Source: Phycisphaerae bacterium RAS2 (GTDB taxonomy: Bacteria > Planctomycetota > Phycisphaerae > UBA1845 > UTPLA1). From it: a stretch of DNA of 64,000 nucleotides. A program made the translations under genes and the position numbers. Every line of letters begins with the position of its first letter. Position 1 is the stretch's first letter. This document shows positions 1 through 64,000 of this stretch, piece by piece. Below the pieces are notes generated by a model. That model did not search any database and had not been told where the DNA came from. It saw only the letters and a list, made by a program, of their open reading frames with translations. The stretch is from positions 2,480,001-2,544,000 of the forward strand of contig CP036352.1 in assembly GCA_007753915.1 (NCBI GenBank), in the 5' to 3' direction.

Positions 1-2
1 TG

Positions 3-566
3 CACGCCGGGCGGACGAAGACGGTCTTCGGCGTCGGCAGTCCGGCCGCGCGAGTGATGTTCGTCGGCGAAGCGCCGGGCTTCAATGAGGATCAACAAGG
101 TATTCCGTTCGTCGGGGAAGCAGGCAACCTGCTCACGAAGATGATCGAAGCCGGCATGGGGCTGAATCGGGACGATGTCTACATCTGCAATGTCATTAAG
201 TGCCGCCCGCCAAACAACCGCACGCCCGCGCCCGATGAGATTCACGCCTGCAAGGATTATCTGTACCGCCAGATTCGCATCATTCGCCCGGAAGTGATCG
301 TCGCCCTCGGCGCGCCGGCCACGCAAACGCTGCTCGAAACCAAGCTGGGGATTACCAAACTACGCGGCCAGTGGCATGAGTTCCGCGTGCCGGCGGCGCG
401 AGGTGACGCATCCGAGGCATCGGGCGACGAGGCGTTACCGCCGATCCCGCTCATGCCGACCTTTCACCCGGCGTACCTGCTTCGAAGCCCATCGGAAAAA
501 GGCAAAGCGTGGGAGGACATTCAGCAAGTCATGCAACGATTGGGGTTGCCGATTCGCAGAACGTAG
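3..566 (+). CDS. Uracil-DNA glycosylase, family 4 (5' end outside window)
   Basis: Excises uracil from DNA as the first step of base excision repair. The reading frame is open to the left edge, so the start and the first Fe-S cysteines lie outside; an internal GTG/ATG at 54-57 is not the true start, because family-typical sequence (TVFGVGSPAARVMFVGEAPG) runs across it. Visible family marks are GEAPG, the FVGEAGNLL segment, cysteines of the 4Fe-4S cluster in CNVIKCRPPNNR and ACKDYLYRQI, and the C-terminal HPAYLL motif. About 20 residues of extra, Ala/Glu/Asp-rich sequence (near 390-450) sit before the HPAYLL motif. Family membership is clear; only the N-terminus is missing. Confidence 0.92.
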   Translation, partial: HAGRTKTVFGVGSPAARVMFVGEAPGFNEDQQGIPFVGEAGNLLTKMIEAGMGLNRDDVYICNVIKCRPPNNRTPAPDEIHACKDYLYRQIRIIRPEVIVALGAPATQTLLETKLGITKLRGQWHEFRVPAARGDASEASGDEALPPIPLMPTFHPAYLLRSPSEKGKAWEDIQQVMQRLGLPIRRT

Positions 567-591
567 CGTGCGTCCTCGCCACTCTACGCAG

Positions 592-610
592 AATGCGTCC
601 TAGACGCATT
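592..610 (+). terminator. Hairpin after the UDG gene
   Basis: Perfect 8-bp inverted repeat (AATGCGTC / GACGCATT) with a 3-nt loop, 26 bp after the UDG stop, followed by ATTTC rather than a full T-tract. It is a plausible weak intrinsic terminator. Confidence 0.45.
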
Positions 611-719
611 ATTTCAAGCCTTTGTGCGCCGACCCTTCTTGAGCAACGGGTGCACTGATAAGGGGCCATGCGGCCACGCCAAGATACCAGGGTACACGAT
701 GGAGAGTGAGGCGTGTCAT

Positions 720-1184
720 ATGACGATGGGTCGCACAACCGCGCTTGCTTTCATCGGAGCTCTGGCAGGAATTGGTTTAAGCGGCTGCAAGCCAAACAGC
801 CGTCCTCCCTCAAGCAGTAACTGGACCAAGCTGAGAGCAATCTCCATTTGCCCTCAATACGTCAAGTCAAACGATGATTTGAGCGGTCCAACCGAGATCA
901 AGACAGATGTTTCAATTGAAGATATCGGCGATTTGAATCAATTCGCGGCAATAACAAAGAGCCTGGAGGGAAGCTGGGAAGAACTTGATGGAGCAATCGG
1001 TGCGCTTCCACTCTTGACTTTCGAGGCGACGCGCAACAGCGGCGAGACGGAGTACTTCATGGTCATTGGCGGAAATCATATTCTGCACTCTGGATGGCTC
1101 GCGAGACTATCAGGCGAGCAATCGCAATTCTTTAGAACGCTCGCACAACGGGCCTTCGAACAACATAACAACAATCGTCAATAG
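720..1184 (+). CDS. Hypothetical lipoprotein
   Basis: A 154-residue protein of unknown function. The start at 720 is preferred over upstream in-frame starts (624, 699) because it gives a compact lipoprotein signal: MTMGRTT, a hydrophobic stretch and the lipobox LSGC with the lipidated Cys at residue 23. The mature part is soluble-looking, with no recognised domain. Codon use is somewhat less GC-rich than its neighbours. It is convergent with the acyltransferase gene that ends at 1224. No function is proposed. Confidence 0.6.
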   Translation: MTMGRTTALAFIGALAGIGLSGCKPNSRPPSSSNWTKLRAISICPQYVKSNDDLSGPTEIKTDVSIEDIGDLNQFAAITKSLEGSWEELDGAIGALPLLTFEATRNSGETEYFMVIGGNHILHSGWLARLSGEQSQFFRTLAQRAFEQHNNNRQ

Positions 1185-1223
1185 TTTGGAGCCTTGGGAA
1201 AGGTCCGCACAGCGGCCCCTACG

Positions 1224-2258
1224 CTAGGAGCCGCCCGCGGCTTCTAGCTCTTCTTTCGGTCGGCTCTTCCAACGGCGATGGATCCACAGGTATTGCTCGG
1301 GCGCCTGTCGAATCATGTTCTCCATCGCCGCCGAGAACGTCTGCGTGATCCAGAGTAATTCGTCGGGCTGGCCGTCCCATTCCGTCGGATGAATAATGCG
1401 CTCGACGTGAATCTCGTACTCGAACCGTCGCGGGCGCAGCCGCCGGGCGCAGCCGACGATGATCGGCACGCGGTGCGAGATCGCCAGCAGGCCAATGGAT
1501 TTGTACGTCGATGCCTTGCGCCCGAAGAAATCGACAAAAAGTCCCTTGCTTCCGGCGTTCTGATCGGCGATGAAGCACAGCGTCCCGTTATTCTCCAGTA
1601 CCTCCTGCGCCGAGCGCGTCACGCCCTTCTTATACAACAGGCGCAGGCCGCTCCGCTCGCGCCGGTCGAGCAGAAACGAATTGATGTACTCGTTGTCCAG
1701 CGGGCGCATGACCGCGTCGATGTCGAAGCCCAGCGTGGCGAGCGTGTAACCGAGCAGCTCCCAGTTGCCGTAGTGGCCGGTGATCATGATGCAGCCGCGG
1801 CGGGCCAGCAGCTCACGGATCGCCCCCGACAAATCGCCGAGGCAGACGTGCCGCGCCCAGGTCCACTGCGTGATGTAGCGCGGCGCGAGCAGCACCTCGA
1901 CCGCGAGCATGGCGATCTGCTGCATCGAGGCCAGGGCGACCTGCTCGACGCGAGGCGTGTCCCATTCCGGGAAAGCGAGGCGGATATGCGTCTCGGCGCG
2001 GTTGCGATGCTCGCGAAACTTGAGCAGCAACTTATTCAGCGCTCGTTCAATGCCGACCAGCCAGCGAAAGGCCCCCAGCGCCGTCAGCCACCGGGGAAAA
2101 CGCGTCTCCGGCAAGGCCCGCGGCAGGTGAAACCACACGCCGCCCAACGCAGACATCAAGCGAAGATTCCAATCAATCGGGAACATCGCCATGGCCGTGG
2201 CGACGCAGCGCAGCGCCAGATAAGCCGCAAAGTCGATCCACCGGATGCGCTGCTTCAT
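1224..2258 (-). CDS. Lipid A biosynthesis acyltransferase (LpxL/HtrB-like)
   Basis: Membrane-associated acyltransferase that would add a secondary acyl chain to a lipid A precursor at the inner membrane. The 344-residue length suits the LpxL/LpxM family. The catalytic motif HYGNWE (H-x4-E) is near residue 185, and the second family block, ADQNAGSKGLFVDFFG, is near residue 255. The N-terminus is hydrophobic. It is transcribed divergently from mreC, with only about 80 bp between them. Together with kdsB at 44.9 kb it implies an LPS-bearing outer membrane. Which acyl transfer it performs cannot be told from sequence. Confidence 0.85.
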   Translation of the reverse strand: MKQRIRWIDFAAYLALRCVATAMAMFPIDWNLRLMSALGGVWFHLPRALPETRFPRWLTALGAFRWLVGIERALNKLLLKFREHRNRAETHIRLAFPEWDTPRVEQVALASMQQIAMLAVEVLLAPRYITQWTWARHVCLGDLSGAIRELLARRGCIMITGHYGNWELLGYTLATLGFDIDAVMRPLDNEYINSFLLDRRERSGLRLLYKKGVTRSAQEVLENNGTLCFIADQNAGSKGLFVDFFGRKASTYKSIGLLAISHRVPIIVGCARRLRPRRFEYEIHVERIIHPTEWDGQPDELLWITQTFSAAMENMIRQAPEQYLWIHRRWKSRPKEELEAAGGS

Positions 2259-2337
2259 GCACGAAACCTGACCGCGTCACCCCGCCCCCGCCAGACCCGC
2301 CGGTGCGGAGCGCGGCGCGCGAGGCTACTATACCCGA

Positions 2338-3312
2338 ATGATGCACGGTCGCTACCGAATGTCCCGCCCGGCGGTCTTTGCGCTGCTCATGGCGCTTTCG
2401 TTGATCTCGCTCTTTCTGCCGCCGCGCTGGACCGACGGCCTGAAGCACGTCGTGCAACTCATGGTGCCGGCACAGGACATGGCCTACACGGCGGCACACG
2501 CCGCGGCGAGGAGCGCCTCGGCGCTGGACCCGAAGCGATCGGCCAACGTCGATGCCGCCCACGAGCAATTGGTGCAGTCCATTGCGTCGCAGGCCGCGCT
2601 GATCGAGCAACTCGAAGCGCAAAACCGTCGCTTGAGCGCGCTGCGCCGCGATCATCTCGATGTGCACGTGCCGCTTCTCGCCGCGCACGTCGTGTCGCTC
2701 GACGTGGTTTCCTGGCGCGATTCGCTTCTGGTGGCGCGCGGTTCCACCGGCGGGGTTGCCTATCGCGACTGGGTGACGGCGCGGCTCTTTGCCGATCGCG
2801 GCTTTGCCTCGGATGTCGCGGATCATCAGCCGGTCCTCGCGACACACGGGTTGATCGGCCGCGTGGAACAGGTCAGCCCGTATCTCTGCCGCATCCAATT
2901 GTTGACGGATGTCAGCGCGCCGCGCGTCGAGGTGCGCGTCGCGCACACTACAGGCGGTGAGGCGCGCATGATCGATTATCCATGCAGCGTCAAGGGCATC
3001 GGTCAGGGCCGCATGGCGATTGATGACATTGACTATCGCTGGATCGAGGGCGCCGCGAGCGCCGATGCGCCGACCGATCCCGCGCGCGCGGCCGGTGATC
3101 GAATGGCCGAGGGCGATCTGGTTTACACCGCTCCCGGCGCGCTGGGACTGCCGCGGCCGGTCGTCATTGGAAAGATCGTCCTGCTCGCGGAGAATCCGCG
3201 TCGCCGCCTGGTGTACACGGCGCAGGTTGCGCCCATGCAGCCCATGGAGGACGTTCGCGAGGTGTACATCGTTCCGTTGACGCCGACCGCGTCGCTCCAG
3301 GTTCCAAATTAG
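2338..3312 (+). CDS. mreC: Rod shape-determining protein MreC-like
   Basis: Periplasmic scaffold linking the MreB cytoskeleton to the cell-wall elongation machinery. The 324-residue protein has one N-terminal membrane segment (about residues 11-28), then a helical coiled-coil (SQAALIEQLEAQNRRLSAL), then a beta-rich C-terminal region with the MreC signature around VLATHGLIGRVEQVSPYLCRIQLLTD. A roughly 25-residue Asp/Ala-rich stretch interrupts the C-terminal domain. No mreB or mreD is adjacent; the next gene (3328) follows after 15 bp and is probably co-transcribed. The family call is good; the exact start (2338 or the ATG at 2359) is uncertain. Confidence 0.8.
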   Translation: MMHGRYRMSRPAVFALLMALSLISLFLPPRWTDGLKHVVQLMVPAQDMAYTAAHAAARSASALDPKRSANVDAAHEQLVQSIASQAALIEQLEAQNRRLSALRRDHLDVHVPLLAAHVVSLDVVSWRDSLLVARGSTGGVAYRDWVTARLFADRGFASDVADHQPVLATHGLIGRVEQVSPYLCRIQLLTDVSAPRVEVRVAHTTGGEARMIDYPCSVKGIGQGRMAIDDIDYRWIEGAASADAPTDPARAAGDRMAEGDLVYTAPGALGLPRPVVIGKIVLLAENPRRRLVYTAQVAPMQPMEDVREVYIVPLTPTASLQVPN

Positions 3313-3327
3313 GAGTTCGTCTCACTC

Positions 3328-4164
3328 ATGAAGCATCGGCCCGCCCCCCGTCATCGTTCACCTCACGCCCGGTTCCGCGCGGCTTCCGCTGATGAAGTCG
3401 AAGCCCCGCGCCGAAAGACCGAGCCGGCGGCGGACGTGCTGTTTCAGGATGAGCATTTCATCATCGTCAACAAGTCGCCCGGCGCCTGGCTTGACGAATC
3501 GCTCGATGATTCGCCCTGCGTGCTCCAGGAATTGGTCGCCGCGGGAAAGATTGACAACGCCGACGGTATCCAACCGGTCTATCCGCTCGAACCGGGGCTT
3601 AGCGGCGTAGCAATCTTTGCTCAAACGCCGCGCGCCATCGAGGCTTCGGACCAATTGATTCTCGCCGACGGTCTTCGCTTGACTTGCCGCGCGATCGTCC
3701 AGGCACATCTTTTGACGCGTGAAGGTGTCATCCCGGGCGCGGTACCGCAGCGACTTCGGACAGGCTCCGCGCTGCGATACCTGGACACCTACGCCCGCGA
3801 GCCGCGTACCGCCTGGACGCTTGTCGACGCGCTGGTCGCATTCGCTGTGATCGACTGCCTGCCGTTCCCGGCGTATCCGTCGCTCGTTCGGGCGCATCTG
3901 GAACTGGCGGGCATGCCGCTGGCCGTCGATCCTGCGTTTGGCGGCTCACGCGCGCTTCTGCTGTCATCGTTCAAGGCCGGCTACCATCCCAGCAAGCGCC
4001 ACGCCGAGCGCCCGCTGATTGCGCGCACAAGCCTCCATGTGCACCGGATCGAATTCCCGCATCCGTTCACGCACGAAGAAATCTGCATCACGGCCGAGCC
4101 GCCGAAGGATTTTCGCGCTACACTGCACCAACTGGACCGTTTCGGCCGCATCGCCCGCGCATGA
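3328..4164 (+). CDS. RluA-like pseudouridine synthase homologue, catalytic Asp missing
   Basis: A 278-residue member of the RluA/RsuA pseudouridine synthase superfamily. The opening of the catalytic domain is recognisable (VLFQDEHFIIVNKSPG, residues 37-52). The motif that in active enzymes reads HRLDxxTSG is here YPLEPGLSG (residues 85-93), so the catalytic Asp is Glu88 and the preceding Arg is Pro. Later in the protein, SLHVHRIEFPHPF matches the RluA block where the product-binding region lies. It is probably inactive on RNA, or an RNA-binding derivative. It lies 15 bp after mreC. The basic N-terminal 35 residues look disordered. Confidence 0.7.
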   Translation: MKHRPAPRHRSPHARFRAASADEVEAPRRKTEPAADVLFQDEHFIIVNKSPGAWLDESLDDSPCVLQELVAAGKIDNADGIQPVYPLEPGLSGVAIFAQTPRAIEASDQLILADGLRLTCRAIVQAHLLTREGVIPGAVPQRLRTGSALRYLDTYAREPRTAWTLVDALVAFAVIDCLPFPAYPSLVRAHLELAGMPLAVDPAFGGSRALLLSSFKAGYHPSKRHAERPLIARTSLHVHRIEFPHPFTHEEICITAEPPKDFRATLHQLDRFGRIARA

Positions 4165-4294
4165 GCTTCGCGCTTCGGGCCTGAATCGGCGATGCCCATT
4201 GTTACTTGAGTAATTCTCATGAACTGCGTATGCTCGGCTTACCCGAGCGGCGCGATCAGGCATTTTGCCCAAGGGATGACTCGTCTACGCTGAC

Positions 4295-7200
4295 ATGCGA
4301 ATGCGATACTCATGGTCATGGTGCTTTTTTGTCGCACTGCCGACGATTCAGGCTGTCGCGCAATCTCCTGCGACTCAACCTGCTGATCCTCCGGTCGAGT
4401 TGCGTACGACGACAACGCTGCGCGACGCCGCTTCGATTACGGCATCCCTCGAATCCTTGCGCGCCGAATTGCAGGCGCTGGCTCCCACGTCCAAACCGGC
4501 CACCTCGCAGCCCACGACCCGGCCCGACGCAGAATTGCCCAGCCGGCTGGACGGCTGGCGAATCGAGTTGTGGCAGGCGCTGACTGAATTGGACGCACAG
4601 CTAAGCGAGCTGCTGCGATTGACGCAGTCCCTGGATACCACGTCGACCGATTCCGACGTTCAGGCGCTCACCGAGCAGATCAGCGAATGGAAGAGCCTGA
4701 CCGAGCAGATGGTAGACCATCCGATTCCGGACGACGTGACCGATGCGCTGATTGCCGAGCGCACCCAATTCTATGAGGAGTATCAAAAGCGACTTGACGA
4801 GATTAATAACACGGTCGCCCAGCAGGAAGCCCTGATCAAGGACGGGTTCCTGGCCCAGCGGGATCGACTCAAGGCAGATCTGGCCCGGGCCTCAACCCTC
4901 CGCGATTCGCTGCTGGCGTCGTACGAATTGGACTTGAAGGCCGCCGACTCGGAATCCCTGCGCGAGATCGTGATGGCGCGGCGGCGTGCGGCCTCGGCAC
5001 GGGTCGCTGCGCTGGAGACGTCGCGCCAGGCGATCGAGCTGAAGGAGAAATCGACCCAGAAGGAGCTTGAACGCAACCGCCTGCGGGCCGAAGCGCTTCG
5101 CCCACTGGTGGCCGCGCTGCGGGAGCGCCTGGCCCGGCTCAACGAGGAAAAATCGCGATCCCAGACGGACAAACTTCGCCGGCTGCTCGACTCGGACACC
5201 ATCAGCGGCACGCGGAAAGAATACATTCGCCTGCAATTGCTTTGCGCCGAGCGGCTGGGGCAGTTGCACCAGACGGTGGACCCGGACCTGTTGGAGCGGT
5301 GTTCGGAGTCGGAGGTCGCGGACCTCACGACAAACCTCACGCGCGACAAGCAATACTGGGAGCAATTCACCGATTCGCTTGCGCGACGCAGCGCCGCCGA
5401 TGTCCTGTCTGCCCACATCCAGGCCAATCGCGAGGAGGAAGCAGCCAGGCGTTATCTGGGGCGGCTGCTCGCACAAATCGACCAGACGATCTCGGAGCAG
5501 CGCGCCATTGAGGACCTGGAGCGCGCCGCGCTGGAGGCGTTTGACCTGCAAGTGACGGCGTTCCGCTCGCTGGCGGCCGGCGCGACGGACGCGGAGACGA
5601 TCAAGCTCAGCCAGGATGTCGGGCAACTGCGCATTGATCTTCGCAATGAGCACGAGGAGCTGCTAAGCCGGCAGCAACTCATCCTGGAGCGCTTGCGCAA
5701 GGCGCAGGATCTGGCGCGACGGCGCGTGCAGCTCTGCGAGCAGGCGGTCAGCCGATTGTACTGGTCGCACCTGATCACGCGCGGACCGCATTATTTCGAC
5801 ATGCGTCGCTATGACGCGCTGACAGCGGAAACAGCCGCCATGGGGGCCGGCGCGCTGGGCGCCGCGGCACGACAAGCCTGGGACTCCACGCAAGCCCAGT
5901 CCAGAACCATGCAGCGCGGCGACTGGATCGTCGTCGTGCTGTCACTGTTGGCGAACCTCCTGATGGCGCTTTGGTTGGTGCGACGGCTCCATTCGCTGCG
6001 TGCCCCCGAGCCGGCCGCTTCGCTACCGCCATCGGCCGACGCGGCTTCCGAGCCTGAACCGCTCACATTTGTCCAGCGGCTGGTTCCGCAAGTTGGACGG
6101 TTTCTCCAACGGTCCGTGCCCTGGCTGTTGCTCGGTTCGATGATCGGCACCCTCATCGTCACGCTTGGATTGACGGGGCTGCCCGCGCAAGTCGGATATG
6201 CGTTGGTTTCGCTGTGGTCGGGGCTGTGGCTTGCAAACACGATCCTGCTGATAGCGTTTTGGGCGCCCAAGACCCGCTTTCGCGTGATCCCTTGCAGCGG
6301 CGTGGTGGCGCGGCATTACCTCCGCTGGGGACGCGTACTCCTCACACTGGCCGTACTCTTTCTCGTGCCCGGCCGCATCCTATCGGCCGCGCAAATCCTC
6401 CCTACCACCGCCGCCCTGCTCAATGAGTGGTTCAAATTCTCTGCAACCATCGCATTCTTCTGCTTCCTGATTCGACGAGAAACGGTTTTGAGCGTTTGGC
6501 CGCGCAACCTGCGCGGTCGCTTTGCGGGCACACTGACGACTTTGCATGCGATCTACCCGGCGATTGTTTTGTTTGTGCTGGGATTGATCTTTTGTCGCGT
6601 TGTCGGCTACACGGCGCTGGCGGACTACCTTTCCACGGGGGCGGTCTCAACCGTGCTGCTTCTGCTCGCGGCGTCGGTCGTCTATCAATTCTTCCGCGAG
6701 ACACTGATTCGCATTGCCGCGCGCATTCGCGAGACACACGACGAACTTGCCGCGACCAGTCCGGCGACTCCTACACACACTGCGCCGGCTCCGGCTCCGA
6801 ACCAGGCGGAGGTCTCTCCGACACTGCCGACTGATAAGCTTCCCTCGATCATTCGCCTGCCGCTATCTATTGCCAAGTGGACACTCGCACTGACCGCGCT
6901 GGTCAGCGCGCTGACCATTTGGGGAATCCGCCCGTACGAAATCAAACGCCTGCTTGACTTCGGGCTATGGGAGCATTCCGGCCAACCGGTCACGCTCTGG
7001 CGAATCGGTGGCGCGGCGCTCGCCGTGTTCGCCGCCGTGGTCGTCTCACGCGGAATTCGACAGACCTTGCAGACGCGATTTTACCCGGCCCATCCGGGGA
7101 TCGATGTCGGCGCCCAGGCTGCCATCGATACGCTCCTGCATTACGTCATCACCTTCATCGGCGTGTACGTCGGGCTGTCCACGCTGCGGCTGGACCTGGG

Positions 7201-7843
7201 CGCGCTGGCTGTGCTGTTCGGCGGTTTGGGTTTGGGTATCGGGCTTGGGCTTCAATCGCTCATTGTGAATTTCATCAGCGGATTGCTGATCTTGTTCGAG
7301 CGGCATATCAAGGTCGGCGACATCGTCATGCTTCAGGACAAGCAGGGCGAGGTGGTCAGCGTCAACATGCGATCAACGACGCTGCGCACCCCCGACGGGC
7401 TGTTCATGATCGTGCCGAATGGGGAGTTTATTAATCAAAAAGTCGAAAATTGGACGCTAAAACGTGACCCCATCCGGGGCCTCCTTGTGGTCGGTGTCGC
7501 GTACTCGGCCGATCCGAAGGCCGTCCGGCAGACGCTGCTGGAAATCGCTGAAGCCGAACCGCGCGTGCTCTTCGACCCCCCGCCCGAGGTGCACTTCCTT
7601 GGATTCGGCGACAGCAGTCTCAATTTTCAGATCGCGGCGTGGTATCGAACTCCCGGCGACCGCTGGTACGGCATGATTGACATGCGATACGCCATCATGA
7701 AGCGTTTCGCCGATGCGAAGATCGAGATCCCCTTCCCTCAACGCGATCTGCATGTTCGCAATGCCTACCTGGATGTGCGACTGCGACACGAGCATGGCTC
7801 CGCCGACGCGCCGATGGAGCCTCCCAAGCCACCCTCACCTTGA
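4295..7843 (+). CDS. Large mechanosensitive ion channel (MscS/MscK family)
   Basis: Inner-membrane channel that opens under membrane tension to release solutes during hypo-osmotic shock. The 1182-residue protein starts with a signal peptide (cleavage after AVAQ), followed by a long periplasmic coiled-coil region (roughly residues 40-530), as in MscK and other large family members. About ten membrane segments follow between residues 545 and 1000. The last carries the glycine-rich pore helix (VLFGGLGLGIGLGLQSLIVN). The MscS beta and alpha/beta domains come after it (FERHIKVGDIVML ... VPNGEFINQKVENWT). There is no strong ribosome-binding site. It is convergent with the sirtuin gene. Confidence 0.9.
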   Translation: MRMRYSWSWCFFVALPTIQAVAQSPATQPADPPVELRTTTTLRDAASITASLESLRAELQALAPTSKPATSQPTTRPDAELPSRLDGWRIELWQALTELDAQLSELLRLTQSLDTTSTDSDVQALTEQISEWKSLTEQMVDHPIPDDVTDALIAERTQFYEEYQKRLDEINNTVAQQEALIKDGFLAQRDRLKADLARASTLRDSLLASYELDLKAADSESLREIVMARRRAASARVAALETSRQAIELKEKSTQKELERNRLRAEALRPLVAALRERLARLNEEKSRSQTDKLRRLLDSDTISGTRKEYIRLQLLCAERLGQLHQTVDPDLLERCSESEVADLTTNLTRDKQYWEQFTDSLARRSAADVLSAHIQANREEEAARRYLGRLLAQIDQTISEQRAIEDLERAALEAFDLQVTAFRSLAAGATDAETIKLSQDVGQLRIDLRNEHEELLSRQQLILERLRKAQDLARRRVQLCEQAVSRLYWSHLITRGPHYFDMRRYDALTAETAAMGAGALGAAARQAWDSTQAQSRTMQRGDWIVVVLSLLANLLMALWLVRRLHSLRAPEPAASLPPSADAASEPEPLTFVQRLVPQVGRFLQRSVPWLLLGSMIGTLIVTLGLTGLPAQVGYALVSLWSGLWLANTILLIAFWAPKTRFRVIPCSGVVARHYLRWGRVLLTLAVLFLVPGRILSAAQILPTTAALLNEWFKFSATIAFFCFLIRRETVLSVWPRNLRGRFAGTLTTLHAIYPAIVLFVLGLIFCRVVGYTALADYLSTGAVSTVLLLLAASVVYQFFRETLIRIAARIRETHDELAATSPATPTHTAPAPAPNQAEVSPTLPTDKLPSIIRLPLSIAKWTLALTALVSALTIWGIRPYEIKRLLDFGLWEHSGQPVTLWRIGGAALAVFAAVVVSRGIRQTLQTRFYPAHPGIDVGAQAAIDTLLHYVITFIGVYVGLSTLRLDLGALAVLFGGLGLGIGLGLQSLIVNFISGLLILFERHIKVGDIVMLQDKQGEVVSVNMRSTTLRTPDGLFMIVPNGEFINQKVENWTLKRDPIRGLLVVGVAYSADPKAVRQTLLEIAEAEPRVLFDPPPEVHFLGFGDSSLNFQIAAWYRTPGDRWYGMIDMRYAIMKRFADAKIEIPFPQRDLHVRNAYLDVRLRHEHGSADAPMEPPKPPSP

Positions 7844-7865
7844 CGGGCTCATCCCCCCTTCCGGA

Positions 7866-8621
7866 TCAGCCTAACTGCGCCATGACCGCAGTCATTGTTT
7901 CACCGATGCCGGCGCGAATCACCAGTGCCGCTGCGTAGTCCAGCGGTGTGCTCTCGCGATTGATGATCACCACGCGTGCCCCGCGCTGCATCGCTGTCAC
8001 CGGCAGCCCCGCCGCGGGATGCACGACGAGGCTCGATCCCATCGCGATGAAGAGATCCCCGCTTGAGGCCAATTGAATCGCTTCGCGCACCACGTCCGCC
8101 GGCATCTGCTGACCAAACGATACGGTGCGCGACTTCAGCAGCCCGCCGCACGCATCACAGCGCAGGTCCCACTCTCCGCCGTCCAGCCGAATCTGAATCT
8201 CCCGCGCCGCCCACCGCTTGTCGCATGCCAGGCAGTGCACCGTCATCGCCGTGCCGTGTATCTCCACGACGCGCCGGCTGCCGGCGCGCTGATGCAACTC
8301 GTCGATGTTCTGCGTAATGACGCCCAGGAGCTTGCCACGCCGTTCCAGTTCCGCCAGTGCGAGATGGCCGGCGTTGGGGATTGCGGAGAAAAACGACGGC
8401 ATCATCTCGCAGCGAATTTCCCAGAACCGCCGCCGCTCCTCCGGATCATTCACAAAATCGTCGAACATCACCGGCGCATGACGCGACCACAATCCGCCGG
8501 GACTGCGAAAGTCGGCGATGCCGCTCTCCGTGCTGATCCCCGCGCCGGTGAAAGCCACCGCCCCACGGCTGGCCCGCAGCCACTCCGCCAATTGCTCAAC
8601 CGCATCCATCGATTCTTTCAT
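7866..8621 (-). CDS. Sir2-family NAD-dependent protein deacylase
   Basis: Cytoplasmic NAD+-dependent lysine deacylase, 251 residues. Motifs in order are the NAD-binding GAGISTESGIADFRS, TQNID, the catalytic-His motif EIHGTA, two CxxC pairs of the structural zinc (CLACDK and CDACGG), and the Rossmann segment MGSSLVVHPAAGLP. The start at 8621 is chosen because the ATG overlaps the stop of the upstream transporter gene (ATGA, 8621-8618) and the family's N-terminus begins there; the frame is open further upstream. The overlap predicts translational coupling with the EamA transporter. Confidence 0.92.
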   Translation of the reverse strand: MKESMDAVEQLAEWLRASRGAVAFTGAGISTESGIADFRSPGGLWSRHAPVMFDDFVNDPEERRRFWEIRCEMMPSFFSAIPNAGHLALAELERRGKLLGVITQNIDELHQRAGSRRVVEIHGTAMTVHCLACDKRWAAREIQIRLDGGEWDLRCDACGGLLKSRTVSFGQQMPADVVREAIQLASSGDLFIAMGSSLVVHPAAGLPVTAMQRGARVVIINRESTPLDYAAALVIRAGIGETMTAVMAQLG

Positions 8622-9664
8622 TTCGAGCGATGCCCCCGTGCCGGCAACGAGGCCTCGACGCGCTCCAGCGCCAAGGCTGCGGCCGGACCGGCATCTTCCA
8701 ACGGGGCGGCGGGCAACTGCTCCGACCCCGTCGGCTCTTCGAGCTTCGCGTGCCGCGCCTGTTCTGCCCGGAGCAAAAGCCACGCGCCTCCGAGCATCAC
8801 GAATCCGCTGACCCATTGACCCGCAGTCAGCTGTTCACCGAACAGGATTGCCCCACCGATCGCCGTCAGAAACGGTGATATCTGCACGATCGCCGTGCTG
8901 ACGGCGACGCCCAGTCGCGTGATCGCGGCATAATAGCACGTGTGCCCGGCCGCGATTCCTACCAGTGCCGAGACAATCAACAGAGACCAATTCATCGCGG
9001 AAAGGTCCAGCACCTCCAATCCGTGCCGACGCCCCATGGGAATCATAAGGGCGACCATTCCCAGCGCCGTCAACAGCGAAATAACTGAAAACGCCGTGAG
9101 CGACGGCACGCCGCGCATGCAATAGCGCACCGACACGCCATACAGCCCGAAGAATGCGCCCGATAGCAGGGCCATCACAATTCCGAATCCGCCCGCCCCG
9201 CTCAACGGCGTCGTCCCCATCAGGACGGTCCCGATCGTGCCCCCGGCCACCAGCGCCATACCCATCCAAAAAGTACCGCTTCGCGCCAGGGGACGCTCAT
9301 CCACAAACAGTATCAACGCGCCGGCCGTCGACGAGATCAGCGACACGCGCAGCAGGAATCCTGCCAGCCCCGGACCGATGTAATACGGCGCGAACGCATA
9401 AAGCACTTGCCCCGCGATATTGAAAGCGGCCGGAATGAGGGCGCGCCGCCACAAACGCTCGGGCAGGTCTCCGCGCCGCCAACCCATCAGCAGGATCGGC
9501 AGCCAGAACACCGCCGCGATGCTGTATCGCCAGCCGTTGGCCGTCCAGGCATCGATGTGACCGGCCAAATGCTTGAGGAACAGCAGGACCGTGCCCCAAC
9601 TGATCAGCGTCATGGAGACGAACGCGATGCCCGCGGCTCGGGAAAGGGGTCTGGGTCCGGACAT
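8618..9664 (-). CDS. EamA/DMT-family transporter
   Basis: Inner-membrane drug/metabolite transporter of unknown substrate with about ten transmembrane helices arranged as two EamA repeats. The start at 9664 (MSGPRPLSRAAG) is preferred to the longer frame beginning at 9754 because the extra N-terminus is Arg-rich and the first membrane helix begins about ten residues after 9664. Its stop overlaps the sirtuin start (ATGA), so the two form an operon. The C-terminal ~50 residues are soluble and Ala/Glu-rich. Confidence 0.85.
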   Translation of the reverse strand: MSGPRPLSRAAGIAFVSMTLISWGTVLLFLKHLAGHIDAWTANGWRYSIAAVFWLPILLMGWRRGDLPERLWRRALIPAAFNIAGQVLYAFAPYYIGPGLAGFLLRVSLISSTAGALILFVDERPLARSGTFWMGMALVAGGTIGTVLMGTTPLSGAGGFGIVMALLSGAFFGLYGVSVRYCMRGVPSLTAFSVISLLTALGMVALMIPMGRRHGLEVLDLSAMNWSLLIVSALVGIAAGHTCYYAAITRLGVAVSTAIVQISPFLTAIGGAILFGEQLTAGQWVSGFVMLGGAWLLLRAEQARHAKLEEPTGSEQLPAAPLEDAGPAAALALERVEASLPARGHRSK

Positions 9665-9830
9665 GCGGCGCAGTGTAATCCGCCGATAACGCCGCCGCAC
9701 ACTCGGCACGGAAAATGCCAAACCCTTGTTCGCAGGGCGCAGTCTGCCGGGCAAGGCGCGTGCGACGAACCTTCATGCGTCGCCGCCCGCACCCGCTGCG
9801 GACCAGCCCGCATCAGGAAAGGGGTTGGCC

Positions 9831-11794
<1,964 letters not shown>

Positions 11795-11839
11795 GGGGCG
11801 ACCTGTGACGTATGGGCCGGGCTGATTCCCGAGATTCAA

Positions 11840-12259
11840 TCAATCCAGAATCAACTCGACGCCATCCTCGGCCTCATCGCCGCCGGGTCCGTGCTTCCGG
11901 ATGATTTCGACGAGTGTGTCGAAAAGTGTTGGGCCTTCACAGCGCTTGGCGCGAGCTAGTTTTTCTGCGACGTGTCGCGCCTGCTCAAATCGAAGATTTA
12001 GCAGAAGCGCGTACCATCGCCACCGCCAGAGTCGCACGGTTGCGGAATAGCCCAGCCGATCGCGCGAAATCGCTGAATGCTTCCACCGCAAAACGAATCC
12101 CTCCTCGGGCGTGCCGAAACCGCCACTTAGGATGTCATTGAAGGCGTCCAGGCTGCGACCCCATGCCGCGCCCGGGATGACCTCGCGCGAAATCTCGCGG
12201 CAGAAGCCGTGAAGGCTCTTAAATCGACGCCCATCGATGACCAATACGCGTTTCGCCAA
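11840..12259 (-). CDS. Barstar-family (RNase inhibitor) protein
   Basis: Member of the barstar family, whose founder binds and blocks the RNase barnase. The core reads VLVIDGRRFKSLHGF, then the highly conserved WGRSLDAFNDILSGGFGTP and VLRWKHS; the protein ends with the subfamily tail LVEIIRKHGPGG and EDGVELILD. A TTG start at 12259 with a GAGG box eight bases upstream places the domain at the N-terminus and avoids overlap; an in-frame ATG at 12361 would overlap the upstream gene by 55 bp. No barnase-type RNase is seen nearby, so its toxin partner, if any, is unknown. Confidence 0.8.
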   Translation of the reverse strand: MAKRVLVIDGRRFKSLHGFCREISREVIPGAAWGRSLDAFNDILSGGFGTPEEGFVLRWKHSAISRDRLGYSATVRLWRWRWYALLLNLRFEQARHVAEKLARAKRCEGPTLFDTLVEIIRKHGPGGDEAEDGVELILD

Positions 12260-12306
12260 ATGTCGCGTCCTCGCGAGTCTTTGCCAGTTCAAGCCGGCTG
12301 CAAGCC

Positions 12307-12822
12307 TCAAGCGTTGGTGTTTCGTGATTCGCGGTACTTTCGCCACGCAACCATGAAGCACTCAGGATTCGGCGGCCCGTCGATCGGTAAGGAAAGTAGT
12401 GCTGAACCGTCTAGCTTGATGCAGTCATAGAGCAACCCGAAAAACATTGACACTTTCGCGGGGTCCCATTCACAACCCATGCGGTAGTCAAACTCAACTC
12501 CATCTGGCCAAACGGTGAATCCGAGATTCGGCAATGTCACGCCATTGGCTGTACGATACTCAAGCAAGAGGTGAAAAGTATCCGCCTCTCCACTCACAAC
12601 CAGGGCCGCGGCATTGTCAACCGAATCGAGGTTCTGCTCATTTCCTGTCGCCCGATTCCAGAAGGTCGGGGACGGCCCCTCGACGGTGGATCGCCCAAGA
12701 ACCATGGCATAAATCGAAGCAACACCATCAGCCGTCAGATTGTTCAATTGAATGCTCGGCAGAGACCCATCATCTGCATCAAAGCATGACCGAACCTCCT
12801 GCCACAATTGTTCAGATGTCAT
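12307..12822 (-). CDS. Hypothetical protein upstream of barstar gene
   Basis: A soluble protein of about 171 residues that I do not recognise. It has no signal peptide or membrane segment; it is acidic, with Trp/Phe-rich stretches such as FTVWPDGVEFDYRMG and MFFGLLYDC, giving it the look of a small immunity-type protein. This is inference only. ATG at 12822 is taken as start; an in-frame TTG lies at 12837. It sits between the caspase-like gene (ending at 12910) and the barstar gene on the same strand. Confidence 0.6.
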   Translation of the reverse strand: MTSEQLWQEVRSCFDADDGSLPSIQLNNLTADGVASIYAMVLGRSTVEGPSPTFWNRATGNEQNLDSVDNAAALVVSGEADTFHLLLEYRTANGVTLPNLGFTVWPDGVEFDYRMGCEWDPAKVSMFFGLLYDCIKLDGSALLSLPIDGPPNPECFMVAWRKYRESRNTNA

Positions 12823-12909
12823 ACGAGGTTCGCCCAATCAGACTTCACAAAGTCGCCCCTCTTACCAAAACCGTGATCGCCCCGCCACAACAGCCGCCCA
12901 TCTATCACA

Positions 12910-13497
12910 CTACCCCACTTCCATGCAGAACCCGTACTCCTTCAGAATCCGCGGGTGGATCACGCCTTTCACGCGATCCAGCACGCGCTGTTTGAGTCGC
13001 GTGCGAGGGAAGAGCTTGCCTCGCGCCAGGGCGCACAGCACGAGGTAATCCACGATGCAGCCCGGGGTCCACTCGATGCCGTGGCGATAGCCGATCACGG
13101 CGAGCGCGCCGGTTTCCTTGAGAATCTCGCGCAGATCGACCTTCTTCAGCACCTCGCACGCCGAGATGTAAAGCACGCGCCCGCGACACTGGCCGCGAAG
13201 CACGTCGAGCATGTCGCCGAGTTTGACCTTGCGCTTCCAGTTCTCCATGAGAAACTTGCCAGGCTCGCCGTGCATGGAGAGATACAGGATCGGATACTTC
13301 GCGTACGCCGCATCGCACCATTTGCGCAGGTAGAACAGCAGGCTCGGCCCGGTCGCCGCCATTCGCAGGATGAAATAGACGTTTGACTTATCCGCCTCCT
13401 GCACGAGCTGCAGGATGTGCTCCATCGTGTAGCGCTTGCGGAAGTCGGACTCCCACTCGGCCTCGATGCAGTAGATTCCGTTGCAGGTGATGGGCAT
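12910..13497 (-). CDS. Small caspase/CHAT-like protein (resembles DUF6642)
   Basis: A 195-residue cytoplasmic protein. It begins with a GIYCIEAEW element and later shows LYLSMHGEPG (His76) and LYISACEVL (Cys114), the spacing and hydrophobic context expected of the His-Cys dyad in caspase-fold (CHAT-like) peptidases. The whole looks like the DUF6642 group, recalled from memory and not checked. Substrate and role are unknown. The start is taken at ATG 13497 rather than the in-frame TTG at 13503. It is the first of three co-directional small genes ending with the barstar gene. Confidence 0.6.
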   Translation of the reverse strand: MPITCNGIYCIEAEWESDFRKRYTMEHILQLVQEADKSNVYFILRMAATGPSLLFYLRKWCDAAYAKYPILYLSMHGEPGKFLMENWKRKVKLGDMLDVLRGQCRGRVLYISACEVLKKVDLREILKETGALAVIGYRHGIEWTPGCIVDYLVLCALARGKLFPRTRLKQRVLDRVKGVIHPRILKEYGFCMEVG

Positions 13498-13566
13498 GCG
13501 CAACGCGGCCTTGAACCTTGACCCGGTGGGGCCATGTTAAGGCGAAGAGACGGCACTGGCGAGCGG

Positions 13567-14598
13567 TTAGTTTCGGACTGGTTGGCGCCTACGGCGACGC
13601 GTGAAGGCTGTGACCGCGATCAGAAGCACCGCCGTCGAAGGCTCGGGAATACCGACGATGCGGAACCCGATGTAGTGTGCTTCCGTCGTGGGGCGGGTGT
13701 AATTGCGAAGCGCTGCGTAGAGGTCCGAATGAATGCTTTCATAGCCCCCGCCACGAATTCCGCGATTCAAGCTGGCAAAAGCTGTTTCGTTCCACTCCCA
13801 TACGTTGCCGCCTTGATCAAAGGTTCCGTAAGGACTCTCGGAATTCTCATGCGAGCCAACGACCGTTCGATAGTACGGCGGGCCGATCGTCATTCCTGGA
13901 TTGGAAAAGGTTGCGTTGTTCCCCGGATCGGAAGGGTTCCCCAAAACACTGCTGGGAGTGTTATTGCTTGCGGTCGGATAATTCCAGTAGTTGCTCCCAA
14001 GGCCGTCATTCTTGTGATAGGCAGCTTTGTACCACTCGCTTTCGGTCGGGATGGCCCAGGCTGCGGTGGGCCTGCGCGTAACGGCCATTAACTGCGCAAT
14101 CGACGTCGCACCATTGAGGTGGTAAGCGCCATCCTCGGTCGTAGTCAGACTTTGCGGCCCAGTCGGCTGCCCGTTTTGCAGCCAGTTTGCGAATCGCGCG
14201 GCGTCTCCCCACGAGACATAATTCACCGGGCGGTCGGCCCAGTCGTCCGGAACGCTGTAGGTGTAGCTACCCGGCTTGCCGCTTCGTTGAATGTTTGCGC
14301 CGGAAACAACTCCCCCGGTCGTGTTCCCCATGCTTGGGTTGTACAACCCGTGCGGGTCCGAGGCCGCGACCGCGTTAAGAAACATCGTGTATTGCTTTGC
14401 GGTCACTTCGAATTTGCTGATCCTGAAATCGTAATCGACCTTTCCTATGTTCGGCGCGCCGGCATTCGGAAAGCGCGTGTCGCCTGCGTTGCCCGCGTTG
14501 CCCACCTGCACGGTCTCGACCAATTGAGCCGGCGCCGGATGGACAGTCACGAAGCCCGCGATGGCCAGAAAAAACATCGCTCGTTGAACTAACTTCAT
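13567..14598 (-). CDS. Secreted FGE/SUMF1-domain protein with PEP-CTERM tail
   Basis: A 343-residue exported protein. Residues 1-25 are a signal peptide ending in APAQ. The bulk is a formylglycine-generating-enzyme (SUMF1/EgtB-type) fold: KFEVTAKQYTMFLNAVA, VNYVSWGDAARFANWL, LPTESEW-like IPTESEWYKAAY, GGNVWEWNE and RGGGYES. The C-terminus is a PEP-CTERM sorting signal (PEPSTAVLLIAVTAF followed by Arg-rich residues). No conserved Cys pair for sulfatase activation is evident, so it is more likely a binding or structural version of the fold. PEP-CTERM proteins need an exosortase, which is not in this window. Confidence 0.85.
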   Translation of the reverse strand: MKLVQRAMFFLAIAGFVTVHPAPAQLVETVQVGNAGNAGDTRFPNAGAPNIGKVDYDFRISKFEVTAKQYTMFLNAVAASDPHGLYNPSMGNTTGGVVSGANIQRSGKPGSYTYSVPDDWADRPVNYVSWGDAARFANWLQNGQPTGPQSLTTTEDGAYHLNGATSIAQLMAVTRRPTAAWAIPTESEWYKAAYHKNDGLGSNYWNYPTASNNTPSSVLGNPSDPGNNATFSNPGMTIGPPYYRTVVGSHENSESPYGTFDQGGNVWEWNETAFASLNRGIRGGGYESIHSDLYAALRNYTRPTTEAHYIGFRIVGIPEPSTAVLLIAVTAFTRRRRRQPVRN

Positions 14599-14832
14599 TG
14601 CATCCCTCCATCACGCATGAACAACATGCTACCCCGGAGCGGCCCCGGATAATTGGCATCAATATGGCAATTGCCTGGAAATGGCTCCCGGACTTGACCC
14701 GGCATATTACCCTCCACCAAGGGCCATGTCAAGGAGAATGTCTCTTTACCGCCTTGGTTCTGTCACGACCCGTCGCAAATCAAGGCACCTGCAGGATTCG
14801 GTGCGCAAACATTGACATGACTTTCAGTTACG

Positions 14833-15630
14833 CTACTTCGCCTCCCAGTTCACCAGTTCCGTCAACTTGTCATCCGGAGGCGGGTCGTGCGGGCTTTGCC
14901 ACGCCGCAACAATGCTGATCGCCTCGCGCTGGGTAACTGTCCGCCGGAAGCAGCCGCCGGCGTGCGTCCAAAGCTCCAGCACCAGAACCGAGGTCTTGCC
15001 CGTGTGGATGTATCGCAAGGCGAGGCACGAGTCATCGCGCGAGAGCACCGTGATGCGCGCGGGGCCGCCCCGTCGCGCCGGCCGACGAATCACGGCCACG
15101 CCGCCGGGAAGAAGGAACCAATGCCCGCCGCGACGCGAGAGTGCCACGACAATGACAATCGTGAACGCCACAAGTCCCGCGCCCGCCAGCAGTCCGCTCA
15201 TGGCCGCCAGGCGCTGCCCGCTCGCGAAACCCACCGCCAGCCCGGCAATCAGCGCCACCCCGGTGATCCCTCCGAGCCACGCGAGTGTCTTTCCGATGCG
15301 CTCTTCGCGTGTCGGGTTCTCACCGGACAGCGTCTTGAGCCGGTCGGTCTCGTCGCCCAGGCCGCGGCCGACTTCGATCGGCTCGAACTTCTCCGTGAAC
15401 GGCGGCGGCATGTCAAACGGAACGCCCGGACCAATCAGCACCAGCCCGCCCCGGTCCCGCGCCAGATCGCGCACGGCATGTCGAAACACGGCGTTCGCCC
15501 AGCGATCCAGCCCCCAGAAGCGAGTGAGAAATGCCTGCTTCAATCCCGCAAGGGCATCACTGCCCAACGTGGGCGACGTGAACTGTTTGCAGCGATCGAC
15601 GTGGACGAAATGGACAGCGGCGGAAGACAT
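14833..15630 (-). CDS. Hypothetical membrane protein downstream of Ser/Thr kinase
   Basis: A 265-residue protein of unknown function. A soluble N-terminal region (about 110 residues) is followed by two adjacent membrane helices (about residues 116-136 and 141-164) and a C-terminal soluble region of about 100 residues. The N-terminal part carries the phrase GLVLIGPGVPFDMPPPF. It starts 34 bp after the kinase stop on the same strand, so it is probably co-transcribed and may be a substrate or partner of the kinase (inference). Confidence 0.6.
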   Translation of the reverse strand: MSSAAVHFVHVDRCKQFTSPTLGSDALAGLKQAFLTRFWGLDRWANAVFRHAVRDLARDRGGLVLIGPGVPFDMPPPFTEKFEPIEVGRGLGDETDRLKTLSGENPTREERIGKTLAWLGGITGVALIAGLAVGFASGQRLAAMSGLLAGAGLVAFTIVIVVALSRRGGHWFLLPGGVAVIRRPARRGGPARITVLSRDDSCLALRYIHTGKTSVLVLELWTHAGGCFRRTVTQREAISIVAAWQSPHDPPPDDKLTELVNWEAK

Positions 15631-15664
15631 GCCGCGAAGTATAAACCCCGCGCGACGAAATGAG

Positions 15665-16963
15665 CTACTTGACGATCAGCGCAATCACCAGAATCAGTAT
15701 CAACACGCCCTCGGCAATGACGGCCGCAATCAGTGCCGGGTTTGACGAGGCCCGCGCGGCGCCGTCAGCGCGACCTGTTTCGTAAGTTTCATCCACTTCG
15801 CCTGCGCCGAGGCCCTTAAGCAGGCTGTCGGCCACCCCCTCCCGTGCCTGGAGCGGCGCCTCGCCCCGCGCGACACGTTCCAGATCCTGCAGCATGTCGG
15901 TCGTCGACGCATAGCGCTTGTTGCGATCCTTCGCCATGGCGCGCTCCACGACCTCTCCCAGACCCGTCGAGATGTTCGTGTTGAGATGATCCGGTGGGAC
16001 GAGCGGTTCTTTCAGATGCTTCTGCATGATCTGACCCGGCGTCGTTCCGTCAAACGGCACGCGACCCGTGATCATGTGATACAACGTCGCGCCCAGCGAA
16101 TAAATGTCCGCCCGAAAATCGACATCTTTCACGCCGCGCACCTGCTCCGGCGAGATGTAGTACGGCGTGCCATAGGCCCGGCCCTTTTCCGCCTCGGCTG
16201 CCGCCTCGTCACCGGCCTCCCGCGCCAGACCCATGTCGGCCAGCTTCGCGTTGCCGTCGCGGGTGATCATGATGTTTTTTGGCTTCACGTCGCGGTGGAT
16301 GAAGCCGCGCGCATGAGCATGTTCCAACGCGCGGGCAATCTGAATGGTCACCGCCAGCGCGTCCTTCTCCAGATACACGCGCCGCTCGGCGAGAATGTCG
16401 TACACCGTCTTGCCGTCGACGAACTCCATCACGAAATAGTGGTAGCCGGCGTACTCGCCGACGTCGATCGCCTGCACGATGTTGTTGTGGTTCAACTTCG
16501 CGGCGGCGCGGCCCTCTTTGTAAAACCGTGCGACGAATTCCGGGTCCTCGCTTAGCCGTTTCGGAAGAATTTTGATCGCGACGATGCGGTCGAGCGAGAG
16601 CTGTTTGGCTTTGTACACGCTGGCCATCGCGCCCGCGCCGATCCGCTGCATGATTTGAAACCCGGGAATCTGCTGGAGCGACTGCGACACCGAATCGTCG
16701 GCCGGGTTCATCAGCCGCTTGAGCTGGGTGGCCGTCACGATTCCATACTTGACGAGCAGTTCCGAAAGCGTGGCATCCTTGCCCTCTTCGCGGAGTTTCT
16801 TCTGCTTGACGAGAACCGCCTGAACTTCTTCCGAGGTGGCGAGGCGCGCGTCGATCACCATGCGGCCGATGGAACTGTGTGCACCCGCGCCGCTGCGCTG
16901 GCCGGCGGCGCTGCCGCTGCCTGCGCCCGTTTTGTTGCCAACTGCTTTGGGTTCGTTCGCCAT
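15665..16963 (-). CDS. Membrane-anchored Ser/Thr protein kinase (PknB/Hanks type)
   Basis: A 432-residue kinase. Residues 34-90 form a helical module (MVIDARLATSEEVQAVL ... ELLVKYGIVT) resembling the N-terminal domain found before type II/IV secretion ATPases in planctomycete kinases. The kinase domain covers about 102-365: glycine loop GAGAMASVYK (109-118), catalytic Lys131 in VAIKIL, HRDVKPKN (223-230), DMG (243-245) in place of the usual DFG, and SPEQ for APE. A single C-terminal membrane helix (about 408-430) anchors it. It leads a two-gene unit with the 14833 gene. Confidence 0.9.
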   Translation of the reverse strand: MANEPKAVGNKTGAGSGSAAGQRSGAGAHSSIGRMVIDARLATSEEVQAVLVKQKKLREEGKDATLSELLVKYGIVTATQLKRLMNPADDSVSQSLQQIPGFQIMQRIGAGAMASVYKAKQLSLDRIVAIKILPKRLSEDPEFVARFYKEGRAAAKLNHNNIVQAIDVGEYAGYHYFVMEFVDGKTVYDILAERRVYLEKDALAVTIQIARALEHAHARGFIHRDVKPKNIMITRDGNAKLADMGLAREAGDEAAAEAEKGRAYGTPYYISPEQVRGVKDVDFRADIYSLGATLYHMITGRVPFDGTTPGQIMQKHLKEPLVPPDHLNTNISTGLGEVVERAMAKDRNKRYASTTDMLQDLERVARGEAPLQAREGVADSLLKGLGAGEVDETYETGRADGAARASSNPALIAAVIAEGVLILILVIALIVK

Positions 16964-17150
16964 GCCGATCAGACTCCACCTGTCTAACGGCCTGCAATTT
17001 CATCGCCGGCGTGGACCGCGAGTTCCACTTGGCAGCGATTTCCATAAGTGCGAGTCTGTAACTCGCGCCGACACCTTACTTTATGGCATCCGTGGGTTGC
17101 AAGTCAACGCAATGACGCCTGGCCTGATTCCGACCCCGCCCAGCCACTTC

Positions 17151-17735
17151 TCACGGCGCCTGCCAGGGCACGTCTTCCACGCCCGAAAAAGCATTCGCGC
17201 ATCGAGCCCAGGCGAAGAGAAGATCGCTCAAGCGATTCAAATAGATCACCACCTGCGGATTCGAGCAATCGGCCCCCAATGCGACGACGTTTCGTTCCGC
17301 GCGACGGCATACGGTACGACAGACGTGCAACGCCGAGGCCGCCGGCGCGCCCCCGGGAAGAATGAACTGCCGCAACGGTGGCACCGCCGCGCTGGCTTCG
17401 TCGATCCAGCCCTCCAGCCGTCTCGCATCGCTCTCGCTGATCTTCGGCACTTTGTCGCGATTCGGCGCGCCGATCGGCGTCGCCAGCTCCGCCCCGATCG
17501 TGAACAGATCACGCTGAACGTGCATCAGACGATCAACAAGGCGCTGCCAATCCTGCCTCGCGCCGCCGGACGCACTAACCGCCAGCCCCTGGGCCATGCT
17601 GGCAGCCACGCCGATGAATGCGTTCGTCTCGTCGACGTCGCCATAGGCGCAAACCCGCGGGTCGTGCTTCCGCACTCGCGTGCCGTCGAAAAGCACCGTC
17701 CCGCCGTCGTCACCCTGCTTGGTGTACAGCTTCAC
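17151..17735 (-). CDS. Cob(I)alamin adenosyltransferase, PduO/MMAB type
   Basis: Transfers the adenosyl group of ATP to cob(I)alamin to make adenosylcobalamin; cytoplasmic, 194 residues. The family ATP-binding N-terminus (YTKQGDDGGTVLFDG) is intact, followed by YGDVDETNAFIG, the conserved RRAER block near residue 130, and YLNRLSDLLFAWAR near the C-terminus. Coenzyme-B12 enzymes are not in this window. The gene stands alone, with a terminator of the upstream gene between them. Confidence 0.93.
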   Translation of the reverse strand: MKLYTKQGDDGGTVLFDGTRVRKHDPRVCAYGDVDETNAFIGVAASMAQGLAVSASGGARQDWQRLVDRLMHVQRDLFTIGAELATPIGAPNRDKVPKISESDARRLEGWIDEASAAVPPLRQFILPGGAPAASALHVCRTVCRRAERNVVALGADCSNPQVVIYLNRLSDLLFAWARCANAFSGVEDVPWQAP

Positions 17736-17816
17736 CGCCGATTCCCGCCTCTCTCCGCGTCAAGACAGACACGTTACCACAATCTTGCGGCGGCCCCAAA
17801 TTCACCCGGCGCAATG

Positions 17817-17853
17817 AAAAGGCCCGCCGGGCGGTCAAACCCAGCGGGCCTCT
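17817..17853 (-). terminator. Rho-independent terminator of the 17887-19743 gene
   Basis: On the minus strand, an inverted repeat (GGCCCGC / GCGGGCC at 17821-17850, with an inner GGG/CCC pairing) is followed directly by TTTT. It lies 34 bp after the stop of the 618-residue gene. Confidence 0.75.
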
Positions 17854-17886
17854 TATTCATGTCGAATCAATCAACCGATGAGGCGA

Positions 17887-19743
17887 TCACTCGCCATCAT
17901 CCGAACTGTCTTCATCCGAGTCGCCGTCGTCCGAGCCGGATTCTTCTCCATCCGAGGACTCGTCTGCGGAATCTCCATCGTCCGAATCGGACTCGTCGCC
18001 GTCGTCCGCCATGTCGGCCGCTTCGGCGGCTGAATACTTCTCGAACATCTCCTTGCACGCCTTGATCAGCTTCATCGGCACAACGAAGTCGATCCGGCTG
18101 GCCGTGTCTTCCACCGCCGACGTGACCGCCACCGGCGCGTTCAGGGTCGGCATGTCAAACGGCACTTCGTCCTCTTCGCCGACCGCCGCGGCGACCTTCT
18201 TCACCGTCTGCATGATGTGATCCACCGCGAAGTACATCTCCGCGACCTTCTTCGCCGGCAGACCCTTGCTCACAGCGGCGATGCCCGCGTCGGTCGACAA
18301 CCCGCCGCTCGATTTCGCACCGGTCGCAATCTTCTCAAAACGCTTCTTCCCGCCGCCCAGCGACATCACGACGTGATTGTCGCCCACAGCGCCGAAGCGG
18401 ATTCGCATGTCCGAGCCGAGCACTTTCTTCACCTTCTCGACGTCGCCCTTGTCGCCCTCGGTCGCATCAGCGATTTCATCGACGCGAATCTCGATCGTGT
18501 CGGCCTTGCCGCCGCCGACCGACTCTGCATCGGCCTTGTGAACAATGTGCTTCTTGACCGCGGTAAAGTCCTCGTCGTCCGAGAGACCCATCGCTGTCGT
18601 GAACAGCTTCCGTAGACTTGCAACAAACGCCGCGGAGTCGTTCGTCTCGGCCACAATCGCCAGCCCGATCATGCCCTCGGCCGTGTCTTCCAGCGCACTG
18701 AACGACAGCGCGACGCGCTTCAGGTTCTCATGAAGCTTGAGATACTCCTTGTCCATGCTTGCGAGCTGCTCGGGGGTCGCCCCGGGAATGCGCATGGACT
18801 TGAGCAAGCCGGAAATCGGCTTGTCGCTGCTTGCCGTCTTGCCGGCATTGCTGTGGTTGATCGTGCTGGCCAGGCTGAACAGGTACTTGTCCTTCGGCAG
18901 AACAGCCAGCAACTCGTCCTCGGTGCCCTTGTCGGCCGCAATCATCTTCTCGAGGTCGCCATCGGCCGTCGGCGTGATTCGCGCGACCACCGCAAGGCCT
19001 TCATCGTTGAAGGTCAGCCCCAGATCGAAGGCCGCCACCTCACCAAACATCTTGATGATGTGCTGCGCCGTCTCGCCGGTCGGATCCTGCGCCGCCATGG
19101 CCATCTGCATGAACGGCATGACCCTGTCTTTGTACGCCGTTGCGACCGCGCCGAGCGAAATGCTCATGTAGACGTCCGACGCACCCATTGCCTCCGATCG
19201 GCCCGCCGACACCGAAGAGCCGATTGTCTTCTTCGACTTGGCCACTTTGGTCACCGCGTCCTGGCCCGGACCGATGACGACAACCTTGCCCTTGATCGCT
19301 GCAAAGCCCGGCTCGCCCATCACCGTCACGCGCGAAACGCCCTCTTCCTCGCTCGGCTCGGCCGACAGCTTCTCCAGCACGGCCTTAGGGTCCTTCGCCG
19401 GAACAATCGCCACAGCGGCTTCGTTCATGCCGCCCATCTTCTGCACGTCGAGCACGACGACGCAGATTGGACGCGTCATATCCACGGCATCCACCAGGTT
19501 CAGCGGGGCCAAAGCCATCGCCGAAATCTGCGGCGGAATCGGCAACCCCAGCGATTGCTGAATACGCGACGCCGTCGAGTCGAGCTGATCCAGCGAGCGG
19601 ATCATGACAAAACCCCAGGCATCGCTCGGGATAAGGTCCAGCGTCTCCTTCACGCCCGATGCGCGCGCCGTTGATCCAAAGGCCAGCGCCGTCAGCAAGC
19701 ACGCGACCGTCCACATTCGTTTCATCACGGAAATCCTTCTCAT
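17887..19743 (-). CDS. Large secreted protein with acidic tail
   Basis: A 618-residue exported protein of unknown function. Residues 1-28 are a signal peptide (cleavage around TARAS). The body is an alternating alpha/beta sequence with no catalytic motif I can name. The last 45 residues are almost only Asp, Ser, Glu and Gly, a low-complexity, possibly Ca2+-binding or disordered tail. The opening of the mature protein (LDLIPSDAWGFVMIRSLDQL) resembles that of the next upstream gene (LAEVPRDAAAVVVFPNLAAT), so the two are probably distant paralogues. Gap to that gene is about 100 bp; co-transcription is possible. Confidence 0.7.
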   Translation of the reverse strand: MRRISVMKRMWTVACLLTALAFGSTARASGVKETLDLIPSDAWGFVMIRSLDQLDSTASRIQQSLGLPIPPQISAMALAPLNLVDAVDMTRPICVVVLDVQKMGGMNEAAVAIVPAKDPKAVLEKLSAEPSEEEGVSRVTVMGEPGFAAIKGKVVVIGPGQDAVTKVAKSKKTIGSSVSAGRSEAMGASDVYMSISLGAVATAYKDRVMPFMQMAMAAQDPTGETAQHIIKMFGEVAAFDLGLTFNDEGLAVVARITPTADGDLEKMIAADKGTEDELLAVLPKDKYLFSLASTINHSNAGKTASSDKPISGLLKSMRIPGATPEQLASMDKEYLKLHENLKRVALSFSALEDTAEGMIGLAIVAETNDSAAFVASLRKLFTTAMGLSDDEDFTAVKKHIVHKADAESVGGGKADTIEIRVDEIADATEGDKGDVEKVKKVLGSDMRIRFGAVGDNHVVMSLGGGKKRFEKIATGAKSSGGLSTDAGIAAVSKGLPAKKVAEMYFAVDHIMQTVKKVAAAVGEEDEVPFDMPTLNAPVAVTSAVEDTASRIDFVVPMKLIKACKEMFEKYSAAEAADMADDGDESDSDDGDSADESSDGEESGSDDGDSDEDSSDDGE

Positions 19744-19844
19744 GTTTCTGCTCCTACGATGGACACGGCCATGCCGCGCCGACTTCGTTCCACATTCAAA
19801 CGGCGACAGGCTTCGGCCCGCGCCGCTTATTTACGGGCGTCGAA

Positions 19845-21779
19845 CTATTCCCCGGGTTCTCCCTGACCGCCGCCAGGACGCGGCTGCCCCGGCATGCGCG
19901 GACGAGGCGCCACACCGGGCCGTGCCGGCGGCCGCGACGGCACGATGTCTCTCGGCGCCGACTGCGTACCAACAACCTGCAACAATCGGCCAGCCATTTC
20001 CCGCACGGTTTCACCGATCGCGGGCAAGTCTGCAGCCGCGACGCTCAAACGACCGGTGATACGGCCGTCTTCGACCGTCGCGCCCCACCCGATCATCGGG
20101 CCCGGCCTGGCCGGCGGAGTGCCCTTGACCGCCGTCGCCGGGGCCCCCGGTGCAGCATCGTTCATGCGGCCGGCCAACGTCGCAGCCGTAAGGGCTGGAA
20201 GCGTCGCGGCCACCTCGCCCACGTCCAGCAGGGCTGCAATCTGACACGACTTCGGCAATCGCGCGAGCGCCGCTTGCGCGGCCTCGTTCTTCTTCAGCGA
20301 GCGGCCCTCCTTCAGCGCCTGTCCCACTTCACAGACGCCATGCTTCTCGTCCGCCATCGTGAACAAAAGGTGACGGTCGTCGATCGCACCGATTTGGAGC
20401 GAAGACTTCTCTCCATACAGCGCCGCGACCTCCCGGCGAAACGACTCGGATGTTTCCGGGCCGACTAACGGAGCCTCGCGATAGTCCAGATCTCCGCAGC
20501 GCTTCGGGCCGAACTTGACCTTGCCATAGCCCATCCCCGGCATGAACGAAGCCATGATCTCCGACGAATGCTCATGGACGTACTGCGCCTGCAATACGCC
20601 GCGCTTGGCCTCGGTCATCAACGTCCCGGAAATGATCTCCAGCGGGAAGACATCGCCTTGCTTCGAACCAAGGACCATGTACAGCCCCTGGGTCCGGCCG
20701 CTCATGTCGTGAACCGTTTCAATCAGCTTTTCGCGCTGCGTTGCCACCGCGGTGCGCTGCACAACCGGCTGCTTCAGAAGCATGTCCATGACGCGGCAAC
20801 TGAAACTGTGTTCCGCCGTCACCTGCCAATCGAGCGCCAGGATCACCATGAAGCGTCGATCCGCGATGAGGCTGCTGAAATCCAGCCCGTTGCTTCGAAT
20901 GCCGTTGAGATACTCACGGACTGCTCCGTTGCGCGTGAAGGTGTGATGATGAGCCAGTTCCAGCGTCTCGCCGTCAAACCGAACCGCCGCCGAAAGCGTC
21001 TGCATTTCATCCACAACCTGCATCACGCGATCAGCCGCCCAGTCCGCCACGACGCGAACGCCCTCGGGCATCGCATCGTCGGGCTTGGCCGACTCCAGCA
21101 TGCCCAGCTTCATTGCGTTGACCGCCAGCGACGCGAACGGGCGAATGCGATCGCGCCACGCCGGCGACCAGAAATAGACAAACACATCGGAATCGCGCGC
21201 CAGCGCCTGCTGGACCGGATCGAGCGATGCCGGCAGCCCCTGCTCCTTTGAAACCTGTTTGAGGAACCGCTGCAGCGGAAGCCGCCGGCCGGCGACGAAC
21301 GCCGTGCCGCGCCGCATCAGGAGGCATCGCTTCCCACCGATCCCGGACACCGTTTGAATCGCTCCATCCGGCGGGCAGCCCTCCGGTGCGATCGGCTCGA
21401 GGTTCTTCGGTTGAAACAGCAGCGCGAGATGCTCACGCGCCATGGTCGCCCGTGTCGAAACGATCACGACCGGCTTGCTGAAATCCACGACTCCCCGCGG
21501 AAGGTCGAACGAGTCGAGCACGTCGTCGGGGGCAAAGAGCTGCGCCCGGGGAAAGTTCTTTTCGAGATAGGCGTTCAAACGCTCCGTCGTCGCCGCAAGA
21601 TTTGGAAACACCACGACGGCCGCGGCATCGCGCGGAACTTCGGCCAACGGATCGGCGGCCAGGAGCCTCGCGCTGAACACACAAACGACCAGCGCCAAGG
21701 CCCGCGCCTCCCACCCGCGAACGGGAAGAATCGCTGTCGACCTGGCAATCGGCTGTCTGGTTTTGAGTGAGCTAGTCAA
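19845..21779 (-). CDS. Large secreted protein, distant paralogue of the downstream gene
   Basis: A 644-residue protein of unknown function. A long N-terminal signal sequence (hydrophobic part about residues 26-42, cleavage near LLAA) precedes a body with no recognised catalytic motif. The C-terminal ~40 residues are Pro/Arg/Gly-rich (PPARPGVAPRPRMPGQ) and likely disordered or surface-interacting. The N-terminal mature region resembles that of the 17887-19743 product. No strong ribosome-binding site was found. Confidence 0.65.
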   Translation of the reverse strand: MTSSLKTRQPIARSTAILPVRGWEARALALVVCVFSARLLAADPLAEVPRDAAAVVVFPNLAATTERLNAYLEKNFPRAQLFAPDDVLDSFDLPRGVVDFSKPVVIVSTRATMAREHLALLFQPKNLEPIAPEGCPPDGAIQTVSGIGGKRCLLMRRGTAFVAGRRLPLQRFLKQVSKEQGLPASLDPVQQALARDSDVFVYFWSPAWRDRIRPFASLAVNAMKLGMLESAKPDDAMPEGVRVVADWAADRVMQVVDEMQTLSAAVRFDGETLELAHHHTFTRNGAVREYLNGIRSNGLDFSSLIADRRFMVILALDWQVTAEHSFSCRVMDMLLKQPVVQRTAVATQREKLIETVHDMSGRTQGLYMVLGSKQGDVFPLEIISGTLMTEAKRGVLQAQYVHEHSSEIMASFMPGMGYGKVKFGPKRCGDLDYREAPLVGPETSESFRREVAALYGEKSSLQIGAIDDRHLLFTMADEKHGVCEVGQALKEGRSLKKNEAAQAALARLPKSCQIAALLDVGEVAATLPALTAATLAGRMNDAAPGAPATAVKGTPPARPGPMIGWGATVEDGRITGRLSVAAADLPAIGETVREMAGRLLQVVGTQSAPRDIVPSRPPARPGVAPRPRMPGQPRPGGGQGEPGE

Positions 21780-22065
21780 CGGTCACACAGAGAATGCATT
21801 CGCGAAGAATCCGATGCCGCCCGGTCCAACCCGGAAACCGGGTCGATCCAAAATCAATTGAGCCGCAGGCCAATCGGGCACCATCATCGGTCACGGTTCC
21901 CGGCGCGCGGACTCTTGGAGACGACGTTTCATCGTTGCTCGGTCCACACCGGCAACATCAGCGAGGCAGGGATTCTAACGGAATCGCCGCCGCAGTCTAA
22001 CGCCCGATATCACCGAACGTTTGCGGCGGTATTGAAGGAATTCACAACCTGCCGGGGGACAGCCG

Positions 22066-22782
22066 CTAGATCGCGGCGGAACGGGTGACTCGCTCGCGAA
22101 CCCAATCCACGGTCACGCCCTTCTCCGCCAGCATCTGGGCCACGAACCCCTCCGGCTCTCGCAAAATCGCCAGCAACAGGTGTTCGTCGCTGACCTCGCC
22201 GTGGCCGAGCCGGTTGGCCGAATCCACGGCCATGATGAGACGATGCCAGAACCGGGGCGAGTGAAACGCCTTGGCCAGTTCCTGCTGGTGAATCCACTCC
22301 ATCGCGTCGTGACCGCTGGCGACGCCGGCGTGATCCTCGTAAGTCGAAGACCGCAGAAGGGTCAGAATCTCTTCGCGGATGTGCTCGAGCTTGACGCCCC
22401 GGCCGTTGAGCAGTTTGGCCGGGATATCGCTCCCCTCGCGCAGGCAACCCAGCAACAGATGCTCGGTGCCGACGTATTTGTGGCCCAGCTTGCGAGCCTC
22501 GTCGATCGCATATTGCACGACCTGGCGCATGGCGGCGTTTTGTGCCATCTTCGTGGCATGAATGTCCTTGCGCCCCGGCTCCACCATCTTGTTCAGCTCG
22601 GACCGGAGCGTCTCCAGGTCGACGCCCATGTTGCGCAGCACAAGCGTCGCCACGCTCGACGTCACCGCCAGAATGCCCATGAACATGTGAACCGGCGCGA
22701 GGAAATCGTGATGAAGCCGGATGGCCTCCTGATTCGCCAGGGCCATCGCCCGCCGCGCTCGGTCGCTGAATCGTTCGTGCAC
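22066..22782 (-). CDS. Stand-alone Clp N-domain protein
   Basis: A 238-residue protein made of Clp repeat (N-domain) modules without any AAA+ ATPase. It opens FSDRARRAMALANQEA, as in ClpC, followed by the second-repeat signature YVGTEHLLLGCLREGS (about residues 105-120) and another copy, VSDEHLLLAILREPEG (about 195-210). Clp N-domains bind substrates or adaptors, so it may act as an adaptor, or a competitor, for ClpC. The start is a GTG at 22782, placed by a GAGGGAG box six bases upstream. It lies 128 bp downstream of the EF-G gene. Confidence 0.85.
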   Translation of the reverse strand: MHERFSDRARRAMALANQEAIRLHHDFLAPVHMFMGILAVTSSVATLVLRNMGVDLETLRSELNKMVEPGRKDIHATKMAQNAAMRQVVQYAIDEARKLGHKYVGTEHLLLGCLREGSDIPAKLLNGRGVKLEHIREEILTLLRSSTYEDHAGVASGHDAMEWIHQQELAKAFHSPRFWHRLIMAVDSANRLGHGEVSDEHLLLAILREPEGFVAQMLAEKGVTVDWVRERVTRSAAI

Positions 22783-22867
22783 AGTTGTCTCCCTCGGTAT
22801 TCCGGAAGCTTACGGATTGCAATCCATTGGCTTCGTATTTGAACTCGAATCAACGCACTCAAAGAGC

Positions 22868-22885
22868 CGATCGCGCGAGCGATCG
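22868..22885 (-). terminator. Hairpin between EF-G and Clp N-domain genes
   Basis: Perfect 7-bp arms (CGATCGC / GCGATCG) with a 4-nt loop, about 25 bp after the EF-G stop. On the minus strand it is followed by GCTCTTTGAG, a poor T-tract, so it is a weak terminator or processing hairpin. Confidence 0.4.
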
Positions 22886-22909
22886 AATCGCTGTCTCACG
22901 TGCCCGTGA

Positions 22910-25159
22910 CTATTTCTTCGCCGGCGCCGGCGGCACTTTGCCGCTCTTCGCCAGTCGCACCGCCTCGATCACTTCCGCCTGAATCGACTGCGGCACGCGC
23001 TTGTATTTCTGAAACTCCATCGTGAACGACGCCTTGCCCTGCGACAGCGACCGCACGTCCGTCGCATAGCCGAACATCCGCGCCAGCGGAACTTCCGCGT
23101 CGATCACCGTCGACACGCCCCGATTCTCGCTGCCAAGCACCAGCCCGCGTCGGCTCGACAAGTCGCCGATGATCGGCCCCTGGAACTCGCTCGGCGTCTC
23201 AACCTGGACCTTCATGATCGGCTCCAGCAGCACCGGACCCGATTTGAGGAAGGCCTCCTTCATCGCATCTCGCGCGCAAATCTGAAACGCCATGTCCGAC
23301 GAGTCCACCGCGTGCGACGAGCCGTCCTCAAGGATCATCTTGATGCCGGTCATCTGGAAACCCGCGAGCGGCCCCTTGCTTAGGACCGACTGAAAGCCCT
23401 TGTCCACCGAGGGGATGTATTCCGTCGGAATGCGCCCGCCGAACACTTTGTTCTCAAACTCGTATCCGCTTTCGTGATCTTCCGGAAGCGGCTCCAGCTT
23501 GCCGACGATGTGCGCGTACTGACCGCTGCCGCCGGTCTGCTTCTTGTGCTTGTAGTTGTAGTCCACCGCTTTCGACGGCGCCTCGCGGTAGCTCACCTTC
23601 GGCTGACCGACGGTGACATCCACCTTGTACTCGCGCCGAATGCGCTCGCAATACACATCAAGGTGCAACTCGCCCATGCCGGAGATGATCGTCTCGCCCG
23701 TGTCCGGGTCGCTGCTGACGTGGAACGTCGGGTCTTCCCGGGCGAATCGACCCAGCGCCTTGGAAAACTTGTCGCGATCGCCCGTCTTCGTCGGCGAGAC
23801 CGCCAGCGAAATCACCGGGTCCATCACGTGCATCGACTCCATCGACATGTTGATGCCATCGCCGCAGAACGTGTCGCCGGAGATGCAATCCAGCCCGACG
23901 ACCGCCACGATGTCGCCCGCCGTCGCGAAATCAAGGTCCTCGCGATCGTTCGCGTGCATGCGAAGGATGCGGCTGAATCGCTGTTCTTTCCGCGTCCGCG
24001 TGCAGGCGTATCGCTCGCCGCGCACCATCTTGCCCTGATAGATTCGCATGAACGTGAGCTGGCCAAACGTCTCGTCCACCAGCTTGAACGCCAGCGCCAC
24101 CAGCGGCGATTCCGGGCTGGCGTCGATCGGCACTTCGGCCTCGTCATTGTCCATGTCCAGCGCGAAAACTTCGCGATCGACCGGCGACGGCAGGTACTTC
24201 ACCATCGCGTCGAGCAGCAACTGCACGCCCTTGTTCTTGTAAGCCGAGCCCATCAGAACCGGCGCGATCTGGCCGGCGATGGTCCCGCGCCGCAGGATCG
24301 TGTGGATCAATTCCTCGGGCACGGGTTTTTCTTCGAGCATGATCGAGAGCAGTTCGTCGTCGTACATGCTTAGCGCGTCGAGCATGCCGGTGCGGGCGCT
24401 CTTCGCCTCGGCCGCAAAGGCCGCGGGAATCTCCTCCCAGCGGATCTTCTCGCCCTTTTCGCCGTCGAAGTACGCCGCCTTCATGCGGATCAGATCGATG
24501 ATGCCCGCCAGGTCCGGCCCGACGCCGATCGGCATCTGCAACTGAACCGTGGTGAGTTCGAGCTTCTCCTCCAGACCCTTGATGACGTTGATCGGGTCGG
24601 CGCCGGTGCGATCCAGCTTGTTGATGAAACAGATGCGCGGCACGTTGTAGCGCTTCATCTGGCGGTCGACCGTGATCGACTGCGACTGCACGCCGGCAAC
24701 GCCGCACAGCACGAGGATCGCGCCGTCCAGCACGCGCAGCGAGCGCTCGACCTCGACGGTGAAGTCCACGTGGCCGGGCGTGTCGATGATGTTGATCTTG
24801 TTGTCTTCCCACTCGACCTGCGTGGCGGCGGACGTGATGGTGATGCCGCGCTCCTTCTCAAGCTCCATGTAGTCCATGGTGGCGCCGTCGCCCTCTTTGC
24901 CCTTGACTTCCTGGATCTTGTGAATGCGGCCTGCGTAGTACAGGATGCGCTCCGTCAGAGTGGTCTTGCCGGAGTCGATGTGGGCGCTGATGCCCACGTT
25001 CCGCAACATGCTCATGCCTGATGCTGTCATCGCGTTTCGCGCCTTGTTAGGTTTCGCACCGGTCGGGCGACTTCGCTCGCCGGCATTGTTATCCATTCGC
25101 TCGGCCGAACCAACGTCCGCGCCGGTCATCTGCGTTTCTTCGTCCGGTTGCACCGCCAT
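22910..25159 (-). CDS. fusA: Elongation factor G, mitochondrial-EFG1-like (spdEFG1) type
   Basis: GTPase that moves tRNAs and mRNA through the ribosome. The 749-residue protein has all EF-G domains: P-loop AHIDSGKTT (about residues 58-66), ERGITI switch, DTPGHVDF and NKLDR, then domains II-V. The G-domain text ([19 protein letters not shown]) is of the kind seen in mitochondrial EFG1 and the spd-type EF-G1 of spirochaetes, planctomycetes and some Deltaproteobacteria, not canonical FusA. The N-terminus has about 48 extra, hydrophilic residues; a GGAG box nine bases upstream supports the start at 25159, though ATG 25030 would give a standard length. No rpsL/rpsG/tuf lie nearby. Confidence 0.92.
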
Positions 25160-25672
25160 CGTCGTCGCTCCGCAAAAGCCATTAGCCGTTAGCTGTTAGC
25201 CGTCGGCCATATGCCTTGGGCTTGAGGCTTGGGACCCGAGCCTTGAGGCCTGTTGCCTGGGATTCGCAGGCAGGGTCAGCAGACATTACATCTAACTGCC
25301 CACCGGCCACTGACCACTGACCACTGACCACGTGAAACTTATCGGCCTGCACCTCTGGCCGCTGGAAAACTCCGTTCCGCGAATCTCAAGTTGTAAGGGA
25401 TTCCGCCTCGACCTGCTACGCTGATTGCGTAACCCAAGACATGACAACGCCTTACATCTCTCCCGCTGCGCATTTCACAGCGGCGAGCCGTGTATCCTAA
25501 TTGTGCGGTTGCACAAAGTCAAGGAAATTCCGTGGTCGCCTTGGTGCGATTTCGACCGCCGACGGCCCGTTTCCTGCCCTGTCGATCACGCCGGAGATTG
25601 AGATACAGTTTTGTATAATGAGTGCCAAGTTCAATCCACTCGCTGATTGTCCGGGCGATTGCATCGCCGTTG
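25160..25672. repeat. Intergenic spacer with short degenerate and tandem repeats
   Basis: No credible gene. It holds imperfect runs such as TTAGCCGTTAGCTGTTAGCCG (about 25183-25203), a stretch of CTTGGGCTTGAGGCTTGGGA type, and three tandem copies of the heptamer ACTGACC at about 25309-25330. The heptamer theme recurs, inverted, near 43830. A short frame at 25501-25707 overlaps the following gene's start and lacks a ribosome-binding site. Confidence 0.5.
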
Positions 25673-25688
25673 AAGGAGGCCCAACGCG

Positions 25689-26363
25689 TTGGCAAAGTCC
25701 AAGATAGAGCTTGAAGGGGATTGTGAGAAATACTACCAACACTTGGCCGAATCGCGCGCAGCGCAGGAGTCCGGCGATTATTTGCTCGCACTCGAATGTG
25801 CTGCGAAGTGTCTCGATTTTGTAGATGGAATGATGCGTTTTGAACGCAAATACGAAGAGAAAGAATTCCGCAGTGTAACTGCAATCGATTTTATCTTGAG
25901 AATTGCACCGCTGTTCCTATGCAAACAACTGCTGCTTCAAATCGAAGCATTATTAAAATCGCAACGGCTAATAGAAAAAAATACTTCACAAGATTTAGGC
26001 GACAAATTATCAGAAGCGTGGTTGGCGCTGAAGAATGCCTACCGGCTATGGAATCACTTGGAACAAAATCCTGATTCACGGCAGGATGAGTTGGAAGAGA
26101 TACTTGGCTGGGTACAGGAAGATTGGAGACAACTTTGCCTCCGGTGGGAAGAATTTGGACTCGTATACCGCGAGCCCGAAGGTGTGTCATACAGAATACG
26201 ACTTCGTTATCCCATGCGCGAGCCGACGGAGGGCAAGTGCCCGGCATGCGGCGAAACAGTCAAGAAGCCTAGATGCGAGCTGCTTACTCAAACGCCGTGC
26301 GATGCATGCGGCAAGGTTGAAGTCTTCGTATTAGTAGTTAACAGCGCATCAGCTTCAGTTTAG
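25689..26363 (+). CDS. Helical protein with C-terminal zinc ribbon, partner of DUF4041 gene
   Basis: A 224-residue cytoplasmic protein I do not recognise. The N-terminal ~170 residues are predicted helical (for example YYQHLAESRAAQESGDYLLALECA, TPR-like in feel, written here only as an impression). The C-terminus carries two CxxC knuckles, CPACGE and CDACGK, spaced like a zinc ribbon. TTG at 25689 is the start: AAGGAGG at 25673-25679 lies nine bases upstream. It ends 13 bp before the DUF4041 gene. Both are visibly AT-richer than the surrounding chromosome, suggesting transfer as a pair. Confidence 0.8.
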   Translation: MAKSKIELEGDCEKYYQHLAESRAAQESGDYLLALECAAKCLDFVDGMMRFERKYEEKEFRSVTAIDFILRIAPLFLCKQLLLQIEALLKSQRLIEKNTSQDLGDKLSEAWLALKNAYRLWNHLEQNPDSRQDELEEILGWVQEDWRQLCLRWEEFGLVYREPEGVSYRIRLRYPMREPTEGKCPACGETVKKPRCELLTQTPCDACGKVEVFVLVVNSASASV

Positions 26364-26376
26364 CGAAAGCAAGAAT

Positions 26377-27771
26377 ATGGCGTACGTACTAGCCGTGATC
26401 ATTGGCCTCATTGCAGGCGCCCTATGTGTCTACCTTGGTATGGAGCAACGCCGATTGTCGCTGCAAAGAATCTCCACTGCAATAGAACAGAAGTTACGGG
26501 AGGTCGACGAACTGCGCAGTAGTTCACGGCGGGAGCTAGCACAGAAACGCGAAGATCTCCTTTCTCTTTACGAGAAGGCAGCGAGTCGCTTAGAGAGTCA
26601 GCGATCGCGCTTGTCTCGGCTACTAAAGAAGGAACGGGACAGAATACAAACCAGCTATAAAGCGGCACTTGAGAGAATCGAGTTGCGAAAACGCGAGTTA
26701 GACTTGCGCGATCGAGAGTTGAATAGATTGATTGAGCAGCAAAAAAAGCAAGTCATTTCCTATGAAGAGCACAAGAATGAAAACGTCATACTCAAGCGCG
26801 ACTTGCTATTACTAATTACGAACCTTCGCAAACTTGAATTGGACCGCGACCTATTGAAAGAGGAGCAGGCAAGTCTGGACCTGAAGATCAGTGAATTAGG
26901 CAGCCGCTATTTGAAAGAAAACGTCAAGTGGATAGGCCGGTCGCTTCGCGACGACAATTTTACGCAATGTAAGGATCGGCTGCTCGATGTAATCAGTCGA
27001 TGCCGGGAGGCCGGATTGAAGGTCTCTGTTGATGAAGAGAACGCGCTCGTATCGGAGCTTCGTAGAGACTACGAAGCAGTCGTCAAGACCACGCTTGCCC
27101 GGGAAGAGCAGGCCCGAATCAAGGCGCGAATAAGGGAAGAGGCACTCCGCGAACGAGAGATTCAACGGGAGAAAGAGCGCATCGAACAGGAGGAATCCGC
27201 GATTAAGGCCGCACTGAAAAAGGCGCTGGCGGACGCACAACAGGACCATACCGCCGAGGTGGAGGAGTTAAAGCGCCGATTGGAAGAAGCAGAAAGCCGA
27301 ATGCGGACAGTCTCTCAAGCCGAATTGACCAAGACGGGAACCGTTTATGTGATTTCAAACATCGGCTCATTTGGCGAAGGAATCTTTAAGATTGGTATGA
27401 CGAGGCGGTTGGAGCCATTAGACCGGATCAAGGAGTTAAGCGACGCGTCGGTACCGTTTCCGTTTGACGTTCACATGATGATTACGACGGAGAACGCGCC
27501 GAGCCTTGAACACAAGCTTCACCACGCCTTGCACAAGATGCGAATCAACAAGGCCAACCCACGTAAAGAATTTTTTCGCATCGACATGGAGTCGATTGTA
27601 AACATTGTGAGGGAGAATCACGGGACGGTGGAGTACGTCGCCGAGCCGGAGGCGCTTCAATACCACGAAAGCCTCTCCATGTCTGACGAAGATCATGAGT
27701 ACATCGAGAGCCTTTATGAAGCCGATGACGACGATGATCTTGTCATCGAGAAAGATGTATCGCCGGCGTGA
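26377..27771 (+). CDS. DUF4041 - T5orf172 (GIY-YIG) protein with N-terminal membrane helix
   Basis: A 464-residue protein. Residues 2-21 are a single membrane helix; about 25-190 and 230-315 are long, charged coiled coils; the DUF4041 region lies around 185-250; the T5orf172 domain of the GIY-YIG nuclease superfamily spans about 325-415 (TVYVISNIGSFGEGIFKIGMT, then RIKELSDASVPFPFDVH, LEHKLH, RKEFFRI). The C-terminus is Asp-rich (YEADDDDDLVIE). Such proteins occur in phages and mobile or defence regions; their function is not established. It follows the zinc-ribbon gene by 13 bp. Confidence 0.88.
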   Translation: MAYVLAVIIGLIAGALCVYLGMEQRRLSLQRISTAIEQKLREVDELRSSSRRELAQKREDLLSLYEKAASRLESQRSRLSRLLKKERDRIQTSYKAALERIELRKRELDLRDRELNRLIEQQKKQVISYEEHKNENVILKRDLLLLITNLRKLELDRDLLKEEQASLDLKISELGSRYLKENVKWIGRSLRDDNFTQCKDRLLDVISRCREAGLKVSVDEENALVSELRRDYEAVVKTTLAREEQARIKARIREEALREREIQREKERIEQEESAIKAALKKALADAQQDHTAEVEELKRRLEEAESRMRTVSQAELTKTGTVYVISNIGSFGEGIFKIGMTRRLEPLDRIKELSDASVPFPFDVHMMITTENAPSLEHKLHHALHKMRINKANPRKEFFRIDMESIVNIVRENHGTVEYVAEPEALQYHESLSMSDEDHEYIESLYEADDDDDLVIEKDVSPA

Positions 27772-28111
27772 CGGAACCGCGCCGGGTTGGCCGGCGAATC
27801 TGAAGCTCAATCACCTCTGGATTCTCGCCTCCGCGGGATCGACGACCGACGGCCAGCATGGTTTGTCAAAACGGAACGACTCAACCCTTGGACCGGATGT
27901 GTGCAAATACCCATGTATTGATGATCCAAGCCCGGCCGGAGCAGGCTGCAATGGGATGGACCGGGCCGATTAACTCCAGTTCGGGTTGGCGGCTGACACA
28001 AGTTCCTCATTCAAATTTCCTGAATTTGGTTTCCGGCTTCGGCGGGAGAGAGGTTAGGATTGTGCGGCAGCGGTGGTCACGCACCCATCGCCCATGAAGG
28101 AGAACCGTTTC
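27772..28111. other. Intergenic region, no gene seen
   Basis: About 340 bp between the DUF4041 gene and a secreted-protein gene. GC returns to the chromosomal level. I see no convincing open frame, RNA gene or strong hairpin; a GAAGGAGA box at 28096-28103 belongs to the next gene. Confidence 0.5.
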
Positions 28112-28978
28112 ATGCGTATCCAATTGGCTTGCATGGGCCGATCGTGGCGGCCTGTTCGGTTTCTATCGTGCATCGGCTCCCTTGTCGTGGTGGCCGGGAT
28201 GCAATGCCCGCCGACCGGCAACAACCCACCCGGAGGATCACAGGTTGTGACGGTCACCCCAGCGCCGGTGGTCATTCCCGGGTCGGCCGACTCTGTCACG
28301 ATGACCGTCGCGGTGCAGGGCGCGCAGCCGAGCGACCCGTTTCGCTATGTGTGGCAATTGCCGGCGGACGCATCGGGCGCGCTGGAAGATGCGAACGGCC
28401 CGGTGCCCGCCCTGGGTACGGAGCAGGCCAGCGTCAATTACGTCCTGACCGAACACACGCCGCAGCAGAAGGTGAAACTCGAAACCCTCGGACTGGTGGT
28501 CTTTGAGGTGAATGAAGACGGCAGCAACGGTGAGGAAGTCGGCTCGGTCAACACCGAAGTCACCATCCTGCCGAAGACATGCGACGGCTCCGAAGGCACG
28601 CCGGTCTACACCGGGTGCGGCCTGAACAGCACGTGGCCCAGCTCCGCCCAAATGGGTGAGGAAATCACGATCACCTTCAGTCAGCAATCGGGCGGAATCT
28701 GCGGCGGAACCTGGACGATTTACATGAACATGCCCGGCGAGTTCATATCAGCCGATGGGGGCACCATCTCGACGCAGTCGGCCAGTTTTCCCGACCCGGG
28801 CGCAACGACGACCCGGACCGCTGTGTTCCGTCTCGGCGCGAACGCTTTCGACTATGAAGGCAAACGCCTCTGCCCGCGGGCGCTGGGTTACTACGAGTAT
28901 CCAAGCGACGACACCGGACCGTATATTTACATCACGAACGGAGCGCACGACCTGCTCCCGTTTGTGGTCAATCCATGA
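28112..28978 (+). CDS. Hypothetical lipoprotein
   Basis: A 288-residue exported protein. The start at 28112 follows a GAAGGAGA box by eight bases. A Cys-preceded hydrophobic segment ends in the lipobox VAGMQC (about residues 27-32), so the mature protein is probably lipid-anchored. The mature part opens with Pro/Gly-rich text and contains beta-rich, Ig-like sequence (SQVVTVTPAPVVIPGSADSV) with no catalytic motif. Function unknown. Confidence 0.65.
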   Translation: MRIQLACMGRSWRPVRFLSCIGSLVVVAGMQCPPTGNNPPGGSQVVTVTPAPVVIPGSADSVTMTVAVQGAQPSDPFRYVWQLPADASGALEDANGPVPALGTEQASVNYVLTEHTPQQKVKLETLGLVVFEVNEDGSNGEEVGSVNTEVTILPKTCDGSEGTPVYTGCGLNSTWPSSAQMGEEITITFSQQSGGICGGTWTIYMNMPGEFISADGGTISTQSASFPDPGATTTRTAVFRLGANAFDYEGKRLCPRALGYYEYPSDDTGPYIYITNGAHDLLPFVVNP

Positions 28979-29177
28979 TTAATGACAAAAGAAGTGGTGA
29001 CGTCATTGTGCATGGCGGGTCCGTTGCATCAGATTTCCGTTGAGAGAGGCCGCCCACTCACGCGACCCTTCCCTTTGCGAAAAAAATAGCGCATTTCAAC
29101 TCCAAAATCGGGACTAGCCCCTCCCAAAAGAGCTCCCAGGGTTGAAGTGGCTGGCGGGATTTGTTTACGATGCGGAG

Positions 29178-29834
29178 ATGGCACGCTCTAACTCACCATG
29201 GCGAATTGGCGCTACGGCGATTGTCGCGCTGCTCGCGGCTGGCGCAGCAGCCCGCGCGACGATCATCAACGGCGATTTTGAAGACGGCTTGAACGGCTGG
29301 ACGGTCGTAGACGGAAATTGGATCGTGTTGCCGGGTTCGGGCGGCCAGCACTTCGCCGTGAGCGATGTTGGCGGTTTTATCCAACAGGATTTCTTGATTC
29401 CGGCTGGAGCGCAAACGCTAGAACTCGACTATTCACTTATTCAGTCCGGACCAGGCGGGACGCAGGGGCCAACCGACTTTGTCTCGATGTATCTCGTCGA
29501 TCCGGGGACGGCCGATTCGCTGATACCTCCGGCCGCAGGATTTGAGTTCACGAATCTGTTTCTCAATGAGACGCAGAACGGCGTGGGCGCGGTCAACCCG
29601 GACTACGTGACGATCACCTTTGGCGGCGGCGCCAATCCGGATCATGTGTCGGTTGACCTTTCGCATCTCATCGCCGGCCAAACGGTCCGCATTGCCTTCC
29701 AATTCAGCGACAATCTGCACGACCAACTCGACAGTTTGCTCGCGGTCGACAATGTGCTGATTACCGTGCCCGAACCCGGGTGCGGGTGCCTGGCGTTATT
29801 GGCGTCGGCTCTTCTTCTTGGCAAGCGAAAGTAG
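29178..29834 (+). CDS. PEP-CTERM-type exported protein
   Basis: A 218-residue protein. An N-terminal signal peptide (cleavage near AAARA) is followed by a jelly-roll-like beta domain that begins INGDFEDGLNGWTVV, typical of carbohydrate-binding-like PEP-CTERM proteins. The C-terminus is VPEPGCGCLALLASALLL plus GKRK, a PEP-CTERM tail with unusual Cys residues. ATG at 29178 is preferred to the in-frame TTG at 29142. Sorting would depend on an exosortase elsewhere in the genome. Confidence 0.75.
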   Translation: MARSNSPWRIGATAIVALLAAGAAARATIINGDFEDGLNGWTVVDGNWIVLPGSGGQHFAVSDVGGFIQQDFLIPAGAQTLELDYSLIQSGPGGTQGPTDFVSMYLVDPGTADSLIPPAAGFEFTNLFLNETQNGVGAVNPDYVTITFGGGANPDHVSVDLSHLIAGQTVRIAFQFSDNLHDQLDSLLAVDNVLITVPEPGCGCLALLASALLLGKRK

Positions 29835-30048
29835 GAACCTGGCGGGCCACGCCCACGTTTTCGGCTAACTCCGCACTCCCCGGTCCGCGCCCCGTGTTTC
29901 AAACATAGCTCCCGAAAACACCCCCTGCTGCCCTTGAATTGGATTTTGACAAACGTTAAACTGGGGCCTCAATTCTGCGCGGTGCCGTGACTCGCCCTAT
30001 CTAACCACGGCGACTGGCGCGAGCGGTTTCTTCAGAGGAGGAAAGCCG

Positions 30049-31110
30049 ATGACAAGCGTGACTTCGTTTGCGCGCTCACATGCCGTTATGTCCCCGATGC
30101 GAACACCCCGTCGGATACCGCGAGCGACCCACTTCTGCAGCATCGTGGTCGGGCTCCTTATCACAACGACGATGGACGCCCGCGGCGAACAGGAGACGCA
30201 CCCGGAAGACCTTTTGTTGTCCCCCGGCTCAATCTGCTCGCATGGTCCGACGCTCATCGAGCCGAACCGGGACAATACTTTTCAACAGACTCCAATCAAA
30301 TTCACGAAACTCAATACCAATTTCGTGGCGTTGCCCACGCTGAACTTCAATTACGGCACGCCTCCGGTCACGCTGCTCGATACCGGTAAGCCGGGTACCG
30401 AGAAGACCATCCAGGGCAACATCAATCGCGTTCAGACTCCGACAGCGCCGACGCCCACGGTCCAGATCGAAGGCGGCGAGTGGAACGGAACGTATCACTT
30501 GCGACAATTTCACTTCCACGCGCCGGCGGAGCACATCTCAATCAAGGATGTCGAGTACCCGATGGAAGTGCATCTCGTCCATACCCTGCCCGACCCGAAT
30601 TATCCAAATGACCCGGATCGTTTCCTGGCCGTGCTGGTGATTGGGGCCTGGATGACCGACAATTCCCATACGGGTTTCTATCCTCCCCTGCCGCAACCTC
30701 CGGTCGACCCGGCCCTCGTGAAACTTTTCACCTATCTGCCGAAGAACAACAAGCCCGTCGGCGATTCGGTGACGATGCACCTTGACTCGTTTGACCCGAT
30801 CAAACTGCTGCCTCCCGTTCTCAACCCGAACCCCGCTACACCGTTTCAGGGCCACACCTATCGCTACACCGGCACCCTGACGACGCCGAACTTCAACAAG
30901 CCTATACGCTGGATCGTCTACCGGAATCCCGTCGGGCTGGGTACCAACCAGATAAAGAAATTCACGGATCTGTGGCTCGTCGATGGGGTCGCGCAGGGCA
31001 ACTCACGCAGGCTGCAAAAGCCGCGTGTCAACAATGCGGGGGTTCCTCTTCGGATCGTGGATACAAACGACCCCGAAGCCATGCTCATCGCACCGCAGCC
31101 CGCGCCGTGA
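30049..31110 (+). CDS. Alpha-type carbonic anhydrase
   Basis: Zinc enzyme interconverting CO2 and bicarbonate, probably periplasmic or secreted. The 353-residue protein has a signal sequence (hydrophobic about residues 28-43). The three zinc ligands are seen in LRQFHFHAPAEH (two His) and MEVHLVH (third His), and the C-terminal family motif is in YRYTGTLTTP ... IRWIVYRNP. Loops of the family are longer here, with Pro-rich insertions, so it is larger than usual (about 250 residues). An AGAGGAGGAAA box precedes the ATG. Confidence 0.9.
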   Translation: MTSVTSFARSHAVMSPMRTPRRIPRATHFCSIVVGLLITTTMDARGEQETHPEDLLLSPGSICSHGPTLIEPNRDNTFQQTPIKFTKLNTNFVALPTLNFNYGTPPVTLLDTGKPGTEKTIQGNINRVQTPTAPTPTVQIEGGEWNGTYHLRQFHFHAPAEHISIKDVEYPMEVHLVHTLPDPNYPNDPDRFLAVLVIGAWMTDNSHTGFYPPLPQPPVDPALVKLFTYLPKNNKPVGDSVTMHLDSFDPIKLLPPVLNPNPATPFQGHTYRYTGTLTTPNFNKPIRWIVYRNPVGLGTNQIKKFTDLWLVDGVAQGNSRRLQKPRVNNAGVPLRIVDTNDPEAMLIAPQPAP

Positions 31111-31457
31111 ATTAACGGCGAGGGATGAACTTCCGCGGATTCCACTCGGAATTGAAACTCGCCAGATGGGTGAGGCCGATGGCCTCGCGCAGATGACGAG
31201 TCGAATTACTCCCGCCCCGAGTCTCAAGCCTTTCCCCCAAGCAACGCCCGCGAAAGTCGGCACGGCAGCCGCTCGCGCCGCACGTCCCCTTTCTACGTCC
31301 GACAATCCGCCGCACCGCGCAGCACCCCATTGCTTTGTGCGAAGTCGAATTGGATGTTTAGTCGAAAAGAGGAGTCGGATCGGCGCGCCGCGGCGGGCGG
31401 CGGCCGGGAGATCGACAAACCGTCGGCGCGCGGACGCCGGCGCGGAGGAAGCGAGCC
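31111..31457. other. Intergenic region, no gene seen
   Basis: About 350 bp after the carbonic anhydrase. An in-frame open stretch on the plus strand (30983-31795) is a shadow of neighbouring genes. A GGAGGAAG box at 31444-31451 serves the next gene. Nothing else is evident. Confidence 0.5.
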
Positions 31458-34400
31458 ATGACCAATCTTACGTCGGCGATGACGGGTTCGTGCTGGAACG
31501 CCAAATCGCGCGCGGTGGGTCCGTGCGATGCAGCGCGGTCTCGCGCCGCCTCACACCCAATCGCGTGCCGCCTGCTGATCGCGCTGAATCTTGTCATCAC
31601 GGCATGGGTCGCGTCCGCGCCGCGGGCCTGCGCCGATTCCAGTTCGTCGGTGATGGTGGTTTACAGCGTGGATGGCAGCAACCAGCCCAAGGCGTCGACC
31701 TGGAGCGGCAGCGCATGGAGCAGCGGTTCGTCGCTTTCGTCGGTCGGAGGCGAGGCGAACTGGGTGATCCTCAAGAACTGCCCGACACGCAATGAAATGG
31801 CGTGTGCGACATTCGACCCCGCCAGCGATGTGAACGTCATGTTCTTCAATGGATCGTCCTGGTCCAGCCCAGTTGAAGTGTGCATAAACGCCGACGAGGT
31901 GGACGACCGTAGCGTCGATATTGCATACGAGCAGCTCTCCGGCGATGCATTGGTCGTCTATTATGACCTTGATGAAAATAACTTCGGATACCGCACTTAC
32001 AACGGAACCACCCTCTCCAGTGAGACCGATCTGGCCCGAAGCGGCATTACCGGCAACGACTATGTGCTGCTTGTGTCCAAGCCCGACAGCGACCAGATCG
32101 TGCTCATCACGCTGGGTCAGGTGAGCGGAAACGGCGAAGTCATATCAGCGAACATCTGGAACGGTTCGTCGTGGCTCGGCTGGACAACGATCGAGTCATC
32201 GGCCCCCACAAACGACAACGAGTGCTTCGCGTTTTGTTTTGAGTCGATTTCCGGCAAAGGCCTGTTGGTCTATGGAGAATCGGGCCAATCGCAGCCGCGA
32301 TACCGAACGCTGACCGGGACGTCGTGGTCGTCCGAGGCGTCAGTTCCCAGTGTCGGCAGTGTGCCTTGGTGGATGCGATTGGCGCCCGCGCCGAATTCCA
32401 ACAGTGTGCTGTTCGCCAGTCTGGACGCCGCCAACGATGTAAACGTCAATGTGTGGAACGGCACGTCATGGGGATCGAACGTTCAGGTTGAAACCAATGC
32501 ACCAGGTTACGCCCAGCGCTATTTCGATATCGCGTTTGAACCCGGTGGCGCTATCGGGCTTGTTGCTTACGTTGAGAGCGGTCAGTCCAGTTTGCGGTAT
32601 CGCACGTGGAATGGGACGTCCTGGTCATCCGAACAAACGGGGACAAACCTGGGTAATCAGGGGCGGACAATCGCCTTAACACCGGGAACATCGGATCAAG
32701 AGATTTTTGTCGCTGCGACGGACGACGGGAATGACCTCGAAGTTTTCAGATGGACCGGATCGGGGTTTACTTCGACGACGCAACTTGAGGGCACTGTCGG
32801 CGGACTTAGTTCGACGGAGCCGTTCATGATCAGCGTGCCCGCGAGCAGGCCGCTGGTTCCGGCGAATACACCTTACGCCCACGACTTCGAGTCCTCCATG
32901 GGCGCGGAGTGGTCTGCCGGCACGCGGTCATTTGTTTCCACGTTTACGAACTTCGCCGGGCGGCACCACTCCAAGCCGCTCAAGCTCGCGTTGAACACGA
33001 CGCCGGGCGAAACCTACACCGTGATGTTTGATTTTTACGCGATCGATTCGTGGGATGGCGCTACATCGAACAACAATTCCGCGCCGGACTTCTTCAGTGT
33101 CAGCGCCGGCTCGACACAAATCTTCAGCCACACGCTGACTCATGAATGGCCGAGCACGCGCGCCGGGAGCTATCCCTATTCCTACGACCAGATCGGAGAC
33201 TACGGTTACAACTCGTGGCACAAGGACGCGATCTTTCGCAAGATGCAGGCGACCTTCATCGCGACCGACACAACGACCACCCTGTCGTTTCAGGGCGTGG
33301 TGACGGATGAGAACAGCGCCGGCGTCGATGACGAGTCGTGGGGCATCGACAACATCGCGGTGGACGTCGCGAGGTTTGTGGACGTCTCCTCCGCCGCGGG
33401 GTTCAACGTCTCCACTTCGACGGCTTTCGACAATTTCGGCGGCGGAATGTCTTGGGGCGATTTCGACAACGACGGCGATCTGGACTGCTACATCAGCGGC
33501 AACACGGCGCGGCTCCTGAAGAACAACGACGCCGGTGCCTCGTTCACGGCCGTCTCGCTCGGTGACCTGCGCCGGCAGGCCGCGATGGTCGACATCGACA
33601 ACGACGGCGATCTCGACCTGTGGGTCGCCACAACGAACGACTTCAACACCGAGCGATGCATGCTGAACAACGGTTCGGCATCGTTCACCAGCGGCGGCAA
33701 CCTCGGATTCTCCGGCCCCAGCAACAATGAGAACTGCGCGGCCGCCGACGTGAACGCAGACGGCTGGCCCGACATCGTGATGTTCAGTGAGAATGGAAAC
33801 TGGATCGGGCATCACACGGGGTCGACGTCGCCTGCGCTGTCGGGCACCAATGCTTCGTCGTACGGCCTGCACACGTCGCGCAACTACGGCAACGGCGACT
33901 ACTCGAGTACCGGCGACATCAATCACGACGGCCGCGTTGACTTCTTTTATCACTATGGCGGCGGGCGGTTGTTCTGCTCCAACGGCGACGGCACGTTCAC
34001 GTACAACAACCGCAACATCGGTATATCAACGGGCGAATCACTCAAGCTGGGCAGCGCCTGGGGCGACTACGACAACGACGGCGACCTGGACCTGGCCACC
34101 GCGCGAATGAGCGAGGCATGCTCGGGCTATCTCTGGCGAAACGACTGCTTCACGTCCAACGGATTTACGGGCAACTTCACGAACGTCACCAGTTCGGCCG
34201 GCCTCTCGGTCAATACGGAAGTCGACTACGGGCCGGATGACAAGCCTGGAACGCGCAGCGTCGCCTGGGGCGATTACGACAACGATGGCGATCTTGATCT
34301 GTTCATCCTCGGCGCGAAGGGCGCGCACTACCTGTATCAGAATCAAGGCAACGGCACGTTCGCGCGCGTCGCACACGGCATCAACACATCGGGGACGTTC

Positions 34401-34868
34401 ATCGACTGCTGTTTCGTCGACTATGACAACGACGGCGACCTCGATCTGGCCCTGACGCGCGAAAACGGAACAGCCATGCTGTACCGAAACCGAACCAACA
34501 ATACGAGTTACCTCAAGGTTTGCCTGGCCGGCCGGGGCGCCGGCGGCACGCCGAAGGATGCCATCGGGACGCGCGTGGAGCTTTGGAACGCAAGCGGGAC
34601 CCAGCGACTCGCTCGCCGCGACATCGGAGTGGCTCGCGGCTACGGCGGCACCGAACCCATTTGGGCACACTTTGGCGGTGTCAATCCTTCGACCGAGTAT
34701 CAGCTAAAGGTCTATTTCGCAACGACGACAACCGTCAAGACGGTTCGCCCGAGCGAGGCATCGACCACGATCGGAACACGCACGATTCCCCAGATGATCT
34801 CCATTTCCGAGTCGTCGCCCGCGACGATCATGAAATGGAAGGAGAACGTGAACAAGCCTTCCTTGTAG
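31458..34868 (+). CDS. Large secreted FG-GAP/VCBS protein with ASPIC (UnbV) C-terminus
   Basis: A 1136-residue extracellular or surface protein. A long n-region and a hydrophobic helix (about residues 36-58) make the signal peptide. Residues 60-460 repeat a W-G-(T/S)-S-W-S motif, a beta-propeller-like or lectin-like array. Residues about 470-635 form a jelly-roll-type domain. From about 660, FG-GAP/VCBS repeats carry the Ca2+-binding motif DFDNDGDLD or variants at least five times (DIDNDGDLDLW, DYDNDGDLDLA, DYDNDGDLDLF, DYDNDGDLDLALT). An ASPIC/UnbV-type end (VELWNASGTQRLARRDIGV ...) closes it. Likely binds polysaccharide or matrix. Confidence 0.88.
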   Translation: MTNLTSAMTGSCWNAKSRAVGPCDAARSRAASHPIACRLLIALNLVITAWVASAPRACADSSSSVMVVYSVDGSNQPKASTWSGSAWSSGSSLSSVGGEANWVILKNCPTRNEMACATFDPASDVNVMFFNGSSWSSPVEVCINADEVDDRSVDIAYEQLSGDALVVYYDLDENNFGYRTYNGTTLSSETDLARSGITGNDYVLLVSKPDSDQIVLITLGQVSGNGEVISANIWNGSSWLGWTTIESSAPTNDNECFAFCFESISGKGLLVYGESGQSQPRYRTLTGTSWSSEASVPSVGSVPWWMRLAPAPNSNSVLFASLDAANDVNVNVWNGTSWGSNVQVETNAPGYAQRYFDIAFEPGGAIGLVAYVESGQSSLRYRTWNGTSWSSEQTGTNLGNQGRTIALTPGTSDQEIFVAATDDGNDLEVFRWTGSGFTSTTQLEGTVGGLSSTEPFMISVPASRPLVPANTPYAHDFESSMGAEWSAGTRSFVSTFTNFAGRHHSKPLKLALNTTPGETYTVMFDFYAIDSWDGATSNNNSAPDFFSVSAGSTQIFSHTLTHEWPSTRAGSYPYSYDQIGDYGYNSWHKDAIFRKMQATFIATDTTTTLSFQGVVTDENSAGVDDESWGIDNIAVDVARFVDVSSAAGFNVSTSTAFDNFGGGMSWGDFDNDGDLDCYISGNTARLLKNNDAGASFTAVSLGDLRRQAAMVDIDNDGDLDLWVATTNDFNTERCMLNNGSASFTSGGNLGFSGPSNNENCAAADVNADGWPDIVMFSENGNWIGHHTGSTSPALSGTNASSYGLHTSRNYGNGDYSSTGDINHDGRVDFFYHYGGGRLFCSNGDGTFTYNNRNIGISTGESLKLGSAWGDYDNDGDLDLATARMSEACSGYLWRNDCFTSNGFTGNFTNVTSSAGLSVNTEVDYGPDDKPGTRSVAWGDYDNDGDLDLFILGAKGAHYLYQNQGNGTFARVAHGINTSGTFIDCCFVDYDNDGDLDLALTRENGTAMLYRNRTNNTSYLKVCLAGRGAGGTPKDAIGTRVELWNASGTQRLARRDIGVARGYGGTEPIWAHFGGVNPSTEYQLKVYFATTTTVKTVRPSEASTTIGTRTIPQMISISESSPATIMKWKENVNKPSL

Positions 34869-34948
34869 TGGCCGCTCTCCCAGGCCGGGCGATAAGTTGT
34901 TTAATCCATTAGACTTGCGCACCGCGACGCATTCTGCAGTTCGCGATC

Positions 34949-34977
34949 TTGCTGAAATAGTACTTAACCGGTACTAT
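34949..34977 (+). promoter_or_regulatory. isc operon promoter overlapped by an inverted repeat (likely IscR operator)
   Basis: A sigma-70-like promoter, TTGCTG (34949-34954), a 17-bp spacer and TACTAT (34972-34977), stands 48 bp before iscR. The inverted repeat ATAGTAC-7nt-GTACTAT (34957-34977) covers the spacer and the -10 box, the arrangement expected of autorepression by the Rrf2 regulator encoded next. Binding is inferred, not shown. Confidence 0.65.
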
Positions 34978-35024
34978 CTTCCCCTTGGCTGGCCCTCGAT
35001 CGGGCTGGCCGGAGGGATCGCTTT

Positions 35025-35507
35025 GTGTTTGCGCTAACCAAACGCACGGATTACGCGATCATCGCGCTGGCCCACATGGCCCAGAATCCTGGTGCGGTGC
35101 ACAACGCACGGGAAATCGCCGAGCGGTTTCGCGTGCCCCCAGCCCTCCTCATGAACGTGCTGAAGGACCTGTGCCACGGCGAGTTGGTGCGATCCACGCG
35201 CGGCGTAAAGGGTGGCTACTCGCTGGCCATGGCGGCCGATCGAATCACGCTGAATGACATCATTCGCGCGGCGGACGGACCGGTTCGATTTGTGCAGTGT
35301 GCCGGCGAAGACGCGGGCGATTCAGCCTGCGAGCTGATGGCGACGTGCCCCGTGAGCCGGCCGGTTCGAAAGGTGCATGACAAACTGACGGATTTTCTAA
35401 GTACCGTGACGCTGGCGCAGATCGCGCACGACCCGGATTATCGAGACAACTGTGTACACCTGTCCCTCGAGGGGACGGCTGTTGCCCAAGGAGTGACCCC
35501 ACGATGA
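35025..35507 (+). CDS. iscR: Rrf2-family regulator, IscR-like
   Basis: Fe-S-sensing transcription factor that would control the isc operon it heads. The 160-residue protein has the Rrf2 winged helix ([10 protein letters not shown] ... [21 protein letters not shown], then [11 protein letters not shown] wing) and three cysteines in the cluster-binding loop, spaced C-x9-C-x5-C within [20 protein letters not shown]. The first spacing is longer than in classical IscR. GTG at 35025 is set by a GGAGGG box at 35011-35016. Its stop overlaps the iscS start (ATGA). Confidence 0.88.
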
Positions 35508-36718
35508 AACTGCCGATCTACATGGATCACAACGCAACGACGCCCGTGGACCCGCGGGTCCTCGAGGCGATGATGCCGTTTTTCACGAGCAAGTTCGGAA
35601 ACTCGGCCTCGCGCAACCACCCGTTCGGCTGGGAGGCCGAGGAAGGCGTCGAGCTGGCCCGTCAGCAGGTGGCCGCGGCAATCAACGCATCGCCCAAGGA
35701 GATCATCTGGACCAGCGGCGCGACCGAGAGCAATAACATCGCCATCAAAGGCGTCGCCCAGATGTATCGCGACAAGGGCAACCACATCATCACCCAGGCC
35801 ATCGAGCACAAGGCGGTGATCGACCCGGCGAAATACCTCGAGCAAAACGGTTTTGAAGTCACCTTCCTCGAAGTGGACAAGCACGGCATGGTCCACGCCG
35901 AGCAGGTGCGCGAGGCCATGACCGACAAAACGATTCTGGTCTCCATCATGCACGGCAACAACGAGATCGGCACGGTGAACCCGATTCGCGACATCGGGCG
36001 GCTGTGTAAAGAGAAAGGCGTCTTGTTCCACACCGACGCCTGCCAGACGTTTGCCAAGCAGCCGATCGACGTGGAGGACTGGGGCATCGACCTGCTCTCG
36101 TGCTCGGGCCACAAGATCTACGGCCCCAAGGGCGTCGGCGCGCTCTACGTGCGGCGCAAGAAGCCGCGCGTTCGGTGCGAACCGGTGATTCACGGCGGCG
36201 GGCACGAGCGCGGCATGCGCAGCGGCACCCTGAACGTGCCCGGCATCGTCGGCATGGGCAAGGCAGCCGAGCTGTGTGTGCAGAATCAGGACGAGGAGAT
36301 CAAGCGGATCAGCTCGCTGCGGGATCGCATGAAAGACGGGCTGTTCAACCGGCTCGATGAAATCTTCCTGAACGGTCACGCGACGCAGCGGATTCCGAAC
36401 AACCTGAATGTGAGTTTTCTGTATGTGGAAGGTGAATCGTTGATGATGGGCTTCCACGAGATTGCCGTCAGCAGTGGATCGGCCTGCACGAGCGCGTCGT
36501 TGGAGCCGAGCTACGTGCTCAAGGCGATCGGCCGCGGGGATGACCTCGCTCACAGCAGCATTCGTTTTTCGCTGGGCCGGTTCACGACGGAAGAGGAAGT
36601 GGATTACACCGTTGAGCGCGTTTGCGCGACGGTTGAGAAGCTGCGCGAGATGAGCCCGCTGTACGAGATGGCGAAGGAAGGCATCGACTTGAGCAAGGTG
36701 CAGTGGGCGGCGCATTAA
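35504..36718 (+). CDS. iscS: Cysteine desulfurase
   Basis: PLP enzyme that takes sulfur from cysteine for Fe-S cluster assembly on IscU. The 404-residue length is that of IscS. The PLP lysine is in [10 protein letters not shown], the HTDACQTF block is present, and the mobile-loop active cysteine lies in [16 protein letters not shown], with the long IscS-type loop rather than the SufS type. The ATG overlaps the iscR stop; the intergenic gap to iscU is 65 bp. Confidence 0.97.
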
Positions 36719-36783
36719 CGTAACGACGCGCCTGGGCTGCGAAGGAACGACTCAAACAACGAATTCGACACGGAGAATCGGTC

Positions 36784-37188
36784 ATGGCATACAGTGAAAA
36801 AATCGTGGATCACTACGAGAACCCGCGAAACGTGGGGTCTCTGGACAAGAACGACCCGAAGGTCGGCACGGGCATCGTCGGCGCGCCGGAGTGCGGTGAC
36901 GTGATGAAGCTGCAGATCAAGTGCGACGACGCCGGCAAGATCGTCGACGCCAAGTTCAAGACGTTCGGCTGCGGCTCGGCGATCGCGTCCAGCTCGCTGG
37001 CGACGGAGTGGATGAAGGGCAAGACGGTCGATGAGGCGCTTCAGATCAAGAACACGGACATCGTCAAGGAGCTGTCGCTCCCGCCGGTGAAGATCCACTG
37101 CAGCGTGCTGGCCGAGGACGCGATCCGGGCCGCGATCAGCGACTACAAGAAGAAGCAGGAAAGCGACGTGGCGACGGCGGCGAAGTAA
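36784..37188 (+). CDS. iscU: Fe-S cluster scaffold protein
   Basis: Scaffold on which 2Fe-2S clusters are built from IscS sulfur and handed on by HscA/HscB. At 134 residues it has the three cluster cysteines in GAPECGD, FGCGSAIASSS and HCSVLAEDAI, and the LPPVK peptide that HscA recognises. A GGAG box lies ten bases before the ATG. The C-terminal tail is Lys/Ala-rich. Confidence 0.97.
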   Translation: MAYSEKIVDHYENPRNVGSLDKNDPKVGTGIVGAPECGDVMKLQIKCDDAGKIVDAKFKTFGCGSAIASSSLATEWMKGKTVDEALQIKNTDIVKELSLPPVKIHCSVLAEDAIRAAISDYKKKQESDVATAAK

Positions 37189-37264
37189 TGGACGAATCTG
37201 GAAAACGGCCCGATTGCTTGCGCATTCGGCACCTTGGGATAAATGAAACGGGAGTTTGGCGATC

Positions 37265-37594
37265 ATGGTGACGCTGACTGAACGAGCGGCGACGGAAGTG
37301 AAAACGATCATCGACCAGCAGAAGCTGGAGGGTGACAAAACGTACCTGCGCGTCGGGGTGAAGGGCGGCGGTTGCAGCGGCTTTTCATACACGCTGGACC
37401 TCACCGAACAATGCAGCGAGAACGACGAGCAGTGGGACGTGCACGGCATCAAGGTGATCTGCGATGCGAAAAGCCAGATCTACCTCGAAGGCGTGACCGT
37501 CGATTTCAAGGACGAGGTCATGGGCCGCGGATTCGTCTTCAATAATCCGAATGCGACCCATACGTGCGGTTGCGGCAGCAGCTTCAGCGCCTAG
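37265..37594 (+). CDS. iscA: A-type Fe-S carrier (IscA/ErpA)
   Basis: Carrier that receives or inserts Fe-S clusters into apoproteins. Its cysteines sit in GGGCSGFSY and the C-terminal CGCGSSF. ATG at 37265 is preferred over the in-frame TTG at 37256 because a GGGAG box at 37250-37254 is properly spaced only from the ATG; the product has 109 residues. Between iscU and hscB in the operon. Confidence 0.93.
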   Translation: MVTLTERAATEVKTIIDQQKLEGDKTYLRVGVKGGGCSGFSYTLDLTEQCSENDEQWDVHGIKVICDAKSQIYLEGVTVDFKDEVMGRGFVFNNPNATHTCGCGSSFSA

Positions 37595-37677
37595 GCCGCA
37601 CCGCGGCGAAGTCGGCTCTGCCGGTTCGTGGGTCGCCGCGACGGACCGCGCCCGGCGGTCAAACTGCGAATGCGATC

Positions 37678-38298
37678 ATGACAGCGCCCACGACCAGATC
37701 GGCGACCTCGTGCGATGTTTGCGAGCGGCTGCGCGGCGCGCTCCCGCGTGACGCGAACTGGGGCGAGCTGGTCTCACACGTCGAGCGTGCGGATTACTTC
37801 GAGTTATTCGGCCTCGCTCGCGCGTACCAGGTTGATGTCGCGGCGTTGCAGGCCGCCTACATGGCAATCAGCCGCAACATTCACCCGGATCGTTTCGCTC
37901 TCGCCGACGCAGCCATTCAATCGGCCGCCATGCGGGCGTCAGCGATCGTGAACCGGGCCTATGAAACGTTGAAAGACGCGTTCACACGGGCAGAGTATCT
38001 GCTGGAGACCGCAGGCGGGCAGACCGCGGCCCAGGACCGACGCGTGCCGCCCGAGCTGCTTGGCCAGGTCATGATGATGCGTGAAGAACTCGAAGAGGCC
38101 CGTGCCGACAGCGACGACCTGCGAATTCAATCGATTCGCGCCGCCGTACTGGAGCAACGTCGCGCGGCCCAGTCAGCCGTAGCGGAGCTTTGCAACCGTC
38201 TGGCCGATCAATCGGCCGAGGTGCGCGACGCGCTGCGCTTGAAACTGAACGGACTGAAATACTTGAACAACCTTTTGAGTACGATCGATACGCCGTAA
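37678..38298 (+). CDS. hscB: Fe-S assembly J-domain co-chaperone
   Basis: J-protein that brings IscU to HscA and stimulates its ATPase. The protein has 206 residues. The J-domain shows [15 protein letters not shown], the invariant HPD in IHPDRF, and the C-terminal HscB domain reads [10 protein letters not shown] ... LNNLLS-like text. It starts with a CxxC pair (CDVC, residues 12-15), half of the two-CxxC zinc site seen in eukaryotic HSC20. No clear ribosome-binding site; ATG 37678 chosen by homology. It ends five bp before hscA. Confidence 0.88.
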
Positions 38299-38303
38299 CG
38301 GTC

Positions 38304-40247
38304 ATGACCGCAACGCAGAACGACATCATCATCGGCATCGATCTCGGCACGACGTTCAGTCTGGTCGCATATGCCGACGCGCGCGGGCCGCAGATCATTC
38401 GTGACGAAAACGGTGACGGGCGACTTCCGTCGGTCATTTGCTTTTCTCCCGACGGCCGCGCGACGATCGGCTGGGAAGCACGACGTCATGCCGTGGAGCA
38501 TGCGGAGAACACCGTCTACTCCATCAAGCGCTTGATGGGCCTGGGCATTCAGGATCTTCAGAAGGAACTGCCGCATCTGGCCTACCACGTCGTGCCCGGC
38601 GCGCGAGACACGATCAAGGTGGAAATCAACGGCCGCCTGCTGACACCACAGGAAATCTCGGCCTTGATTTTGCGTGAACTGGCGAAGCGGGCCGAGCAGC
38701 ATCTGAAGCGCCCCATTCGAAAGGCCGTCATCACCGTGCCGGCCTACTTCGACGACGCGCAGCGACAGGCAACGCGCGATGCCGCAACGATCGCCGGGCT
38801 GGATGCGGTACGCATCGTGAACGAGCCGACGGCGGCGGCCTTGGCCTATGGCATCGGGTTGCGCAGCGCGACCGACAACTCGGAGAGCGATGCCCCGCGC
38901 AAGGCCGGCGGTGCGGTATCGATCACTGTCGGCGACAAGTCCAAATGCGTTTGCGGCAACACCGGCGCGCCGATGGTCTCGGATCGGCCGCACACGATCG
39001 CGGTGTACGACCTGGGCGGCGGCACGTTTGACGTCAGCCTGTTGCGCGTTTCGGGCGAAACGTTTGAAGTCATCGCAACGCACGGCGACACGCACCTGGG
39101 CGGCGATGACTTCGACCGCACCCTGATCGAACTGGTTCAGCGCGAAGTGCGCGAGCAATTCGCGCTGGACATTGACGCGCCGGCGACGAAGCAGGCGCTG
39201 CGATCCTTCGCGGAAGAAGTCAAGATTCGCCTCGGCGCGCAGAGCGAAGCAAGCATCGAATTGGAACTCGGCGCGGGCCGCGTCTATCGCCGATCCATCG
39301 CGCGGAATGAGTTCGAGAATCTGATTGAGCCGCTGGTGCAGCGAACGATCGCCTCATGCAAACGGGCACTCGCGGACGGGAAGATGACCGCAAGCGAGAT
39401 TGATCAGGTCGTCATGGTCGGCGGCTCGAGCCGCGTGCCGCTGGTGCGACAGCGCGTGCAGGAGTTTTTCGGGCGCACGCTGTACACGGCCCTAAACCCG
39501 GACGAGGTCGTGGCGCTGGGGGCGGCGGTGCAGGGGCAGGTTCTGACCGGCTCGCGGCCCGACACGCTGCTGCTGGACGTCACCCCGTTGTCGCTGGGCA
39601 TCGAAACGATGGGCGGCGCGATGGGCAAACTCATTCTGCGCAACACCCGCATCCCCTGCCAGGCGTCGGAGCCATTTACGACATTTGTCGATGGCCAGAC
39701 GTCGGTCAAGATCAACGTCCTCCAGGGCGAGCGCGAGCTTGCGGCCGACTGCCGCAGCCTTGGTGTGTTCGATCTGCGCGGAGTTCCGCCGATGCCGGCC
39801 GGGATTCCGAAGATCACCGTGAACTTCCTGATTGACGCCAACGGCATCCTGAACGTTTCGGCGCGTGAGGATCGCAGCGGCGTCGAAGCGTCGATTCAGA
39901 TCATCCCTTCGCACGGCCTGACACGCGAGGAAGTGCGGCAGATCGAATTGGACTCGATCCATCACGCACGGAAGGACATGACCGCGCACCGACTGATTGA
40001 CCTGCGCAATCAAGTGACGTTTGACACGCACAAAACCGAACAGACGCTCGCGAAGTTCGGCCATCTGCTGCCGTCCGACGAGCGCAGCGCGATGGCGCAG
40101 TCCATCCGCTCGCTTCGCGAGATGGCGGCGGCGACGACCGATTGCGACGCATTGCACCAGGCGCTGGACCGATTCGGAAAATCGACTGAGCACCTGGCAA
40201 ACCTGGCGATCACCGAGTCGCTTCGCGAAGTCACGACATCGAAATAA
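38304..40247 (+). CDS. hscA: Hsp70-type chaperone HscA with Cys-bearing insertion
   Basis: Specialised Hsp70 that pulls the Fe-S cluster from IscU. The 647-residue protein shows [45 protein letters not shown], the [11 protein letters not shown] block, [14 protein letters not shown] and the substrate domain. An unusual ~45-residue insertion lies between AAALAYGIG and [10 protein letters not shown] (about residues 186-230) and contains KCVCGN (Cys215, Cys217). Apart from that it is a standard HscA. Placed directly after hscB and before fdx. Confidence 0.93.
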
Positions 40248-40264
40248 ATCCCACGGAGACGCAC

Positions 40265-40714
40265 ATGGGCGGCCAAAACCCCTACATCAAGGACACCGAG
40301 ATCCAGCTTCCGAAGCAGCCCTACGAGCTGACGATCATCGATGAGCAGGGCGAAGAGCATAAGCTGACGATCGATCCGAAAAAGATCCCCTACGACGATC
40401 ACGGCCTTCCAGGTTCGATTCTCGATATCTGCATGGCCCATGGAATTGAGTTGGATCATGCCTGCGGAGGCGTGTGCGCCTGTTCAACGTGCCATGTTCA
40501 CGTCATCGAAGGCGCGGCGTCGTGCAACGAGGCGTCGGAGGAGGAAGACGACCAGCTTGAAGAGGCCTACGACCTGAAATCAACCAGCCGCCTCGGCTGC
40601 CAATGCGTGCCGAACGGGACTTCACCGGTGAAGATTCGCATTCCCACCTGGAATCGCAATCTCGCGCGCGAGCCGCACGGGGCCGAGGGCATGACCACGA
40701 AGGACAAGGAATAA
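40265..40714 (+). CDS. fdx: 2Fe-2S ferredoxin, Isc type
   Basis: Electron donor for Fe-S cluster assembly. At 149 residues it is longer than the usual ~111, with about 20 extra residues at each end. Cluster ligands are in HACGGVCACSTCHV (C-x5-C-x2-C) and the later LGCQC. An acidic EEEDDQLEEAY segment, typical of Isc ferredoxins, interacts with IscS. A GGAG box is well placed before the ATG. Confidence 0.93.
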   Translation: MGGQNPYIKDTEIQLPKQPYELTIIDEQGEEHKLTIDPKKIPYDDHGLPGSILDICMAHGIELDHACGGVCACSTCHVHVIEGAASCNEASEEEDDQLEEAYDLKSTSRLGCQCVPNGTSPVKIRIPTWNRNLAREPHGAEGMTTKDKE

Positions 40715-40719
40715 CGCCG

Positions 40720-40947
40720 ATGCCGCAGAAACTCACCTGGCTGGATTCCGAGGACATCGCGCTCGCCCTGCATGAAAAGTTTCCCAAACTCGATCCGTTG
40801 ACGGTGCGATTCACCGATCTGCATGACTGGGTGGTGGCGTTGCCGGACTTTGGCGACGATCCGCACAAGTCAAACGAGGCCAAGCTCGAGGCGATCCAGA
40901 TGGCGTGGCTGGAGGAATACAAGGACTCCATCGGCGAAGATAACTAG
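40720..40947 (+). CDS. iscX: IscX family protein
   Basis: Small (75 residues) acidic helical protein that binds IscS and iron and closes the isc operon in enterobacteria. The family sequence LTWLDSEDIALALHEKFP, then TVRFTDLHDWVVALPDF and WLEEYKD, is intact. The ATG at 40720 follows the ferredoxin stop by five bases. The frame is open upstream but only this start matches the family. Confidence 0.9.
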   Translation: MPQKLTWLDSEDIALALHEKFPKLDPLTVRFTDLHDWVVALPDFGDDPHKSNEAKLEAIQMAWLEEYKDSIGEDN

Positions 40948-41012
40948 GGTTCGCGTCAAGGAAGCTTGGTTCAAATTAGTGCATTTTTCATACAATCATA
41001 GCGTGCCTTGTT

Positions 41013-41080
41013 CGTCACTCCCGCGAAAGCGGGAGTCCAGCCCGCGAGTTCACTGGATTCCCGCCTGCGCGAAAATGACG
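41013..41080. repeat. Inverted-repeat (REP/MITE-like) element
   Basis: 68 bp with imperfect terminal inverted repeats: CGTCACTCCCGCGAAAGCGG... at the left and ...CCGCCTGCGCGAAAATGACG at the right, around CCAG/CTGG inner arms. It resembles the widespread CGTCATTCCCGCGAAAGCGG family of intergenic repeats, decayed in the right arm. It lies in the spacer after iscX. Confidence 0.6.
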
Positions 41081-41235
41081 TCGATTGGACGCCCGCCGTT
41101 TATCACTATATAAACGTATGAAAGTCAGACTAGGAGCGATTGCCCGCATTCTGAAGATTAACTCGACTCAGAAGCGTGGACCGGCGCTCCCTTACGGTCG
41201 CGGCTCGGTTGTTCAGACGCCCTAATTCGCCATTT

Positions 41236-42867
41236 TCACTTTTCATCGCCCTTGCGCTCCCAGAATTGTAGATACCCGATCGAATCGGTCGGGTTGTAAT
41301 GCGCGTGAAGGAGCCTTCCCAGCGGATCATCGCCGACCGCGCCGCTGAAAAAATCACCAGTCACGGTGATTGCCAGCGCCGGCAGCGTCGGCTGCGCCAT
41401 AACGTCATCTGCCATGATCGCGCGCAGCCGCGGCGAGACGCCGACGTGCATGAGCATGTGAAATCGTGAGGGACTTCGCCGCTCGGCGAGGAAGTACCAC
41501 AATCCGGCGTTGCTCAATTCAAGGATCGTTTCGTCCGGCCGACTGTTCGACTGAATGTAACGGCAAACGGCTTCGACAAAGCGCGCGTCTCCGTACGGCA
41601 AGTCGATTCCAACGCGCTTAACTTCGCATTGCGTGCGCACGCCGCCGAGCATGTCCGGCGTCAGCCGCGCCGACACGCGACTGTTCTCTCCGCTGCCAAA
41701 CCATCGGCACCAGCGCCGAGCCGCGCCGCCTTCGCCCATTGCCAGAAGCATGATCACTGCGGGCCCAATCATCAGTTTGAAAACACTCGGCCCCCGGTGC
41801 AAATCCACCCATCGCCACGGTCGTTGTGTCCAAGTCGAGGCGGGCAGTAGCGCAAGCACGGCCAAAGTAAGAAACGGGCCCGCCGCGTAGGCGACATGCC
41901 ATTCGTCGGGTCGGCCGATGACGACGCACCAGAATGCAAGTGACGCCAGCGCGGCGAGCAACAGCGCGCTGCGCATCGCGAGCGGCCAAGAGGGCCTCCG
42001 CCATGCAACAACCGCGACACCACAGGCTGCAAACGGCATTGCGTAGTAGAGCAGAACACACTTCAGGCCGTCGTAGAGATTCGGCGGTCCCGAAGCGTCG
42101 GGATTCAGCCATGGCCGAGGATACGCCGCCGGCATCGCTTCGCCGCGAAGAAAGAGTTGCCAGTACACATTTAATCCAAAGTCGCCGAGGATGCCGTGTC
42201 GGGCGCACCAGGCCACGAACGGAAGGAACGCGACCATCGCACCCGAAATAAACAGTATTAGCCTTTGCCCAATCGCTCGCTCGCGAGGCGCGCCGACCGG
42301 CACGAGATACGCCTCCATCACGCACCATGCTGCGATCGCAACGAGCGCAAAGACGCCGACATCCAGGCTGTACAGTGCAGCCAGCGACGATAGCGCGCCG
42401 GCGACCACTAGCCACTTGCCATGTCGCGTATGCAAATACCGCCCAGCCGCGGCGATGGCCAGCAGCCCCAGCACATGCCGATCCGTCACCTCAACCCAGC
42501 ACAGCAAAAGAAGCGCCGCCGCCAATGCACAGGCCTGCCATCGGCGCGTCAATGATGCAACGACGATGATCGCCGCGACCAGACCCAACGGCGGAAGGAT
42601 GCCCCGATACAGGAACGCATTGCTGCCGAGCTTGCGCAGCGCGGCGACGTCCGTTCCAAACCACGCGCAGGCCAGCATCGGCTTGAGTACGTCCTCGCCC
42701 AGGCCGTGTTGAACATAGAAATCTCGAAATGGAAGCTTTCCGTCGCGCAGCGCGTCGATGTACACCAGGCGCTCGCCCTCGTGAACAAAATCCAGGCCGC
42801 CGTCGATGTCGAGCCGCAGCGCCGCGAAGTAGGTCAAGGTGCAGAGGATCGCAACGCGCAGCTTCAT
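41236..42867 (-). CDS. Polytopic membrane protein, GT-C glycosyltransferase-like
   Basis: A 543-residue inner-membrane protein with about ten to twelve membrane helices. Near the N-terminus (about residues 25-60) it has HEGERLVYIDALRDGKLPFR and DFYVQHGLGED, the acidic-first-loop pattern of lipid-linked-sugar (GT-C/GT39-like) glycosyltransferases. The C-terminal ~140 residues are soluble and face the periplasm. Neither donor nor acceptor can be deduced. It begins 19 bp after the metF stop on the same strand, so it may be read through from metF. Confidence 0.65.
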   Translation of the reverse strand: MKLRVAILCTLTYFAALRLDIDGGLDFVHEGERLVYIDALRDGKLPFRDFYVQHGLGEDVLKPMLACAWFGTDVAALRKLGSNAFLYRGILPPLGLVAAIIVVASLTRRWQACALAAALLLLCWVEVTDRHVLGLLAIAAAGRYLHTRHGKWLVVAGALSSLAALYSLDVGVFALVAIAAWCVMEAYLVPVGAPRERAIGQRLILFISGAMVAFLPFVAWCARHGILGDFGLNVYWQLFLRGEAMPAAYPRPWLNPDASGPPNLYDGLKCVLLYYAMPFAACGVAVVAWRRPSWPLAMRSALLLAALASLAFWCVVIGRPDEWHVAYAAGPFLTLAVLALLPASTWTQRPWRWVDLHRGPSVFKLMIGPAVIMLLAMGEGGAARRWCRWFGSGENSRVSARLTPDMLGGVRTQCEVKRVGIDLPYGDARFVEAVCRYIQSNSRPDETILELSNAGLWYFLAERRSPSRFHMLMHVGVSPRLRAIMADDVMAQPTLPALAITVTGDFFSGAVGDDPLGRLLHAHYNPTDSIGYLQFWERKGDEK

Positions 42868-42886
42868 TGGAAGGAGCCAGTCGACC

Positions 42887-43798
42887 TCACGCCGGGCGCA
42901 TCGCGGGCGGCCACAACGTGCGGAGCGCCGTCAGAATGGTGCGCGTCGCAGCGGACTTGTTCAACGTGTAGAAGTGAATCCCCGGTGCCCCGCGATTGAG
43001 CAGGTCCAGGCACTGCGCGGTCGCGTACGCGACGCCAAGCGACAGGACGGCGTCTTCGTCATCCTTGAGACGGTCCAGTTCGGTCAGCAGGGTCTGCGGG
43101 ATGGTCGCGCCGCACATCTGGGTGAACCGACGGACCTGCTCGACATTCGTAATCGGCATGATGCCGGGAATGATCGGCACGCCGATGCCGGCGGCCCGGG
43201 CGCGATCGACGAATCGGAAATAGTGACTGTTGTCAAAAAACAGCTGCGTGATGAGAAACGCAGCCCCGGCCTCCACCTTGTGCTGAAGATTCTCCAGGTC
43301 GCGGTTCGCATCCCGCGCGCCGTCGGAGCCGACGCACTCAACGTGCCCCTCCGGATAACACGCCCCACCGACGCAAATGTCGCGGTTCTGCGCGCGAATG
43401 AACGCCGCCAGTTCGTTTGCGAAATGGAACCCGTCCGCCACCGGCCTGAACGCGACGTCGCCCTTCGGCGGATCGCCGCGAAGCGCGAGAATGTTACCAA
43501 TGCCCGCGCCCACCAACCGGTCGATCACGGCAGCAAGTTCGTCGCGCGTGGAGCCGACGCAGGTCAGGTGTGCCATGACTTCAACGCCGTAGTGTCGCTG
43601 AATCTCCGAAACCAGTTCAATCGTCCGATCGCGCGTGCTGCCGCCGGCGCCGTACGTCACCGAAATGAACGTGGGCGAAAGATCGCGCAGCGCCCGCACC
43701 GTCGCGCGCAGTTGCTCCAGCCCGTTGTCCGTCTTGGGCGGGAAGAACTCAAACGAGAAACACGGGCGGCCGGTCGAAAGTAGTTCGCGGATTCTCAT
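42887..43798 (-). CDS. metF: 5,10-Methylenetetrahydrofolate reductase
   Basis: FAD enzyme making 5-methyltetrahydrofolate for methionine synthesis. The 303-residue protein has the family start FSFEFFPPKTD, then SVTYGAGGSTRD, AHLTCVG, LRGDPPKGD and FLITQLFFDN. The full TIM-barrel is present with no insertion. The next gene downstream follows after 19 bp. Upstream, 43799-43930 holds short TCAGTGG-type repeats and no gene. Confidence 0.96.
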   Translation of the reverse strand: MRIRELLSTGRPCFSFEFFPPKTDNGLEQLRATVRALRDLSPTFISVTYGAGGSTRDRTIELVSEIQRHYGVEVMAHLTCVGSTRDELAAVIDRLVGAGIGNILALRGDPPKGDVAFRPVADGFHFANELAAFIRAQNRDICVGGACYPEGHVECVGSDGARDANRDLENLQHKVEAGAAFLITQLFFDNSHYFRFVDRARAAGIGVPIIPGIMPITNVEQVRRFTQMCGATIPQTLLTELDRLKDDEDAVLSLGVAYATAQCLDLLNRGAPGIHFYTLNKSAATRTILTALRTLWPPAMRPA

Positions 43799-43930
43799 GC
43801 GAGGAAATGGTCGGTTTTCAGTGCCTGGTTGTCAGTGGTCAGTAGCTAGTGGCTAGTAAACAGCAGCCTGCGAATCGATTGTCTGTCGATGCCGATGTTT
43901 TATCCATCGGCCATCCAGTCCGTCGAAACG

Positions 43931-44656
43931 CTAATCGCCCTTCTTCTTCGGTCGCGGCGCCTTCTCGCTCTTCTCCTTCGCCGGTTTTTTCTCAACCGCG
44001 GATTCCGGCTTGGGCGCCTCCAATGCCGTGCTGATGGCCGAGGTCACTTCCTCGCTCATCGGGTCCACGCGCGGTTCAAAACGGCCGATCACTTTCCCGT
44101 CGCGCCCGATCAGGAACTTGTTGAAGTTCCACTTGACGTCGCCGCCGTGGTCGTGCCCGGCATCTTTCGCCGTGAGGTACTTAAACAGGGGGCAGATATC
44201 CTCGCCCTTGACGCTCACCTTTGCGAACATCGGAAACGTCACGTCAAACTTCGACGTGCAGAACTCCTTGATCTCTTCATTCGTGCCCGGTTCCTGCGCG
44301 CCGTAGTTGTTGGCAGGAAACCCAAGAACGACAAACCCCTCATCCTTGTATTTGCCGTAGAGTTCTTCCAGCCCCTTGTATTGCGGCGTGAGTCCGCACT
44401 GCGATGCGACGTTGACGATCATCACGACCTGTCCGTGGTAAGTCTTGGCCAGGTTGACTTTCTCCCCGTCGATGTCCTTGACCTTGAAGTTCAACGCAGG
44501 CGCGTCCATGTGATCGGCGTCTTTCGATTTCTTGCCGGATTGCTTCTTCGCCGGTGATTTCTTCTTCGGTTGGTTGTCATTCGGGCCTGCCAGCGCGGGA
44601 TACGAGATCATGCACGCCGTTGCCAGCGCCGCCGCTGCAATCACTTTGAACGTCAT
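43931..44656 (-). CDS. Exported glutathione peroxidase-like peroxidase
   Basis: Thiol peroxidase of the glutathione peroxidase family, exported by a signal peptide (MTFKVIAAAALATACMIS..., cleavage near ALAG). Its 241 residues include the active-site Cys in NVASQCGLTPQ, Gln in GFPANNYGAQEPG, and KWNFNKFL with the Trp/Asn of the catalytic tetrad. It has a Lys-rich linker before the domain (KKKSPAKKQSGKK) and another Lys/Pro tail after it, both unusual for the family and likely to bind acidic cell-surface polymer. ATG 44656 is preferred over the longer frame. It is divergent from kdsB. Confidence 0.9.
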   Translation of the reverse strand: MTFKVIAAAALATACMISYPALAGPNDNQPKKKSPAKKQSGKKSKDADHMDAPALNFKVKDIDGEKVNLAKTYHGQVVMIVNVASQCGLTPQYKGLEELYGKYKDEGFVVLGFPANNYGAQEPGTNEEIKEFCTSKFDVTFPMFAKVSVKGEDICPLFKYLTAKDAGHDHGGDVKWNFNKFLIGRDGKVIGRFEPRVDPMSEEVTSAISTALEAPKPESAVEKKPAKEKSEKAPRPKKKGD

Positions 44657-44883
44657 GGTGCGATTCTCCGAGAATGTCCGATCACGCAACCGGCCGGGAT
44701 CCCGCCCGCCGTCGTGGCGATTCGCCTATTGTAGTAGGATCGGCAAGGCAATCCCAGTTGCGGCTTGCGATGCAAATGGGCAGCCTCAATGTGGTCGCCA
44801 CCGTAGCAAGCAACCCCGCCGACCAGACTGCTTGCCGCCGCGTCGCACTTGGCACGCGTTCGGCGCAGCGATACGCTGCCGTC

Positions 44884-45642
44884 GTGAACGCCGTTGCCAT
44901 CATCCCCGCCCGGTACGCCTCATCACGGTTTCCTGCGAAGGCCCTCGCGCGCGAGACCGGCAAATACCTGATCCAGCATGTATGCGAACAGGTTGCGCGA
45001 TGCCGTGCAATCCGACGTGTGCTCGTGGCCACCGATGACGCGCGCATAGCCGATGCCGTCAAATCGTTCGGCGGCGAGGCGGTCATGACGCGCGAAGACC
45101 ATCCAAGCGGGACCGACCGCGTTGCTGAAGCGGCGGCGACCCTGAATTGCGACGTCATTGTGAACGTGCAGGGCGACGAGCCGGAGATCGAGCCTGCAGC
45201 GATCGACCAGCTCGTTGGCTTGTTCGAGGGCCGCCCCGATCTTCCGATTGCCACGCTCGCCTGTCCTTTCCCGGCTGACGGCGACCCGCGCGATCCGAAC
45301 GCGGTAAAGGTCGTGCTCACGCAGTCCGGCGATGCGCTGTATTTCTCGCGCAGTCTCATTCCATTCCCGCGCGATACCGGTGGCAACCCCTTCGGAGGCG
45401 CGCCGTGTTCGCCTGGCGCTTCTCCCTGGCACTTGCACATCGGCGTGTATGCCTATCGACGAAGCTTCCTCTTTGAATTGGCCAAGCTGCCGCCCACGCC
45501 GCTGGAAAAGCTGGAGAAGCTCGAACAACTTCGCGTGCTCGAAAACGGTCATCGCATGGCCGTCGCAGTGGTCCCTCGCTCACCGGTCGGCATTGACACA
45601 CCCGAGAACTACGCGGCGTTCGTGAAGCGCTGCCGCCGTTAG
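44884..45642 (+). CDS. kdsB: 3-Deoxy-manno-octulosonate cytidylyltransferase
   Basis: Activates KDO as CMP-KDO for lipopolysaccharide core assembly; cytoplasmic. The 252-residue product starts VNAVAIIPARYASSRFPAKAL and shows the metal/nucleotide motifs VATDD, TREDHPSGTDRV and VNVQGDEPEI. GTG at 44884 is chosen because family homology begins there; the frame is open back to 44674 and no clear ribosome-binding site was found. About 15-20 residues after the SRSLIPFPR block (GNPFGGAPCSPGAS) form a loop longer than usual. Confidence 0.93.
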   Translation: MNAVAIIPARYASSRFPAKALARETGKYLIQHVCEQVARCRAIRRVLVATDDARIADAVKSFGGEAVMTREDHPSGTDRVAEAAATLNCDVIVNVQGDEPEIEPAAIDQLVGLFEGRPDLPIATLACPFPADGDPRDPNAVKVVLTQSGDALYFSRSLIPFPRDTGGNPFGGAPCSPGASPWHLHIGVYAYRRSFLFELAKLPPTPLEKLEKLEQLRVLENGHRMAVAVVPRSPVGIDTPENYAAFVKRCRR

Positions 45643-45870
45643 CAACGGGCGAGGCCGGACGTGTCATTCAATCACGCGAGGATCGCCCGCCCCATTTTCC
45701 GCGGTCTATTCGGTGCATGCCTCGCTCAAGAATCTCTCATATTGGGATGTCTTCTCCGTGCGTCAGGCGCTTCCGGCGTGAATTTGATTTCTGACGGTTG
45801 AATTCTCTTGCAATCGGCGCGATCCGGGCGATGATATGGAGGAGGAAGCCCGCTGGAACGGAGTCCTAGC

Positions 45871-47196
45871 ATGCCGCCGAGGATTTGCCCCCGATCGCGG
45901 GGCCATCAACGCAACGCGCGTCGCACAGGAATGCGAATCGCCTGCACCGCGCTGGTGTTGAACCTTCCTCTCTGGGGCAACGGCTGCGGCTGGTCGCCCC
46001 CTTCCGGCACGATTGAGAATAATGTATTTATTCTTCCCTTCGCACCGGGGCAACCGCTGGCCGACGCGCTGCGAGGCACCGCCTTCGACGGCGGGCAGGC
46101 GCTCGAGCTGAACCTGGGCACGGGCGCATTCCGCGTGCGATTCACGGATTCGGCCCGCGCGCTTTCGGGCTATGTCGCTCCGCAGGGCAGCGGCTGGGAT
46201 ATGCTGCGCATCCACTTCCGGACCGGACCGGACTGGAGCACACTCGACTTCAATCCTGACACGCGTGAACTGATCCGAGTTCAATCTTCAGACGGAAAAG
46301 CATGGGAGGCGGCAAGAGCGCCTGGCGCGAAAGTGAAGAGCGGCCCCGACCGGCCCTCGGATTACCTCGCCGCCAACGCGGACCTGATCGCTGCGATCGA
46401 GGGGAATTCAGGCGACGCGTCGCTCGCCTTCTTCCCAACGCTCGTGTCGTTCATCCTCTTTGTCGGCTGGTTCTGCTCGGGGACGACGATCTTCTGCCCG
46501 GGGCTGCCCCAGGCGTTGGCCGTCATTGCGGCCCTGCTGGGCCCCCTGCCGCCGCCGGTTATAACACCTGTCAATAATCCGCCGAACGCCCGCAACGACG
46601 CCTTCACCACACCGGAAGACACCGCCGTGTCGGGAAATATCCTGGCCAACAACGGAAGCGGCGCTGACGACGACCCGGACGGCGATGCGCTCACCACGAC
46701 GCTTGCGACAAACGCGACCAACGGCACGGTCGCCCTCGGCACTGACGGCGCGTTCACCTACACTCCCAATACGGGGTTTGTCGGGACCGATACCTTTACC
46801 TACGACCTGTCTGACGGCAACGGCGGTACGGATACGGCCGTCGTCACAATTACTGTTACAGAGGTGAACAATCCGCCCATTGCACAGGACGACGACTTTG
46901 ATGTCTTCGCCGAAGACACGCTTAACGGCAATCTCTTCGACGACAACGGCAACGGCGTCGACTCGGATCCCGATGGGGACACGATCACGATCATCGAAGT
47001 GAATGGCAGCGCGGCCAATGTCGGCACACCGGTGGCCCTCCTGATGTCCGGCTCGGTCACGGTCAACGCCGACGGCACGTTTGAATACAGCGACGGCGGA
47101 TTCGCCGAAGTCGAGCAGACCTTTACCTATACCATCTCCGACGGCAACGGCGGCACGGACACGGCGACGGTCACGATCTCTGTCCTCGGTAATTGA
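45871..47196 (+). CDS. Exported protein with two cadherin-like (Big/tandem-95) repeats
   Basis: A 441-residue surface or periplasmic protein. The N-terminus holds a signal peptide with a Cys at GNGCGW that may be lipidated. Residues about 45-175 are an unrecognised beta-rich domain; a hydrophobic helix (about 190-230) follows. Two cadherin-like repeats, about 240-335 and 338-441, share PPNARNDAFTTPEDT / PPIAQDDDFDVFAEDT starts, DDDPDGD or DSDPDGD Ca2+ sites and TFTYDLSDGNGGTDTA / TFTYTISDGNGGTDTA ends. It is probably an adhesion or matrix protein. Confidence 0.8.
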   Translation: MPPRICPRSRGHQRNARRTGMRIACTALVLNLPLWGNGCGWSPPSGTIENNVFILPFAPGQPLADALRGTAFDGGQALELNLGTGAFRVRFTDSARALSGYVAPQGSGWDMLRIHFRTGPDWSTLDFNPDTRELIRVQSSDGKAWEAARAPGAKVKSGPDRPSDYLAANADLIAAIEGNSGDASLAFFPTLVSFILFVGWFCSGTTIFCPGLPQALAVIAALLGPLPPPVITPVNNPPNARNDAFTTPEDTAVSGNILANNGSGADDDPDGDALTTTLATNATNGTVALGTDGAFTYTPNTGFVGTDTFTYDLSDGNGGTDTAVVTITVTEVNNPPIAQDDDFDVFAEDTLNGNLFDDNGNGVDSDPDGDTITIIEVNGSAANVGTPVALLMSGSVTVNADGTFEYSDGGFAEVEQTFTYTISDGNGGTDTATVTISVLGN

Positions 47197-47349
47197 ACCC
47201 GCCCGTGTTGTTGACCTGACGCAGGCTGCACCGGACGGGAACGCACGCACTTCCTCCCATGGGGGCCGCGCGTCGATTGATTCAACTGCCCCCGCCGCCC
47301 TATAGTACCGGCCTTGTTTCGTGACCCATTTTTGACTGGAGCAGCCGCC

Positions 47350-48282
47350 ATGCCCTCGCCGTCCAAGCCCCGCAGTTTCGTCTCGATGAAGGACCTCTCG
47401 CCCGATGATCTCCACCGCGTGCTGGAGAAGGCCGCAAAGGTCAAGAAGAACCCCGGCGAGTTTCGCGCCGCCTTCGCCGGCAAGACGCTGGCGATGATCT
47501 TCCAGAAACCCAGCCTGCGAACGCGCGTTTCGTTCGAGGCCGGCATGACGCAGATGGGCGGCCACGCGATCTACCTCGCCCCCACCGATATCTCCATCGG
47601 CCAGCGCGAAACCACCGAGGACATCGCGCTCGTCCTGTCGCGCTTCGTCGATATCATCATGGCTCGCACGTTCGGCCATGACATCGTCGTGGACCTCGCC
47701 CAATACGCCACCGTGCCGGTCATCAACGGCCTCTCCGACCACGAGCACCCGTGTCAGATTCTCGCCGACATGCAGACCATCGCCGAGCGGCGCGGCAAGC
47801 TCAAAGGCCTGCGCTGGGTCTATTGCGGCGACGGCAACAACGTGGCGCACTCGATCATGCTCGGCGGCGCGCTGGCCGGCATGCACGTCACGATCATCGC
47901 GCCGAAGGGCTACCAGCCCAAACCGGAGGTCACGGCCGACACTGACGCAATCGCCAGGTCCACCGGCGGCAGCATCACCGTCACCGACGACATGCCCGGC
48001 GCGGTCAAGGGCGCTGATGCACTCTACACCGACGTCTGGGCCAGCATGGGGCAGGAGGCCGAAGCGGCCGCACGGAAGAAGATCTTTGCCGGCTACACGA
48101 TCGACATGAAGGTGCTTTCGCTGGCCTCGCCGGATTGCGTGTTGCTGCACTGCCTTCCGGCGCACTACGGCGACGAGATCACCTACGACGTGACACGGAC
48201 GAAGAACTCGGCCATCTTCGATGAAGCCGAGAATCGCCTGCACGCGCAGAAGGCGATCATGCTGACGCTGTGCGGGATGTAG
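47350..48282 (+). CDS. argF: Ornithine carbamoyltransferase
   Basis: Forms citrulline from ornithine and carbamoyl phosphate in arginine synthesis. The 310-residue protein has the carbamoyl phosphate motif SLRTR (within KPSLRTRVSFE), HPCQ, TDVWASMGQE and the ornithine-binding HCLPAHYGDE. ATG 47350 is preferred to the frame start at 47314. The SLRTR variant (usual STRTR) keeps the key Arg residues. It is a lone arg gene here. Confidence 0.95.
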   Translation: MPSPSKPRSFVSMKDLSPDDLHRVLEKAAKVKKNPGEFRAAFAGKTLAMIFQKPSLRTRVSFEAGMTQMGGHAIYLAPTDISIGQRETTEDIALVLSRFVDIIMARTFGHDIVVDLAQYATVPVINGLSDHEHPCQILADMQTIAERRGKLKGLRWVYCGDGNNVAHSIMLGGALAGMHVTIIAPKGYQPKPEVTADTDAIARSTGGSITVTDDMPGAVKGADALYTDVWASMGQEAEAAARKKIFAGYTIDMKVLSLASPDCVLLHCLPAHYGDEITYDVTRTKNSAIFDEAENRLHAQKAIMLTLCGM

Positions 48283-48318
48283 GCCGAAGCGTCGGTTCGC
48301 GTATTACAATCTTATTTG

Positions 48319-48837
48319 ATGGCCCAGCCCAACCAGATCGAGCGGCTGACACGATGCATGCTCATCGTGTTGTTTGTCATTTGGCTTGGCTCGTTGTTTA
48401 CATGGGTTAACTTGAGTTTCTTCAGGGCCGGGAAGCTTTGGAGTATTAACTTAACCGATGGTTCCGTAAGCATGTTTGTGGAGCCTTGCACCACGAAGCC
48501 CGGTTACATAAGGACATTTGGATTCAAGTGGCGAATGCCCGGCATGTACGGGCTCACTTCACCCCAATGGCATATCAGGCAATCGCCGACGCCCTTTTTT
48601 GTTGCTATTCAATTTCCGCTCCTGATCGTGATGTGTTCACTCTTGGCAGCCCTGATCGTGATGGAGCGACGAAAACGGCGAGACCGGACAGCCCGGTGTT
48701 CTCGGTGTCACTATCTGCTTATCGCAAATCGCTCCGGCATCTGCCCCGAGTGCGGCACGGTCATACCCGAGGTGCAGCGCGCGCAGCTGGGGTTGGTTGC
48801 ATCGAAACCGCAAGGCACCGTTGAAGACATCCCTTGA
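48319..48837 (+). CDS. Two-helix membrane protein with C-terminal zinc ribbon
   Basis: A 172-residue protein of unknown function. Two membrane helices (about residues 15-36 and 92-112) flank a ~55-residue extracytoplasmic loop. The C-terminus is a zinc ribbon, CSRCHYLLIANRSGICPECG, of the type CxxC(H/R)YxL...CPECG that recurs in the 49758-50555 product. TTG precedes the ATG at 48319, which is taken as start. It follows argF by 36 bp but no functional link is seen. Confidence 0.65.
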   Translation: MAQPNQIERLTRCMLIVLFVIWLGSLFTWVNLSFFRAGKLWSINLTDGSVSMFVEPCTTKPGYIRTFGFKWRMPGMYGLTSPQWHIRQSPTPFFVAIQFPLLIVMCSLLAALIVMERRKRRDRTARCSRCHYLLIANRSGICPECGTVIPEVQRAQLGLVASKPQGTVEDIP

Positions 48838-48887
48838 GTCCTATCGCGCGATTCGGTTCCCCGCCTTACCGCCCCATTCACGAGAGG

Positions 48888-49523
48888 CTAGTTGACGACG
48901 GTGAACGCCACTTCCCCATCGTAACTTACCGAAACCACTTCGCCTGATTGATCAAAGGCAATCTCTCGTTGTACGGCAAAACCAGAATAGGATCCCAGGC
49001 CCCACCCCTCATTGTATCCGATTTGCAAATGTACTACCGTTGTGTTTGGCAATTGAGGTCCAGTTACCTCATCAGGCGACAAGATCCTGGCCGAATACGT
49101 CGAAGCGGCCCATGCCAGTTCCGGCAACTCTCCCGCCTGGGCACTGCGTATGCGCTTCGCATAGTAGACCAATGCCTCTTCATTGACTGCATCGGGAATC
49201 AAAAACAGGGGAAAGCTGCGGTATCCATGGACCTCCGGCATCGTGGTAGCGCTGAACCACTCGGGGCCAACTGTTGAGGCAACGCGCTCGGCCCGCAGAA
49301 TCAGATCAAGTTCGGAGTCATTCGCATAATACCGTATAACCCCAAGCGCAAAGCACCCCTCCACCTTCTGATCGGGAACAGCCGGCGTCATCGTTTCATC
49401 GACGACAATTTCGGTCTCATCCACCTCGCATGGATACCAGCATCCCATGCACAGGGCGCCGGCAAGCGACAACACACAGAATGCCATGCGGATCGGCGAA
49501 AGACAGGCCTCTAATCGCTTCAT
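48888..49523 (-). CDS. Hypothetical lipoprotein carrying the duplicated leader
   Basis: A 211-residue exported protein of unknown function. The signal peptide begins MKRLEACLSPIRMAFCVLSL and ends in a lipobox-like LCMGC (residues 25-29). The mature part is acidic at its start (EVDETEIVVDETMT), otherwise beta-rich. Its first 67 coding bases plus 38 bp upstream are about 90% identical to a segment 1.45 kb away (50908-51012), where they lead into a different reading frame. This makes the leader a mobile or conserved cassette. Confidence 0.65.
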   Translation of the reverse strand: MKRLEACLSPIRMAFCVLSLAGALCMGCWYPCEVDETEIVVDETMTPAVPDQKVEGCFALGVIRYYANDSELDLILRAERVASTVGPEWFSATTMPEVHGYRSFPLFLIPDAVNEEALVYYAKRIRSAQAGELPELAWAASTYSARILSPDEVTGPQLPNTTVVHLQIGYNEGWGLGSYSGFAVQREIAFDQSGEVVSVSYDGEVAFTVVN

Positions 49524-49561
49524 TGGGTCTTGCCTCTTCGCCCGCCGGGCGAGGCAATCGG
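49457..49561 (-). repeat. Duplicated 105-bp leader and signal-peptide cassette, copy A
   Basis: About 90% identical (10 differences by eye over 105 bp) to copy B at 50908-51012, same strand. It covers 38 bp before the start codon, including a hairpin-forming CCTCGCCCGGCGGGCGAAGAGG segment, and the first 22 codons. Confidence 0.75.
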
Positions 49562-49757
49562 CTGGGGACTTACGTGGTTGATGTCCGTAGGAATCTCGGA
49601 TGCACCCGGTGGGTTGCACTCGGGGAAATTGGGGAACCCCAGTCACGTGGACCGGCCTTCCTGCGGGGTTCACTCTACGAGTTCTCCGCCCCTCAGTCTA
49701 GGATAGTTGAAACACTCCCCGGCCAACAGATCCACGCGCACGTTGCTATCCTGTGAT

Positions 49758-50555
49758 CTACCTGTTGAAGGAGAGCACAATGACGAACTGAATCAGCAAG
49801 AGTAGGACCGTGCAGCCTATCCCGATAAGTACGGCAATCACCCACTTTAGTTCAAACAGGTGACGTGCCATCGCAGCATAGCCAATTATCCAATGCGCCA
49901 TTCCAACAAAGACAATAACTCCAAACCCGGATGCGTTCATGATAGTGTTCATTGTTCGGCCAATTTCGGAAAGCAACGGCATGAGTAAGCAGAACGGCGT
50001 TTGGATCGTGAGAACATTGTGAAAGTCAAACGCCCATTTTCCATTCATGTATTTCTGTGCTGCGAGCGATAGGAACAAGATGGTGGTAATTGGCGAAATG
50101 AAAACGGAGAACGATCTGAAGGCCGACAGGCCATTCGATTGATAGAACTGAAATAGATCGCTCACGAAAGCGTTTTGTGAATGCGGAAAGTAGTGGAGCC
50201 TCCATGCGAAAACCGCTACCCACTGGAGCAGGAGATTTGCAAGACATACGAAGGCTAACAACCCGGCCGCACAAATAAGAGCGGAATTCGGCGACACAAT
50301 TTTAACTTGAATGCGCTTGCCTATCCCCTTGGCAAATGCACATGGATGAAACCACGCCTCCAGACACATCAGGAAGAGCCTGAAGAGTGGTCCGCCAAGA
50401 TAAAGTCTTTCCCATGCAAGGGCCGCACCGGGGCTACTAGTGACAGCGATTACCTGTGAGTCGATGCGAGCTCCACATTCGGGACACGAATTAAGGTCGA
50501 GTCCGCGCAGCGGATATCGACATTGCAAGCAATAACACAAATCTGCAATTGGCAC
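49758..50555 (-). CDS. Polytopic membrane protein with N-terminal zinc ribbon
   Basis: A 265-residue protein. It begins with a zinc ribbon, CYCLQCRYPLRGLDLNSCPECG (four-Cys form CLQC ... CPECG, about residues 9-28), then about five membrane helices in the last 170 residues. This is the same ribbon type as in the 48319 gene and is common in planctomycete membrane proteins; no function is established. The base composition is AT-richer than the flanks. It lies between the two genes that share the duplicated leader. Confidence 0.7.
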   Translation of the reverse strand: MPIADLCYCLQCRYPLRGLDLNSCPECGARIDSQVIAVTSSPGAALAWERLYLGGPLFRLFLMCLEAWFHPCAFAKGIGKRIQVKIVSPNSALICAAGLLAFVCLANLLLQWVAVFAWRLHYFPHSQNAFVSDLFQFYQSNGLSAFRSFSVFISPITTILFLSLAAQKYMNGKWAFDFHNVLTIQTPFCLLMPLLSEIGRTMNTIMNASGFGVIVFVGMAHWIIGYAAMARHLFELKWVIAVLIGIGCTVLLLLIQFVIVLSFNR

Positions 50556-50668
50556 GCGTGCCTCGATTCTGCGAAGCGCACGACAGAGACCGATCCAACT
50601 CCCTGCGTTTCGTGGCTAGATACAGGTGCAGTAGCCGCTGGGAGACCCACCTTGACATTGCCCTTCAG

Positions 50669-50974
50669 TTACTGGATTAACTGCGTTCGGCGAGGCGCCA
50701 CCTCCGTAGGGCTTTCCACCACCCAACGCCTGTCCGCTACCATGGTATGTGCCACCGGGGCCGTTCGGCAATTTGATGCACATGAAATAAGCCAGCAACA
50801 CGTACCAGTGCAAGACGCGCAAGTAAAGTATGAGTTACAAAGTGGAGCGCTATCTGCCATGCAGTTGGCATAACCCATTGGGTCTGTATTGCTGTTATAC
50901 GTTAGGCCGCCGGCGAGCGAAAACACACAGAATGCCGGGCGGATCGGCGAAAGACAAGAATCTAATCGCCTCAT
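50669..50974 (-). CDS. Small Cys-rich exported peptide with duplicated leader (possibly frameshifted)
   Basis: A 101-residue frame that starts with the same signal peptide as the 48888 gene (MRRLDSCLSPIRPAFCVFSL) but has an unrelated body: eight Cys between residues 40 and 70, for example CASCTGTCC. After about residue 70 the text loses its Cys pattern, while another minus-strand frame (50616-50822) ends with a Gly-rich, Cys-bearing tail (GQCQGGSPSGYCTCI). The gene may therefore have been frameshifted near 50760-50800. Confidence 0.4.
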   Translation of the reverse strand: MRRLDSCLSPIRPAFCVFSLAGGLTYNSNTDPMGYANCMADSAPLCNSYFTCASCTGTCCWLISCASNCRTAPVAHTMVADRRWVVESPTEVAPRRTQLIQ

Positions 50975-51012
50975 TGAGTCTTGCCTCTTCGCCCGCCGGG
51001 CAAGGCAATCGG
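50908..51012 (-). repeat. Duplicated 105-bp leader and signal-peptide cassette, copy B
   Basis: Counterpart of copy A (49457-49561). It includes the same hairpin-forming stretch and the start codon of the 50669-50974 frame at the same offset (38 bp from the outer edge). Confidence 0.75.
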
Positions 51013-51056
51013 TTATCGACGAACGCGCAAATAACCCGGTAGGTGGGATCGAAGCT

Positions 51057-51692
51057 CTACCGCCCGTTGGCGGTATCGTCGTCTTCGTCGGCGATGAGGT
51101 CGTCGTCGGAGAGGTCCACGACCTGATCGACCTCTTCAAGCTCGTCGGAGTCCACTTCGACCAGCTCGTCGATGTCGATGTCCGACAGATCGTCGGAGTC
51201 CAGCTCCTCCAGCCCGTCGATGTCGAAGGATTCTTCGTCGTCGGTGGCGGGTTTGCCGGCCGGGGCGGGAACCGAGGCGGCCAAGGACTTGGCGGATTCT
51301 CCCGATGCCTGGATGGCCCCCGAAGCCGGCGTGGGCTTGCCACCGGCGCCGTTCACCGGCGCGGCCGGTTTCGCGGCCACCGGCCGAATCTCTTTCGGCT
51401 GGCCGTCAATCTGCACAGTGAAGACAATCGAACCGGCGCGAATGTGGTCGCCGGGTTTCACGGTCGCCTGGGCGATCTTCTGATCGTTGACAAACGTCCC
51501 GTTTCGACTGGCGAGGTCCTTGACGATAACTTTCCCGCCGGTACGGGTGATCTCGCAATGCGTGCGCGAGATTTCATCCAGCGGAATGCGCACGTCGGCA
51601 TCGGTGCCGCGGCCGATCACCAGCGGCTTCTCGCCGATGGGAATCTCCTTGCGCACGCCCTTGGGGCTGAACGTCACCAGGGTCACGATCAT
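51057..51692 (-). CDS. FHA-domain protein with acidic tail
   Basis: A 211-residue cytoplasmic protein. The N-terminal ~95 residues are an FHA domain (VIGRGTDADVRIP, ISRTHCEI, LASRNGTFVND), which binds phosphothreonine peptides made by Ser/Thr kinases such as that at 15.7 kb (link inferred). A Pro/Ala linker follows, then an acidic tail rich in DSDDLSDIDIDELVEVDSDE. ATG at 51692 is chosen because the domain starts there; an in-frame TTG at 51734 would add 14 residues. It is divergent from hemW. Confidence 0.85.
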   Translation of the reverse strand: MIVTLVTFSPKGVRKEIPIGEKPLVIGRGTDADVRIPLDEISRTHCEITRTGGKVIVKDLASRNGTFVNDQKIAQATVKPGDHIRAGSIVFTVQIDGQPKEIRPVAAKPAAPVNGAGGKPTPASGAIQASGESAKSLAASVPAPAGKPATDDEESFDIDGLEELDSDDLSDIDIDELVEVDSDELEEVDQVVDLSDDDLIADEDDDTANGR

Positions 51693-51922
51693 ACGAGCGT
51701 CCCGCGTTGTCGGGGCAACCGGTTGCGTTGACAAGGGATTGTATGCTCCACCACGAAACCCACCTCGAATCTACCCGTTTTGGCCGTTTTTATCAAGGCA
51801 ATACGGCGGTTGCGAATCGGCCCATAGGTGATCGAAATCGCCCGAAATCGGCGATTTTTCCCCACTTTTTGGGCCAGTGAAATCACCATACAAGGGGCCT
51901 TCGTCCCGTAAGATATCCCCGT

Positions 51923-53251
51923 GTGACTCCGCAACCCCAGACAAACCCCTCCGTGTCCCGCGAAAACGCCTTCGACGCACGCTCCACCATCGGCTGGTAC
52001 GTGCATCTGCCCTTCTGCACGACCAAATGCGGCTATTGCGATTTCTACTCGCTGCCCACGATTCCCGGACTCATCGACCGACTCATCGCGGCGGTTCGGG
52101 CCGAAGCTCGCGCGCGCGATCCCCGTCGGCCGGTCGAGACGATTTTCATCGGCGGTGGCACGCCCACCGTCCTGCCCGCCGCGGCCCTGGACGCAATCCT
52201 GACAAGTGTCGCCTCGCACGCCGGCCCCGTCGGCGAATTCACCGTCGAAGCCAACCCCTCGTCGACCGACGAATTGAAACTGGACCTCCTCCGCCAGCGC
52301 GGCGTGAACCGAATCTCCTTCGGAGCGCAGTCGTTCCACGCCGACGAGCTTGCGATTCTCGAACGCATTCACGACCCGTCGCACATCAGCGAGTCAGTTC
52401 GCGCGGCGCGATCGGCCGGCTTCGAAAACATCAACCTCGACCTGATCTACGCGATCCCCGGTCAATCCCACGAACGCTGGCGCGACAACCTCCGCCGGGC
52501 CATCGACCTCAACACCGAACACTTGTCCTGCTACTCGCTCATGTTCGAGCCGAGCACAGCCTTAACGCGCCTTCGCCAGCAGGGCCGCATCGCCCCCGTG
52601 GACGAAGAGCTCGAAGCAGACCTTTTCGAGCTGACAATTGACGAGCTGACCGCCGCGGGCTTTGAACATTACGAAATAAGCAACTTTGCGCGGCCGGGTC
52701 GCCGGTGCCGGGCCAATATTATCTACTGGGAAAACCGCGAATACCTCGGGATCGGGCCGTCAGCGGTGTCGTTCCTGGACGGCTTGCGGACGAAGAACGT
52801 AGCGGACGTGCGGCGGTATGTTGACCACTACGCCCCGGACCCCATTGCGGCGCCCATCGCAGGCAGTGCTCGCGTTCCGGACGCAACCGGTGGCCCTTTC
52901 GGGCAAGATGCTTCGGAGCGCGCCCGTGCAGGGCCGGCCATCAACACGACGCTCGAACTGGCGCCACTTGGCCCGGTCGTGGAAACAGAGCGACTCGATC
53001 CAGCCGCACACGCCGCCGAAACGGCCGTGCAATGGCTGCGATTGACCGAGGGCATTGACTGCCGCGCATTCACGGCTCGCATCGGTCTGGACCCGCGCCG
53101 GCATTTCGCCGCGGCCATCGACCGGTTTGTGTCCCTGGAATTGCTGGAAGTTTCGCTCGATCGAATCCGGCTGACCCGCAAAGGCATGCTGGTTGCCAAT
53201 CGGGTCATGTGCGCGTTTCTCGAAGCGGTGGAACCGTTCACGAAGCGTTGA
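51923..53251 (+). CDS. hemW: Radical SAM HemW-like (coproporphyrinogen oxidase-like) protein
   Basis: Radical SAM protein of the HemN/HemW family; HemW is a haem chaperone rather than an oxidase. The cluster motif CTTKCGYCDF (C-x3-C-x2-C), IFIGGGTPT, the NRISFGAQSF block and YWENREYLGIGPSAVSF mark the family. The 442-residue protein has a ~55-residue insertion (about residues 310-365, RVPDATGGPFGQDASERARA ...) before the C-terminal winged helix. GTG at 51923 is the start. A HemN-type haem synthesis partner is not in view. Confidence 0.9.
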   Translation: MTPQPQTNPSVSRENAFDARSTIGWYVHLPFCTTKCGYCDFYSLPTIPGLIDRLIAAVRAEARARDPRRPVETIFIGGGTPTVLPAAALDAILTSVASHAGPVGEFTVEANPSSTDELKLDLLRQRGVNRISFGAQSFHADELAILERIHDPSHISESVRAARSAGFENINLDLIYAIPGQSHERWRDNLRRAIDLNTEHLSCYSLMFEPSTALTRLRQQGRIAPVDEELEADLFELTIDELTAAGFEHYEISNFARPGRRCRANIIYWENREYLGIGPSAVSFLDGLRTKNVADVRRYVDHYAPDPIAAPIAGSARVPDATGGPFGQDASERARAGPAINTTLELAPLGPVVETERLDPAAHAAETAVQWLRLTEGIDCRAFTARIGLDPRRHFAAAIDRFVSLELLEVSLDRIRLTRKGMLVANRVMCAFLEAVEPFTKR

Positions 53252-53347
53252 ATCGCCAATGGCGGTGCAGCCGCATGCCCCTGCCGAGGCCGAGTACTCG
53301 CGACTCGTGCGGAATCGTCAAAAGCGGACCCCGCGGGGGCATGCCAT

Positions 53348-53385
53348 ACCCCCGGAAAGCCCTGATAAAATGGGCTCTCGGGGGT
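53348..53385 (+). terminator. Hairpin after hemW
   Basis: Inverted repeat with arms ACCCCCG / CGGGGGT and an inner AGCCC / GGGCT pairing, 97 bp after the hemW stop. No T-tract follows, so termination by it is uncertain. Confidence 0.4.
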
Positions 53386-53446
53386 TGCGTCCGCAGCCGC
53401 TGGACATCTCCGCAAAATGCGGTATATATGGGTGTTCGGCTATCAA

Positions 53447-53518
53447 TCCCCGATAGCTCAATGGTAGAGCGAGCGGCTGTTAACCGCTAGGTTGTAGGTT
53501 CGAGTCCTACTCGGGGAG
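53447..53518 (+). tRNA. tRNA-Asn (anticodon GTT)
   Basis: A 72-nt cloverleaf: acceptor arms TCCCCGA / TCGGGGA pair fully, D-arm GCTC/GAGC, anticodon stem AGCGG/CCGCT with loop CTGTTAA (anticodon GTT), T-arm GTAGG-TTCGAGT-CCTAC, discriminator G. The 3' CCA is not encoded. A convergent integrase gene begins to its right and reads into it in antisense, so its 3' half is the probable attachment site. Confidence 0.95.
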
Positions 53519-54870
53519 TTTTCTTCAACCGTCTCAAAACACGCGGAAACGCCCGTCAAATCTACGTTTCTTGATATTTCTTCATTAGTCTCGATTGCGC
53601 CCTGAATTGAATCAAAATGCACGTTTGAGCAGGGAAGTTGGTCCGGTTTTTGGTCCGGTCGCGCGATATGCACGTTGTCAGTTCCTGTCCGCTTGAGCTG
53701 CACGAATTCGGCAGGCTCGTAGGCCGGAAGTCTATTGATCCACTCCCACGCATCGAGTCGCTGGCGATCCACGTATGAGGTATAGGATACGCTCGGATCA
53801 ACGTGTCGCATGATCCAATGACGGACCGCTCGCGGTGTGCCGATTTGCTCGAGATTGGTGCCCAAGGTCACGCGTAGTGAATGAAACCCCGCGATCCGGC
53901 CTTGCGAGTCGCGATAATCGATGCCAGCTCTCCGAAGATCGGCCTGCCACGTCTCCAACGTAGAGGCGCTGCTAAACACTTTTTTAGTCGGCAGGAAAAA
54001 CACCGGCCTCAAGCCCCTCAACAAACGGACGGCAGTGCCAGACAGTGGAACCTCGTCGGCTCGTTTGCTCTTTGTCGCTTCTGGCCGGAGGGCCAGATAG
54101 GGTCGCTCAGAATCTGAGTCGTCCATCCTTACATCTCGCCATTCCAGCAGTCCAAGTTCCCGTCGGCGCAGTCCGGTCGATAGCGCGAATCGATACAGCG
54201 CTACCCGGGCCCCCGCCACGGCAAATAAGCGTAATACCTCATTTGTATTCATTGCTCGCCGGACCCGCCGTCGATCCTGTCGTTCATCAACCTTACCAAG
54301 TAGACCGATAGGATTATCATCCGCTCGCCGGGCCCTTACAGCCCAAGCCATAAAGCTCTTTAGCGTTGCGCGTATGTTATTCAGCGTTCGTGGCGAGGCT
54401 CCTCCAGACTTTCGCTTTTCGACGTACCGGTGGAACTCATCACGATCGACGTCGCTCAAACAAGACCATTCACAAGCCGGGCCAATCGCTCTTAGGTATA
54501 AACGTGCGTTAGAAACATACTTGGCGCTCGCGCCACGCGTTGTCAGCTCTGAGCAGTAATCATCTACGTGCACATTCCAGCTCCGACGGCGCGTCTCTGC
54601 CAGCTTGTTCACCAGCCCCAGCCGCTCGAGGGATTCGCGTGGAATCCCCTTCAAGCGATCCATTGGCACTGGCTCGGAAAACCTCTTGCGGTCACAAGCG
54701 TTTTGGAGTTCCCGCAGCCACGAGCGCGACAGCTCTGCGTCATTGCAGAGTTTGACACGACGATGATCGCGGATATCAAGCCTGATCTTGCCATACCACG
54801 CACCGGGCAAACGAGCCTGCTCCTCGAGCGGCCTGCCCTTGGCGCCAATCTTGAAAAGTCTCTTTGCCAT
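53458..54870 (-). CDS. Tyrosine recombinase (integrase) ending inside tRNA-Asn
   Basis: Site-specific recombinase, 470 residues from ATG 54870 (AGGAG box 11 bases upstream; the frame is open to 54984). It has a core-binding SAM-like domain (about residues 85-165) and the catalytic domain: STGLRRRELGLLEW (Arg), TKSKRADEVPLS (Lys), HSLRVTLGTNL (His-x-x-Arg), RHWIMRHVDPSVSYTSYVD (His and nucleophilic Tyr). The last ~20 codons (PSRTRTYNLAVNSRSLYH) are the antisense of the tRNA, showing the natural stop was lost when the element inserted. It marks the left end of an integrated element. Confidence 0.9.
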   Translation of the reverse strand: MAKRLFKIGAKGRPLEEQARLPGAWYGKIRLDIRDHRRVKLCNDAELSRSWLRELQNACDRKRFSEPVPMDRLKGIPRESLERLGLVNKLAETRRRSWNVHVDDYCSELTTRGASAKYVSNARLYLRAIGPACEWSCLSDVDRDEFHRYVEKRKSGGASPRTLNNIRATLKSFMAWAVRARRADDNPIGLLGKVDERQDRRRVRRAMNTNEVLRLFAVAGARVALYRFALSTGLRRRELGLLEWRDVRMDDSDSERPYLALRPEATKSKRADEVPLSGTAVRLLRGLRPVFFLPTKKVFSSASTLETWQADLRRAGIDYRDSQGRIAGFHSLRVTLGTNLEQIGTPRAVRHWIMRHVDPSVSYTSYVDRQRLDAWEWINRLPAYEPAEFVQLKRTGTDNVHIARPDQKPDQLPCSNVHFDSIQGAIETNEEISRNVDLTGVSACFETVEENSPSRTRTYNLAVNSRSLYH

Positions 54871-55196
54871 TGTTCTGCGTACTCCTGCTCGCAAATCCAT
54901 CATGCATGCCGCCGGAGAAATGCGACGGCACGCTGTTCTTCGGTCCCACTTCGATTCTAACTTGTTTCCGTTGGCATAGTCCATTGTGACATTGACACCG
55001 GTCTATAGACGCTTCGCAGTCCCTTCGGACAGGACTCTCGCCCGCCATTCCCGCAGTTCAGCCGCTCGCTGCGGGATAATGCAGATGTCGACGAGGTAGG
55101 CCAGCCGCGATAATCACCGCTCGCGTGTCCGGCCTACAGCTAACACGTCAATACTTCGTGTCGCAAGTTCGTTAAGCACTTTGGGAAAAAGCGTTT
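54871..55196. other. Gap between integrase and primase-helicase genes
   Basis: About 330 bp; only the open 5' extension of the integrase frame (up to 54984) lies here. No gene, RNA or clear inverted repeat is seen. Confidence 0.45.
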
Positions 55197-57344
55197 TCAT
55201 CCTTGTCCCCAATCCTCATCCGCACCCTCGTCCGGGCCGGGCCTCGCAATACGAAGATGCTCATTCGGGTCGAAGGTGCTCAACTCCACGTGGTGAGCAT
55301 CTTCGGCAGCTTGCGCACCTTCGGGGGGACGAAGCCAAACCCACTTGCTGCCTTCGCCGAATCCCTGCTTACGAGCGACCACGCGCAGTTGACCCTGCGC
55401 GCGCCGGACGGCGGACCAGCTCAATCCAGCTTCTTTGGCTTGCGACTGAAGGTCAGTAACGCTAGCGGGGCCGGACGCGAGTTGCTCCTTCAACCATTCC
55501 GATGCGGTCTGGACCGCGCTGTCGACTTGCCGCCGATCGGTTTCCCGTGAAAAGAGGTCATCGGCCGCAACCGTCACGGGATCGGATGACCATGCAACGC
55601 AAGGCTGCATCCCCAGATCATCCACAGCAACTGCATGAACGTGATACGCGAGACCGGGTGAGTGAGGTCCGAGGTTACTCTTCACGGACAACAGCAGCCG
55701 CCGTTGCTTTTTGTCGTCGTCAGGATCGGCCACCACGACCCAGGCAGCGCGCGCTGCCGCAACGAACGCCAAGCTGCCCGTCGCGCGATACAAGGCTTTG
55801 CCGCCGTAACTCTTGGTCAAATGCGTCACGGCGATGACCGCAATGCGATGTTTCTGGGCCAAGACAGACAACGGCGCCAGCAAGCCCCGTACTTCCGCAT
55901 TCTTGTGACTGTCGGCCCGTCCCATGAAGGCCGAGATCGGGTCAATGATGACGAGCCGGACGTCACTCATTAGGAGAAGCGCGGTTTCAAGCGTGCCGAT
56001 GGACTCGAGCGTGAAAGGCGCCAATCGCCCGTCAGCCTGGCGAACGGTTGACAGCAACTGGATACGGGATAAGTCAGCGCTGGCAGCTTTGAGGCGAGGG
56101 ACGATCGTGTCTTCGGGATCATCTTCGGCGCTTAGAATGAGGACGCTTCCGACTTCGTTCGACTTGAGTGGGGAATCCGGCCACGGCGTGCCCGTGCTCA
56201 CCCGCGCTGCAATGTCTGTGGTGATCAAGCTCTTGCCCAAGCTGGGATCGCCCGCGAGGACCACGAGCTTTCCAAGGGGAATCCGATTCAGCCAGAGCCA
56301 CGACAATCGCTGCGGCTTGATGTCGGTCGCTCGCGTCAGCACCGGGCCGGGGCCCGTCGACTCAACGGGGGCAGCCTTGGCAACAAGCGATTCAATGTCC
56401 TGTCGGATCGACGTGTCATTCTTGCCGGCCCTGCGCTGGGAGGCCACGTAGTCCGCAAGGTCGGCGCTGTCCGGCGCATCCGGCCAGATTCCCGTGATCG
56501 AACTGGTCATCACGGTCGCCGGCGGACTGATGCGTCCGAGACAGGCTGCCACGTCCGCGGCGTAACGCGCGCCGGCCGCATCGTGATCAGGAATGATGAC
56601 GACTTGCCGCCCGGCCAAAGGGCGCCAGTCGGTCTTTCGCGCGGCATTCGATCCTCCGCTGCTTGTGGTCACCAAGAAGCTAAGACCCGCGACCGCCTCG
56701 GCACACTTCTCACCTTCGACAACAAGAATGGGCTGGCTGCCGACGGCTTGATTCACAAGTTGCGGCAGGCCGAAGAGCGGCCTCGGCTCGGACATCGCGC
56801 TGAAGACCCAGCCGCTTTCGGTTTTTGAGATCGGACGAATCTCTTTGCCGCCATCCCGTTGGTCCCATCGAACCACAACGCCGACCGGCTCGCCGAGGGC
56901 ATCGAGATAGGTCCAACCTGCCGAGTGCGGACCGCTTGTCCGCTCCAACTGGCCCAGGGCTTCTTGCGCGGTTGCAAAGGCGCGCCGATTCGCCTTGCCA
57001 CTGGGCGTAGGAGCAACTGCCTTCCCACTCACGCCGCTGCCAGGGCCGGGCGGCATGAGATCCCGCATCTTCAAACCGAGCTTTGAAACGACGGTCTCGA
57101 CTGCGCATCCGCCGAAGCACCGTACCAGCGCACGGCCGTCGTTCCCGATAGAAATGCTTAGACTCGGATGTCGATCGTCATGAGCTGGGCAGCACGCGAC
57201 CCAACCGTTGCCGCGCTGTTGAGCGCCGGGGATTCGCGACAGAACGAGTTGCACGGGATCGGCTGTTGAATTAGGATTCCGGTGGTTTGTTGAAGCGGCC
57301 GCGATCTCTGCCAAGGGGCGCGGCCGCTCGCTTGCGCTGCTCAT
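55197..57344 (-). CDS. Primase-helicase: CHC2 zinc finger, TOPRIM and RepA-type ATPase
   Basis: Replication protein of an integrative element, 715 residues. The N-terminal CHC2-type zinc site uses Cys51/52, His55, Cys76 and Cys80 (CCPAHDD ... CFGGC). The TOPRIM part has VVEGEKC (about 208-214) and PDHDAAG (252-258). The RepA/RadA-like ATPase has Walker A GDPSLGKS (365-372) and Walker B LVIIDPISAFMG. A GGGGGG-rich ribosome-binding site precedes ATG 57344, which overlaps the excisionase stop (ATGA). The C-terminus holds an HTH-like segment. Confidence 0.88.
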   Translation of the reverse strand: MSSASERPRPLAEIAAASTNHRNPNSTADPVQLVLSRIPGAQQRGNGWVACCPAHDDRHPSLSISIGNDGRALVRCFGGCAVETVVSKLGLKMRDLMPPGPGSGVSGKAVAPTPSGKANRRAFATAQEALGQLERTSGPHSAGWTYLDALGEPVGVVVRWDQRDGGKEIRPISKTESGWVFSAMSEPRPLFGLPQLVNQAVGSQPILVVEGEKCAEAVAGLSFLVTTSSGGSNAARKTDWRPLAGRQVVIIPDHDAAGARYAADVAACLGRISPPATVMTSSITGIWPDAPDSADLADYVASQRRAGKNDTSIRQDIESLVAKAAPVESTGPGPVLTRATDIKPQRLSWLWLNRIPLGKLVVLAGDPSLGKSLITTDIAARVSTGTPWPDSPLKSNEVGSVLILSAEDDPEDTIVPRLKAASADLSRIQLLSTVRQADGRLAPFTLESIGTLETALLLMSDVRLVIIDPISAFMGRADSHKNAEVRGLLAPLSVLAQKHRIAVIAVTHLTKSYGGKALYRATGSLAFVAAARAAWVVVADPDDDKKQRRLLLSVKSNLGPHSPGLAYHVHAVAVDDLGMQPCVAWSSDPVTVAADDLFSRETDRRQVDSAVQTASEWLKEQLASGPASVTDLQSQAKEAGLSWSAVRRAQGQLRVVARKQGFGEGSKWVWLRPPEGAQAAEDAHHVELSTFDPNEHLRIARPGPDEGADEDWGQG

Positions 57345-57619
57345 GGTGTCCCCCCTTCCGCTCGTCGCCGAGCCTCCCATTCGCGCCGGTCCGGCTTGGC
57401 GCCGCGCGCGGCTTGAAAGGCAGCCATGTCGCAATCCACGTCGAGGAACAACTGGATGTGCGCCGCATTCCACCGGACACTTCGGTTCAAGCGCACCGGG
57501 TTGGGGATGCGTCCCATCCCAAGCAATTTCCAGACTTGGCGACAACTCACGGACAAGCGATGGGCAACGTCTTTGACGTTCAACAGGGAATCGGCAGGTG
57601 CGCGGGCTATGGATTTCAT
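57341..57619 (-). CDS. AlpA/Xis-type small HTH protein
   Basis: A 92-residue MerR-like DNA-binding protein of the AlpA/excisionase group: LLNVKDVAHRLSVSCRQVWKL (HTH, about residues 12-32), then a short wing (PVRLNRSVRW). In integrative elements such proteins control integrase and primase expression or excision. ATG at 57619 has a GGGAG box nine bases upstream; the frame is open to 57715. Its stop overlaps the primase start, giving coupled translation. Confidence 0.8.
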   Translation of the reverse strand: MKSIARAPADSLLNVKDVAHRLSVSCRQVWKLLGMGRIPNPVRLNRSVRWNAAHIQLFLDVDCDMAAFQAARGAKPDRREWEARRRAEGGTP

Positions 57620-57683
57620 TCGTAATGGCTCCCAAGGAATCGCGGCATGCGATTCAGCCATTACTCTGGCGCGCTTTGTTGTT

Positions 57684-57699
57684 GTGTAATCCGTTACAC
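57684..57699. promoter_or_regulatory. Palindrome upstream of the excisionase gene
   Basis: GTGTAA-4nt-TTACAC, a perfect 6-bp inverted repeat, 65 bp before the AlpA/Xis start in an AT-rich stretch. It is a candidate operator for control of the element's replication operon; no binding protein is shown. Confidence 0.4.
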
Positions 57700-57765
57700 G
57701 TGCAAAAAGTCGCAATTCATTGATTGGCCGCGAAGAATCACGATTGGCGTGGCGGAATTACAGAA

Positions 57766-58506
57766 TTACAGGTTGCGATTGGATTTCAGTTTTCTGCCTT
57801 TTAGCCGCCGCGGCCTGCAATACCTCATCGCATCGCCCACGTGATACAAAACCCGTGCCTTGCTACCGTCCGGAGCCGCTTCGCCGGGTTGGAGGTACTT
57901 GCGTCGGACCTTCGATTTTGCCGACACCCGCGTCTGATAGATCCCGCGCTCCCGCTCCAGCCACTCGCCTGATTCGTATCGATCGTCACGGGGATCGAAC
58001 GGTTCCACGAAAGGACCCGATCCAAACAGCGAGTGTGCGAGCTGGGCTCCCTTCCAACTCAGCTTGAGTGCATTTAGAATGCCGACACCGATCACCCCAT
58101 CGCCAACCACCCACGCGCCGCTTTCGCCTTCCGTCTCTACCGAAACTTTGCATGGCGTGCTCAGTCCGGCTGCCTCTGAATGGTGAACTGTTACCTTCAA
58201 GACTCGTCCATCGATCAGCGCAAGTTTCAGGTTGCGCGGCTCGTCCTGGACCTGCTCAATCAACCCAAGCACGTCCATTCTTTCATACAATTCGTGAGTC
58301 GTTGAATAGCCGCTCTGGCGAATGCTGGCCCAGAAGTCGTTGCGCCCGCAAACTATCGCATCAAGCAAGATTGTCGGCACAACGCCAAGCGTCAGGGGAG
58401 ATCGTGTTGCCTCGTCGGATATCAGCTCGGCGCACGATCCAGCTGACAGACAATGCAGCGAGTTGAGAACGATGTGCTCAGCATCAGTCAATGGAACGGA
58501 CTGCAT
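57766..58506 (-). CDS. Hypothetical protein of the element
   Basis: A 246-residue protein I do not recognise. It has no signal peptide or membrane helix. The first ~120 residues look helical; the middle holds CKVSVETEGE and WVVGDGVIGVGILNAL; the tail is strongly basic (RPRRLKGRKLKSNRN), which suggests nucleic-acid contact. ATG 58506 is preceded by a good AAAGGTGA box. It is co-directional with the excisionase and may belong to the same element. Confidence 0.6.
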   Translation of the reverse strand: MQSVPLTDAEHIVLNSLHCLSAGSCAELISDEATRSPLTLGVVPTILLDAIVCGRNDFWASIRQSGYSTTHELYERMDVLGLIEQVQDEPRNLKLALIDGRVLKVTVHHSEAAGLSTPCKVSVETEGESGAWVVGDGVIGVGILNALKLSWKGAQLAHSLFGSGPFVEPFDPRDDRYESGEWLERERGIYQTRVSAKSKVRRKYLQPGEAAPDGSKARVLYHVGDAMRYCRPRRLKGRKLKSNRNL

Positions 58507-58880
58507 GGTACGATCACCTTTCGGCCGGACTTCATCCGTCCTGCGCCTCCAACCTGCAGACCGTCGTGCATCCGCGCGTTCGACAGGAGAATTGCATTAT
58601 GCCGTTTTTCATACTGTCAATCGAGCCCTTGCGGCCGATCGTCCGCAGCCTGCACTCTTGAGAATCATTGATTGAGTTTGACACGCAATGCTTCGGACGG
58701 ACCACGGCTCTTCGTAGTTATTGTTAATTGCAATATCGAGAATACGCAAGATTCCGGGAGTTACTCACTCTGAACCTGAATCGCTCGGGCGTTTGCTTAA
58801 CGATCAGACGTTGGCGTGGCCACGCCGGGCGGTCTTGACTTCGGCGAATTCGCCGACTTGGCACCGGTAACTTGATCCAA
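58507..58880. other. Intergenic region, no gene seen
   Basis: About 370 bp between the hypothetical gene and the phosphatase gene. Only short shadow frames occur. No repeat, RNA or strong hairpin was seen. Confidence 0.45.
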
Positions 58881-59591
58881 CTAAGCTGCGAGCTGTTCTG
58901 GCTGATTACTTTGCTCTGAAGACACTCCCATCATGCCAATCCGCACGACCGTTATATCATCGCTGATCGCTTCGAAGCTGCGAAACACGTGAAGGGCTCG
59001 CTCGATCTCCTCCAGCATGCTTACCTGCCGCATGGCAGCGTCAATCAGGCACGAATGGACGCGGTCATCTCCGAATCGCTCGTCGCCCCGATGCTGATCC
59101 AGAAGCCCATCCGAAAGGAGAATCAGCGAATCTGCTGGTTTCAATATGAGCCGGACCGGCGTCGGGGGTTCATAGCGATCTTTCATCAGCCCCAGAGGCA
59201 GGCCGTACTCCTCCACTTTGCTTTCCTCTCCAAACGCCGCTCGAATCAATCGCGGGGCCGGATTGCCGGCGTTCCAGACCTCGCAGGTTCCTGTCGAAAC
59301 ATCAAACTCAACGACAGTCGCTGCGACGAAGTTCGCCACGCGCGAGCGCTCGAACAGTCGCCGGTTCCACTCGACAAACGTAGCAACCGAGATGGGCTGC
59401 CGCAGGGCCGGCCGCGCCATCGCCTCAAAGCTCCGTGCCCATTCCGCGGCGCGCGGCCCGTGTCCGCAGGCATCGCCCAACGCGACACGCAAGACCGACT
59501 CGACTTGTTCGACGATCACAACGTCACCGCAACCGGCCGGGTCCCACGATTGCTGCCAGAAATCCACGTTTGCATTCAGTGTTACGGTCAT
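58881..59591 (-). CDS. SpoIIE-type PP2C serine phosphatase
   Basis: A 236-residue cytoplasmic phosphatase of the SpoIIE/RsbU group, with metal and active-site motifs VIVEQVE (N-terminal), GDACGHGP, NAGNPAPRLI, ILLSDGLLDQ and DDITVVRIG. It lacks a receiver, PAS or GAF input domain, so it may act on an anti-sigma-antagonist or on a partner encoded elsewhere. ATG 59591 with a GAGGAG box upstream is preferred over the frame start at 59624. It is divergent from the caspase-like gene. Confidence 0.85.
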   Translation of the reverse strand: MTVTLNANVDFWQQSWDPAGCGDVVIVEQVESVLRVALGDACGHGPRAAEWARSFEAMARPALRQPISVATFVEWNRRLFERSRVANFVAATVVEFDVSTGTCEVWNAGNPAPRLIRAAFGEESKVEEYGLPLGLMKDRYEPPTPVRLILKPADSLILLSDGLLDQHRGDERFGDDRVHSCLIDAAMRQVSMLEEIERALHVFRSFEAISDDITVVRIGMMGVSSEQSNQPEQLAA

Positions 59592-60125
59592 GATCCTCGC
59601 TCCTCGAAGGACCAGACCGGCCAACCCGTGCGGCCTGCGCAGATACTTGAAAAAAACAAAGTAGTTGGCGTAGGATCACAGATTCAGGGCATCCGGCCCG
59701 ATCTTCGGTCGCCCCGAAAAAGGCAGCGCAAGAAGCCCTCATCGCGGGGTCTGATACATCAGGAGGTACGTCCGATGATGCTTCGCCACCGTCAAACTGA
59801 CGTCTTCATCAGGCTCTCTGTGCGGGAAGCTTCGGGAATAGGGCGATACGGATGTGCTGCATACGGCTGGCGGTTGTCATCTTGCCAAGTGATGGATCCG
59901 TTGGTCAGTCGAAGACGCTTTCCTTGACAAAGTCACGCGTTGACGGCACATCCAGCCATGAGCACAACGCCGTTGAAAGACACAATGCAACAAACTCGTC
60001 AGCGACGACTAGCTCCCTGGGATGCATACTCTTGAAGTTGACCGCCGCATTGTGGTTCTGTGAGTTTGATGCCTATCACCGTAGCAAAGCTGACTAAGGT
60101 AACGTCGAAAACAGGAGACGGGATT
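59592..60125. other. Intergenic region upstream of the caspase-like gene
   Basis: About 530 bp of AT-richer DNA. A plus-strand frame at 59852-60097 has no convincing ribosome-binding site or domain. A TTGACA box at 59924 has no matching -10. The AGGAG box at about 60110 serves the next gene. Nothing else is evident. Confidence 0.45.
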
Positions 60126-63100
60126 ATGGTCATTTCACGCCACTTAAGCATCGTTGCAGTATTGCTGTTTTCATTGACGGCGGTTCACGCGCAGGAGAAG
60201 AGCATTGGTGTGGATGCCGCAACGCCGTTCGTGCCCATTTCGGACACACAGAGCCACGCTGGGATGTTCATCGGCGTAAACGTCTTCGACAAGGATGAAT
60301 CTCTGGCCCCGTTGAGCTATGCAGTCAACGATGCAATTGGAATGGCACACATATTCATTCTCGAACTTCGCCTCATCGAACCCCACCGCGCCGTGATTGC
60401 GATCAAGGGTCAGGTGAGCGGAGCTGCATCTGAAGCACGGCTTCGTGAATTAACTGCGGCAGGCGTACCTGTGATTGACGCAGCGAAAACGGACATTTTC
60501 AAAGCGCTGCAAAAGACGGCGGCCCTGCCAGAGTCTCCATCCGATCTCCTGATCATGAGCATCTCGACGCACGGATTTGAGGAGGCCGGCCAACCATACG
60601 TCATGCCGAGCGAGGGACTGCGCGCATTTCTTTCCGACACTGCAATCAGCTTAACGAGCATCGAGCGCGCAATGCGCCAATCAAAGGCCGGCAACCAGAT
60701 CATTTTCGTCGATGCCTGCCGAAGCCGAATTGCCACCGACGCAAAGGACCTGCCGCCTACCATGACGCAAGCGTTTCGAGACGCACTGGCACAGGGCAAT
60801 GGCCTGGCCGTGCTGGCTTCATGTGATGTAGGGCAAGTGTCATTTGAGGACGCCGCGGTTGAGCACAGCGTTTTCACATGGCACATTTTGCGGGCTCTTA
60901 AAGGAGAGGCCCGGCCGGATCCCCAAGGGCTTATTCGGTTGGATGCGATCGAGCGTTATGTGGCAAGCGAAGTGTCGGCATGGTCACGCCAAAATGCGAG
61001 TTCTTTGCAGCAGCCGTGGATCAAAGGAAAAACCGAAGCACGGTTAATTCCGCTCGCCGTGGATCCACGTGCCATAGAAAAAGGAAAAGATCGCCTAGCG
61101 CGGCTCATTTCGCTCGCGCAGGACGGCAAGCTCACGGCAGATGAGAGTGCCGATGCTCAAGCTGTATTTGCCAAGTCAGATAGAGATCGCACAGAACAAG
61201 ACAGAATGGAAATATATATTCAGATCGCAGACGGAAAAGCGGATCTAAAAATGGCTCGACTGGCCTTGCAAATGTTGCGTGGCGGTAAGCGAGAAATCGG
61301 CGAGGCACTTGCAACTGAACAGTCGATTGTGGAACAAGCGGACGGCGACTACGGGTACTTCTTGGGCGAGGCGCAACGGATGATCGCTGACATTGAGGAT
61401 GCCGACGCTCGAAAGCGCTGGGAACAGGAGTTGGCCCATGCAGTCGCCATGAATGGGGACTTCGATGTCGCCACGAAGATCCAGCCAAAGGGAACACAAA
61501 AGGGGCGCGGCTACGGGGAGGATCGAATTCTAGGTCACATGCTCGCATGGCAACAGTGGAACGCAGCAATTGATCACGCGGGAGGCGACAAGAACCAACT
61601 CGAAAGAGTTGCACGAGCAATGTTGAAGGCCGGAGCCGTTGATGCATTGGCTCAACGAATTGCCGAGTTTTCCGCACTCGAACCGGGCTTCTGGGACGAT
61701 CCACTGGACGAACTCTATGAGAATCGAGGATTCGATGAGACCCGGAAGCTTACGGAGACTCTCTGTGGACAGGTCGAGTGCGACAAGGTCTATCAAAGCC
61801 TGATCGGAAAATCGATGGAGGCAGGCAAGGAGAATTGGGAGGCGGCAAAATTCTTCGGGGAGCAACTCTTCAAGTTGGGTAAGTCAATGGATATGTACTC
61901 CGACGCCCGAGCTCGGTTGCGTAAGGAGGCGCTTCGTCATGAAGAATATGTGTTTGCCGCGAAGATACCAAGCAGTGACAAGGATCTCAAAGAGATTCTG
62001 GATCTCGCACTTCGCGGACCGGGTCCCGTCTTTTCAGAGGTTATAGACGGCGTCATCGGGAACATGCCGCACGAACCCAAAGAAACTGGACTCTTCCTTG
62101 GCAAACATGCTTCGATGGATCAGGTCATGAAGCTCTCGCGAGATGGGTTCCTGACGCTTGAGTACCTCTCGGAATTGAGATTGCGGTTTTCGAATGACCA
62201 ACTTGAACCTTGTCTTGAGGCGGTCATCGAACACGATCGCCGTGAGATGCCAGTCCGACGGGAGAAGGCTGAACAGAATGAAATCGGGAAAACCACCTTC
62301 TGGGCAACGCTGGTAGTTGAATACAGCGATAAGATTCCGTGCTTTGTTTCGGCTGGGCAGCCGCAAATGGCGGCGGAAATGATCCGGATGATCTTTCGAA
62401 TTGGTTCTCCAAAGAACCATCTTGCGATTGCGGGCTGCCTTGTTATGGACATTGGAAAGGCGTCCGAGTTGGCGGCAGAGCGTGGGCACGTCGAGTGGGT
62501 GCGAGTTCTAATGGAAGCTTGGCCTCAAGACATCGACCAGAACAACAAGTGGGTCGGAGAAAATGCGATTTGGCGGCTGGGAAGAGCGGGGTACTTAGAT
62601 GGGATTGAAATCCTGTTTGAGTCACTTCCTCCGGATGATCGACGAAGTCTATGGGTCCAGGAGTACTACGGGATCGCGGCGATGTTCGCGGCGGGTCAAA
62701 GAAACTGGCAGCTAAAGGACGAATGGTATCGCGTTTCAGAAGAAATCTTTAAACGGTTTCCCAGAGACTATCAAACGGCCTATCGAGCATGTTACCTTGT
62801 TGCGACTCGAGTCTTAAGTGAGAGGGACCTGAATGTATCCAACCTCCGATACGAGTATCCGGGCGTGACATGGTCGGATCTGCTCTCGGAAACTCTTGAA
62901 TCACTTTATTATCGAGATTTCAAGGACGAATCAGCAATTGAACGATTGACTCGCGACATCGAACCTGCTCGCAGGTGCGAACTGTGGTTGCGCTTGGCCC
63001 ATCGCAAGACGCCTTTCGACGACGAGCAAGCCAAGCGGTCCAACAGCGACGAAGTTAAGTCACTGCTGCGGCGCGTCGCTCGAGAAGCGAAGAACCTTCC

Positions 63101-64000
63101 GGCGCATGAGCGATCGGGGGTCTTCCTGGGCCTTGCGGCCCATTATGGCAACCAAAAGATGAAAGCGGAATCGCTCCAGGCGGCGCGCGAGGCGGCGCGA
63201 TGGATTTCCAGCGCAACCGAAGATGAAATGAGCTTGCGGAGAGGAATCGCTTCTTGTCTTATCGATGCGGGCTTTCCAGAGGAGGCGGAGAAGATGATCC
63301 CCAAGCGCGCTCCGTCTGTAGATTCCAAAGGCGTTTACGGCGCTGCAGGTCATTACCACGACATGCTAATTCGAATTGCAGAGGCCTTTGGGGAGAAGTC
63401 GAAGTATCAGCGGGCATTCGAAGTACTCGGACGGCCGTTGGCCATGGATTTGTTCAAGGGTGAGGTTCTCGAAGACCAATACAATTGCAAAGTTCTGCTT
63501 CCCCGCGAGCTCTCGGAGAATGCCGCCAAGGCTGGCGAGGGCTGGCGCGCAATCAATCACATCAAGCGGTTTGCAAATGCGGACATGCCCCACCTTGAGA
63601 AGTTTCTGCGCTTGCTCATTGATGGGATGGAAGAGTACGGTGACGACAGAGGATTGGAGGAGGCGTTTCAGCTTTTTGTGGACAGGTTGCGAGTCATTGA
63701 CAAGGTTGACTATTCGGATCGGGACGATGTGCTAAGGGAGCTGGCCGGACGGTGCCTAAGCATGGGGAGGTTTGACTTGGCCCTGCGTGCATTAGAGCAG
63801 CAGTCGGACCCCGATTCGTCCAGTTATCGCGCAACTATCGATACTGATTACGCAAAGCGCCGCGCGGCGCGGTTGCGAATCGCGAACAAGTCCCTGTCAA
63901 AGGACAAGGCAATCATTCAGTGGGTGTTGTATGAAATTGCGAGCGCTGATCGAGCCAAGGATGCGCATGATAAAAAATTACAACTGGCCAGATCACTTGG
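60126..64000 (+). CDS. Giant secreted caspase-family (C14) protein, 3' end outside window
   Basis: At least 1291 residues, open to the right edge. Residues 1-22 are a signal peptide (VLLFSLTAVHA). Residues about 45-300 are a caspase-like (Peptidase C14) domain: FIGVNVFDKDE, LSYAVNDA, LIMSISTHGFEE with catalytic His149, and IIFVDACRSR with Cys198, then SVFTWHILRALKG. From about 330 onward there is no second enzymatic motif, but a long run of helices with TPR/solenoid-like spacing. The gene is AT-richer than the chromosome. AGGAG about ten bases upstream sets the start. Confidence 0.85.
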   Translation, partial: MVISRHLSIVAVLLFSLTAVHAQEKSIGVDAATPFVPISDTQSHAGMFIGVNVFDKDESLAPLSYAVNDAIGMAHIFILELRLIEPHRAVIAIKGQVSGAASEARLRELTAAGVPVIDAAKTDIFKALQKTAALPESPSDLLIMSISTHGFEEAGQPYVMPSEGLRAFLSDTAISLTSIERAMRQSKAGNQIIFVDACRSRIATDAKDLPPTMTQAFRDALAQGNGLAVLASCDVGQVSFEDAAVEHSVFTWHILRALKGEARPDPQGLIRLDAIERYVASEVSAWSRQNASSLQQPWIKGKTEARLIPLAVDPRAIEKGKDRLARLISLAQDGKLTADESADAQAVFAKSDRDRTEQDRMEIYIQIADGKADLKMARLALQMLRGGKREIGEALATEQSIVEQADGDYGYFLGEAQRMIADIEDADARKRWEQELAHAVAMNGDFDVATKIQPKGTQKGRGYGEDRILGHMLAWQQWNAAIDHAGGDKNQLERVARAMLKAGAVDALAQRIAEFSALEPGFWDDPLDELYENRGFDETRKLTETLCGQVECDKVYQSLIGKSMEAGKENWEAAKFFGEQLFKLGKSMDMYSDARARLRKEALRHEEYVFAAKIPSSDKDLKEILDLALRGPGPVFSEVIDGVIGNMPHEPKETGLFLGKHASMDQVMKLSRDGFLTLEYLSELRLRFSNDQLEPCLEAVIEHDRREMPVRREKAEQNEIGKTTFWATLVVEYSDKIPCFVSAGQPQMAAEMIRMIFRIGSPKNHLAIAGCLVMDIGKASELAAERGHVEWVRVLMEAWPQDIDQNNKWVGENAIWRLGRAGYLDGIEILFESLPPDDRRSLWVQEYYGIAAMFAAGQRNWQLKDEWYRVSEEIFKRFPRDYQTAYRACYLVATRVLSERDLNVSNLRYEYPGVTWSDLLSETLESLYYRDFKDESAIERLTRDIEPARRCELWLRLAHRKTPFDDEQAKRSNSDEVKSLLRRVAREAKNLPAHERSGVFLGLAAHYGNQKMKAESLQAAREAARWISSATEDEMSLRRGIASCLIDAGFPEEAEKMIPKRAPSVDSKGVYGAAGHYHDMLIRIAEAFGEKSKYQRAFEVLGRPLAMDLFKGEVLEDQYNCKVLLPRELSENAAKAGEGWRAINHIKRFANADMPHLEKFLRLLIDGMEEYGDDRGLEEAFQLFVDRLRVIDKVDYSDRDDVLRELAGRCLSMGRFDLALRALEQQSDPDSSSYRATIDTDYAKRRAARLRIANKSLSKDKAIIQWVLYEIASADRAKDAHDKKLQLARSL

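Follow-up and report, generated by a model that had tools for sequence, protein, structure and literature searches.

A candidate two-gene form of the SNIPE anti-phage defence, with a zinc-ribbon partner gene, in Planctomycetota

Introduction

SNIPE, or PD-Lambda-1 (Saxton et al. 2026, Nature, PMC13190303; Vassallo et al. 2022, PMC9519451), is a membrane nuclease of the GIY-YIG type that cleaves phage DNA while it is being injected, and in 2026 it was described as a one-protein defence (PMC13190303). In the E. coli protein, DUF4041 is the domain that binds DNA as well as the tape-measure protein of the phage, and defence is lost when it is deleted (PMC13190303). The SNIPE paper uses none of the words zinc, ribbon, finger, winged, GYF, two-gene and accessory in its main text (PMC13190303). 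Kiwa and Zorya are described as likewise membrane-based defences around DNA entry, and by that description consist of proteins other than those treated below (PMC13190303, PMC12904381).

Here we consider two adjacent genes, ORF1 and ORF2, in a 64,000-nucleotide stretch of DNA from Phycisphaerae bacterium RAS2 (the window). ORF2 resembles SNIPE in having an N-terminal membrane helix, a long coiled coil and a C-terminal GIY-YIG nuclease with a catalytic glutamate, but differs in having no detectable DUF4041, in its acidic C-terminal tail and in its constant, separate partner gene. We infer that the pair is a new two-gene form of the known SNIPE defence, one that would act against phages.

Results

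The gene pair and its setting

The layout of the locus is as follows.

25531..31278, no strand: stretch between two synteny blocks shared with the same-genus genome G001, holding the cassette (comparison)
25672..25679, plus strand: ORF1 ribosome-binding site GAAGGAGG, 9 nt ahead of the start
25689..26363, plus strand: ORF1, the partner, 224 aa from a TTG start; modelled as a helical domain, a winged helix and, at the C-terminus, a zinc ribbon
26364..26376, plus strand: gap of 13 nt between ORF1 and ORF2 (sequence)
26377..27771, plus strand: ORF2, SNIPE-like membrane nuclease, 464 aa (PADLOC PD-Lambda-1, E 3.7e-77; trees)

The initial annotation of this DNA had proposed a two-gene cassette with a ribosome-binding site, a TTG start and a 13-bp gap, lower in GC than both flanks, and all of this is borne out. 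GC is 0.498 for the gene pair (0.476 for ORF1, 0.510 for ORF2) against 0.612 for the flanks, and GC3 is 0.48 in ORF1 and 0.60 in ORF2, against 0.86 in the adjoining EF-G gene. No sigma-70-like promoter was found on the plus strand in 25200-28100. In G001, ~370 kb separates the counterpart of the left flank (ending at 25530) from that of the right flank (starting at 31279), and what comes after the left flank there is found ~249 kb farther on in the genome of the window, which places the cassette at a rearrangement point. A clean empty site was not obtained in G001, and 25531-28000 was compared with the 12.5 kb of locus L108 only. The annotation had also read the pair as transferred, possibly a defence or phage-derived module, and as a strong candidate for an undescribed system. 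It does look transferred, and the link to defence stands, but a wholly undescribed system is not supported: the nuclease belongs with SNIPE/PD-Lambda-1 (PMC13190303).

ORF2, a SNIPE-like nuclease

Four segments can be marked in ORF2.

26386..26442, plus strand: single N-terminal transmembrane helix, residues 4-22 (hydropathy, mean 2.56)
26761..27081, plus strand: short helical core, residues ~129-235, at the site of DUF4041 in other SNIPEs (alignment)
27337..27615, plus strand: GIY-YIG-type nuclease domain, residues 321-413 (Pfam, profile comparison)
27649..27768, plus strand: acidic tail at the C-terminus, residues 425-464, with a net charge of -14 (sequence)

The best-matching PADLOC profile is that of PD-Lambda-1 (PDLC03976), although the best stretch of this match covers only profile positions 253-478 of 491, and a comparison of profiles against six reference SNIPEs gives E 1e-76 across 341 columns. 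Pfam matches to the nuclease domain (T5orf172, E 4.9e-16; MUG113, E 1.1e-16) agree with the GIY-YIG-superfamily domain first proposed, and profile comparison aligns Glu378 with the catalytic E414 of E. coli SNIPE; the reference copy of SNIPE, 500 aa from phage PhiR26_1, has all eight of the checked residues numbered in the SNIPE paper. Conservation of the catalytic residues had been put forward as a check, and Tyr324, Lys338, Arg350, Glu378 and Asn391 are invariant in 14/14 partner-type nucleases. The membrane helix and coiled coils are seen too, the latter as long helices in an AF2 model that served for helix positions only (mean pLDDT 75, pTM 0.33, nuclease part poorly modelled). By hydropathy, one hydrophobic stretch sits at a near-identical place in 15/15 partner-type proteins, and the tail carries a net charge of -8 to -15 in all 14 for which it was counted. 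On these sequence grounds ORF2 is a relative of SNIPE (PD-Lambda-1), though an atypical one.

Is DUF4041 present at all? The domain had been assigned to ORF2, and we reject that assignment: PF13250 has no match on ORF2 (Pfam, limit E 0.1) and matches none of the 14 partner-type proteins, ORF2 among them (limit E 0.01). Nor does it match any of the eight scanned among the 12 ribbon-fused proteins described below. In what we term the other branch, 15 of the 16 SNIPEs scanned are matched, 14 of them above the cut-off and L034 just below, with none for L037; the branch as named includes both of these. Run against the complete genome, PF13250 again gave no match, a null that is uninformative alone because no control genome gave a match either. 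Compared with DUF4041 by hhalign, the short core alone scores 2.4% probability and the whole mid-region 97% (E 3e-11), much of the aligned part being the coiled coil after the core. ORF2 might therefore retain a DUF4041 remnant that has diverged beyond Pfam detection. DUF4041 is absent outside the ribbon-bearing forms as well, in L037 and in the phage group.

ORF1, the partner

Two domains of ORF1 bear on its role.

26019..26210, plus strand: winged-helix domain, residues 111-174 (AF2 mean pLDDT 93.2)
26235..26327, plus strand: zinc ribbon, residues 183-213, with Cys 184, 187, 204 and 207 (alignment)

The zinc ribbon proposed at the outset is upheld by its four cysteines, which are kept in 15/15 aligned partners; Pfam zinc-ribbon matches on ORF1 are below cut-off only. 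The winged helix, a classic DNA-binding fold, superposes on Zalpha (1qbj) with a VIA-align Z of 11.1 and an rmsd of 1.2 over 63 residues, and reaches similar Z, ~10-11, with MarR/ArsR-type proteins. Outside this domain the fold has no clear structural match, an absence that shows nothing. Among Pfam, PADLOC, PHROGs and NCBIfam, no model matched ORF1 at cut-off or with a convincing score, and the best Pfam E-value over the 15 partners, among 25 of 55 families listed, was 0.0022. ORF1 would thus represent a partner family for which these collections have no dedicated model, and we found no description of it.

At 16/16 loci, the window included and all of them in Planctomycetota, the partner is the gene immediately ahead of a nuclease of this type, and this recurrence exceeds chance; as a gene arrangement it would speak against single-gene action of the kind described for SNIPE. 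At all 15 loci reached by way of the partner (the window and 14 others), the nuclease is the next gene downstream on the same strand, with gaps of about -4 to 21 nt, and the diverged locus L093 supplies the sixteenth pair. Across 14 loci, distances among partners are correlated with those among nucleases (Mantel r 0.57, p 0.0055). The census comprised one genome-collection scan and 1252 genome searches (repeats counted) inside one phylum. A sample of 114 genomes of the order held eight DUF4041-less SNIPEs, each with the partner; partner-less were the DUF4041-bearing SNIPE of G024, which is L066 and has a fused ribbon, and a 95-aa fragment (G496). The partner model gave three strong and five weak matches (E 1e-5 to 3e-4) in the phylum sample and one weak match (G049) in the order sample, and we take the weak ones as chance zinc-ribbon matches.

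Zinc-ribbon genes were sought beside the other-branch SNIPEs and found at 0 of the 16 loci checked. This control skipped L102, one of 17 such loci, and L058, one of 13 partner loci, both of which are without the search motif; it gave a match at 12/12 partner loci, though the two matches listed for L060 are not its partner. The initial annotation had made its case hang on finding the partner at other DUF4041 loci. The partner does recur, but not there, so that the objection, taken literally, holds; this is because the partner goes with the branch that lacks DUF4041. Recurrence near known defence genes, also put forward as a check, is weak. With 124 of 131 ORFs scanned (7 singly) in the flanks of 14 loci, the one clear defence gene is DpdJ in L060, and the remaining defence matches are mostly helicase models on that same DpdJ protein, with unassigned others such as pVip (E 7e-13). 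A defence-island setting was searched for and judged unconvincing; the flanks hold mostly housekeeping genes.

The zinc ribbon in cis and in trans

In unrooted trees the partner-bearing nucleases form a single clade (support 100/97), and 28 planctomycete nucleases fall in one 100/100 clade, of which 15 are paired with the partner, 12 carry a zinc ribbon in their own chain and one has neither. The ribbon-fused proteins (L039, L040, L088-L092, L094-L098), all from one planctomycete family, share with the ORF2 system this clade, the zinc ribbon and, in the eight scanned, the want of DUF4041, and also the acidic tail, seen by charge count in L039 and L040 and from the sequence ends in the other ten. 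They differ in carrying the ribbon in cis, and in a longer hydrophobic stretch or several segments, which by hydropathy we read as a membrane hairpin. Two of them, L094 and L098, have a sub-threshold GYF_2 domain besides. That 12 of the 13 planctomycete kin beside the partner-bearing clade carry the ribbon as part of the nuclease itself points to physical association of the separate partner; in the other branch a fused ribbon occurs in 1/20 rows (L066). The remaining member of the clade, L099, also has no transmembrane stretch, so its start may be lost.

Several loci were handled apart. L059, which ends at a contig edge, was left out of the nuclease alignments, trees and GC figures, and the fragments L033, L036, L038, L043 and L045-L047 were left out of the trees. 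L031 and L035 are in the first tree and out of the second, and L087 and L100, with broken or partial frames and no ribbon seen, are in no tree. Duplicates are L085 (of L040), L086 (of L039) and L084 (of L051).

Discussion

What does the partner do? We favour, with a probability of about one half, an anti-phage system of SNIPE type but with two components, in which the partner replaces DUF4041 as a sensor or docking subunit. ORF2 would be anchored in the inner membrane by its one N-terminal helix, with coiled coil and nuclease reaching into the cytoplasm, and would cut phage DNA on entry. Cytoplasmic ORF1 would assume the task of DUF4041, the binding of DNA and of the tape-measure protein. It would bind ORF2, most likely by contact of its zinc ribbon with the short core or the acidic tail, and as sensor or DNA-docking subunit it would license cutting solely at the injection site. 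A stand-in for DUF4041, whether by sensing, docking or gating, is to our mind the most likely role of the partner; its rivals are an operon regulator and a nuclease inhibitor.

A wider form of this idea, which we offer tentatively, is that DUF4041 was lost and phage recognition passed to the zinc ribbon, membrane topology setting whether the ribbon acts in cis or in trans. In the cis form, the ribbon would be fused behind a membrane hairpin that keeps it cytoplasmic; in the trans form, the nuclease would have a single helix with its N-terminus outside, and the ribbon would reside in a separate winged-helix protein. The tree holds a well-separated DUF4041-less branch; of its 28 planctomycete members, 27 carry the ribbon, either fused or on the separate partner. 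The candidate roles of DUF4041, in tape-measure sensing, DNA binding and restraint of the nuclease, become testable by asking what replaces it, and a partner-protein family with no dedicated model in the four collections above is added.

One might think that ORF1, with a winged helix like those of MarR, ArsR-type and Zalpha domains, is instead an (auto)repressor of the operon whose zinc site is structural and whose task is to hold down the level of a nuclease that could be toxic. ORF1 is the first gene of the operon, its wing is net positive in 12/15 partners, and such control would pay, as the E. coli protein becomes toxic once its membrane helix is removed (PMC13190303). The helix at the recognition position, however, is neutral or acidic in 12/15 partners and positive in three. 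Inverted repeats upstream of nine of the 15 loci are different at each, and a short motif scan, weak evidence in itself, found no 8-mer common to more than three of the 15. A mostly non-basic helix and no shared upstream repeat would speak for ORF1 binding a protein rather than a promoter. A regulator is also hard to square with the nuclease-fused ribbons of the sister lineages; a zinc-ribbon gene is moreover lacking at the 16 other-branch SNIPE loci checked, and we consider this reading unlikely.

Might ORF1 be an antitoxin-like inhibitor or chaperone that keeps the nuclease inactive until infection? Its place upstream and the tight or overlapping junctions would suit such a role, and membrane-bound SNIPE is proposed in the SNIPE paper to be auto-inhibited (PMC13190303). 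We find the proposal quite doubtful, since an obligatory antitoxin would forbid both the cis-fused ribbon of the sister lineages and the phage-borne nucleases tested, which have none; moreover, the nuclease retains a membrane anchor of its own.

That the pair serves not defence but a mobile or recombination function, as a GIY-YIG enzyme of the homing type from an earlier prophage or island, would fit the low GC, the site between two synteny blocks and the tblastn matches to ORF2 in 48 phage records, but is very improbable given that ORF2 groups with SNIPE by its anchor in the membrane, its long coiled coil and the sequence of its nuclease domain, that no phage family was found among the flanking window ORFs (eight proteins scanned in all, pair included), and that four non-exhaustive searches of phages, plasmids and viral contigs found no partner. 

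Phage-encoded nucleases, by contrast, count against the reading that we favour. Of 400 relatives in the viral scan, 80 were retained, and 13 of these went onto the tree. Two within the clade (L111 and L112) and six in a sister group, all phage-encoded, are without partner and without zinc ribbon, and on account of these eight we reject the rule that every DUF4041-less SNIPE has a zinc ribbon. The ribbon is thus not universal, and the nuclease evidently can persist without it and without the partner.

The cassette and its surroundings

The cassette consists of two genes that lie within a break in synteny with a genome of the same genus (G001):

25336-25530, end of the left synteny block with G001, from genome comparison
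25689-26363, plus strand, ORF1, the partner, 224 aa, TTG start preceded by GAAGGAGG
26377-27771, plus strand, ORF2, a SNIPE-like nuclease, 464 aa

The two genes are separated by 13 nt. Their joint GC content is 0.498, versus 0.612 in the surroundings, and third-position GC is 0.48 in ORF1, 0.60 in ORF2 and 0.86 in the neighbouring EF-G gene. The cassette is also lower in GC than its flanks at 13 of 13 other loci measured (L059 was left out), by 2.9 to 10.8 points; in the window the figure is 11.4 points. The neighbouring genes seem unremarkable: by Pfam, the left neighbours are a Clp_N protein and EF-G, and to the right are two ORFs without a match and a eukaryotic-type carbonic anhydrase. The genome is a single 4.32-Mb contig. 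Synteny with G001 stops at 25530 and restarts at 31279 with DNA that in G001 lies some 370 kb away; by this comparison, 25530-31279 is a chromosomal rearrangement point containing the cassette. Two more stretches of lower GC (about 0.52-0.56) occur at 48000-51000 and 59500-64000.

ORF2 as a relative of SNIPE

The PADLOC model PD-Lambda-1 matches ORF2 at E 3.7e-77, its C-terminus matches T5orf172 and MUG113 (Pfam), and by these matches ORF2 is a SNIPE relative. PD-Lambda-1 was first found in PMC9519451 and was renamed SNIPE in PMC13190303, where it is reported to be a membrane-anchored nuclease that cuts phage λ DNA during injection, to lose defence upon deletion of DUF4041 or the change E414A in its catalytic glutamate, and to be toxic without its membrane helix. 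One of two PD-Lambda-1 homologues of Streptococcus thermophilus that were tested reportedly gave protection (PMC12322248), and passages of a review treat Kiwa and Zorya, membrane-based defences around DNA entry (PMC12904381). Our reference is L064, encoded by phage PhiR26_1 and annotated PD-lambda-1; it has all eight checked residues numbered in PMC13190303. The catalytic residues are unchanged in 14 of 14 nucleases that have a separate partner gene (partner-type). In phage ES18 the SNIPE-type gene gp19 (L065, 1508-3037) lies two genes before gp21, a putative example of the tape-measure proteins that SNIPE is said to recognise.

ORF2 shares with SNIPE the profile match and the nuclease domain, but differs in that DUF4041 (PF13250) is not detected. 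Among SNIPEs of the other branch of the family, Pfam DUF4041 matches 15 of 16 scanned: L064 and L021-L024 at 70-83 bits, L066, and 9 of a further 10. These nine include L034, whose 24.9 bits fall slightly short of the cut-off (27). The exception is L037 (1015-2424), a long-branched planctomycete SNIPE in which Pfam finds no DUF4041 and in which a zinc ribbon was likewise not seen. Pfam finds it in none of 14 partner-type proteins and in none of eight scanned that carry a zinc ribbon in their own chain (L039, L040, L089, L091, L094, L095, L096 and L098). In the alignment, the region between reference residues 122 and 200 is 41 residues long in each of the 14 partner-type rows, versus 74 to 79 in complete other-branch rows, and a short helical core stands at the DUF4041 position. 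This core by itself is not recognised as DUF4041 by hhalign (2.4%); a longer mid-region is, at 97%, mainly through its coiled coil. The C-terminal tail has a net charge of -8 to -15 in 14/14 partner-type nucleases, and of -6 to +1 in complete other-branch rows except L030 (-11). From its sequence, then, ORF2 is not an ordinary SNIPE.

The conserved partner

How regular is the association of the two genes? In a first search the partner was present in 6 of 61 related genomes, the window's included, and the nuclease lay directly downstream in all five others. Scanning the species genomes of GTDB turned up 14 partner loci, these five included, all planctomycete by record title; the nuclease follows in 14/14 and in the window, that of L059 being cut off by the contig end. 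L093 is a diverged sixteenth pair locus (129 bits). In an order survey of 114 genomes, searched with both models, eight DUF4041-less nucleases were found, all adjoined by a partner; no partner adjoins the SNIPE of G024, which has both DUF4041 and a fused ribbon, or the nuclease fragment of 95 aa in G496, and no strong partner match occurs without a nuclease, one weak match (G049, E 2.8e-4) being seen. A phylum sample of 392 genomes has strong partner matches in three, each with an adjoining nuclease, and some PD-Lambda-1 match in 39, the weakest short or doubtful. By gene order, ORF1 is a conserved partner of the nuclease.

Gaps between the genes range from about -4 to 21 nt. At eight loci (L050, L052, L054-L057, L060 and L063) the partner stop and nuclease start share one frame with a single codon between (stop-NNN-start), so that read-through at these loci would join partner and nuclease into one natural fusion protein. 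In L060 a DpdJ-like helicase (3295-7161) precedes the pair; it is the sole clear known defence gene identified near any of the 14 loci.

No Pfam, PADLOC, PHROGs or NCBIfam model gave a convincing score on the window's ORF1. An AF2 model built from 15 sequences (mean pLDDT 93.2) predicts helices to residue 126, a winged helix at 111-174 and the strands of a zinc ribbon. Compared with known structures, the winged helix resembles those of Zalpha, MarR and ArsR-type proteins (Z about 10-11); Foldseek gave no match at E 0.001 or better. All four zinc-ribbon cysteines are present in 15/15 partners, the recognition-position helix is net neutral or acidic in 12/15, and the wing is net positive in 12/15.

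Fused and separate zinc ribbons

The tree built from 48 nucleases has a branch with 100/100 support that sets 28 planctomycete sequences apart from the rest, and a first, smaller tree agrees with it. Fifteen have a partner and form one clade (100/97), 12 have a fused ribbon and fall in groups around that clade, and L099 has neither. The partner-type nucleases thus sit among relatives that, with the exception of L099, all bear the ribbon in their own chain. On the usual interpretation of homologues that are fused in some lineages and split in others, this is an argument for the two proteins acting in contact. In the other branch, one fused ribbon is seen among 20 rows (L066), and no zinc ribbon was found in neighbouring frames of 16 loci checked.

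By hydropathy, partner-type nucleases show a single hydrophobic stretch, 21-33 residues long, and ribbon-fused ones either one of 29-54, a range that overlaps the former, or two to three segments. The G197 family, with matches in 24 of the 170 genomes searched, includes SNIPE-like nucleases with the ribbon fused ahead of such a long stretch or several segments. This hydropathy pattern would fit the idea of a ribbon that has to stay in the cytoplasm. A sub-threshold GYF_2 domain also occurs in two ribbon-fused nucleases.

Phage-encoded relatives

A viral scan found 400 stretches encoding a relative, of which 80 loci were kept; local models assign a DUF4041 region to 42, the short core to two and neither to 36. 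Many rows among the viral contigs L113-L147 are nucleases of about 410 aa matching neither model. No partner was found in the DNA surrounding each of the 80. Thirteen were placed on a tree: L111 and L112 fall within the partner/fused clade, and six others form its sister group. None of these eight has a ribbon in its chain, nor was one seen in same-strand frames around L111 and L112. L171, on the other side, has a zinc ribbon. The rule that a DUF4041-less SNIPE always comes with a ribbon therefore fails, and the ribbon is a trait of the planctomycete members.

Proposed function

Homology with SNIPE suggests that the pair acts in defence. Probably, by analogy, a membrane nuclease cleaves DNA at the injection site and the partner substitutes for DUF4041: ORF2 would cut as SNIPE does, and ORF1 would be a cytoplasmic sensor or docking subunit. 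That ORF1 is instead a regulator seems less likely, given the ribbon-fused nucleases, the phage-borne forms without a partner, and the finding that upstream regions of the partner loci share no operator-like repeat. That it is an inhibitor of the nuclease we consider somewhat less likely still, the same three observations standing against it. Among the listed titles and abstract openings of a literature search, mostly of open-access papers, none was found to describe a SNIPE partner protein or a zinc-ribbon SNIPE.

Among the SNIPE-like nucleases, L092 has three zinc ribbons in an open frame of 671 aa, and L095 (801 aa) is extended at its N-terminus by a long additional region. What looks like one and the same nuclease (L051 / L084) occurs in G594, a genome placed in family f39, to which ribbon-fused forms also belong, and on a contig whose title names Candidatus Kuenenia stuttgartiensis; that title may be mislabelled.
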